IMG/VR virus record: IMGVR_UViG_3300035070_001969
Coordinates: 1 to 33,680 of that record
DNA: 33,680 bases
Source: a virus
Reading direction: 5' to 3' (one strand)
This document shows positions 1 through 33,680 of this stretch, one piece after another (position 1 is the stretch's first letter; every line of letters begins with the position of its first letter). Below the pieces are notes generated by a model. It was not told the origin of the DNA, did not search any database, and was given only the letters and a program-made list of their open reading frames with translations. The position numbers were made by a program, and so were the translations under genes.

Positions 1-2
1 GT

Positions 3-233
3 ACATCGTTTACACAACAAATGACAGAAGCTAGACAGTTTAGAGATGAAGATAGATCTGCTGCGTTATTAGATAATGCTCAAGCGCAGATGTTACAAGC
101 TAGACAAGCTTCACAAGCTGGTTTTGCTAGTGCATTAGGTAGCGCTAGTAGTATTGCGTTAGGTGGTCTTATAGGTGAAGGAAAATTTGGAGAAAATTTA
201 TTGAAAAACTTTACTGATCCAGACCAAGATTAA
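3..233 (+). CDS. 3' end of a virion-type gene (partial), T7 gene 14 position
   Basis: The frame is open to the left edge, with no stop upstream of the first in-window ATG (position 21), so this is probably the C-terminal part of a longer protein. A short protein starting at 21 is also possible. The visible part is Gln/Ala-rich and helical, then has a small-residue segment (ALGSASSIALGG) that could touch a membrane, and ends in an acidic tail. It lies 14 bases before a 693-codon gene and a 2622-codon gene. By position this matches the internal virion protein B slot (T7 gp14) of podoviruses. No sequence motif confirms that, so the role is inferred from order only. Confidence 0.6.
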   Translation, partial: TSFTQQMTEARQFRDEDRSAALLDNAQAQMLQARQASQAGFASALGSASSIALGGLIGEGKFGENLLKNFTDPDQD

Positions 234-247
234 AAGAAAATAAAATT

Positions 248-2329
248 ATGAGTTATAGAAATCCAAGATTTTTTAAAGAAGATTACACGTTAATAAATAG
301 AAGTTTTCAAACTGCTTTTAGAGAAGGCATGAAGGGTGCTTTAGAGTATTATAGTAATATAGAAAAAGAACAAGAAGAATACGAATCAGATGTTCAGGTA
401 AGATCTGACTTAATGAAGCAAGATATTGCTGGTTTAAAAGGTTTACAAGCTGATACTCAAGCAGAAATATTAAAAAGTGTTAATGAGTTTTATAGTGGCG
501 CTACAAAAGTTGATTTTGGTGGTAAAAAAAGCGCAGGGTTTTTTGCTAAAAACCTTAATCAAGAAAGAAGATCAGATGTAGATTTAGATTTAGCTGCGCA
601 AAATTTTTCAGCTGCAGCACAACCATTAAATGCTTTATTTCAAGTGTTACCTGAATTAGATGAAAAAGGTGGTTTAAATAAAAGTTCAGAAACATACTTA
701 GAATACGCAGCTGTTATTAAAGCTGCTAGAAATGGTTTTCAAAGTAAAAATCCAGAAATAGCTAAACAATTTGAATTTCAAAACAAAGGTAATAATGATT
801 TTGATATGAATATCAAAATAGAAAATCCAAAGTGGCGTAATGGCGATCCACCAGATAAAAAATATATCGATGTTGATTCTAAGTTATTAGCCTCATACAT
901 AGGTAATAATAATCCAGCTGACTTAGAAAGATACAAAGAGGCTTACAGTGGTGAAAAAGGTGTAATTAAAAGTATTCAAGGTGATTTTGAAACTAGAGCA
1001 GATGAAATTTTTGCTGAAGGTAAAGTACCAGCTAAAGATGTAGATGGTTTTGCTGTAACACCTGAAAAATATTTAAAAAGCAGTGTAGATGAATATGTAA
1101 ATGTTGTTAAGACTTCTGCTAAAGGTATACCAGGTGGTGAAAGTATGATTACAGATATATTTAACAACAGTGTAAACTTTGGTTATTCAAAAAGATATAG
1201 TATGCTTACTGAAGCTAGTGAAGATAACCCGTTGCTTAAAACATTAGTTGATTTAGCAGAAGGTGATACTGGTGAAAATGGTATATTTGAAAAAAGAGAG
1301 ATAATAGCTGATTTACTAGAAACAAAACATAACGACACTAGTTTAAATGTATCGTTGTTAAAAAAGCTAGGCCTTAAAGGTGAAAATGTACAAACAACAA
1401 TTGAAGCTTTAAATAATGTTAAAGACAATATGGTTTCTGAAAAAATATATCTTGATCTGTATGCGCAAGGTTTAACAAGTAAGTATAGAAAAGCAGATGA
1501 AATAGTTGAACCTGATACACCAGAAGTAAAAAAAGCAACAGCCGATGAAAAAAATAGAGCTACAGGATTAAATTATGGCGCGAGGGTAGCAAATGAAATA
1601 GGTTCTTTTGTGGGTGAAATGGCTATAGAAAAAATAGAAGCTGGTGATGATTGGGAAGGACCTAAAGTACCTTCGTTAGTTGATAGTAATTATGATTACT
1701 ACGATGTTGAAGAAGGTAAATATGACGATGCTGTAAATAAATTTAAAGGAACTAAAGTTGATACCAAAGATGGTGTTAGATTTATAGATGAAGTTAACTA
1801 CGATCCAATGAGTAAACAGTTAACGTTTGGATATGATCAAAAAAGAGGTATAAAGTACCAAGTACAAAAAGAAGATGGTACATATGAAGATACTTACGGA
1901 GATTTACCTGAAAAAACTGATATTCTTGATTTATCTAATCCTACTGATTTTGAAAAGCTTTACGTTAGAAGAGGAGTTGAAGTTAGCAAAACAGGAAAAG
2001 ATGCTCAAAACTACAGAAACGATGCTCAAGTCTTTGTTATGGAATACGCAAAAACTAATTTATATAGACATTTACTAGATACAGGTACAGAAGCTGGCGA
2101 TGTGCACAAACCTACATCAGATAACCCATTTGGTGATCAAGGATCAATGCATAAGTATGTTAGTATGGTAGCAAAACAAGATCCTAAATACTTCATACGT
2201 GCTATGGATAATGCAGCAACAGCAAGTAAAGATTTATTTAATAGACTTAAAGATCAATACGTTGAATACGGAGGTCGAACTATGACAGTTAAAGCTCTTA
2301 TGGTAGAGTTAGAAACAAAAAACTTATAA
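248..2329 (+). CDS. Large virion-type protein, T7 gene 15 position
   Basis: This is a 693-residue, highly charged, mostly helical protein without signal peptide, membrane segment or recognised catalytic motif. The start sits in AAAATTATG, typical of this genome. The length is close to T7 gp15 (747 residues), an internal core protein ejected into the host, and the gene directly precedes a giant gp16-like gene, the same order as T7 14-15-16. The assignment therefore rests on order, size and composition rather than on any motif. The N-terminus has a coiled-coil-prone stretch (about residues 35-75). An unrelated structural or ejection protein remains possible. Confidence 0.8.
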   Translation: MSYRNPRFFKEDYTLINRSFQTAFREGMKGALEYYSNIEKEQEEYESDVQVRSDLMKQDIAGLKGLQADTQAEILKSVNEFYSGATKVDFGGKKSAGFFAKNLNQERRSDVDLDLAAQNFSAAAQPLNALFQVLPELDEKGGLNKSSETYLEYAAVIKAARNGFQSKNPEIAKQFEFQNKGNNDFDMNIKIENPKWRNGDPPDKKYIDVDSKLLASYIGNNNPADLERYKEAYSGEKGVIKSIQGDFETRADEIFAEGKVPAKDVDGFAVTPEKYLKSSVDEYVNVVKTSAKGIPGGESMITDIFNNSVNFGYSKRYSMLTEASEDNPLLKTLVDLAEGDTGENGIFEKREIIADLLETKHNDTSLNVSLLKKLGLKGENVQTTIEALNNVKDNMVSEKIYLDLYAQGLTSKYRKADEIVEPDTPEVKKATADEKNRATGLNYGARVANEIGSFVGEMAIEKIEAGDDWEGPKVPSLVDSNYDYYDVEEGKYDDAVNKFKGTKVDTKDGVRFIDEVNYDPMSKQLTFGYDQKRGIKYQVQKEDGTYEDTYGDLPEKTDILDLSNPTDFEKLYVRRGVEVSKTGKDAQNYRNDAQVFVMEYAKTNLYRHLLDTGTEAGDVHKPTSDNPFGDQGSMHKYVSMVAKQDPKYFIRAMDNAATASKDLFNRLKDQYVEYGGRTMTVKALMVELETKNL

Positions 2330-2338
2330 TATTAAATC

Positions 2339-5300
2339 ATGAACAGAGAGGAATATAAACAACTTCTTGTAGATAAAGGCTACGATGAGGAAATAATTAA
2401 TGAACTATTAGAAGAATACGACATTAATTTGGGAAAGATAACAGGTGCCACGACTGTGGGTGCGAACGCGGCGCCGGACATAACAGCACCAGAAGATACG
2501 GGCTTAACTTCGGAGATATCTTTATCGGATTATCCATCACTAGCAACAACTGTAAAAAAGGATAGAAAAGTACCTAGAGGAGATGAATTTGGTACTATTG
2601 ATACTATTACAGAAGACGTACCTACAGATTTTTACACTGAGCTTTCTAAAACATTAGATGAAAAAGTAGTAGATAAATATTTAAAAGGTAAAACAAAAGA
2701 AGAAGCAAGACAAGTAGATACAGACGAAGTACTAAACGACGTTTTTAATAACATACAGTCTCAGTATATTGCTAATGATCCTTTTATAAAAGCTAAAAAC
2801 AAGCAGTATACAGCTTTAATCCAACCACAAATAGATGCGCTAAAAGATAAATATTCTAAATTAGCTAAAGAATCATCAACATCAGAATTATCTTTTGAAA
2901 ATGAATTTAATCTAGCAGAACTAGATAAAAAGTTTCAAGAAGAATATAAAGAGTTGTACGCAGGTTTTAACGACGATGTAGACGTACAAAAACGACTACA
3001 AGCATATGTGAGTGTTGCTAATAAATATAGTACAGATGTATCTAGAAAACTAGGTAGAAACAAAGATGCTATTTTTAGAGCAATTGATGTTGATATACCT
3101 ATAATAAGTGATTTAGGTGAAGGTATATACCAAGGGTCAATGAATGCTGCTCAAGGCTTTTCAGGTGTTGAGTTGCAAATGCAGCAGAAAGGAATACAAG
3201 AAGCTTCTAGGGAACTAGAAAGATTAGGAAAATTAAACCCTGAAGATGAATCTATTTGGATAACAAATATCGTCCCAAAAGAAACTGAATTTGATAAACC
3301 AAAAATAGAAAAACAAACAGGTACTGTAGCTGAAAACATTAAGTTTCAAGAAGAGAAAATTAAAAAAGCTACGGAAAAGTTCGAAAAAACACTTTTACCT
3401 TATTTAAAAAGACAAGATGATTTGCAATTATTTAATCCAACTGATTTTTCAGATGGAGTTAGTTTTGGTGAGGCTTTTAGAACATTAGGTCAATCATTAC
3501 CTTATATGGGCATGGCGGTTGTTCCTTATGTTGGTATACCTTTGGTATCAGCAACAATGTATGGTCAAGCTAGAAGAGATATACTAGCTAATCAAATGTC
3601 TGATAAGTATAAAATACCAGTTGAAGATCTTACAGCTAAAGACTATATTAAATTTGCAAAAGAAGAAGAAGAAAACGTAAACGAGTTTTATGTAGCTGCT
3701 GGAGCAGTTGCTGCTGGTTATTTAGAAAGAATAGGTGCTAGTAGAGTAATGAAAGGTGTTGGTAAAGCTATGGGTGTTGGAGATGATGTAAAGCAAGTTT
3801 TTGGATCTTTATTAAAAGGTCATTATAACAGAGTTGCTAAAAGCGCTGTTCAACAAGGTAAAAACATGAACTTTAGTGGTTTAATTGAGCTTGGCACTGA
3901 AGTAGGTCAAGAAACAGTATTAGGTTTATCACAGTTTATGAGTGATAAAAACGATGAATCTGGTACTTTTTTAAATAATAGGTATGTAAAAGCTGATCAA
4001 TTGTTTCAAGCTGGTGCTGGAGGTTATATAGTTGGTGCTATGTTACCTGGTATAGGCGGTATTGGTAAACAAAGTATAATAGAGTTAAGGCAAGCAGCAA
4101 GAAACTTTTCTACTAAATTTGATATATCTAATAACTATGCTGTGTCAAATGAATTTTTTGGTAGTATAAGAGCTGAAATACAAAAAAGATATAATAATGG
4201 TAATTTAAACTCAGACAACTATAAAGCTGAGATGGATTACTTAGAATCACTAGAAGCAGCTGGCAGAACATTTAGATTAAACCCTGACTTAAAAGCAAAA
4301 GACAAAAACAAGATATTCAACAACATGTTGAAGAAAGATGATCTAGTAAGAAGAATTAACACCGAACAAAAAAGAGACGTCCCAAATGATGTTTTAATAG
4401 AAAAGCTTAAAAAACAAGCTGCTTTACTTAATATTGATACAGAAAACATACTTGGTATTGATTTTGTTGAAAAAGCGTCTAAACAACTTATGGCTGCTGG
4501 TGTTATAAATAAAGACACTACTGTAGAGGGCACAACTACTGAAGAGTTAATTGCTAAAGGTTATGATAAAAAAGAAATTGGTGATGGAGTTTTTGATCCT
4601 GAAACTAATACTTTATTTGTTAATAGAGACTCTGATAAAAAAGGTATAGTTACTACAGCACAGCACGAGTTTTTACACCCATTAACAAAGGCTATGATAG
4701 CATCAGGTAAAATAGATGCTATGACTATAAAAAACATGGTTAATAAGTATGATACTAATGGTTATGTTCAAAGCAGGATAAAAGATGAACCACAGACTTA
4801 TACGCCTGCGTATATGGAAAAAAACCCAGACGAGTATATGGCTTTGTTTGGTGAAGGTGTTTTGGAAGGCGAAATAGATATTGAAAATAATCCTAATACT
4901 GCTTTAAATTTCTTTAAAAAATTATTTAACACAGGTGGTATTAAAGGTGAAATAGATTTTGGAACTACTGAAGGACTAAAGAACTTTGTGGTAGAATATG
5001 CTAAATCAAATAAAAAAGGTAAGCTTACAGATAAATTAACAAGTAGTTTAAAAGGTGTTACTCCAGCTAAAGGTGGTGATATAGCGCTTAGTTCTAGACT
5101 ACAACCAAGACTTGAGTCAGAGTTTAACGGTAACGCTAGATCGATGTTAAACCAGACGTTGTCTAGTACACCTGATGGTAGAGTTGTTGATGGTATGACT
5201 GTACCTTTTACTGAAAGCGATTTTGGTCAAGAAATAGGTGGTGTTGTAGAAAATCAAACACAAAGATTATTTGACAAGATACCACAAGATTTAACAAGAG

Positions 5301-8300
5301 TATTAAACGAAGATAGATTTAAAGCTAGACAAATGTTTAAGGATCAAATGGTAATGGAAGCAGCAGCTATATTACAAAATGAATGGGATCCATCAAAACA
5401 AAGAAGCCAAAGTTTAGATAGTTGGCTAACACAGTTAATGGTACAAAGATCACAAAGTTTAGCAAAACGTATGGGTATACAAGATACTTTTGCTTCAGAA
5501 ACTACAGGTCAAGAAGTTGATACTAGTGAAGAAACTGTACAGGTAGATACTGAGTTTGTAAATATAAGAGAAGGCGCTTTTCAAATAGAAACTGGTAGTC
5601 CTCAGTATGAAAAAATAATAAACAAAGTAAAAGATATTATTACTAGAAAAAAACTTGTTAAAAGAAGCGGTAAAGAAGTAGTGCTTGACTTTAACAATAA
5701 AAACCTTAGAAAAGATTTAAATGAAATATTTCAAAAAGAAATAAGAAAAATATTAATATCTGAAGGTTTAATACCTAAAAACGTAGATGACTACAAAGCT
5801 TGGTTAGGAAAGAATAAAAAAAGAATATGGTCTAAGCTTTCACAAGATGTTATTAATAAAAGATTTAAAGATTTAACTACAAAGGTTGTTGATAGACAAA
5901 CCAGAAAGCAGTCTAAACTTAATTTAAATATTAAGAATTTAAATGCTGGTAACGCTTTATTTGTAAAAGATAATATAGATACTGATGCTTTTGTAAAATA
6001 TTTTGAAGGTAGAGCAAGAAAAGAATCATTAGGTCAAGCATTAGCTATAGAGCTTGCAAACGATGCTACTCTGCAGGTCATGGGTGATCCTGATGTTTTA
6101 TTGAAAAGAGATGAAAAAGGTTTAAACAAAGGTACTATGCAAAACGAATCAGCCGTACAAGCTATGGCTAAAGTAGTACAGAGACCTGTTGACCTTGTGT
6201 TTAGTAAAAGAGCTGCTAAATTATCACAAAGTACTGATCCTGAAGCTGTAAAAGATTACAACGAAATAAGAAAAATATTAATAAGCAAAGATTTTATAGA
6301 TGATTTAAAGATGTATGCTTCTGAACCTGCTGGCTCTAAGTTTAACGGTATACATAGGATACTACAACATCATTTACGTAAAGCAAAAGATGAAGGTAAA
6401 ATAACAACTGTTAAAATAGGTGAATTAACCGCAATAGGTAACGAGTTTGTTCCTAAGTTTATAAAAACAAATTTTGCACACAATTTAGACGTTAAGAATA
6501 TAGCTGAAAAAACAGCTAATTATTTATTAGCAAATCATGATTTAAATAGAGATGTTATTTCTATAAAATATGGTGGTTTAGACGGTAACAATGGTTTTGA
6601 TAAATCAGATATAAATTTAATAAACAATGCTAGATTAGGTTATAAAGATTTTAAAGATGCTGTAGAGCAAGGTTTTATAATGGATGGTGATACAAAAATT
6701 CCTTTACCATTAGATCCCGCTAACTTAAGCATAGTAATAAATCACTCATGGCAACCTGATTCTATTGGTGGTTTTATATTAACTAAAGATCCTGCTGGAA
6801 TAAGAATAAAACAAAGTGAAGTTAAGCCACATCCTAAAGGCTCAAGAACATCTACGTTTAGAAGTATAAACGACTTTAATAAAAATGTTGGTGAATTTAA
6901 AGTTACGCAAAACAAAGGTGTAACGTTAGGTAAAAAAGATCCTTATTTAAAAGACACAAATCAAAACATAAATCCAAGCGATTATAATGGTATTAGAACC
7001 GAAGGTTTAAAATATAAACAAATATTAAAAGATACTATTGAAACATATAGAATATTAAATCAATACGGTTATATAACTAACAAACAGATGAGGGTTCATA
7101 TAGAAGCTTTATTTCAAGACACAGGTGGTTTAGGTAGAAAAGCTGCTGAACTTACATTAATACCAACTGTTCGTAAAGATGTTATGTCTAAGTTACTAGG
7201 TATTGACCCTAATGACGTTTTTGTATTTGAGCATATGATACCTGCTAACGTAGTGGCTAATTTAGCATATGAATATATTATTTCAGGATCAGCAAAATCA
7301 AAGAAAAATTTAGATGCTGAGTTAAAAAACTACAAAGGTGCTATTATACCTAAAGCTATAGATGATATAATAAAAGATAGAGGCCAGCAAAGCAACATGG
7401 GTGTTAGACATGAGTTTGGTAAAGATCCGTTAGATACTAGATACAAAGAAGTAATGAGCTTTATGGAGTTACATGATCTTGAAAACGGTGGTACCGTTGG
7501 CTCGAACAACTTTGTGTATAGCAAACGTAGTAAAGAAGCTTTAATAGATAAAGCTATTGAAATGGCAAGAAGAACAGACGCTCCTAAAAAAGGTATAACT
7601 GTTATGGACTTTGATGACACCATTGCTAAAACAAAAAGCATGATTGGTGTAACTACAAAAGACGGTAAATTTATAAAAATAGACGCAACACAGTTTGCTC
7701 TACAGTCTGCTGCTTTAGAAGAACAAGGAGCTATATTTGATTTTTCAGAATTTAACGAAGTAAAAAAAGGTCAAAAAGGTCCTTTGTTTGATGTTATTAA
7801 AAAGCGTGTAGAGAAGTTTGGTAACAAAGATGTTTTTATATTAACAGCAAGACCACAGGCAGCAGCTCCAGCTATTAAAAAGTTTTTATCAGACAATGGT
7901 GTTGATATACCTTTAGAAAATATAACAGGTTTAGAAAATGGTACGCCTGAGGCAAAAGCTGATTTTATGATAGCTAAAGCAGCTGATGGTTATAATGATT
8001 TTTACTTTGCTGATGACGCTATTAAAAACGTTAAAGCTGTTAAAGATGTACTAGACATTGTAGATGTTAAATCAGATATACAACAAGCTAGAGAAGATGT
8101 TGTATACAGTAAGCGTGGTAAGAAAAGCCAAAGATTTAACGAGATACTAGAAGAAACAAAAGGCATAAGAGCTGAGACAACATACTCAGACGCGGCTGGT
8201 AAAGCAAGAGGTGATGGTACTGGTAATTGGAATATATTTATAGAGCCATCAGCAGAAGATTTTGGAGGTTTATTATTACAGTTTGCAGGCAAGGGAAAGC

Positions 8301-10207
8301 AAGGTGAAGCTCATAAAGAGTTTTTTGAAGAAACATTATTAAAACCTATAACTAGAGGTATTGATGCTATAAATCGAGCTAAGCAACAAATTAGAAACGA
8401 TTACGAAGCTCTTAAACAAGAAATGCCTAGCATACATAAGATGTTAAGGAACGATACTGGTTATAATAAATTTACTTATGACACAGCTATAAGAGTTTAT
8501 TTATGGAATAAAAATGGTATGGAAATACCTGGTTTATCTAAAACAGATGTTAAAAAACTTACAGCTATTGTTAAAGGTGATCCTGACATGGAGGCTTTTG
8601 CTAATAAAATAAGCGCAATAAGTAAATTAGATGAAGGTTACGTAAAGCCAGATGATATTTGGTTAACAAGCTCAATAGGTTTAGATTTAACAGCTATAAA
8701 TCAATTAGGTAAAAGATCTGATTATTTAAAAGAGTTTGTAGAAAATAAAAATGAAATATTTAGTCCTGAAAACTTAAATAAAGTACAAGCTGTATACGGT
8801 ACTGATTTTAGAGAAGCATTAGAAGATCTTATATATAGAATAGAAAAAGGTAGCAATAGAACATTTGGTCAAAATAAAGCCGTTAACAAATGGATGGACT
8901 GGATTAATAACGCAACTGGTACTATTATGTTTCTTAACACTAGATCAGCTGTTATGCAAACAATATCTTTTACAAACTTTATAAATTATTCAGATAATAA
9001 TATATTTGCAGCTGGTAAAGCTTTTGCTAATCAAACTCAGTTTTGGGAAGATTTTGGCATGATATTTAATTCTGACTTCTTAAAACAAAGACGTGGTGGT
9101 ATGACGCAGGATGTAAACTGGCAAGAAATAAGTGAGCAAGTTAAGGGTCATAAAGATCCAGTAAGAAAAGCTATTGCGGTGTTACTTCAAAAAGGTTTTG
9201 TATTTACACAAATGGCTGATAGTTTTGCAATTGCATTAGGTGGTTCTACTATGTACAGAAATAGAACAGAAGCATACATGAAGAATAAAAACATGTCTAG
9301 AGAAGCTGCTGAAGAACAAGCGTTTTTAGATTTTCAAGTAATAGCAGAAACAACACAGCAATCAGGTAGACCAGATCTTATATCTAAACAACAAGCTGGA
9401 CCATTAGGTAGAGTGATACTAGCATTTCAAAACGTAACAATGCAGTACAACAGGTTTTCTAAGAAAGAAATATTAGATTTTGCTAAAGGTAGAAGAGTTA
9501 AAGATCCTGTTACAGGTGGTTATCATACTTTAGCAAAAAGTAGAATGATACAGTTGTCAAGAGTTACTTACTACGTAGGTATGCAAAACTTGGTATTCAA
9601 CGCTATGCAAAATGCTATTTTTGCGCTAGCATTTGATGATGATGAGAAAGATGAAAAAGCAAAAGAAAAGTACAACAACATAGCAAATGGTATGGCTGAT
9701 TCAGTACTTAGAGGTATGGGTATAAAAGGTGCTATAGTAGCCATGTTGAAAAACACAATAATGGAATTTAAAAAGCAATCTGATAAACCTTCAAATAGAG
9801 CTGATTACGGTTATGTGTTAGTTGAAGCTTTCAATATATCACCACCTATTGGCAGTAAGGCTAGAAAAACATATTCAGCTTTACAAACCTATAAATTTAA
9901 TAAAAAAGAAATGATGCAGATGGGGCTTGATATAGACAACCCTGCTATTGAAGCTAGTTCTAACTTAATATCTGCTGCAACTAACGTGCCTACTGATAGA
10001 GTATATTATAAAATACAAAGTACAAGAGAAGTGCTAAACAACGAACATGAAGCTTGGCAACGTATGGCGGTGGCTCTTGGTTGGAGAACTTGGCAAGTAG
10101 GTATAGAAGATGATGAGCCTAGTAAAAAACCTAAACCAGATCCAAGGTTAAAGGAAAAAAATAAAGTTAGATCAAGACAGCTTACAAACCCAAGAAAAAT
10201 AAAATAA
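2339..10207 (+). CDS. Giant multidomain internal virion/ejection protein (polyprotein-like), T7 gene 16 position
   Basis: This 2622-residue protein is about twice the length of T7 gp16 and follows the gp15-position gene by 9 bases. A hydrophobic Gly/Ala segment lies around residues 380-480. A zincin-like motif HEFLH is at 776-780, with a downstream acidic EYMALFGE stretch. A HAD-like domain spans about 1750-1910, with DFDDT as motif I, FILTARPQ as motif II, and YFADDAIKN at its end. The final 700 residues are helix-rich and include a stretch like AFLDFQVIAETTQQSGRPD. A motif of the type hydrophobic-aromatic-S-K/S-R recurs near residues 918, 1289, 1728 and 1924, the last two flanking the HAD domain. 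Seen directly: motifs and length. From family knowledge: such proteins are packaged and ejected with DNA. Inferred: proteolytic maturation or modular polyvalent action. No lysozyme/SLT motif like that of T7 gp16 was found. Confidence 0.85.
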   Translation: MNREEYKQLLVDKGYDEEIINELLEEYDINLGKITGATTVGANAAPDITAPEDTGLTSEISLSDYPSLATTVKKDRKVPRGDEFGTIDTITEDVPTDFYTELSKTLDEKVVDKYLKGKTKEEARQVDTDEVLNDVFNNIQSQYIANDPFIKAKNKQYTALIQPQIDALKDKYSKLAKESSTSELSFENEFNLAELDKKFQEEYKELYAGFNDDVDVQKRLQAYVSVANKYSTDVSRKLGRNKDAIFRAIDVDIPIISDLGEGIYQGSMNAAQGFSGVELQMQQKGIQEASRELERLGKLNPEDESIWITNIVPKETEFDKPKIEKQTGTVAENIKFQEEKIKKATEKFEKTLLPYLKRQDDLQLFNPTDFSDGVSFGEAFRTLGQSLPYMGMAVVPYVGIPLVSATMYGQARRDILANQMSDKYKIPVEDLTAKDYIKFAKEEEENVNEFYVAAGAVAAGYLERIGASRVMKGVGKAMGVGDDVKQVFGSLLKGHYNRVAKSAVQQGKNMNFSGLIELGTEVGQETVLGLSQFMSDKNDESGTFLNNRYVKADQLFQAGAGGYIVGAMLPGIGGIGKQSIIELRQAARNFSTKFDISNNYAVSNEFFGSIRAEIQKRYNNGNLNSDNYKAEMDYLESLEAAGRTFRLNPDLKAKDKNKIFNNMLKKDDLVRRINTEQKRDVPNDVLIEKLKKQAALLNIDTENILGIDFVEKASKQLMAAGVINKDTTVEGTTTEELIAKGYDKKEIGDGVFDPETNTLFVNRDSDKKGIVTTAQHEFLHPLTKAMIASGKIDAMTIKNMVNKYDTNGYVQSRIKDEPQTYTPAYMEKNPDEYMALFGEGVLEGEIDIENNPNTALNFFKKLFNTGGIKGEIDFGTTEGLKNFVVEYAKSNKKGKLTDKLTSSLKGVTPAKGGDIALSSRLQPRLESEFNGNARSMLNQTLSSTPDGRVVDGMTVPFTESDFGQEIGGVVENQTQRLFDKIPQDLTRVLNEDRFKARQMFKDQMVMEAAAILQNEWDPSKQRSQSLDSWLTQLMVQRSQSLAKRMGIQDTFASETTGQEVDTSEETVQVDTEFVNIREGAFQIETGSPQYEKIINKVKDIITRKKLVKRSGKEVVLDFNNKNLRKDLNEIFQKEIRKILISEGLIPKNVDDYKAWLGKNKKRIWSKLSQDVINKRFKDLTTKVVDRQTRKQSKLNLNIKNLNAGNALFVKDNIDTDAFVKYFEGRARKESLGQALAIELANDATLQVMGDPDVLLKRDEKGLNKGTMQNESAVQAMAKVVQRPVDLVFSKRAAKLSQSTDPEAVKDYNEIRKILISKDFIDDLKMYASEPAGSKFNGIHRILQHHLRKAKDEGKITTVKIGELTAIGNEFVPKFIKTNFAHNLDVKNIAEKTANYLLANHDLNRDVISIKYGGLDGNNGFDKSDINLINNARLGYKDFKDAVEQGFIMDGDTKIPLPLDPANLSIVINHSWQPDSIGGFILTKDPAGIRIKQSEVKPHPKGSRTSTFRSINDFNKNVGEFKVTQNKGVTLGKKDPYLKDTNQNINPSDYNGIRTEGLKYKQILKDTIETYRILNQYGYITNKQMRVHIEALFQDTGGLGRKAAELTLIPTVRKDVMSKLLGIDPNDVFVFEHMIPANVVANLAYEYIISGSAKSKKNLDAELKNYKGAIIPKAIDDIIKDRGQQSNMGVRHEFGKDPLDTRYKEVMSFMELHDLENGGTVGSNNFVYSKRSKEALIDKAIEMARRTDAPKKGITVMDFDDTIAKTKSMIGVTTKDGKFIKIDATQFALQSAALEEQGAIFDFSEFNEVKKGQKGPLFDVIKKRVEKFGNKDVFILTARPQAAAPAIKKFLSDNGVDIPLENITGLENGTPEAKADFMIAKAADGYNDFYFADDAIKNVKAVKDVLDIVDVKSDIQQAREDVVYSKRGKKSQRFNEILEETKGIRAETTYSDAAGKARGDGTGNWNIFIEPSAEDFGGLLLQFAGKGKQGEAHKEFFEETLLKPITRGIDAINRAKQQIRNDYEALKQEMPSIHKMLRNDTGYNKFTYDTAIRVYLWNKNGMEIPGLSKTDVKKLTAIVKGDPDMEAFANKISAISKLDEGYVKPDDIWLTSSIGLDLTAINQLGKRSDYLKEFVENKNEIFSPENLNKVQAVYGTDFREALEDLIYRIEKGSNRTFGQNKAVNKWMDWINNATGTIMFLNTRSAVMQTISFTNFINYSDNNIFAAGKAFANQTQFWEDFGMIFNSDFLKQRRGGMTQDVNWQEISEQVKGHKDPVRKAIAVLLQKGFVFTQMADSFAIALGGSTMYRNRTEAYMKNKNMSREAAEEQAFLDFQVIAETTQQSGRPDLISKQQAGPLGRVILAFQNVTMQYNRFSKKEILDFAKGRRVKDPVTGGYHTLAKSRMIQLSRVTYYVGMQNLVFNAMQNAIFALAFDDDEKDEKAKEKYNNIANGMADSVLRGMGIKGAIVAMLKNTIMEFKKQSDKPSNRADYGYVLVEAFNISPPIGSKARKTYSALQTYKFNKKEMMQMGLDIDNPAIEASSNLISAATNVPTDRVYYKIQSTREVLNNEHEAWQRMAVALGWRTWQVGIEDDEPSKKPKPDPRLKEKNKVRSRQLTNPRKIK

Positions 10208-10264
10208 CTATTAAAAGTATAGCGAAAACAAGTGATTACTTAAACTATAACAACTTTACTACAG

Positions 10265-11452
10265 ATGAAACAAATTTTAACAATATTAGCATTATTTATA
10301 AGCTTTAATGCAATAGCTCAAGAAGAAAAGAAAAACTTTTTTAAAGAAGTTTATAAAGATTTTTTAAAGTACGGAACTTTTTATGCTGCCGGTAACATAG
10401 GTAATGCAAAAGAAGAACAACCTAAATACTTCATACGTACAGATCCAGAAAACTTATACGCGATACCAGACGTTGTTGATCAAACTATATATCATCCATT
10501 TGATTATAGATACGGAATTGGTATTAGGAAGCTAGCTAGATTTGATTATGAAATAAAAGGTCAAAACTTTTATAATGGCAAAGAAAGTAATGTAGCATTA
10601 TCAGCTCCTTCAGCTGCAGTGCAAGGTTTAGAATACATGTTACATTGGGAAAAACAAAGACACAACGGTGATGAGTTTAAAAATAAGAGATTATTTATTA
10701 GACACACTGGTAATTATCATATTGCTAAATTTGAATCAAGAGAGTCTGGTAATGTAGGATTTGAGTATCAGTCTGGTGAATTAAGAGCCAGGTTACCTAT
10801 TGGTAAGAAATTTAGTATATCTGCAGGTGCAATATATAGAACACATCAAAGACCTTATGGTTATAATCCTGTAGAAATATGGTTAAATGAAACAGATGAC
10901 AACGGTGGTATAGTTAACTATTGGTATGAATTAGGTTATGAGTATGGCTATGAAGATATATACTATCAAATGATAGACTGGGTAACAGGTGATTATTATT
11001 ATGATTGGTTTTGGAGAAACGAAGAAGGTGTTACAGTAGCGTATACAGATAGACAATTTAGAGATGATGTAATGCCTGGTTTATTAAATAGATATAATCA
11101 AGAACGTTGGGCTGAGCTAGATCCTTTTGCTGAAGTTGCTCCTGTTGTCGGTTTTGATTTTTATCATTATAAAAATAATTTTTGGCTGCATGCTTATGGT
11201 AGCTGGATATTACCTTATCACAAATATGTACAAGGTAATGAAGACTTTAGCTATTTACATAGAAATAGTTGGGGACTTGGAGGCCATAATAATTTACTTG
11301 AAGGTGAACAGTGGTCTGATTACCAAGCAGGTTTAATGTTTGGTTGGAAAGTAAGTAAAGCTTTGGGTGTATTTGTAGAGGGTGAGTATACCAAGTTTTG
11401 GGACAGTAAAATATATGGAACAAATTTTGGTATAAACTACACTTTTAGATAA
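10265..11452 (+). CDS. Exported, outer-membrane-like beta-rich protein
   Basis: The 395-residue product begins with a clear signal peptide (MKQILTILALFISFNAIAQ, cleavage after about residue 19). The mature part is rich in Tyr, Trp, Gly and Asn with alternating polar/aromatic strands and ends in FGINYTFR, as expected for a beta-barrel or beta-sandwich outer-membrane protein of Bacteroidetes. It follows the giant virion gene after 57 bases with no convincing promoter, and the next gene starts immediately at its stop. A phage protein exported by the host Sec system could alter the cell surface, for example to block superinfection, or aid lysis. It could instead be a virion protein, although the signal peptide argues against that. 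I do not recognise the family. Confidence 0.85.
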   Translation: MKQILTILALFISFNAIAQEEKKNFFKEVYKDFLKYGTFYAAGNIGNAKEEQPKYFIRTDPENLYAIPDVVDQTIYHPFDYRYGIGIRKLARFDYEIKGQNFYNGKESNVALSAPSAAVQGLEYMLHWEKQRHNGDEFKNKRLFIRHTGNYHIAKFESRESGNVGFEYQSGELRARLPIGKKFSISAGAIYRTHQRPYGYNPVEIWLNETDDNGGIVNYWYELGYEYGYEDIYYQMIDWVTGDYYYDWFWRNEEGVTVAYTDRQFRDDVMPGLLNRYNQERWAELDPFAEVAPVVGFDFYHYKNNFWLHAYGSWILPYHKYVQGNEDFSYLHRNSWGLGGHNNLLEGEQWSDYQAGLMFGWKVSKALGVFVEGEYTKFWDSKIYGTNFGINYTFR

Positions 11453-11754
11453 TGGAAGAACTATCAGAAAAATCACAAGTAAAGCTTGACATAAAAACAT
11501 TAATAGGTATAATAGTTAGTATTATATCTATAGCAGGTATATGGTTTGATCTAACAGCTAAAATAGGAGCTATAGACTCCACGCTTGTTAGGTTAGAATA
11601 TAACCAAACACTAAACGATGAATTTAGAATTAAATGGCCAAGAGGTGAAATGGGTGCATTACCTGATGATGCTAAACAAGATTTAAGAATTGAATACCTA
11701 CAGAAAGATGTAGACAAATTAATGTCAATAATTGAAGAATTAAAAGATAAATAA
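11452..11754 (+). CDS. Small membrane-anchored coiled-coil protein, copy A of a tandem pair
   Basis: The 100-residue protein has a charged N-terminus, one hydrophobic segment (about residues 17-33, LIGIIVSIISIAGIWF) and a C-terminal helical, coiled-coil-like tail ending in Glu/Lys repeats. Its ATG overlaps the stop of the upstream gene (TAATG), suggesting coupled translation. It resembles the next protein in layout and in the stretch from the charged N-terminus to the Trp-Phe pair, so the two are likely duplicates. Topology and location just before the lysis genes fit a holin/antiholin or inner-membrane spanin-like role. That is inference: no family motif is visible. Confidence 0.8.
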   Translation: MEELSEKSQVKLDIKTLIGIIVSIISIAGIWFDLTAKIGAIDSTLVRLEYNQTLNDEFRIKWPRGEMGALPDDAKQDLRIEYLQKDVDKLMSIIEELKDK

Positions 11755-11755
11755 A

Positions 11756-12040
11756 ATGGCAAAACAAATATCAGAAGAAACTAAAGTTACAATAGATTTA
11801 AAAACTATAGGTTTAGCTGGTGCAGGCATATTTAGCTTGGCAGCAATGTGGTTTACTTTACAAGCCGATATAGCTGAGGCGAAAGAGCTTCCCGCTCCAG
11901 TTATTGATAGAATAGAGTATGATCTGAAAGACGAGTTAATACGCCAAACAATTATGGATACTCAAGAAGATGTTGAGGCTATGAGAGATCAATTAGATAA
12001 AATTGATGAAAGATTATATGAAATACAAAAAAATAAATAA
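11756..12040 (+). CDS. Small membrane-anchored coiled-coil protein, copy B of a tandem pair
   Basis: This 94-residue protein has one hydrophobic segment (about residues 18-35, with AAMWFTLQADI) and a long amphipathic C-terminal helix (residues 60-94). It shares with the preceding protein the pattern E-x-K-V-x-(I/L)-D-(I/L)-K-T, the central MWF/IWF and a later IEYDLKDE/LEYNQTLNDE-type stretch, so both probably arose by duplication. Its stop overlaps the ATG of the next gene (TAATG). A lysis-linked membrane role is plausible from topology and neighbours but unproven. Confidence 0.8.
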   Translation: MAKQISEETKVTIDLKTIGLAGAGIFSLAAMWFTLQADIAEAKELPAPVIDRIEYDLKDELIRQTIMDTQEDVEAMRDQLDKIDERLYEIQKNK

Positions 12041-12453
12041 TGAAAAACATTTTAATTTTAATTTTAATACCATTTATATCATTTGCACAACAAGACGTTC
12101 CAGAAAAATATTGGATAGATGATTCAAATTTTGAAGATAAAATAAACAGTAACAATGCTTTTGGTGATGATGAAACAAAACCTATTGTTGTAGAGTTTTG
12201 GGCTAAATTTAATGAAGCTAATTGCTTTGCTGAGTGGGAAACAATAAAAAACGCTGTTTATTATAGAGTTGATATATCAAAAGCTCCTGAAGCAAAAAAG
12301 AAATACAGGGTTCGTATGGCACCCACGTTAATAATATTTAAAGACGGTATAAAAGAAACTGTTTTTAAAGCTGGTTTAGATTTAATGCTACCAGCAGATT
12401 TAAACGATATTCAAGAAGCCATTAATGAAATTAATAATGCAAGTAAATTTTAA
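12040..12453 (+). CDS. Exported thioredoxin-fold protein lacking the CxxC pair
   Basis: The product has 137 residues. Residues 1-17 (MKNILILILIPFISFAQ) are a signal peptide of flavobacterial type. The mature part follows the thioredoxin fold: a KPIVVEFWA strand (residues 47-55), a YYRVDIS strand, then MAPTLIIFKDG with the cis-Pro at 95. At the position of WCGPC the sequence reads AKFNEANC, so the redox pair is absent and only one Cys (62) remains nearby. It is therefore unlikely to be a normal disulfide oxidoreductase. It may act as a binding or chaperone domain in the periplasm. Start is set by TAATG overlap with the preceding gene. Confidence 0.82.
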   Translation: MKNILILILIPFISFAQQDVPEKYWIDDSNFEDKINSNNAFGDDETKPIVVEFWAKFNEANCFAEWETIKNAVYYRVDISKAPEAKKKYRVRMAPTLIIFKDGIKETVFKAGLDLMLPADLNDIQEAINEINNASKF

Positions 12454-12456
12454 GAT

Positions 12457-12498
12457 ATGTGTGGAATACCTAACTGTCCGTTTTGTTGCGGATGCTAA
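12457..12498 (+). CDS. Candidate 13-residue cysteine-rich micropeptide
   Basis: A complete ATG-to-TAA frame encodes MCGIPNCPFCCGC, five Cys in 13 residues. It starts three bases after the stop of the thioredoxin-fold gene, and its stop lies 11 bases before the next small gene, so it fills the gap neatly in an otherwise gapless operon. Cys spacing (C-x4-C-x2-C-C-x-C) could bind zinc or form disulfides. It is too short for statistics and might be chance. Confidence 0.4.
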   Translation: MCGIPNCPFCCGC

Positions 12499-12509
12499 AT
12501 AAATAAATT

Positions 12510-12653
12510 ATGTGGAAATTAACAAAACAATACTGGAAAGACGTATGGACTTTACTGTGGAGTAAAACTACAGTAGATGATATTATAATAGCTAAAGCAG
12601 CTAAAATAAAAGCTAAAGCTAGAGCTGTCAAAAAAGCAATTAAAAATGGATAA
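12510..12653 (+). CDS. Small Trp-rich, basic amphipathic peptide (47 aa)
   Basis: An ATG in the genome-typical AAATTATG context opens a 47-codon frame. The N-terminal half has four Trp (MWKLTKQYWKDVWTLLW), and the C-terminal half is a Lys/Ala helix (KAAKIKAKARAVKKAI). Its last eight bases overlap the start of the endolysin gene (ATGGATAA). The composition suggests a membrane-surface-binding helix, and its place directly before the endolysin suggests a lysis role. There is no recognised family. Confidence 0.68.
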   Translation: MWKLTKQYWKDVWTLLWSKTTVDDIIIAKAAKIKAKARAVKKAIKNG

Positions 12654-13107
12654 AATAAGTAAACATATAAGTTACAAAGAAGGTGTATATAGTATAACTG
12701 CTTTGAGACTTGGTTTAAAAAACGATCCCTCTGATGCTCATTTACAAAACATGAAGCTATTAGCAGAAAAAGTATTTGAACCTCTTAGAACGCACGTAGG
12801 AGGTCCTATAAAGATAAATTCGTTTTATCGTGGACCTGAACTTAATGCTGCAATCGGTGGGTCAGCAAAATCACAACATTGTCACGGTCAAGCAATGGAT
12901 ATAGACGACACGTTTGGTCACATGAAAAATTGTGATATGTATAAGTTTATTAAAGAAAACTTAGAGTTTGATCAAATGATATGGGAGTTTGGTGATGATA
13001 GTAATCCAGCGTGGGTACACGTAAGCTATGTAAATCCAGGTGAAAACAGAAAAAGATGTTTAAAAGCTTATCATGAAAACGGTAAGACTAAATACATGGT
13101 AATATGA
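12646..13107 (+). CDS. Endolysin: M15-family D,D/L,D-carboxypeptidase-like peptidase
   Basis: The 153-residue product carries the zinc peptidase signature of the M15 family: SFYRGPELNAAIGG (residues 59-72), then S-Q-H-C-H-G-Q-A-M-D with ligands His78 and Asp85, and a later WVHVSY with ligand His125. This fold cleaves peptide cross-links of peptidoglycan, and phages use it for lysis. Length is right for a single-domain enzyme. It has no signal peptide, so it would need a holin or other export. Its 3' end overlaps the next gene, a lipoprotein, by four bases (ATGA), and a two-TM holin candidate lies 0.9 kb downstream, which supports a lysis cassette. Confidence 0.92.
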   Translation: MDKISKHISYKEGVYSITALRLGLKNDPSDAHLQNMKLLAEKVFEPLRTHVGGPIKINSFYRGPELNAAIGGSAKSQHCHGQAMDIDDTFGHMKNCDMYKFIKENLEFDQMIWEFGDDSNPAWVHVSYVNPGENRKRCLKAYHENGKTKYMVI

Positions 13108-13526
13108 CAGATAAAGAAAGAGACTTAGGTAGAGTAATATCAATAACAGTTTTACTAGCAATATTATTACTTGCTATGTTAGCTAGTTGTTCACCTTATT
13201 ATTATCAAAGCAAAGGGCCTCAAGTAACTCACGTGTTAGCATTAACTGAAAACGGTGATACTTTAAAAATACCTATCAGAGATATAAGACCTAACGTAGT
13301 GTATAACGTGGTTGGTTATGATTGGTATAGACCATACAACGGTTACTACACTAGATGGGATAAACCATATTATCATCCAGGTTTGTACAACGTACATAAA
13401 CCTTTGTATAGTGGTAATAGCAATTATAATAATAATAATAATACGCCAACTATTAATAGACCGCCAAATAGACCAGTTATAAACCCACCTAATCCAGCAA
13501 AAGATAATCCTAAAAAAAATAATTAA
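13104..13526 (+). CDS. Lipoprotein with Asn/Pro-rich tail, candidate o-spanin
   Basis: Residues 11-28 form a hydrophobic signal segment followed by a lipobox LASC with Cys29 as the lipidation site. The mature region is Tyr-rich (PYYYQ, NGYYTRWDKPYYHPG) and ends in a low-complexity Asn and Pro-rich tail (RPPNRPVINPPNP). Proline-rich small lipoproteins next to endolysin genes often act as Rz1-type outer-membrane spanin subunits, but this one is 140 residues, longer than most Rz1 proteins. A surface lipoprotein with another role is possible. It overlaps the endolysin gene by four bases. Confidence 0.82.
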   Translation: MTDKERDLGRVISITVLLAILLLAMLASCSPYYYQSKGPQVTHVLALTENGDTLKIPIRDIRPNVVYNVVGYDWYRPYNGYYTRWDKPYYHPGLYNVHKPLYSGNSNYNNNNNTPTINRPPNRPVINPPNPAKDNPKKNN

Positions 13527-13528
13527 TT

Positions 13529-13786
13529 ATGCCAAAACCAGACGTAAGAAAAACTACTAAAGGTAAGAATAGAAACTTTAGAACTACTAAAGAAGGTGCT
13601 GGTATGACTAAAAAAGGAGTTGCAGCTTATAAACGTAAAAACCCTGGTAGTAAATTAAAAACAGCAGTAACAGGTAAAGTAAAGCCTGGTAGTAAAGCTG
13701 CTAAACGAAGAAAATCATTTTGCGCTAGATCAAAAGGTTGGACCGGTGAAAGAGGTAAAGCTGCTAGACGTAGATGGAAATGTTAA
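13529..13786 (+). CDS. Basic Cys-containing small protein (KSFCARSKGW type)
   Basis: The 85-residue product is about one third Lys/Arg. It contains GMTKKGVAAYKRKNPGSKLKTAV and, near the C-terminus, RRKSFCARSKGWTGERGKAA, ending WKC. I recall this motif set as a recurring domain of unknown function in marine phage proteins; that is memory, not a search. Start is in AATTATG, two bases after the lipoprotein stop. It is the first of a run of tiny basic proteins. DNA or RNA binding, or association with the virion, is inferred from charge only. Confidence 0.8.
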   Translation: MPKPDVRKTTKGKNRNFRTTKEGAGMTKKGVAAYKRKNPGSKLKTAVTGKVKPGSKAAKRRKSFCARSKGWTGERGKAARRRWKC

Positions 13787-13790
13787 TATT

Positions 13791-13958
13791 ATGAAATCAA
13801 GAGGATTAGGAGACACTATACATAAATTCACTACTAAGACTGGCATTAAGACAGCTGTAGATAGAGTATCAAAAGGTTTAAATATACCATGTGGTTGTGA
13901 AGGTAGGCGTAAAGCTATGAATGCTTTATTTCCATATTCACGTGGTGGTAAAAAATAA
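13791..13958 (+). CDS. Small basic protein (GLGDTIHKFTTKTGIK type)
   Basis: I place the start at 13791 (TTAATATTATG) rather than the in-frame ATG at 13746, which would lie inside the preceding gene. That gives 55 residues: a GLGDTIHKFTTKTGIKTAVD helix-forming core, an IPCGCEGRRKAMN segment with a Cys-Gly-Cys pair, then a LFPY-Gly-Gly-Lys end. The pattern of GLGDTI followed by CGC near the end recurs in small phage proteins as far as I remember. The function is unknown. Confidence 0.75.
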   Translation: MKSRGLGDTIHKFTTKTGIKTAVDRVSKGLNIPCGCEGRRKAMNALFPYSRGGKK

Positions 13959-13963
13959 ATATT

Positions 13964-14191
13964 ATGTGGGCATTATTTAAAGATAAAAACGAAATTAATG
14001 AAAAAAATGTTATAGGATTTATGTCATTTATAGTAATGACATTATTTGCTGTAGCAGATTTAGCAACAAGTGTGATAGCTGAAAAAGATCTTATTATTAA
14101 TGAAGTAGTTTATAACTCATTTGTATGGGTTACACTAGGTTGCTTTGGTATTAGTTCAATCGAAAAAATTAAAGGAAATGGGAAAAATTAG
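13964..14191 (+). CDS. Two-TM small membrane protein, holin candidate
   Basis: This 75-residue protein has a charged N-terminus and two hydrophobic helices (about residues 17-37, IGFMSFIVMTLFAVADLAT, and 48-66, VVYNSFVWVTLGCFG) joined by a short charged loop (AEKDLI), with a basic tail. That layout fits class II-type holins, and the gene is about 0.9 kb after the endolysin. Its 3' end overlaps the next small gene by 14 bases. A membrane protein with another function cannot be ruled out. Confidence 0.8.
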   Translation: MWALFKDKNEINEKNVIGFMSFIVMTLFAVADLATSVIAEKDLIINEVVYNSFVWVTLGCFGISSIEKIKGNGKN

Positions 14192-14318
14192 TCCAGCTTG
14201 TAAATCAGCTGCAAAAAGAAAATTTAAAGTATGGCCTAGCGCCTACGCTTCAGGATGGGGTGTAAGATGCACTAAAAAAGGCGGACCAGGTAAAATGGGA
14301 AAAGGTGGTAAAAAATAA
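14178..14318 (+). CDS. Small basic protein (PACKSAAKRKFKVWPSAYASGWG type)
   Basis: This is a 46-codon frame with ATG preceded by AAAGGAA, one of the few purine-rich ribosome-site-like sequences here. The central KVWPSAYASGWGVRCTK stretch with flanking Cys residues is a motif I recall from several phage and viral small proteins or domains. It ends in a Gly/Lys-rich tail. It overlaps the holin-candidate gene by 14 bases. Function unknown; charge suggests nucleic-acid contact. Confidence 0.72.
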   Translation: MGKISPACKSAAKRKFKVWPSAYASGWGVRCTKKGGPGKMGKGGKK

Positions 14319-14322
14319 TTAC

Positions 14323-14412
14323 ATGCCTAAGTGCTGGAAAGGCTACAAAAGAAAAGCTGGCACTAAAAAATACTCTAAAGGTAGTTGTGTAAAAATTAAA
14401 AAAAGAAGATAA
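14323..14412 (+). CDS. Tiny basic protein (29 aa, CWKGYKRK type)
   Basis: A 29-codon frame begins MPKCWKGYKRKAGTKKYSKG, then has a second Cys (GSC) and a KKRR end. It lies five bases after the previous stop, and its own TAA shares bases with the next ATG (TAATG). Two Cys flank a Lys-rich loop, similar to a knuckle-like module. It is very short, so confidence comes mainly from the perfect tiling of the operon. Confidence 0.62.
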   Translation: MPKCWKGYKRKAGTKKYSKGSCVKIKKRR

Positions 14413-14516
14413 TGGGATATGCTAGTGCAGCTCAACGTAAAGCGGTTTGGGCATCAAAAAACGAAAAGAAAAAAGGTAAAAAAACCAAAAGAAAAACTAG
14501 AAGAAAAAAGAAGTAA
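14412..14516 (+). CDS. Tiny basic protein (34 aa, GYASAAQRKAVWASK type)
   Basis: The 34-residue product begins MGYASAAQRKAVWASKNEKK and finishes as an almost pure Lys/Arg tail. The start overlaps the previous stop and the stop overlaps the next start, both as TAATG, which indicates coupled translation. The GYASAAQRKAVWAS core is one I have seen in phage proteins. The tail would bind nucleic acid or other polyanions. Confidence 0.65.
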   Translation: MGYASAAQRKAVWASKNEKKKGKKTKRKTRRKKK

Positions 14517-14908
14517 TGGGATTTAAAATGAAATCTTTTCATCAGTTGTTAAGCTTGCATCCAAGTTCTAACAAACTAGATAATGTCGTTAAGCTTGTTG
14601 ATATGCCTACTAACAAACATTGGGGTTATATTGATGAGAATAAAACTATATTTGTAAATAAAGATTTAAAACCTAAACAAATGCTTGAAACTATAAAGCA
14701 TGAAAAAGGACACAAAAGACAAATGAGTTTATTTGGTAAAGATCATGAACCTCAATTACAATTTAATAGTTTATACTACAAATGGAAAGCTAACCCAGGC
14801 GGTAAAAGCTTAAAAATAGCTACTGATCAAATAAATACAAAGAGTAGAAAATTACCATGGGAACAAGATGCTAATAAAACTTTAAAATCAAAAAATGAAA
14901 AATCATAA
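14516..14908 (+). CDS. Small zincin-like protein with HExxH motif
   Basis: The 130-residue product holds HEKGH (His62, Glu63, His66) inside a helix (MLETIKHEKGHKRQM), preceded by a strand-turn GYIDENKTIFVNKDL typical of compact zinc metallopeptidases. That strand-plus-HExxH pattern resembles ImmA/IrrE-like or other small zincins, but a clear third ligand is not obvious. It may process a phage or host protein. It sits among micro-genes and starts by TAATG overlap with the previous one. The ATG at 14516 is preferred over the Met five codons later because of the coupling. Confidence 0.75.
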   Translation: MGFKMKSFHQLLSLHPSSNKLDNVVKLVDMPTNKHWGYIDENKTIFVNKDLKPKQMLETIKHEKGHKRQMSLFGKDHEPQLQFNSLYYKWKANPGGKSLKIATDQINTKSRKLPWEQDANKTLKSKNEKS

Positions 14909-15017
14909 AATGTATTGTAAGGACGGATCTGTCCATGATGTAAGTAGTCTTAGAAAACATAAAGCACTTATGAAGAAAGGATGTGGTCATAAAAAACCTA
15001 AAAATGCCAAAAAGTAA
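14895..15017 (+). CDS. Tiny basic His/Cys-containing protein (40 aa)
   Basis: A 40-codon frame overlaps the zincin-like gene by 14 bases. It encodes MKNHKMYCKDGSVHDVSSLR followed by a Lys-rich segment with KKGCGHKK. Two Cys and several His could bind a metal. Its end overlaps the next gene start (15004) by 14 bases. Overlapped tiling on both sides and the lack of any better frame support it; function unknown. Confidence 0.58.
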   Translation: MKNHKMYCKDGSVHDVSSLRKHKALMKKGCGHKKPKNAKK

Positions 15018-15258
15018 AATTAAAGGTGGTGGAACAAAGAAAGTTTGTTTGCCATATAATAAATACAAAAGCATGAGCAAAGCTGAAAAGCAAAAAGTAA
15101 TACGTGCTAAACGTAGTGCTGCAGCTCAAGGTAAATATAAAAGATCTAGTAAGTCTAATGTAAAAGGCGCTAGAAAAAAAGGAGCTACACTACGTGATTG
15201 GTTCCAAAAAGAAAAATGGGTTAATATAGCTAATGGTAAGCCTTGTGGCGCTAAGTAG
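15004..15258 (+). CDS. Basic small protein with C-terminal RDWFxKEKWV...PCG motif
   Basis: I take the ATG at 15004 (MPKSKIKGGGTKK), not the in-frame ATG at 14983. It gives 84 residues, very rich in Lys/Arg, with CLPYNKYKSMSKAEKQKVI in the middle and LRDWFQKEKWVNIANGKPCG at the end. That end resembles a small domain of unknown function (DUF5872-like, by memory) found in phages and large viruses. It is the last rightward gene. Its stop overlaps the 3' end of the convergent leftward gene by eight bases, with no hairpin between them. Confidence 0.8.
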   Translation: MPKSKIKGGGTKKVCLPYNKYKSMSKAEKQKVIRAKRSAAAQGKYKRSSKSNVKGARKKGATLRDWFQKEKWVNIANGKPCGAK

Positions 15259-16078
15259 TTTTAACCCTTGATTTGTAATATTTAGTTCTTTCATTAGAGG
15301 CTGTTATTATCATTGGTAAGTTCTTTGCCCAGCCTGTATACTTAATACTTCTCTTTTTTAAATCACTTAATATATGCCAAGTAACTTGATTTGTTCTTGT
15401 TAACCAAGAAACAAATTGTTCTTCGAGATAAGTATCATGAGCACTTGCTGCCCTTAAATATATAGGTAAATGCCAGCTATGTGGATCGTGTGCGCTTATG
15501 TTTGATTTTTTAGATTTTTTATTATATCCAACTCTTTTAGCTGGTGTTGATTTTGTAAAGAAATCAAAGCCTATCAATGATAAGCTTTTATATGTTTTAA
15601 CTTTTTCTATAAACCACAATATAGTTAGAAAACCACTTGATGGTCTAAGATCAGTACCTATAATATCTTTATCAAAAACTTTCATAGTATCAATAATTTC
15701 TTTATCACTATACATTTCTTGATAACCATATTTTATTAAATGAGGACACATATGTTTTTCAATAACAAACTCTTTTAAATGAAAGTTACCTCTTGATCTA
15801 TTTAGTAATATGTGTGTATTTTCAAACTTACCACCAGGTTTAAAATGATCTTTCATTTTTCTAAACGCATGAGATCTAAACTGACCAGTAACCCATACAT
15901 CAACTCTTTCGCTTAGTGATTTTTCTTGTAATGATGTAGCTTCTAATGCTCTACCAAACTTAACAACTATATCGTGGCTTTCTATAAATTTAGCATGTTC
16001 ATGCTTCATTATTTCTACAGAATTACCAACAAATATAACTGATTTATCTTTTACTATTTTCCTAATATCTTTCTCCAT
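15251..16078 (-). CDS. GT29-like (sialyltransferase-type) glycosyltransferase, probable CMP-sugar user
   Basis: The 275-residue product shows the elements of the GT29 fold: VIFVGNS (residues 14-20) as the L-motif nucleotide site, an SHDIVVKFGRA strand, RPSSGF (145-150), SLIGFDFF (167-174), and an H-D-x-Y-L-E-E segment (214-220) at the position of the downstream His/Glu motifs. GT29 enzymes use CMP-activated sialic acids, and the operon also encodes CMP-Kdo synthetase, so a CMP-Kdo donor is a reasonable inference. The acceptor is unknown. There is no signal peptide, so it acts in the cytoplasm. It is the last gene of the leftward operon and overlaps the preceding gene by 25 bases. Confidence 0.75.
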   Translation of the reverse strand: MEKDIRKIVKDKSVIFVGNSVEIMKHEHAKFIESHDIVVKFGRALEATSLQEKSLSERVDVWVTGQFRSHAFRKMKDHFKPGGKFENTHILLNRSRGNFHLKEFVIEKHMCPHLIKYGYQEMYSDKEIIDTMKVFDKDIIGTDLRPSSGFLTILWFIEKVKTYKSLSLIGFDFFTKSTPAKRVGYNKKSKKSNISAHDPHSWHLPIYLRAASAHDTYLEEQFVSWLTRTNQVTWHILSDLKKRSIKYTGWAKNLPMIITASNERTKYYKSRVKTT

Positions 16079-16704
16079 TCATTTGCAAATTCACAATCTT
16101 TATACTCTTTAAACCAAGGTCCACCATTTGTAAAGTGTATACCCTTAGCGTTACTAGAACCATCTTGTTCTCCAACTAAATGATTCCATATTTTATCAAT
16201 CTCACTTATTTTGTTTTCAGCCCAAGCTAATTGGTGTAAATCCGCAGCGCTAGCATTGTCTAAATATTCTTTTGTTAAAATATCTTTTAACTTTTCATTA
16301 TTAAAAACCATTAATGAACTCCAGTTTTTTCTTGGATACGCTTTATTTACAATGCCGTCCATTTTGGTAGATTTTGATTCATAATACTTATGCTTAACAC
16401 AAGCTACTAAATCTCTATCGTTTAGTTGTTTAAAAATTTTAGCAACATCATCTCTAAATATAAAGTCATTATCACAAAACATAGACACACCTTTGTAGGC
16501 AGACATAAGTGGCACATAAAACCTAGTAAATGAAAACTCTGTTGATTCACCTTGTATATCTTTTCTACCATACACACCTTTGTTTATTAACTTATGTTTA
16601 TATAAAGGTATTACTTTAATGTTTTTGTTATATGCTTTAATCGAATTGTAGCATGCTTTAGTAGCGTCTGGGTATCTGCTATCATGCCCTATAAATACTC
16701 TCAT
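16054..16704 (-). CDS. GT-A-type (GT8-like) glycosyltransferase
   Basis: This 216-residue protein begins with an MRVFIGHDSRYPDATKACY strand-helix typical of nucleotide-sugar glycosyltransferases. It has an FCDNDFIF segment with Asp78-x-Asp80 as the metal-binding DxD motif, RKNWSSLMVFN (125-135), and HFTNGGPWF (190-198) near the end, as in GT8-like enzymes. The acceptor cannot be read from sequence. It overlaps kdsA by four bases (ATGA), so it belongs to the Kdo operon and probably acts on the same glycan as the GT29-like protein. Confidence 0.8.
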   Translation of the reverse strand: MRVFIGHDSRYPDATKACYNSIKAYNKNIKVIPLYKHKLINKGVYGRKDIQGESTEFSFTRFYVPLMSAYKGVSMFCDNDFIFRDDVAKIFKQLNDRDLVACVKHKYYESKSTKMDGIVNKAYPRKNWSSLMVFNNEKLKDILTKEYLDNASAADLHQLAWAENKISEIDKIWNHLVGEQDGSSNAKGIHFTNGGPWFKEYKDCEFANEWRKILGK

Positions 16705-17453
16705 ACTAATTGTTTTAATATTTCTTCAAATTTATCTAACTTAATCATATTAGACCCGTCACTCCATGCAGCGCTAGGATTTTCGTGTACTTCAAAAAAG
16801 TAACCATCAACGCCAACTGCTTTCGCAGCTTTTGCAATGTGTATAGCATAGCGTGGTTGACCAGCCGTTGTGCTACCTGAATTAGGTCTTTGTGTTGAGT
16901 GGGTGCAGTCCATTATAACTGGTACACCTAACTCTTTCATATCTACGATCTGTCTAAAATCTACAACAAGATCACCCATACCAAACATACTACCTCTTTC
17001 AGTTAGCATAATATTATTATTACCTGTACTTTTAACTTTATTAACAGCATGCACCATATTACTACCATTTATAAACTGTCCTTTTTTAATATTAATATTT
17101 CTAAACGTATTACCTGCAGCAACTAATAAATCAGTTTGTCTACATAAATAAGCTGGTATTTGTATAATGTCTACAACGTCAGCTAACCTATCTGCTTGCC
17201 AAGGCTCATGTATATCTGTTGTAATCTTACAACTATCTAAATCTTTCAACTCAGCAAATATATCTATAGCTTTGTCTATACCAATACCTCGTTTAGAGTT
17301 TACAGACGTTCTATTAGCCTTGTCAAATGAAGCTTTGAAATAATAGTCAAAGCCATATTTGTCCGCTAGCTCTTGACATTTGTTAGATATTTCATGAGCT
17401 TGTATTCTACCTTCTAGACTACACGGACCAGCTATTAATATCGGTTTTTTCAT
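16701..17453 (-). CDS. kdsA: 3-deoxy-8-phosphooctulonate synthase (Kdo-8-P synthase), metal-dependent class
   Basis: KdsA condenses phosphoenolpyruvate with arabinose-5-phosphate to make Kdo-8-phosphate. The 250 residues show the family signatures in order: IAGPCSLEG, FKASFDKANRTS, TTDIHEPWQ, IIQIPAYLCRQTDLL, LTERGSMFGMGDLVVDFR, CTHSTQ and FFEVHENPSAAWSDGSN. Cys11, His185, Glu221 and Asp232 occupy the metal-ligand positions of the Aquifex-type metal-dependent class. E. coli KdsA has Asn at the Cys position and needs no metal. It has four-base ATGA overlaps with the methyltransferase gene upstream and the glycosyltransferase gene downstream. The Kdo-8-P phosphatase and arabinose-5-P isomerase are not in the window and would come from the host. 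Confidence 0.95.
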   Translation of the reverse strand: MKKPILIAGPCSLEGRIQAHEISNKCQELADKYGFDYYFKASFDKANRTSVNSKRGIGIDKAIDIFAELKDLDSCKITTDIHEPWQADRLADVVDIIQIPAYLCRQTDLLVAAGNTFRNINIKKGQFINGSNMVHAVNKVKSTGNNNIMLTERGSMFGMGDLVVDFRQIVDMKELGVPVIMDCTHSTQRPNSGSTTAGQPRYAIHIAKAAKAVGVDGYFFEVHENPSAAWSDGSNMIKLDKFEEILKQLV

Positions 17454-18076
17454 GGAGTAAAATTTATTATTATTTTATGTTTTGGTATATATTTTCTTAA
17501 TAATTTTTTCCACTCACCTCTTGGCATTAACGTGCAGTGCATATTTTCACCGTCCATAAAATGCGCGTGTGAAGGGCTTTGTGGTATTGACATTACTATT
17601 GCGCCACAAGTACACGTTAAATCAGCTATATCTCTTAACAATGCAGGCAGCTCTTCTAATGGCACGTGCTCTATAACATCATTAACAACTGTTAAATCAA
17701 ATTTAATATCTGGTGGTCTCATATAATACTTAGGGTGAAAAGGATCGTACCTGTAAAAACCCTGTAAGTTTTCACCAAGAAACTGTGTAAGTGTCATGGC
17801 ATCATATTTTTCAGGAACACGTTTACCTGGTTTAGTATATTTTTCACCGTTGTAAATAGCCATTTTATTATCCCAAACCATACCAGATCCACAACCATAA
17901 TCTAATAACATTGTGCCAGGGTTTTCATCAACCCACTTTTTAACAGGTTTTAGTACAGTTTTAAAACCTGCACCATTACCATAGTTACCTTTTTTTACTC
18001 TCCATTCGCCGTCTGGATATTTTATTTTATATTCAGCACCTTCGTGTAGTGCTTTGTATTTTTCTGCATATTTCAT
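17450..18076 (-). CDS. SAM-dependent class I methyltransferase
   Basis: In 208 residues, motif I is MLLDYGCGSGMVW (56-68) and the acidic motif around VNDVIEHVP (131-139) is typical of Methyltransf_11/23-type small-molecule methylases. A Cys-rich strand, CTCGAIVMSIPQ, follows. There is no DNA-methylase DPPY or PC motif, so a sugar, lipid or small-molecule substrate is more likely than DNA. It sits between kdsA and kdsB with ATGA overlaps on both sides, so methylation of a Kdo-containing glycan or of a precursor is plausible. Confidence 0.85.
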   Translation of the reverse strand: MKYAEKYKALHEGAEYKIKYPDGEWRVKKGNYGNGAGFKTVLKPVKKWVDENPGTMLLDYGCGSGMVWDNKMAIYNGEKYTKPGKRVPEKYDAMTLTQFLGENLQGFYRYDPFHPKYYMRPPDIKFDLTVVNDVIEHVPLEELPALLRDIADLTCTCGAIVMSIPQSPSHAHFMDGENMHCTLMPRGEWKKLLRKYIPKHKIIINFTP

Positions 18077-18711
18077 TTTATATCATTATAAGTGTTAATT
18101 TCTACGCCATTATATGTAGTTTCAACTACATCAATATCGTATAAACCTAATATTTTGTTTTGTTCTAAGTTTTCTGATTTATATTTATCTTTCATAGCTC
18201 TATATGCTTTTAACAAATAAGGTTTATAAGCATATATACCTAAGTGTCTATCACCATAACCTATGTCAGATCTTGTAAACCACATTGCTTTACCATTTTG
18301 ATGTATAACTTTAACATCATCTGATTTAGCGCCTTTAGTATATGCAGTTAAACATACTACATCTTTTTTGTTTAATGCTTTTATTATAGGTTTAATTGTA
18401 TCTAGATTTATATCAAGCATATCACCTTGTATGTTTAATACATAATCATATCCATTTACTAAATCTAATACAACTCGTTTAGATAATCTATGTGTACCGT
18501 TATCGGCTTTACCTGTTTGTATACACCATTTCATAGGAAACAGTTTAGCAATACGCTTGCTGTCTGTTGCTACAAATGTATCATATCCCATCATACGTAC
18601 TTTATCAAACACAAGACGTATTAGAGGTTCATCATCGAACTTCATTAACATTTTGTGTTTGAGTCTAGTACTATTAAGTCTTGCTGGTATAACTACCGCT
18701 ATGTTTTTCAT
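18073..18711 (-). CDS. kdsB: CMP-Kdo synthetase (3-deoxy-manno-octulosonate cytidylyltransferase)
   Basis: KdsB activates Kdo with CTP to CMP-Kdo, the donor for Kdo transferases. The 212-residue protein has IPARLNSTRLKHKML (8-22) as the CTP loop, FVATDSKRIA (46-55), then GKADNGTHRLSKRV (67-80), and VLNIQGDML (91-99). Family members have about 250 residues and read SGT(E/D)R and NVQGDEP at the last two sites. Here the Asp/Glu of SGT(E/D)R is His, and EP after GD is ML. The fold assignment is clear; the sugar specificity could be shifted. Adjacent to kdsA in the same operon, which supports Kdo or a close 3-deoxy-ulosonic acid. Confidence 0.88.
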   Translation of the reverse strand: MKNIAVVIPARLNSTRLKHKMLMKFDDEPLIRLVFDKVRMMGYDTFVATDSKRIAKLFPMKWCIQTGKADNGTHRLSKRVVLDLVNGYDYVLNIQGDMLDINLDTIKPIIKALNKKDVVCLTAYTKGAKSDDVKVIHQNGKAMWFTRSDIGYGDRHLGIYAYKPYLLKAYRAMKDKYKSENLEQNKILGLYDIDVVETTYNGVEINTYNDIK

Positions 18712-19052
18712 GTCTTAGTACCAGCTGTTCTTCTGATTATATCATCGTGATTAAACTCAGCCCAATATAATTCAAAAGCAACACCATCTTCAACACCTTC
18801 AAACTGATGTATCTTACCAGGTTTTACCATAGTAAAATCACCTGCTTCAAGTATTGTTTCATCAACAAGACCTTGATCTTCTTGCCATACCCTGACAAGC
18901 ATTTTACCGGATTCTACAAAAAATCCGTTCCATTTAAATCTATGCTCATGTTCAGAGCATTTAAATCCTTTATTAAATTCTATTCGGTGAAACTCCATGA
19001 CACCATTTTTATGTATCATTTCTGTTTTACCCCATATTTTACCTGCTTTCAT
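18708..19052 (-). CDS. Single-domain cupin protein
   Basis: The 114 residues form a compact cupin: SEHEHRFKWNGFFVESGKM carries His35 and His37 with an acidic residue further on, and EAGDFTMVKPGKIHQFEG carries the second-motif His82. That gives a full metal site. Sugar isomerase/epimerase-like or oxygenase-like roles are possible. No substrate can be named. It overlaps kdsB by four bases and so is probably co-translated with the sugar genes. Confidence 0.8.
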   Translation of the reverse strand: MKAGKIWGKTEMIHKNGVMEFHRIEFNKGFKCSEHEHRFKWNGFFVESGKMLVRVWQEDQGLVDETILEAGDFTMVKPGKIHQFEGVEDGVAFELYWAEFNHDDIIRRTAGTKT

Positions 19053-19239
19053 TTACTATTTTTTGTAATTTTTCTTTATCACCAAACAATATTAAACAAT
19101 CATAATCCTTTGTTTCAATATCCTCTATCTTTTCTACATTGTCAATAACCCATTTAGCGCAAAACGCCTTATTCAAATTAGGCATTAACGTTGCGTTTCT
19201 AATATTGTGAGGAGCTTCTACTATTGCTACTCTATTCAT
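19039..19239 (-). CDS. Small hypothetical protein in the sugar operon
   Basis: This 66-residue protein starts MNRVAIVEAPHN and contains a hydrophobic strand, DYDCLILFGDKEKL. It looks like a small alpha/beta domain, but I do not recognise it. It starts four bases inside the end of the oxygenase gene (ATGA) and its end overlaps the cupin start by 14 bases, so it is embedded in the operon and very likely translated. Confidence 0.7.
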   Translation of the reverse strand: MNRVAIVEAPHNIRNATLMPNLNKAFCAKWVIDNVEKIEDIETKDYDCLILFGDKEKLQKIVNESR

Positions 19240-20063
19240 TTTTTTAAATTATTAAAATATGTTTCTTTCCATCGTGTTCCGCCCATCCTAAATTTTCTAG
19301 GTACATCTCTTGTGCTATTACCTTTAGCATCATAATATAAATCTTCGGGCATCCAGTTATACCAACCATCTCTTTTCACACCTTTTTTAGTTATCTGAAA
19401 CTTTTTTAATGATTGATTTTGTTTGTTTGGAAAATGAATACTTATAGATATTCTAGGCGTAAGTGATTCGGCTTTATGGTATCTGTACTGTGGTATGTAC
19501 AATAAATCTCCAGCTTCTAAAACAAACTCATCAATAACCTTTCCAGGTTTTCTTTCAGGTGCAGAGTTATCATATATAGTCCATTTAACTTTACCCTCTG
19601 TATGAAACAAAAAGTTTTCTGTACTATCGCAATGCGCTGGAAAACCAACAGCATCTTTTTTACTTGAGCAATATATATTAACTTGACCTCTTTCAAAATA
19701 TCTTTCAAGCTCATCGCATATTTCAACAAAGTCTTGTTTAGTATATTCTGCCATTGAAAGAACAAATGTTTTACCAGACCTCCACAGGTCTAATACTTCT
19801 TTTTTCTTTAACATAGGTAATTTTAATTTACCTTTATTTACTTTATCTAAACACCACTTATTACCTTTACCATCATAATCTAGTATCTGTAAGTGGTTTA
19901 AATTTCTAGGGTAACCATTTAATAAATTAGTAAAATCATGCCATTTAAATAAATTTTTAAATGTATTTCTTCTAATAACTAAATGTTTTTTACCCCAATA
20001 GTTCAGCCAGAACCTCTTAGGATCGACTGGATCTAGTATTTGTTTTATTGTTATATTATCCAT
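19236..20063 (-). CDS. JmjC/cupin-fold 2-oxoglutarate Fe(II) oxygenase-like protein
   Basis: The 275-residue protein resembles the bacterial ribosomal-oxygenase (RoxA/YcfD) and cupin-4/8 group. FWLNYWGKKHLVIRR at 18-32 is the typical N-terminal W/G-K-P-like entry. The iron facial triad is visible as His144-x-Asp146 (PAHCDSTENF) and His196 (PQYRYHKAES), and EAGDLLYIP precedes the last His. RoxA enzymes hydroxylate His or Arg on ribosomal proteins; other members act on small molecules. In a phage it could modify a protein or the sugar made next door. Its start overlaps the nrdA stop by eight bases. Confidence 0.85.
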   Translation of the reverse strand: MDNITIKQILDPVDPKRFWLNYWGKKHLVIRRNTFKNLFKWHDFTNLLNGYPRNLNHLQILDYDGKGNKWCLDKVNKGKLKLPMLKKKEVLDLWRSGKTFVLSMAEYTKQDFVEICDELERYFERGQVNIYCSSKKDAVGFPAHCDSTENFLFHTEGKVKWTIYDNSAPERKPGKVIDEFVLEAGDLLYIPQYRYHKAESLTPRISISIHFPNKQNQSLKKFQITKKGVKRDGWYNWMPEDLYYDAKGNSTRDVPRKFRMGGTRWKETYFNNLKK

Positions 20064-21777
20064 CGCAACTTAAACAGTTAGGGTCCATAGCTTGAGATGC
20101 AATATCACCTCTTAATACAGACTCGGTTCTCATATAATATAGAGTTTTAATACCTTTTTTCCAAGCTTCTAAATGTACTTTATTAATCCATTTAGGATCT
20201 GCTTGTGAAGGGAAAGCTAAATTCAAACTTACAGACTGATCTATATATTGCTGTCTGATACCAGCTTGATTAACTAACTCTAATTGATTTATTTCTTTAA
20301 AAGTTTTGTAAACTTCTTTTATAGGTACGTTGTGTTCTCCTATAGTAACGTTCTCTAATTGTTTGATACCTTGTATTGAACCTCCGTCTCTCAGTATTTG
20401 GTCCCATGTTTTTTTATTGTTTAATTTATGTTTTTCTAATTCTTTTATTAAAGTTGGATTTTTTCGGATGAAAGTTCCTTTTGCGCTTTGGTCTGTAAAG
20501 ACGTTAGCAGCCCAAGGTTCAATACCCGGTGAAATATTACCAGCAAGCTTACTATTGCTAACAGTAGGAGCAATAGCACGTAAATGAGTATTACGAAAAC
20601 CAGTTCCAACACACCAAAGAGGTTCTCCATACTGCTCTGCCAAAGCCATACTAGCTCTTTCGCTTTCAATTTTAATTTGTGAAAATATTCTTCTTGTCTC
20701 ATATTGTGCTAATAATCCTTCAAAAGGAAATCCTTTTTGTTGTAGATATGTATGCCAACCTAAAACACCTAAACCTAGTGCTCTACCTTTTTCTGCAGAT
20801 CTTACAGCGTTTTCAAATCCTCTTCTATTTTTTGCTTTCTGTATAAACTCTTCTAATACACCGTCTAAAAACCATATGCTATCATATATTAAATTAGAGT
20901 CTTTCCATTCGTGGTATTTAGCTAAGTTTAAACTAGATAAACAGCAAACGAAGCTATGGTTTTCATCCGTGTGTAATACTATCTCTGAACAAATATTTGT
21001 CATAAATACTTTCAGAGCATTATCTTTGTATGCAGCTGGGTTATTTTTATTAATATTACCCTTGTACATTATATAAGGTTCACCTGTTGCTTTACGCTTT
21101 TGTAGCAATTTACCCCATTTACGTCTTGCAACTTTATCACCATCTCTAAGCTTACGCATAAACTTATCACCAATTATAGTACATTGATGTAGGTTTAATG
21201 ATTGTCTATTAACATCACCTTTAGGCTCTCTTATTTCTAACCAGTCTTCCCAGTCTTTATGATCTATATTTAAGTTAACTGATGCAGCACCTCTTCTTAC
21301 AGCTCCTTGGTTGGTAGCTAGTATTGTAGAGTCATATATTTTACAGAAAGGTACAACACCATCTGATGTACCATTCATTGTAATATTTGCACCAGAAGGT
21401 CTTATCATGTTTAGACCAATACCAACACCACCGCCATGCTTAGCTAGTAGCATCATTTCTAGGTTTTTAGTACCTATGTCGTAAATGCTATCAGCAACAT
21501 CGATACCAAAGCAACTAATAGGCAAGCCACGGTCAGTACCAGTATTGCTAAGTACAGGTGACGCAAGACATAACCAACCTTTCCATATGTACGTAAAAAA
21601 CGTCTCTTCCATTTCTGGTTTCTGTAGTCTTTGCGCAACCGTTCTAGCAACTCTTCTGTACGCTTCTCTTGGTGTTTCTCCATTATGTAAATATCCTCCT
21701 GTTATTGTTTTTTTATATACATCGGCGTCTGCCCACTCTGGGTAGTCTTCGCCTTTTTTCCATCTATTGCTCCACAT
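20056..21777 (-). CDS. nrdA: Ribonucleotide reductase class I, large (catalytic) subunit
   Basis: NrdA reduces NDPs to dNDPs. Key residues are visible: Cys89 in PISCFGID and Cys278/279 in FVCCLSSLN form the redox pair. N-I-C-S-E at 261-265 holds the thiyl Cys263 with Asn261 and Glu265. KTLYYMR has the radical-transfer Tyr547/Tyr548. PNCLSC at the end has Cys568 and Cys571 for re-reduction. At 573 residues it is shorter than E. coli NrdA (761) and lacks the N-terminal ATP-cone, so overall activity control by dATP is probably lost, useful for a phage. It lies five bases after nrdB in the same operon. Confidence 0.95.
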   Translation of the reverse strand: MWSNRWKKGEDYPEWADADVYKKTITGGYLHNGETPREAYRRVARTVAQRLQKPEMEETFFTYIWKGWLCLASPVLSNTGTDRGLPISCFGIDVADSIYDIGTKNLEMMLLAKHGGGVGIGLNMIRPSGANITMNGTSDGVVPFCKIYDSTILATNQGAVRRGAASVNLNIDHKDWEDWLEIREPKGDVNRQSLNLHQCTIIGDKFMRKLRDGDKVARRKWGKLLQKRKATGEPYIMYKGNINKNNPAAYKDNALKVFMTNICSEIVLHTDENHSFVCCLSSLNLAKYHEWKDSNLIYDSIWFLDGVLEEFIQKAKNRRGFENAVRSAEKGRALGLGVLGWHTYLQQKGFPFEGLLAQYETRRIFSQIKIESERASMALAEQYGEPLWCVGTGFRNTHLRAIAPTVSNSKLAGNISPGIEPWAANVFTDQSAKGTFIRKNPTLIKELEKHKLNNKKTWDQILRDGGSIQGIKQLENVTIGEHNVPIKEVYKTFKEINQLELVNQAGIRQQYIDQSVSLNLAFPSQADPKWINKVHLEAWKKGIKTLYYMRTESVLRGDIASQAMDPNCLSCDG

Positions 21778-21782
21778 ATTAT

Positions 21783-22751
21783 TTACCAGATATTTTCGAA
21801 ATCTTCTCCCTCATTTGCTTTACTGTAGTCTGTCGACCTAATAGCAAAAAAGTCAGTATGGGTATGACCACCAGTAAGATGATAAAACCAATCAAGCTCT
21901 TTTGCCGCTTCTTCGTCGTATTTAAATTCTTTTGAGAGCTCTTTGTATCCGAGCTCCACAAGTTTTTCATTTATTCTTTTCTTTATAAATTGTTTTAAAT
22001 CATAAGATTTCATTCCTTCAATATCTCCTGCTTCAAACATCTTATCTATATATTTCATTTCAGCATCGTGCATAACTTGCGCGGCTTCTATTATATGTGG
22101 TTTACAAGACTCTTTTAAAAAGTCTTTTTCTTCACACATATGTCTGAATAATCTACAGCCCATGCGGCTATGTAATGATTCATCTCTTACACTCCATTTC
22201 ATTTGTTGACCTACACCTTTTAACAAGTTTCTCATTTGAAAGCTATATAAAACTGCAAACGCAGAATATAAACTAACGCCTTCAGCAAATGCACTAAACA
22301 CAGCTAAAGACTTACCGATCTCTACAGGATCATTACCATCATAAGCCACTAGATTATCAAACCTCTCTGCTGTTGCTGGCTCATGTAAGAAAGCTTCAAA
22401 GTCCTCAAGACCTAAAGTTTCATTTAAGTAACTATATGCTACTGCGTGTATAGTTTCTTGTGAACCAAACATCATTGCCATTTGTTGTATCTCGTGTTTA
22501 GGAAACCATCCTACAACTTTTTGTGTCCAATAATCAGACACTGCACATTCTGTTTGAGCAAAGCCTAGTAGTATATTTCCTACTAGGTTTTTTTCTTCTT
22601 TTGTTAAATGTTCATTCCAGTCTTTTACATCACCTGACATAGGTATTTCTGTGTGTAACCAAAACGCTTGAGCTTGTTTCAACCAACCCTCAGTATAATA
22701 CTCTGGGTACTCAAAAGGTTTATACGCTATTCTGTTATCAAATAATCCCAT
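21783..22751 (-). CDS. nrdB: Ribonucleotide reductase class I, small (radical) subunit
   Basis: The 322-residue ferritin-like protein supplies the radical to NrdA. Metal ligands can be read as Glu68 (FAQTECAVSD), Glu99 and His102 (SQETIHAVAY), Glu157 (SAFAEGVSLY), and Glu191 and His194 (VRDESLHS). Tyr106, four residues after His102, fits the radical Tyr. The first ligand is Glu where the E. coli protein has Asp, a variation known from some subclasses. The C-terminus is acidic and ends FENIW, as expected for the tail that docks on NrdA. It is upstream of nrdA, an order common in marine phages. Confidence 0.95.
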   Translation of the reverse strand: MGLFDNRIAYKPFEYPEYYTEGWLKQAQAFWLHTEIPMSGDVKDWNEHLTKEEKNLVGNILLGFAQTECAVSDYWTQKVVGWFPKHEIQQMAMMFGSQETIHAVAYSYLNETLGLEDFEAFLHEPATAERFDNLVAYDGNDPVEIGKSLAVFSAFAEGVSLYSAFAVLYSFQMRNLLKGVGQQMKWSVRDESLHSRMGCRLFRHMCEEKDFLKESCKPHIIEAAQVMHDAEMKYIDKMFEAGDIEGMKSYDLKQFIKKRINEKLVELGYKELSKEFKYDEEAAKELDWFYHLTGGHTHTDFFAIRSTDYSKANEGEDFENIW

Positions 22752-22752
22752 A

Positions 22753-22893
22753 TTAATATTGTAGTGTTAAACAAATGTCAAATATAAATACATAAAATAC
22801 ATGATCTATCTTATTGTTTTCTGCATCTGGATACGATCTATATCCAAATAAAAATCCTGTAAACAGGCCAAAACTTAATTCCCAACTTTTCAT
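22753..22893 (-). CDS. Small conserved-looking hydrophobic protein (46 aa)
   Basis: ATG at 22893 opens a 46-codon frame: MKSWELSFGLFTGFLFGYRS, then an acidic stretch, then an aromatic and hydrophobic end, HVFYVFIFDICLTLQY. The stop is one base before the nrdB start. I recall similar 45-residue proteins (W-E-x-S-x-G-F...FGxRS...DICLT) next to phage metabolism genes; that is memory only. It may sit at a membrane surface. Function unknown. Confidence 0.7.
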   Translation of the reverse strand: MKSWELSFGLFTGFLFGYRSYPDAENNKIDHVFYVFIFDICLTLQY

Positions 22894-22894
22894 A

Positions 22895-23032
22895 TTATCT
22901 TCCTTGTCCTCTATAAGCAGTACCATTATAGTACTTACCGTTTTTATTGTTAGTGTTTCTCTTTTTACCGTGAATGCCTGGTCTTTTCTTTTTAGGCTTC
23001 CAAGTGTACGAGCTTAATATTAATCGTCCCAT
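22895..23032 (-). CDS. Small basic protein (45 aa, KKKRPGIHGKK...YRGQGR)
   Basis: The frame from ATG 23032 to TAA at 22895 encodes a Lys/Arg/Asn-rich peptide: WKPKKKRPGIHGKKRN, an Asn/Gly-rich linker and a YRGQGR end. The stop is one base before the next small gene. The K-x-RPG-(I/V)-H and YRGQGR elements recur in phage small proteins as I remember, and the whole resembles the extended tails of ribosomal proteins. Nucleic-acid binding is inferred. Confidence 0.72.
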   Translation of the reverse strand: MGRLILSSYTWKPKKKRPGIHGKKRNTNNKNGKYYNGTAYRGQGR

Positions 23033-23139
23033 GGTAAGTTATACTTTAAATATTGTTCTTTTAAGTGCTTCCATTTTAAATAACCTCTTTGTGTTACTGT
23101 CCATTTTATAAATGTATCAATTTTTCTCAAGCCATACAT
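23020..23139 (-). CDS. Small hypothetical protein (39 aa)
   Basis: ATG at 23139 gives 39 residues starting MYGLRKIDTFIKWTVTQRGY and ending NLPWDD. The frame is basic and aromatic, with an acidic end. It lies eight bases after the endonuclease stop and overlaps the next gene by 13 bases, matching the tiling elsewhere. The same frame continues upstream without a stop into the endonuclease 3' end, so a non-ATG start is possible. Function unknown. Confidence 0.55.
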   Translation of the reverse strand: MYGLRKIDTFIKWTVTQRGYLKWKHLKEQYLKYNLPWDD

Positions 23140-23147
23140 ACGTCTTG

Positions 23148-23603
23148 CTATCTCCTTGCTCCTTTGTTTTTCAAAATTAGCCTTACTGTTTCCTCGCATT
23201 CTTTTTGATTTTGTGGTTTATACAATATAACATTAGGTAAATGTTCTTTAACATATTTTTTAAACATCTTCCAACGTAAAGGAAAACTTTCGTTTGCTCT
23301 ACCTTTACATTCAATAATAAATCCTTGACCCATAAAGTCTGGTGTATAAGATATGTTTAATATCTTTTTATGTCCACGATCTTTATAGTCACCTTTACCG
23401 TTAGCGCATCTTTCATAAGCCGATGTATCAAACTGGTACGCTGGAAATATTTCATAAGTATGTCCTTCATAAACAGCTTGTATTTTTGCTTTTTTAAGAG
23501 CTAAATGCATGTGTTTTTCTAGTCCTGATGCGAAAGTTATCCCGTCACAAGTAACTTTTCTACTTGTAACAGGTCCTTTCTTTCTTCTAATCTTTCTTCT
23601 CAT
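23148..23603 (-). CDS. T7 endonuclease I-like Holliday junction resolvase
   Basis: With the start at 23603 (MRRKIRRKKG) the protein has 151 residues, very near T7 gp3 (149). An in-frame ATG at 23645 would add 14 residues but overlap the upstream gene by 59 bases. The PD-(D/E)XK site is clear: Glu29 in SGLEKHMH, Asp89 in SYTPDF, and Glu98-x-Lys100 in IIECKGR, followed by a basic helix (RWKMFKKYVKE). T7 endonuclease I resolves branched DNA and degrades host DNA. Its basic N-terminus and genome-replication neighbours support that role here. Confidence 0.88.
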   Translation of the reverse strand: MRRKIRRKKGPVTSRKVTCDGITFASGLEKHMHLALKKAKIQAVYEGHTYEIFPAYQFDTSAYERCANGKGDYKDRGHKKILNISYTPDFMGQGFIIECKGRANESFPLRWKMFKKYVKEHLPNVILYKPQNQKECEETVRLILKNKGARR

Positions 23604-23820
23604 CTTCAATACATTTTTTAGCAGCTTCAATATACAATAAAGCATCCATTATCTCTTCTTGTACATCTGTTAAAAACATACACAAGCCTTTCTTGCCTGT
23701 TTCTATTTCGTTACACATTGTTTGGCCATATTTCTTTTGGCCAGTAATGCTACGATTATCCATCTTCCTTAGTACAGCCTGTACTATCTTATCTTTAGTT
23801 TTAATCTGCATCTTTGACAA
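23587..23820 (-). CDS. Small helical protein, MazG-like/phage conserved
   Basis: This 77-residue protein has QKKYGQTMCNEIETG, then a helix, VQEEIMDALLYIEAAKKC, in which E-E-x-x-D-A is spaced as in one half of all-alpha NTP pyrophosphatases. It lacks the second acidic helix needed for a full MazG site. It may be a partner or a relic of such an enzyme. It overlaps the MazG fusion gene start region by 20 bases and the endonuclease by 17 bases. Confidence 0.72.
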   Translation of the reverse strand: MSKMQIKTKDKIVQAVLRKMDNRSITGQKKYGQTMCNEIETGKKGLCMFLTDVQEEIMDALLYIEAAKKCIEDEKKD

Positions 23821-24589
23821 ATGTTCCGTTAACCATTTTACCTGTACGTTTAGATATTACGTTATATGCTTCTGATATACACGTTTCTATGTTTACATTA
23901 TTTAAATGTGCTAAGTTAGTTAATACTACAACCATATCACCAATAGCATCTATAACTTCTGGCTTATCGTTTTCTAGTGTAGCTTTAGCTAGCTCACCCA
24001 TTTCTTCTTGTAGTTTGATTAATTGAGTTTTAGTATCACCTTTATCGTATAGTCCTCTTTCATCAGCCCATTGTCTAATGTTTTCAAACATTTTTAAAGG
24101 TTTTTTACAGCATTTAACTACTGGTTTTTCAAACACATCATTGTTTTCGTAGAACCTAGCAAATGCTTTGTTATATACATAACTTCTATTATTATTAAAC
24201 ATAGAAGTTTTAACGTTTTTCATTATCCAGTTTATTGTTTTAGGTGTTATATCTAACTTACCGTGATCAGTTTGCCAAGACATACCCATATTATCAAACA
24301 ATTGACCTTTTAATTTATCCACCGGAACTGGAAACGTTGTGGTCTGTTCAGTTATATTTATATTCATATTTGATTTTGGTTTAAGGTTTTTATATGGTAC
24401 CATATCTACCCGGTAGCCATATTCTCTTTGTAATTTTCTCTCTTTTGTTGATATATAATCAACATCAGTAGAGCTTTCTAGTATTTCATATTCATCAGGG
24501 TTATAACCTTGCTGAACTGTGACCCGGTTATTAAGATCACAGGTAACACCAATTTTTTTACCTGGAATATGATAAATATAATATGTCAT
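23801..24589 (-). CDS. GIY-YIG-like domain fused to MazG nucleotide pyrophosphohydrolase
   Basis: The 262-residue protein has an N-terminal stretch YYIYHIPGKKIGVTCDLNNR (3-22) that fits the start of a GIY-YIG domain, with Y-x-Y...K-I-G-V-T...R. Its middle region (75-150) is unassigned. Its C-terminal MazG domain (about 165-262) has the E-x-x-E / E-x-x-D metal site as Glu196, Glu199, Glu211 and Asp214 (EEMGEL, EVIDAIGDMVVVL). MazG hydrolyses NTPs or dNTPs, and phage MazG is thought to adjust nucleotide pools or ppGpp. The GIY-YIG part lacks a visible full catalytic set, so nuclease activity is uncertain. It overlaps the ThyA-like gene by four bases. Confidence 0.85.
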   Translation of the reverse strand: MTYYIYHIPGKKIGVTCDLNNRVTVQQGYNPDEYEILESSTDVDYISTKERKLQREYGYRVDMVPYKNLKPKSNMNINITEQTTTFPVPVDKLKGQLFDNMGMSWQTDHGKLDITPKTINWIMKNVKTSMFNNNRSYVYNKAFARFYENNDVFEKPVVKCCKKPLKMFENIRQWADERGLYDKGDTKTQLIKLQEEMGELAKATLENDKPEVIDAIGDMVVVLTNLAHLNNVNIETCISEAYNVISKRTGKMVNGTFVKDAD

Positions 24590-25227
24590 AATTTATCGTT
24601 ATATATATGCATGTTATGTGCGTGATGGTAATACCACCCTGTGTCCATAGACAGTCTCTCTGCAACAAGTTTTTGTAACATACTAAAACAGTATTGATCA
24701 TTACAAAAGCCGTACCAGAGATCATTAGATCGCATATAAACAGACATATTTAGTTTATCATTAAGTATTGTAAATTGAACAGCATATGTACAAGGAGTAT
24801 CAGACTCATATGTACCGTGTTCTTTACAATCGTATATACTTATAGCAGCGTGTCTTGTTTCTTTATAGTTTTTAAGCTTATTGACTACATAATCTATTTG
24901 ATGATTACGTTGCCATTGCCAACCGTAATTACTTCTTACGTGACCATTTTCATCTGCCATTTTTTCCCATATAGGTGGAACCTTACCATATATATCACCT
25001 AGCTTTTTAACACTAGGATCGCCAGATAAGTACCATTGCCATTCGGCTTCAGCATAATCAGGCTTCCAATTACGATCTTCGTTTGTTATATAATTTTCTA
25101 ATGGTTTTTCAATTGTAAAGCCACAATTAAATATAGCCTTTGTATTGTCAAAATCAACACCATTTCTTATTATATAATCCCACAAGTAATTGTATGCGTG
25201 ATTAGCGTTGTAAAATTTATTTTCCAT
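24586..25227 (-). CDS. Thymidylate synthase-family enzyme, dCMP (hydroxymethylase)-type active site
   Basis: From the ATG at 25227 (MENKFYNAN) the protein has 213 residues, and key positions fall on E. coli ThyA numbering: Cys146 nucleophile (DTPCTYAVQF), Arg166 (YMRSNDLW), His207 and Tyr209 (HNMHIY). ThyA Asn177, which selects dUMP, is Asp here (FCNDQY), as in T4-type dCMP hydroxymethylases. The chain ends four residues after Tyr209, about 50 residues short of ThyA, so the usual C-terminal folate-closing tail is missing. A dCMP hydroxymethylase or methylase is favoured over a standard thymidylate synthase. An ATG at 25257 would overlap the previous gene more. MazG and NrdAB genes are its neighbours. 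Confidence 0.85.
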   Translation of the reverse strand: MENKFYNANHAYNYLWDYIIRNGVDFDNTKAIFNCGFTIEKPLENYITNEDRNWKPDYAEAEWQWYLSGDPSVKKLGDIYGKVPPIWEKMADENGHVRSNYGWQWQRNHQIDYVVNKLKNYKETRHAAISIYDCKEHGTYESDTPCTYAVQFTILNDKLNMSVYMRSNDLWYGFCNDQYCFSMLQKLVAERLSMDTGWYYHHAHNMHIYNDKL

Positions 25228-25495
25228 GTTTATTGTAATAATATAATTGATATTCACTTATCTTCTCCCATATTCTAATTGGTCCATAAACATTAGGTGT
25301 TGATCCTAGTTTTTTACGATTAGGATATTTACCTTTTTCTATATCTATATACCAAATAGGCTCTCCCCATTTAGCTTGCCTTGGTGTTATACATATATCG
25401 TTTTCGTGACACCATAGTCTAGCTTTTTCTTCATTATCAGTTCGGGTGTATTCACCCATACTGTATTTCTTATTCCCACGGAAGGCTGCTGTCAT
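25217..25495 (-). CDS. Hypothetical protein, probable small alpha/beta domain
   Basis: The 92-residue frame contains EKARLWCHENDICITPRQAK followed by a strand IWYIDIEKGKYPN and an IRIWEKISEYQLYYY end. It is not recognised. The first ATG (25495) overlaps the primase-helicase end by 26 bases; an in-frame ATG at 25459 (MGEYTRT) avoids any overlap and could be the true start. It overlaps the ThyA-like gene by 11 bases and is part of the replication/nucleotide operon. Confidence 0.72.
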   Translation of the reverse strand: MTAAFRGNKKYSMGEYTRTDNEEKARLWCHENDICITPRQAKWGEPIWYIDIEKGKYPNRKKLGSTPNVYGPIRIWEKISEYQLYYYNKHGK

Positions 25496-27200
25496 CTTTG
25501 TTTTCGTCTAATACGTTAACTTGTGGCACAAATGATCCTGATCTGCGCTCCCATGTAAAATGCGCCTCAGCGCCGTTTTCACCTAGGTTTTGAAACTTAA
25601 CTTTAAGTACTTTTACTTTAGTAGTTTTGGCTTCATAATCTCTATGTACTAATAAACCGTGATAACTAGCATCATACCATTCACCACCGCCTTTTATGTT
25701 ATACATAGTTGGTTCTTCCATTCTACCGTCTTGGCCTTTATACATTTTAGTTGGATGTGCTACTATAAACGTTAAAACATCATACTTTTTACAGAACTGC
25801 TCAATCTTAGCTAAGTAGTCCATAGTATATCTATTAACATCATCTGAAACTGCATTTGTATCTCTGACCTTATTATAAGGATCTATCACAAGGCATTTAA
25901 TACCTTTACGTTTAACTAGCTCTGCACCTTTACGTAATACTGATTCTAAACTATATTTATCCATATCTATGAAATAATAGTTATCGTTAACGTGGTCAGA
26001 AACTTCTTTCCATTTACCACTACCAATATCACTAGGTGAAGGCATGTCACCCCACGTTTTACGCATAAGTTTATGGGCATGTAAATAAATAGGTGCGTTT
26101 TCTGGACTAGCAAAAGCAGTCTTCCAACCGTACATTTTATTATACCCTACAACCATTTGATCAACAAAATCAGACTTCCCACTACTAGGGATACCAGTAA
26201 CAGTAATAAACTGTCCAGTATAAGTGCTGAATACTTCGTCGAAATTTTTGAGCCCAACTTGGTAGCCAGGTTTAAAACCATTTTTAACAAAGTCTTTAAG
26301 ATCATTTTCTACGTTTTTAAGTGTTGTAACATTTTCCAGCGGAACTTGTATTGCGCTGTGTATAGCATTAGCAAGCTCGTTGCTGCCATATTTTATTAAG
26401 TATTCGTTTGCGTCTTTACAATCATTAAAATCAACTAAATAACAGTTTTCAGCACCAAGCCTACGTATAAACTCTTGTCTTAACATAGTACCAGGTTCAT
26501 CAGCATCTACAGCTAGTATTATTTTTTCTTTATCTTCAAAATAATCTATACAGTTATCTAAGTAATCTAGGTTATTGTGATTTAACGTAGCACCATTTGG
26601 AACTGATATAACATTTCTTATACCAGCTTCATGTAATGATAATACATCTATTTCGCCTTCAACTATTACACAGGTTGTATGACCAACAATACTATTAATA
26701 TTATAAAATACTTTTTCAGCACCTTTATATAATTTAAAGTTTTTAGCGCCGTCACGGTATTTAATATTTATTAGTTGGTTACCTATAAAATAATTGAACT
26801 TAATTGTGTTCTCAGTTTTACCAGTTTGAGGCATAAACTCAGGACCTTCAGAAACATTTAATGCTTCTAAAGTATCCTGAGATATTCCTCTGGACTTAAA
26901 CCATTCTATAACTTTACTACTGGGAGTTTCATGAGTCTTAGTTGAAAAACTAGGACGTACGTATTCACGTTCACTAGCTCCCTTACGTTTGTAAGTATGT
27001 AGTTGATAAGTTGTATTACAGTTGTGGCAAGTACCGAGACCACGTTCCCAATCATAAGACGCACATTTGGCCTTTTGATTTTTGGGTTTCCTGTCGTGGG
27101 AACACAGAGGACAAATCCCCTGTGTTTTACCTACGTCAAGCTTGTATTGATTGAACTCATCAATCAAAAATCCATTGATCTCTTTATCTTCTACTTGCAT
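25470..27200 (-). CDS. T7 gp4-like bifunctional DNA primase-helicase
   Basis: The product is 576 residues, close to T7 gp4 (566). An N-terminal zinc ribbon has Cys30/Cys33 and Cys58/Cys61 (ICPLC, GTCHNC). The TOPRIM primase core shows VIVEGEIDVLSL (Glu181) and LAVDADEPG (Asp232, Asp234). The RecA-like helicase C-domain has Walker A GIPSSGKS (336-343), Walker B KCLVIDPYN (435-443) and the IVAHPTKM motif (479-486). It primes and unwinds at the phage fork. The acidic C-terminus (DENKDDSSLPWE) resembles the tail that contacts polymerase in T7. The polymerase gene itself is outside the window. The SSB-like gene lies just upstream. Confidence 0.95.
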   Translation of the reverse strand: MQVEDKEINGFLIDEFNQYKLDVGKTQGICPLCSHDRKPKNQKAKCASYDWERGLGTCHNCNTTYQLHTYKRKGASEREYVRPSFSTKTHETPSSKVIEWFKSRGISQDTLEALNVSEGPEFMPQTGKTENTIKFNYFIGNQLINIKYRDGAKNFKLYKGAEKVFYNINSIVGHTTCVIVEGEIDVLSLHEAGIRNVISVPNGATLNHNNLDYLDNCIDYFEDKEKIILAVDADEPGTMLRQEFIRRLGAENCYLVDFNDCKDANEYLIKYGSNELANAIHSAIQVPLENVTTLKNVENDLKDFVKNGFKPGYQVGLKNFDEVFSTYTGQFITVTGIPSSGKSDFVDQMVVGYNKMYGWKTAFASPENAPIYLHAHKLMRKTWGDMPSPSDIGSGKWKEVSDHVNDNYYFIDMDKYSLESVLRKGAELVKRKGIKCLVIDPYNKVRDTNAVSDDVNRYTMDYLAKIEQFCKKYDVLTFIVAHPTKMYKGQDGRMEEPTMYNIKGGGEWYDASYHGLLVHRDYEAKTTKVKVLKVKFQNLGENGAEAHFTWERRSGSFVPQVNVLDENKDDSSLPWE

Positions 27201-27209
27201 TTATAATAT

Positions 27210-27527
27210 TTAAAACGGTAAATCTTCTTTTACATCTTGTACAGGTTGCTGCACACTTACAGAGCCATCAGCTTGTGGATTACTAACGGGTTCTGGGAAC
27301 GCGCCGTTTGTCCAAACAACTCTGCAATTACCAAGGTAAGTTTTAGCTGCTTTAGCTTCTCTTTCTTCCTTGGTTTGATCTACTACAACTGGACCTTGAT
27401 TTCCAAATTGATCAGGTTCATCGTTGATTGAGATACTAATTGGTAAGTATTTACCTTTCTTACCTGTGATAATTTTATCCTTAGGTATTTGTGAAAGATT
27501 AATACTGGTTTTAATAATTCCTGCCAT
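27210..27527 (-). CDS. Single-stranded DNA-binding protein-like
   Basis: The 105-residue protein has a beta-rich N-terminal half (SINLSQIPKDKIITGKKGKY and PISISINDEPDQFG) and a C-terminal flexible Gln/Val-rich linker ending in an acidic, aromatic tip, VKEDLPF, like the DLPF tips of SSB proteins that bind partner proteins. It is directly upstream of the primase-helicase. The OB fold cannot be proven from motifs, but composition, tail and position agree. Confidence 0.75.
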   Translation of the reverse strand: MAGIIKTSINLSQIPKDKIITGKKGKYLPISISINDEPDQFGNQGPVVVDQTKEEREAKAAKTYLGNCRVVWTNGAFPEPVSNPQADGSVSVQQPVQDVKEDLPF

Positions 27528-27529
27528 AA

Positions 27530-27697
27530 TTAATAAGCATTTAATTGGTTAAACATTCTAGACATCTGAGCTTTTGTAGCACCAGTGCCTCTTCTTAAAT
27601 TGTCAACAGCTTTTACATGTGATTGATTAGTGTAAAAATTGTTAACGCTTGTTGTCATGCCTGTTACGTCGCATGTTCTTTTTCTAGTTCTTGCCAT
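27530..27697 (-). CDS. Small basic hypothetical protein (55 aa)
   Basis: The frame from ATG 27697 (MARTRKRTCDVTGM) to TAA at 27530 fills the gap between the exonuclease and SSB-like genes exactly, two bases from the latter. It is basic, with one Cys, a TTSVNNFYTNQSHVKAVDN middle and a helix (GATKAQMSRMFNQLNAY) at the end. A DNA- or protein-binding accessory to recombination is a guess from context. Confidence 0.7.
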   Translation of the reverse strand: MARTRKRTCDVTGMTTSVNNFYTNQSHVKAVDNLRRGTGATKAQMSRMFNQLNAY

Positions 27698-27706
27698 ATT
27701 ATTATA

Positions 27707-28438
27707 TTAAAGTGTTTTACTTATGAAATATTGTTTTGGATTAAAATCCTTGGTTTTATAGAACAGCTCATAAGCATCTTCTGCTCTATTAACCTTGTCT
27801 TGCCCTGACGAATAAAATTCAGCAGAACAGTCAAACACTCCTATTTGGTGTGTTGTTTTGTCGATAACTAAGAATATCATTTCGTAGCCAAATAATTGAC
27901 TGTATATATATGCTTGTGCATCGTAATTATACCTAAATGCATTTGACCTAAATTTGTTTATATCTGCTGTAGTTTTCAAATCAACTATAACTTTATCATC
28001 ATGATTAATAATGTCTGCTTTACCTTTCCAGGTATATTTATTTAGTTTGGCAACACCCGGTACTTCGTAGTCAACGCTAGCACCTTGAATTAAATTTTTG
28101 CAAACTTCATTATTCATAATTTTTTCAGTCATAAGTTCAATATGATCAACTTCATGTTGTAATAAACATAATTCGCCTTCAGACATCTCTTTATACAATT
28201 TAGTATTTCTAGTTGATGATTGTATCACTTTATACTTTTTCAGTTTATCTGGTTCAAGTATAGCTGTGTGAAAATAACCACCTACTAAAAATGCAGATGT
28301 TTGTTTTGACGGTTGGCCATAAGCTAATGGGTTTTTTAACAACACACCAATATCAGAAGTACTTAAAAAATTCCTACCAAAGTCTCCATAATAATCTTCA
28401 TCGTTACGTAGCTTTTTTAGGATCTCCTCTTTTGTCAT
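27707..28438 (-). CDS. PD-(D/E)XK exonuclease, RecE/RecB-like
   Basis: In 243 residues, the family layout is clear: FLSTSDIGVLLKNP (24-37), GGYFHTAILEP with His57, KGKADII with Asp142, IVDLKTT with Asp153-x-Lys155, and YDAQAYIY with Gln175 and Tyr177. Such enzymes resect double-stranded DNA 5' to 3' and work with a single-strand annealing protein, whose gene (ERF type) is one base upstream, as in the RecET and Red pairs. No Cys cluster is present, so it is not Cas4/AddB-like with an iron-sulfur site. Confidence 0.88.
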   Translation of the reverse strand: MTKEEILKKLRNDEDYYGDFGRNFLSTSDIGVLLKNPLAYGQPSKQTSAFLVGGYFHTAILEPDKLKKYKVIQSSTRNTKLYKEMSEGELCLLQHEVDHIELMTEKIMNNEVCKNLIQGASVDYEVPGVAKLNKYTWKGKADIINHDDKVIVDLKTTADINKFRSNAFRYNYDAQAYIYSQLFGYEMIFLVIDKTTHQIGVFDCSAEFYSSGQDKVNRAEDAYELFYKTKDFNPKQYFISKTL

Positions 28439-28439
28439 A

Positions 28440-28949
28440 CTATAGTGTTAGTTGTTTTTCCAGTTCAGGAGTAAGTTTATATTTTTTCTTTATCGCATCT
28501 AACGTACCGCCAGATTTGATATACTTTTTAGCTGCATCCACATCGAAGTCAGACTTGTGATTGTTTGTAGCATCACTGTCTTGTGTGTCATCAATAAGGA
28601 ACAAATTACCTAAAGCATATTTCTTACCATAAGAGGATGCGCTACCAAACTGTTGTGGAGTTTGCATACCCTTTTGCATTAAGTCTACTCCGACTATGGC
28701 TGATGTTGATAACATCATACCCTTTTCATCGTGTATTGTAGCTGTTGATTTTAGTACTGGAACACCGTTAGATTCTGCGATTAACTTTTCGTTTACAGTA
28801 ACGGTTACATTGTACTTTAGTAAGAAAGGCTTTATTGATTCAAGTATATCTTCAGCACTACGAAAGTAATACTTACCGAAAGAATTAAATCTACTCTTTT
28901 TAGCCTTGAGCTCAGTTTGAATCTGAGCCAGTTTTTGTTGTAAAGTCAT
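28440..28949 (-). CDS. ERF-family single-strand annealing protein
   Basis: This 169-residue protein matches the ERF superfamily core: KYYFRSAEDILESIKPFL near residues 26-43, a strand-rich middle (VPVLKSTATIHDEKG), and the characteristic QQFGSASSYGKKYALGNLFL then DDTQDSD. A C-terminal helical tail follows. ERF proteins anneal complementary single strands during phage recombination and circularisation. It forms a pair with the downstream exonuclease, and its ATG follows the longest intergenic region of the right arm. Confidence 0.92.
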   Translation of the reverse strand: MTLQQKLAQIQTELKAKKSRFNSFGKYYFRSAEDILESIKPFLLKYNVTVTVNEKLIAESNGVPVLKSTATIHDEKGMMLSTSAIVGVDLMQKGMQTPQQFGSASSYGKKYALGNLFLIDDTQDSDATNNHKSDFDVDAAKKYIKSGGTLDAIKKKYKLTPELEKQLTL

Positions 28950-29024
28950 ATTATAAAATTAAATTGTCTATATCTATAATTACATATTGGTGAACGCTAT
29001 TTAATCAATTGTTCACTCTATAAC
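28950..29024 (-). promoter_or_regulatory. Intergenic control region with inverted repeat upstream of the ERF gene
   Basis: This 75-base AT-rich gap lies between the sigma-factor stop and the ERF start, in an arm where genes otherwise overlap. It holds a perfect inverted repeat, GTGAAC at 28990-28995 and GTTCAC at 29011-29016, with a 15-base spacer. On the minus strand it is followed by AT-rich TAATTATAGAT that could be a -10 region. A promoter with an operator is likely; no U-tract follows, so it is not an intrinsic terminator. Confidence 0.45.
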
Positions 29025-29795
29025 TTAAAGATAATCAAGCACTTGTGTGTAATCTACATTATCAATAAGTTTTTGTACTGCTTGTTTTTTAACCTGTGAA
29101 ACACGTACATATGCACTGCTGCCTTGTATACCTAGTTTACTAGCTATTGTCTTAGCATCATGCTTGTCACAGTCTAAACCATAGCTCATACGTAATACTT
29201 CGTACTCTTTATTGTTTAGATGTTTTTTAAGTAAGCCTTTTAAATATTGATTTAACATACCCACGTTATATGGCTCTGACTTATCAGGTATCTGAGCAGC
29301 CCAGTCTTCATTAAGGTCTGTTTTCTTTTCATCAATACTTAAAAATATACTATTGAAAAACATTTCAACCATTTTCTTGTTGTGACCAAAGTTCTTACGT
29401 ATTTCGTTTAGTTTATGCTCAGGTATTCTCATGTTACCACGATTAATATCTACAGCTCTACGTATTGCACCTTTGATACGTTTTGAGAAAAATGATTTTA
29501 ATGTTTTTAATTGGTCTTCAGATTCTAACAACAAAGATCTGTCAAGCTTGCCAACAGCTAGTGTTAAACCAGCGCTACCTTCTTGTATCAAATCAAGTAT
29601 AGTCATTACACCTGAGGCTTGTTGACTAGTTGAAAACTTTCTTGCAACGTTCTCTACTAGCGGTAAAAAACATGTTATCATTTGCTTATCATCATATATT
29701 GTGAAGTCATTATTTTGTACTTCAGGCAATTTGCTAACAAGTTCTTGAACCTCGTTTTTGTACCTTATATAATTATCTAAATTATATTTCTTCAT
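29025..29795 (-). CDS. Sigma-70-family RNA polymerase sigma factor
   Basis: In the 256-residue product, region 2 is recognisable: LVENVARKF (46-54) and ILDLIQEGSAGLTLAVGKLD (66-85), matching the DLIQEG...A..K(F/Y)D core, then a basic stretch, SKRIKGAIRRAVD. Region 3 has MRIPEHKLNEIRK (122-134). Region 4 at about 185-245 has NNKEYEVLRMSYGLDCDKHD and an HTH, AKTIASKLGIQGSSAYVRVSQVKK. A phage sigma factor would redirect host RNA polymerase to later phage promoters, in line with no phage RNA polymerase being visible here. It overlaps the preceding HTH gene by 14 bases. Confidence 0.9.
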   Translation of the reverse strand: MKKYNLDNYIRYKNEVQELVSKLPEVQNNDFTIYDDKQMITCFLPLVENVARKFSTSQQASGVMTILDLIQEGSAGLTLAVGKLDRSLLLESEDQLKTLKSFFSKRIKGAIRRAVDINRGNMRIPEHKLNEIRKNFGHNKKMVEMFFNSIFLSIDEKKTDLNEDWAAQIPDKSEPYNVGMLNQYLKGLLKKHLNNKEYEVLRMSYGLDCDKHDAKTIASKLGIQGSSAYVRVSQVKKQAVQKLIDNVDYTQVLDYL

Positions 29796-30387
29796 TTAGT
29801 ATTTGTTTTTCTTGTTTTAAATCATCACACATATGGCGATGTATTGTTCTTGTAGAGCAATTAAGTAAACCAGCAACACGACTGATAGTTATTTTTTTAC
29901 CCATGTCGTTTAAATCCAACATAGTATCATATATCATATCTTTGTCAATGCTAGATCTACCTATTAGTTGACCTACAATTTTTAATTTACCACTCAAGTC
30001 TAAACCTGAATAATCTTTAAACACTACTTTACGTAGCTTGTTTGACGGTGGGTCACCGCCTTGTTTTAATACATCTTCTATCATTTCATCTAGTAGTCGC
30101 TGTTTAATGAAGAAGGTTACAAAACCATTTTCTTTGTTAGCTATAAATTTAAAAACAGGTCTTAAATCTACATCTTCGTTAAGATAATATAATACAAGCA
30201 TGTGCCATTTCAATGATTTGTATGTAGTTATTTTAGCCTTGCTATTAAACAAGTGATAACACTCATACGTACCATTTTCGTAGTATCTATATTGTTCAGT
30301 TTCAATAGTGGGCACATCATTAACAGGATCTTTCCTATATAATATGCGTCTATCATTTAACCATTTTATATTTCTATTCTGTGACAT
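29782..30387 (-). CDS. HTH DNA-binding protein, probable phage transcription regulator
   Basis: This 201-residue protein has a C-terminal helix-turn-helix (about 166-190: ITISRVAGLLNCSTRTIHRHM), typical of resolvase/sigma-like HTH domains. Its N-terminal part contains a beta-rich segment (EQYRYYENGTYECYHLF) and a helical middle, neither assigned. Being directly upstream of and overlapping the sigma gene, it may regulate the early-to-middle switch. A replication-initiation or terminase-like role is possible but has no support. Confidence 0.78.
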   Translation of the reverse strand: MSQNRNIKWLNDRRILYRKDPVNDVPTIETEQYRYYENGTYECYHLFNSKAKITTYKSLKWHMLVLYYLNEDVDLRPVFKFIANKENGFVTFFIKQRLLDEMIEDVLKQGGDPPSNKLRKVVFKDYSGLDLSGKLKIVGQLIGRSSIDKDMIYDTMLDLNDMGKKITISRVAGLLNCSTRTIHRHMCDDLKQEKQILNEEI

Positions 30388-30408
30388 TAGCCTATTACTA
30401 ATTATATC

Positions 30409-30762
30409 TTATAACCTATTGTCATCATCGATTATTTCGATTCTGACATTTTCCCATTTACCACCTGTAATTTCTTCATTGACTAAAAAGTCAATACGTG
30501 ATAACCACCTGTGGTGCATTCTGTCTTGTACGGTCCATATACCGTCAAGATTACCGGCTCCAGTAACTTTGACTTTTACGCCAAACGTTAGACCTTTAGC
30601 CTCTAAATCTCTTGATACAGCTATCCACCTATGTTTTTGTGGATTACTAAGATCTATCTTTTTATTACTAGCCGTTATGTCAGGAGTGCTGTCCGTCTGC
30701 TCCGGTGTAGCATGATAAATCGTCGCTGTAACCAAAATTATCTTTAATGTATTTAGTATCAT
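30409..30762 (-). CDS. 3D-domain (double-psi beta-barrel, MltA/RlpA-like) protein
   Basis: In 117 residues, VTATIYHATPEQTDSTPDIT (11-30), IAVSRDLEAKGLTFGVKVKV (47-66), GIWTVQDRM with Asp80 (74-82), and RIDFLV with Asp91 (89-94) match the 3D domain named for its Asp residues, found in lytic transglycosylases and related cell-wall hydrolases. It is likely to act on peptidoglycan or bind sugar. There is a short hydrophobic N-terminus that might export it, though it merges with the first strand. Its start lies 83 bases inside the upstream gene, unusually deep, yet the conserved strand begins near residue 11, so a shorter start is unlikely. Confidence 0.78.
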   Translation of the reverse strand: MILNTLKIILVTATIYHATPEQTDSTPDITASNKKIDLSNPQKHRWIAVSRDLEAKGLTFGVKVKVTGAGNLDGIWTVQDRMHHRWLSRIDFLVNEEITGGKWENVRIEIIDDDNRL

Positions 30763-31213
30763 ATAATGATTCTTTGTTATGCGCTATATGTTTTTTGTCA
30801 TACACGTAGTATAACCAGTATGCGTGTATAGCACAATCACGCTTGAACTGATCAGGCATAGCCTGTGGAGGTTGTTTAAACTTACCGTCTGGCATACCAA
30901 CAGGATATTTAAATAATGGTAATCTACATTTAGTTATTGTAAGATGTTCTTTACCATATCTAGCTTTATACTCTTGGCCTAAACCTATCATATGATTGTA
31001 TAACCATCTATAATGGTTTTTGTTTTGTCTACACCATATGGTTGACGGATGGTTGTAATGTGCTTTTTTATAAGGTACATTATCTCCGTTGTTATAATGA
31101 TGATGCGCAGTACAAAGCATCTGGGCTGATTCTAAGATCATTTTAACCACATGCTTATTGTATTGTATCTGTGCAGCTTTATAAGGATCTTTATGTAAAT
31201 AAAATATATTCAT
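30680..31213 (-). CDS. Conserved phage hypothetical protein (NIFYLHKDP...KHVVKMILESAQ)
   Basis: In 177 residues: the N-terminus MNIFYLHKDPYKAAQIQYNK, then KHVVKMILESAQMLC, later NHPSTIWCRQNKNHYRWLYNH and QPPQAMPDQFKRD. I recognise this pattern from many phage proteins of unknown function, from memory. It is rich in His and aromatic residues. It could be an enzyme or nucleic-acid binding protein. Its C-terminal 83 bases are shared with the 3D-domain gene in another frame. It is ATGA-linked to the next gene. Confidence 0.82.
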   Translation of the reverse strand: MNIFYLHKDPYKAAQIQYNKHVVKMILESAQMLCTAHHHYNNGDNVPYKKAHYNHPSTIWCRQNKNHYRWLYNHMIGLGQEYKARYGKEHLTITKCRLPLFKYPVGMPDGKFKQPPQAMPDQFKRDCAIHAYWLYYVYDKKHIAHNKESLYDTKYIKDNFGYSDDLSCYTGADGQHS

Positions 31214-31350
31214 AAAGTTTCTCGTATCATAACATCAGTTAGCTTATCGCATAGCTGATCATAATTTTTTTCCATAAAATTATATTCTTGCTTACCGTTA
31301 ACGTCTACTGAGACTTTAAACAGTACATCATTTTTAAATTTTCTACTCAT
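31210..31350 (-). CDS. Small hypothetical protein (46 aa)
   Basis: The start is placed at 31350 (MSRKFKNDVLFKV), giving an eight-base overlap with the ligase stop. An upstream in-frame ATG at 31434 would run 92 bases into the ligase gene and seems less likely. It is a beta-strand pair plus helix, EYNFMEKNYDQLCDKLTDVM. The stop overlaps the next gene's ATG by four bases. No family is recognised. Confidence 0.7.
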   Translation of the reverse strand: MSRKFKNDVLFKVSVDVNGKQEYNFMEKNYDQLCDKLTDVMIRETL

Positions 31351-32185
31351 AGTTACGTATTGTTTTAAATAGCGGGTGTCTGTATGAACCTGCTTGTGTT
31401 CTTTGAAAATAAGTAAACGTCGCACGCTTGCCAATATAATCTTGAATATTAGCTAGCATATTTGCCATGTCTTTGTACGTATAGCCTTTGCCGGGAGGGC
31501 AACCAAACTTAACGCCATCGTCATCTTGCATTAAGAACTTGCCTAGCGTGCCTGAACGTTTACCTTTACCGATTTCGTAGCCAACAATTGTAGCTTCGGT
31601 ATCACTAAAGTCTTTGAACTTCATTAAGTCGTAAGATCTACCGTGTTTGTATAGACCATCTAGTCTGATGATACTACCTTCGTAACCAGCAAGTAAGAAC
31701 GTGGCATGGTCTTCTCTAGCTTGTTCGTAACTGCTAACTTGTTTAGCATGTACGTATTTGACTTGAGCATCATATATGTCAGAACATATAAGTTGATCTC
31801 GTCTAGTATCATATGAATCATACCTCGTACCATCGAAGTAATCGTATACATGAAACTGTACGAGATGCTGAGCATCTAGTCTATCAGTGTCGGTAGGTTT
31901 TTGTTTACGAACTAATGATATAATTTTTTCGAAATCATGTTTTAGTTTGTGATTGTATAACTCGCCATCGAGTATAACGTCAGGATGTTGATCGAAGAAA
32001 GGTTTGAGAGCCATTTCAATATGCCTAACATTCATGAATTGTTTGTGGTTACGTGAATACGCACCATCTTTTGTGAATAAGCAACGAACACCGTCGAGCT
32101 TTGCTTGTATAAATACTTTTTGGCTGTTCCAGTCTACTCTAGACTTGTCGAACTTGTGTGCCAACATTGCATTGTGTTTAATCAT
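31343..32185 (-). CDS. ATP-dependent DNA ligase
   Basis: The 280-residue ligase has the adenylylation motif QAKLDGVR with nucleophile Lys29, an ILDGELY strand with Glu75 (motif III), EGSIIR with Glu169 (motif IV) and LMKFKDF with Lys189/Lys191 (motif V). These are followed by a compact OB domain (GKFLMQDDDGVKFGCPPG, ...TYFQRTQAGSYRHPLF). The minimal architecture resembles T7 gp1.3. It seals Okazaki fragments and repair nicks during phage replication. Confidence 0.93.
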   Translation of the reverse strand: MIKHNAMLAHKFDKSRVDWNSQKVFIQAKLDGVRCLFTKDGAYSRNHKQFMNVRHIEMALKPFFDQHPDVILDGELYNHKLKHDFEKIISLVRKQKPTDTDRLDAQHLVQFHVYDYFDGTRYDSYDTRRDQLICSDIYDAQVKYVHAKQVSSYEQAREDHATFLLAGYEGSIIRLDGLYKHGRSYDLMKFKDFSDTEATIVGYEIGKGKRSGTLGKFLMQDDDGVKFGCPPGKGYTYKDMANMLANIQDYIGKRATFTYFQRTQAGSYRHPLFKTIRNYE

Positions 32186-32475
32186 AAGTTGTTTAATTTA
32201 TTTTCTACTATTTCTAATCTTCTTTTTATTATTGCTGCTTTCATGAACTCTTCATTGCCTTCATATAAAGCTAACAACGTGTGTAGTCTAGCCATTTCAG
32301 CAATTAGATATTCTTCTTCAGTTTCTCTGAATGGCATATAGCCTTTCATTAATTCTTGAATACTCATAGGTGTTTCAAGTTGATGATACTCTTGTTTGAA
32401 TTTGTAAAGCATTTTTTTAATTACAGCTTCGGTTATCAAATCAATTGTTGCATCGTTTATATTATCTAAATCCAT
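32182..32475 (-). CDS. Small helical hypothetical protein
   Basis: This 97-residue protein is almost entirely helical and charged, with MDLDNINDATIDLITEAVIK at the N-terminus and a MARLHTLLALYEGNEEFMKA coiled-coil-like segment at the C-terminus. It overlaps the ligase start by four bases and the upstream gene by 14 bases. No motif is recognised; early phage helical proteins of this type often bind host proteins. Confidence 0.72.
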   Translation of the reverse strand: MDLDNINDATIDLITEAVIKKMLYKFKQEYHQLETPMSIQELMKGYMPFRETEEEYLIAEMARLHTLLALYEGNEEFMKAAIIKRRLEIVENKLNNL

Positions 32476-32926
32476 CCGTATTTATTTTGTATCTTGTTTC
32501 ATTATTTGCAAAGTCTGTGTACTCCATATCTTTCATATACTTAGATATAATTTTTTCTGGCTTTAATACAAATACACATCTGCTAGTATACTGATTCCAG
32601 CAACTAATCCATATATCATCAGCATCACCTACCCATATTGTATAAGTATAGTTATGATCTATGTTTTGATGGTCTGCATATAAGTAGCAACTGTCATAGT
32701 ACATATCGTGTACTAGCTTTGCAGCCATAGCAGAGCCATCTTGTCTAGCATTAGCGTGACACCAGTTTGCTAACTGTACGCCTTGCCATTCAGGGTAACC
32801 ATCGTGATGTAAATACATATTTACATAGCTGTTGTCACTATATACTGATGGATTAGCAGCAAAACCTAATTCGTTTTGACTTGCGTAGTCTCTATCAACT
32901 ATCATTGTTAAATTTCTTGTACTCAT
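32462..32926 (-). CDS. Conserved phage hypothetical protein (YVNMYLHHDGYPEWQG)
   Basis: This 154-residue protein has a strand-rich N-terminus, MSTRNLTMIVDRD, then YVNMYLHHDGYPEWQGVQLA (34-53), and later HNYTYTIWVGDADDIWISCW. The H-x-DGYPE segment recurs in phage proteins of unknown function (from memory). It is not obviously enzymatic. It overlaps the preceding and next genes by 4 and 14 bases in the operon. Confidence 0.78.
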   Translation of the reverse strand: MSTRNLTMIVDRDYASQNELGFAANPSVYSDNSYVNMYLHHDGYPEWQGVQLANWCHANARQDGSAMAAKLVHDMYYDSCYLYADHQNIDHNYTYTIWVGDADDIWISCWNQYTSRCVFVLKPEKIISKYMKDMEYTDFANNETRYKINTDGFR

Positions 32927-33087
32927 TTTATTCCGCCTTTATTTATTGTTAAACGTATTTCTCTGATATAATCATGGAACTTACTCCACTTGTCAGACTC
33001 TTCTTCAAAGTATGAATGTTCGATTCTTTTTTTCATCTCTTTTTCTACTAGAGACAACAAAGTCACCATAACATTTTTACACATCAT
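32923..33087 (-). CDS. Small hypothetical protein
   Basis: This is a 54-residue helical, charged product with MMCKNVMVTLLSLVEKEMKK at its N-terminus and HSYFEEESDKWSKFHDYIRE further on. ATGs at 33087 and 33084 overlap the upstream gene by 11 or 8 bases; an ATG at 33114 would add nine residues and a 38-base overlap. I chose 33087, but the start is not settled. The end is joined to the next gene by ATGA. Confidence 0.65.
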   Translation of the reverse strand: MMCKNVMVTLLSLVEKEMKKRIEHSYFEEESDKWSKFHDYIREIRLTINKGGIK

Positions 33088-33391
33088 CTCTTTCTCTAAA
33101 TAATGCGAAGCCAAGCTTTGCGTAGTTTATTATATCACCGAACCTACTGATCATAGGCTCTGCTTTATTCAGATCTTCATTGCTAACATGTGAAGCAACT
33201 GAGCTAACTTGCTTATCAAAATAAGCATACCATACTATCAACGGATCTACACCAAGCTTTTTAGCAGTAGATTTAAAGTTGTTTAGCACGTCTTTATCCT
33301 GCATAGTATATTCAGGACCTTTTTTATTCATTGTTTCTTGCGCGTAAGAGTCTAACTCATTTACTAACGCATTAAATTGTTCTGTTGTCAT
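33077..33391 (-). CDS. Small phage protein, possible nucleotide-modification-associated (DUF1599-like) or MazG-like
   Basis: In 104 residues: KKGPEYTMQDKDVLNNFKST, an LGVDPLIVWYAYFDKQ helix, and EPMISRFGDIINYAKL near the end. The pattern of Y-(T/G), an F-x(n)-D-K middle and DIINY recalls a small all-alpha group of phage proteins sometimes called nucleotide modification associated domain 1. The match is by eye, so tentative. It lies two bases from the upstream gene in the leftward operon. Confidence 0.72.
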   Translation of the reverse strand: MTTEQFNALVNELDSYAQETMNKKGPEYTMQDKDVLNNFKSTAKKLGVDPLIVWYAYFDKQVSSVASHVSNEDLNKAEPMISRFGDIINYAKLGFALFRERDDV

Positions 33392-33392
33392 A

Positions 33393-33677
33393 TTAATCTA
33401 GTAATGTCATATAAGCTGAAGGATTAGTTTCTCTGAACCAATCAATACCTTTATACAATTCATTTTGTAATTTACTTGTATCAGGGTGTAGTATATCATC
33501 ATTATAGGTCACTGCTATAGTATATTCAGCGCCTTTGATAAAGTCATACATACTTAATTCTGGACCTGTTAGTTCACAGAACTCACCACTAAATGGATTT
33601 TCCACAATATCACCTGTTTTATACCAAGCGCCTTTAAACCATTTAGGTTTTTCTTGTTTAGTCTTCATATCTATCAT
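33393..33677 (-). CDS. Small hypothetical protein at the right edge (start uncertain)
   Basis: This is a 94-residue frame with KGAWYKTGDIVENPFSGEFC followed by an acidic, aromatic C-terminal half. ATGs occur at 33677 and 33668, and the frame is open to the window edge, so the protein might begin further right. Not recognised; its stop is one base from the next gene. Confidence 0.68.
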   Translation of the reverse strand: MIDMKTKQEKPKWFKGAWYKTGDIVENPFSGEFCELTGPELSMYDFIKGAEYTIAVTYNDDILHPDTSKLQNELYKGIDWFRETNPSAYMTLLD

Positions 33678-33680
33678 ATT

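Follow-up and report, generated by a model that had tools for sequence, protein, structure and literature searches.

A phage gene cassette with kdsA, a kdsB-type gene and predicted GT8- and GT29-fold transferases as a possible Kdo glycosylation pathway

Why would a phage carry two genes of Kdo synthesis next to two transferase genes, and on what would the sugar be placed? The question is raised by a viral DNA stretch of 33,680 nucleotides (IMG/VR record IMGVR_UViG_3300035070_001969; hereafter the window), in which an earlier note made from the letters alone had seen an operon for CMP-Kdo with a GT29-like transferase. On balance, we favour the reading that the cassette encodes a glycosylation pathway of the phage, in which kdsB and kdsA (together kdsBA) would supply CMP-Kdo and a GT8-fold transferase (GT8L) and then a GT29-like transferase (GT29L) would act.

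The genes form a minus-strand run with the computed transcription order cupin, kdsB, methyltransferase (MT), kdsA, GT8L, GT29L (Table 1), preceded on the same strand by orf66, JmjC, NrdA and NrdB just upstream of the cupin gene. ATGA overlaps join four gene pairs (cupin/kdsB, kdsB/MT, MT/kdsA and kdsA/GT8L), and GT8L and GT29L overlap by 25 bases. The earlier note had described the overlaps from kdsB to the GT29-like gene with exact coordinates; however, it had placed kdsA first, and it had let the run end at 18711, whereas the cupin gene overlaps kdsB by ATGA and the run therefore begins earlier. The cupin is strongly conserved, mostly with 84-100% identity in the close group and 44-50% in contigs L056-L059. 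The dN/dS values of GT29L, GT8L, KdsA and KdsB range from 0.062 to 0.373 (window against five relatives, some dS above 1), and the cassette genes are under purifying selection. Since the reading frames stay open in relatives, dN/dS is low and the gene order recurs across many contigs, the cassette is not a chance arrangement.

Table 1. Cassette genes and neighbouring features in the window.
Feature	Coordinates	Strand	Basis
GT29L, GT29-like (sialyltransferase-fold) transferase, predicted	15251..16078	-	275 aa; Pfam matches of relatives, predicted structure, motifs
GT8L, GT8-fold glycosyltransferase, predicted	16054..16704	-	216 aa; DND at 78-80
KdsA, KDO-8-phosphate synthase, by sequence	16701..17453	-	250 aa; TIGR01362, alignment with 1fwn
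MT, SAM methyltransferase	17450..18076	-	208 aa; PF13489 31.2 bits vs cutoff 27
KdsB-type cytidylyltransferase (CMP-Kdo synthetase relative)	18073..18711	-	212 aa; shortened and diverged; PF02348
Small cupin, first gene of the ATGA-coupled run	18708..19052	-	PF07883 31 bits vs 27.2
JmjC_2 protein	19236..20063	-	PF08007 58.7 bits vs 22; syntenic in relatives
NrdA and NrdB, ribonucleotide reductase	20056..22751	-	PF02867, PF00268; syntenic in relatives; upstream of the run
MazG-like pyrophosphohydrolase	23801..24589	-	phrog_1992 4.4e-33; same place in relatives
Thymidylate-synthase-fold enzyme, probable dCMP-hydroxymethylase type	24586..25257	-	PF00303; Asp in RSNDLWYGFCND

Judged by its sequence, the kdsA product is a KDO-8-phosphate synthase, as proposed before. 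It passed the cutoffs of TIGR01362 (325.8 bits, cutoff 314) and NF003543 (331, cutoff 242) and fell below a third NCBIfam model, NF009109 (227.6 against 457 bits). The protein aligns over its full length with the solved KdsA 1fwn and contains the Cys, KANR, THS, ExH and SD motifs. KANR, THS, ExH and the AG[PS]C Cys were each present in 44 of 44 relatives and SD[GS] in 39 of 44; these we take to be the catalytic and metal residues, the AGPC Cys presumably marking the metal-dependent type. For kdsB, the earlier assignment holds at the level of the family, with a PF02348 score of 81 bits (cutoff 22.6) and KdsB 2y6p as the best PDB match (5.1e-18), but every NCBIfam KdsB cutoff was missed (best 113.8 against 193 bits; TIGR00466 69.2 against 155.2). 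IPAR, QGD and HxGxY occurred in 29/29 relatives, and in all 29 a Glu replaces the second Asp in the GVD motif, which we assume to be the second metal ligand of KdsB. The low scores and this Glu make the product of the enzyme uncertain, and because of the Glu we call it KdsB-type rather than KdsB. The absence of KdsC and KdsD noted before was upheld as far as contigs that may be fragments allow: the KdsC model matched 0/23 relative contigs, the KdsD model one distant contig of 23 below its cutoff, and the SIS domain 0/8 contigs including the window, while Pfam scans of 30 window ORFs gave no KdsC-type phosphatase.

The GT29L protein of the window had no sequence match in Pfam, NCBIfam, PHROG or PDB. 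PF00777, the Pfam GT29 family, was matched by 23 of 28 aligned members (best 1.4e-8, E values up to 0.1), the window protein not being among them. The family cutoff of 23 bits was exceeded by L035 (30.1), L062 (30.4) and Stenotrophomonas phage DLP6 (31.8), with L059, L045, L013 and L029 below it, and was passed in just one of ten contigs searched. The structure model of the window protein (pLDDT 82.3, pTM 0.84) points to a GT29 fold. Foldseek returned 6apl at 1.6e-7 with sialyltransferases in the first 38 rows, and VIA placed 2wnf on top (Z 13.5, rmsd 3.1, 181 aligned) with sialyltransferases in the first 24 rows. This search could have overturned the GT29-like assignment of the earlier note and instead matched GT29 sialyltransferases first. 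The window protein contains VGNS (17), RPSSGF (145), IGFDFF (169), PHSWHLP (199) and AHDTYLE (213). Across 86 GT29L sequences (56 distinct), VGNS was found in 80, PSxGF in all and HxxxxE in all, the last by motif match. We take VGNS and PSxGF to be the L and S sialylmotifs, with HxxxxE as a candidate for the His and Glu of motif VS. The L motif aligned to that of ST3Gal-I at 3.6e-4 with profile A4 and at 0.24 with profile A1. GT29L resembles the sialyltransferases ST3Gal-I, ST6GalNAc2 and ST8SiaIII in predicted fold (Z 11.8-13.5) and in both motifs, but shares only about 10-16% identity with them, falls below Pfam detection in the window and has no membrane anchor that we could see. We regard it as a predicted GT29 fold with putative CMP-sugar transfer.

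The earlier note had also seen a second transferase in the run, and its product, GT8L, is predicted to have a GT8 fold with a DxD motif. It matched phrog_28018 at 2.7e-49; PF01501 was matched by 3 of 33 members (best 5.7e-8) and not by the window member. Its model (pLDDT 89.6) gave 1.6e-9 and Z 17.4 against WbbM in the structure comparison and Z 16-17 to WbbM, GlyE, LgtC and 3tzt, with glycogenin and LARGE1 also alike, and D78 and D80 were unchanged throughout two alignments, one of 33 rows and one of 31. Glycogenin, GlyE and LARGE1 work on protein or glycoprotein, whereas WbbM and LgtC build LPS, and GT8L can be read in two ways. It may begin a glycan on a side chain of a virion or host protein to which GT29L adds Kdo, resulting in an acidic coat. 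The likeness to the protein-directed enzymes suggests this, as do a GT8L relative of phage CcrColossus within a transferase cluster that begins next to a tail gene and the virion glycosylation of mycobacteriophages cited in PMC12619734 (in excerpt). However, the cassette lies among genes of nucleotide metabolism and replication, on the strand opposite to the large plus-strand genes, and GT8L is also similar to the LPS enzymes LgtC and WbbM; we consider this protein route rather unlikely. Alternatively, CMP-Kdo and the two transferases may alter or cap the host LPS, for example against superinfection. KdsA and KdsB are enzymes of LPS-precursor synthesis, WbbM and LgtC are among the top structure matches of GT8L, and a terminal Kdo on O-antigen is known from WbbB (PMC9587256, in excerpt). 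On the other hand, a crude hydropathy scan showed no strong membrane segment in GT8L or GT29L, although LPS enzymes may be peripheral, and a WaaA-type Kdo transferase was found in 0/9 contigs. We hold such an envelope change to be unlikely, and more so than the protein route.

The distribution of the genes bears on how the cassette works. Between cupin and GT8L, kdsB and kdsA were both present in 30 of 70 intact intervals and both missing from 40, and neither ever occurred alone; as the intervals stem from the best 80 of 402 GT29L hits plus earlier GT29L and KdsA hits, many near-identical, 30:40 is not a population frequency. Of the 31 loci from a KdsB-anchored search that had 3.5 kb of sequence downstream, 29 carried GT8L and GT29L. 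GT8L-GT29L is the constant core and kdsBA an optional insert between cupin and GT8L. MT is likewise optional in relatives: 18 of the 30 kdsBA-bearing intervals matched it, whereas tblastn gave no match in the other 12, among them L030, where a profile search showed a diverged methyltransferase. On a quickly built tree, in which the outgroup DLP6 sat on a very long branch, the kdsBA state changed at least four times, well-supported branches forcing just one change. Several loci depart from the pattern. Contig L059, scored as having neither gene, contains kdsA upstream of cupin and GT29L before GT8L, and KdsB was not found on it; its KdsA has a C-terminal extension. Cyanophage S-SCSM2R has kdsA, kdsB and GT8L but lacks GT29L in its whole genome, none of the neighbours 262, 263, 268 and 270 being GT29L. 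The link between kdsBA and GT29L is therefore not universal, being broken by DLP6, S-SCSM2R and L059. Two KdsB-anchored loci should be mentioned: L166 has KdsB and cupin with no kdsA or transferases within 6 kb on each side, and L151 ends inside kdsA and runs on to a terminase 61% identical to that of a Pelagibacter phage, which we read as an assembly chimera. NrdA, JmjC and cupin are as constant as the transferases, and co-retained genes need not share a pathway.

In our reading, kdsBA is an optional module that supplies the donor, probably CMP-Kdo, to a conserved pathway of two transferases. The observations beneath this pathway are the identity of KdsA, the two predicted transferase folds, the conserved order, the both-or-neither occurrence of kdsBA and purifying selection. 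KdsA would join host arabinose 5-phosphate and PEP to Kdo-8-phosphate, a host phosphatase would release Kdo, and the phage KdsB-type enzyme would convert it to CMP-Kdo. GT8L may then take a hexose from a nucleotide sugar of the host and place it on the acceptor, and GT29L may cap this hexose with Kdo from CMP-Kdo; this donor, the order of hexose before Kdo and any acceptor are what we infer. Presence of kdsBA would raise the donor supply, and lineages without it would use CMP-Kdo of the host. Alternatively, the KdsB-type enzyme and GT29L may work with a different CMP-sugar, for instance a form of Kdo to which MT has added a methyl group, or these neighbouring genes may be unrelated, as the invariant Glu, the methyltransferase match in 18 of 30 kdsBA intervals and the 40 GT29L intervals without kdsBA could suggest. 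Against this, KdsA scored above the Kdo-8-P synthase cutoff, and no NeuB family match was obtained for KdsA or the other scanned window ORFs. We consider this alternative the least probable of those discussed here. The earlier interpretation of the cassette was supported in part, in the enzyme families and in the lack of KdsC and KdsD, but had missed the optional kdsBA insert, the cupin, the GT8 fold and a gene of probable hydroxymethylase type.

This last gene, nominally a thymidylate synthase, makes DNA, the third acceptor of the earlier note, more serious than first thought. Five of its first six PDB rows were dCMP or CMP hydroxymethylases, the T4 dCMP hydroxymethylase 1b49 being first (1.2e-16, 64.2 bits); however, a thymidylate synthase ranked second (4e-16, 62.5 bits), leaving a lead of 1.7 bits. 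The window protein has Asp in place of ThyA Asn177, presumably the site that tells dCMP-type enzymes from thymidylate synthases, and is probably of the dCMP-hydroxymethylase type. All 31 loci that show either signature have Asp at this site, 20 of them T4-type (17 contigs, 13 with and 4 without kdsBA) and 11 ThyA-type. The latter are kdsBA-less contigs with a different protein at the same place, of which the one member tested was nearest to ordinary thymidylate synthases, so that the case for a hydroxymethylase comes down to one residue there. Given the Asp in all 31 loci, modified-cytosine DNA is a serious acceptor candidate beside proteins and host glycans. The phage may make 5-hydroxymethyl-dCMP, and GT8L and GT29L may glycosylate hydroxymethylcytosine in its DNA and thereby block restriction, a reading that overlaps with the favoured pathway. 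The MazG-like gene directly after the hydroxymethylase-type gene, the basic GT29L (median pI 9.53, 56 sequences) and the arabinosyl-hydroxymethylcytosine of phage RB69 (PMC6024577, in excerpt) are in line with this. However, many window proteins without a sugar role are equally basic, and DLP6, which has the GT8L-GT29L pair, and three other GT8L phages had no match to either enzyme type. The TET-associated transferase family TAGT was found in 0/12 contigs; a match to it by one GT29L relative (8.4e-4) did not recur there. We also know of no DNA glycosyltransferase in GT8 or GT29. DNA hypermodification is therefore about as doubtful to us as the protein route, and its full form, in which the phage would replace cytosine with 5-hydroxymethylcytosine and then decorate its DNA with a disaccharide of hexose and Kdo using phage-made CMP-Kdo, is somewhat less probable still. 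If the favoured pathway is accepted, 5-hydroxymethylcytosine in phage DNA is the tentative first choice of acceptor, followed by a virion or other protein, which is less likely, and by a host surface glycan, which is less likely again; any other acceptor is improbable.

From viruses, kdsA/kdsB had been known before, and so, separately, had GT29-like proteins. In the literature searched, mostly freely readable texts, we found no description of a phage operon in which kdsA and kdsB stand together with a gene of GT29-like type. The two kds genes have been listed under LPS biosynthesis as auxiliary genes of surface and subsurface ocean viromes, with no operon or transferase partner named in the available excerpt (PMC10653327). 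Kdo synthesis genes are also reported for the giant viruses of protists Cafeteria roenbergensis virus and Fadolivirus, the latter also with phosphatase/isomerase (PMC9614988, in excerpt); in the phage cassette, kdsA and kdsB come alone and are coupled to two transferases. A Fadolivirus protein matched the GT29L model at 9.6e-8. The cassette ties kdsA and kdsB, for which the texts we found speak only of giant viruses or list them as LPS auxiliary genes, to a transferase pair in a widespread marine phage group. Phage DLP6 has a comparable MT-MT-GT8L-GT29L run (AAY80_199 to 202) with GT29L overlapping GT8L, but no kdsA, kdsB or hydroxymethylase match, and its GT29L is 30% identical. The plant GT29 member RCKT1/MGP2 shares Kdo as the proposed donor, with genetic evidence from mutants for CMP-Kdo transfer but no activity assay, attempts at expression in E. 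coli having failed; unlike GT29L, it is a Golgi enzyme acting on pectin (PMC11288761, in excerpt). The cassette suggests an assayable donor for the GT29-like enzyme of bacterial viruses, and the anchor-free GT29L may be easier to assay than RCKT1. T4 and RB69 share the dCMP hydroxymethylase-type enzyme with the cassette phage, and RB69 also has candidate genes for UDP-arabinose supply (PMC6024577, in excerpt), but their glycosylating enzymes belong to other fold families and use UDP-sugars, whereas the cassette would work through enzymes of predicted GT8 and GT29 fold and through CMP-Kdo. If DNA is the acceptor, the modification would belong to a class new for DNA, an acidic ulosonic-acid sugar added by GT8/GT29-type enzymes; if it is the virion or a host glycan, phages would supply their own acidic sugar.

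Several candidate relatives were discarded. Acinetobacter phage MD-2021a carries pyrG, kdsA, eno and ftsB together and reads like a bacterial chromosome, and the kdsA candidates from Listeria, Staphylococcus, Enterococcus and one faecal record (25-30% identity) are probably DAHP synthases. Neither Mosig_00187, which overlaps GT8L, nor CcrColossus gp126, annotated as sialyltransferase-like, matched GT29L. The supposedly cellular GT29L contigs L074 (Alphaproteobacteria MAG) and L075 (Bacteroidetes MED-G20) both look like phage contigs, and we therefore claim no host. The 693-aa protein had no match, terminase PHROG 2 was found in 0/5 contigs and gave no taxonomic placement, and the sole match of the sigma factor was a weak one to a Synechococcus phage. 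NrdA is nearest to that of Flavobacterium phage immuto (59%) and the primase to that of Cellulophaga phage phi10:1 (42%); a flavobacterial host would be our guess.

The earlier note had described kdsA, a methyltransferase gene, kdsB and two glycosyltransferase genes joined by short overlaps, and this observation was confirmed. All five frames are open; ATGA overlaps link cupin to kdsB, kdsB to the methyltransferase gene, the latter to kdsA, and kdsA to the gene of the GT8-fold transferase (GT8L), from which a 25-base overlap leads into the gene of the GT29-like, sialyltransferase-fold product (GT29L). Transcription runs in this order, and orf66, JmjC_2, NrdA and NrdB lie upstream of the cupin gene on the same strand. 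Within the window, a viral sequence of 33,680 bases, phage replication functions (primase/helicase, exonuclease, Erf annealing protein, ligase and sigma factor) are also encoded on the minus strand, and an endolysin on the plus strand. A plus-strand protein of 2622 aa gave no Pfam match and a single weak polynucleotide-kinase match (residues 1743-1937, 9.7e-5). The cupin (114 aa) ranks with the best-conserved products of this gene cluster, with mostly 84-100% identity in close marine relatives and 44-50% in the viral loci L056-L059, and remains near kdsA even in distant phages.

Features of the window considered in this analysis
Feature	Position	Strand	Basis
2622-aa protein	2339-10207	+	
GT29L	15251-16078	-	
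GT8L	16054-16704	-	
KdsA	16701-17453	-	
Methyltransferase	17450-18076	-	
KdsB-type product	18073-18711	-	
Cupin	18708-19052	-	
Thymidylate-synthase-fold gene, probable dCMP-hydroxymethylase type	24586-25257	-	PHROG 'thymidylate synthase'; T4 dCMP hydroxymethylase first match

The interpretation attached to these genes, namely that the phage makes CMP-Kdo and transfers Kdo or a related ulosonic acid to a surface glycan, a virion protein or DNA, was partly supported. The GT29L of the window alone had no match in family and sequence searches. Among 28 aligned GT29L members, 23 matched PF00777 at E up to 0.1; the cutoff of this family was exceeded by L035, L062 and the protein of Stenotrophomonas phage DLP6, four other tested members stayed below it, and one of ten contigs searched gave a match over it. 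An AlphaFold2 model of GT29L was obtained from the 28-row alignment (pLDDT 82.3). With this model, sialyltransferases filled the first 38 rows in Foldseek and the first 24 in VIA, where ST3Gal-I was at the top (Z 13.5, 181 residues, 3.1 angstrom). The GT42 enzymes CstI and CstII stood lower in the VIA list (Z 9.2-10.5) alongside one Pasteurella sialyltransferase row, the next rows below scored 9.0 and 8.4, and a Maf transferase shared the predicted fold at Z 7.5. In a viral library, the model matched giant-virus, herpesvirus and phage proteins, including one Fadolivirus protein; one uncultured phage protein matching it is already labelled glycosyl transferase family 29. With sialyltransferases heading both lists, the predicted structure leaves the GT29-like assignment standing. 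GT8L is predicted by structure comparison to have the GT8 fold (WbbM Z 17.4, LgtC 16.8, glycogenin about 16), and both Asp of its DND motif are invariant.

KdsA passed the equivalog cutoff of 314 with 325.8 bits and can be aligned over its full length with the solved KdsA 1fwn, the Cys, KANR, THS, ExH and SD positions being retained. At L059:7950-9341, KdsA carries ~200 additional C-terminal residues, and Pfam covers the KdsA part only. The KdsB-type product (212 aa) belongs to the cytidylyltransferase family PF02348 and is nearest to KdsB structures (2y6p, 5.1e-18). It scored under every NCBIfam KdsB cutoff, and G-x-E stands in place of the GVD motif, whose Asp we take to be the second metal ligand in KdsB, in 29/29 relatives. 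Judged by its sequence, the product is better termed KdsB-type than KdsB, and because of these changes its capacity for CMP-sugar synthesis is a real question. The methyltransferase is a generic one.

Viral contigs were scanned from three starting points: GT29L gave 18 loci, KdsA gave 53, and for the GT29L alignment the 80 best of its 402 matches were used. In the close group, NrdB, NrdA, JmjC and cupin are followed by GT8L and GT29L in every contig long enough; L059 has both transferases in reversed order, and GT29L is absent from the distant loci L055-L058 and L060. Seventy cupin-GT8L intervals were intact in this sample, which includes the best 80 of 402 GT29L matches, and they held both kdsB and kdsA in 30 cases, neither in 40 and a single gene in none. 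The gap in the 40 intervals lacking the pair was 0-26 bases in 38, 553 in L131 and 782 in L059. A both-or-neither insert of this kind, sitting directly before the transferases, looks as a donor-supply module should. A fourth scan, from KdsB and with a selection independent of the transferases, gave 41 loci; among the 31 with 3.5 kb downstream, kdsA was matched in 30 and GT8L together with GT29L in 29, the exceptions being L166 and L151, in which kdsA was matched over a short stretch only. When presence of the pair was mapped on a tree built from 56 distinct GT29L sequences plus the DLP6 protein, at least 4 changes were needed vs 16.5 in shuffles, and the well-supported branches force just 1. 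dN/dS was 0.062-0.373 across GT29L, GT8L, KdsA and KdsB. At L048:8744-9175, L030:2935-3366 and L050:1515-1940, the space between kdsA and GT8L holds a different insert, which codes for a small protein rich in Cys (DGCTxCC); the L048 protein had no Pfam match.

In the pathway proposed here as the most likely one, KdsA would form Kdo-8-phosphate, a host phosphatase would free Kdo and the KdsB-type enzyme would activate it, while GT8L would put on a hexose that GT29L would then cap with Kdo. Members without the kdsB-kdsA pair would draw on host CMP-Kdo. Arabidopsis RCKT1 mutants are reported to lack Kdo in RG-II, which supports the view that a GT29 enzyme can use CMP-Kdo; the authors add that the activity must still be assayed in vitro (PMC11288761).

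The thymidylate-synthase-fold gene bears on the acceptor. Its product matched T4 dCMP hydroxymethylase at 1.2e-16 and next a thymidylate synthase at 4e-16, hydroxymethylases made up five of the first six rows, and Asp occupies the discriminating site, which we take to be Asn177 of thymidylate synthase. This T4 type is present in 13 contigs bearing the kdsB-kdsA pair and in four further contigs lacking it (L111, L119 and the contigs that carry L114 and L131). Eleven contigs lacking the pair have, in the equivalent place before MazG, a fuller, different ThyA-type gene that is nearest to ordinary thymidylate synthases and also has Asp (LPYDIA vs LPFNIA). Using a pattern that left the discriminating site free, with counts limited to genes matching the flanking letters, Asp was found in 31/31 loci showing either signature. 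These sequences make cytosine modification likely in this phage group, and hydroxymethylcytosine DNA is therefore a candidate acceptor. Two points speak against it: searches of DLP6 gave no match to either type of enzyme, and, to our knowledge, the established DNA transferases belong to families other than those found here. A protein and the envelope are the other candidate acceptors, and DNA is ranked first by a small margin only.

Earlier work has reported kdsA and kdsB from surface-ocean viromes (PMC10653327) and Kdo pathways in giant viruses (PMC9614988). As far as the literature was searched, what is new is the coupling of these genes in a modular cassette, together with the connection to the dCMP-type enzyme. 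Other phages differ in gene content: DLP6 has two methyltransferase genes, GT8L and GT29L consecutively, with no match in searches for kdsA and kdsB; the cyanophage S-SCSM2R has kdsA, kdsB and GT8L, with no GT29L found across 244 kb. At L055 7049-9992, KdsA is followed by a SIS-domain KdsD-like protein, and two proteins nearby have weak, sub-cutoff MptE-like matches, a different phage combination of Kdo synthesis with a possible CMP-sugar transferase fold. The parts are therefore combined in several ways. L168:4620-5270 corresponds to gp126 of Caulobacter phage CcrColossus, which is annotated 'alpha-2,3-sialyltransferase-like', adjoins a tail gene and lies close to a GT8L relative. It was rejected as a GT29L, the GT29L profile giving no match, and its start (GGGPSL) looks MptE-like.
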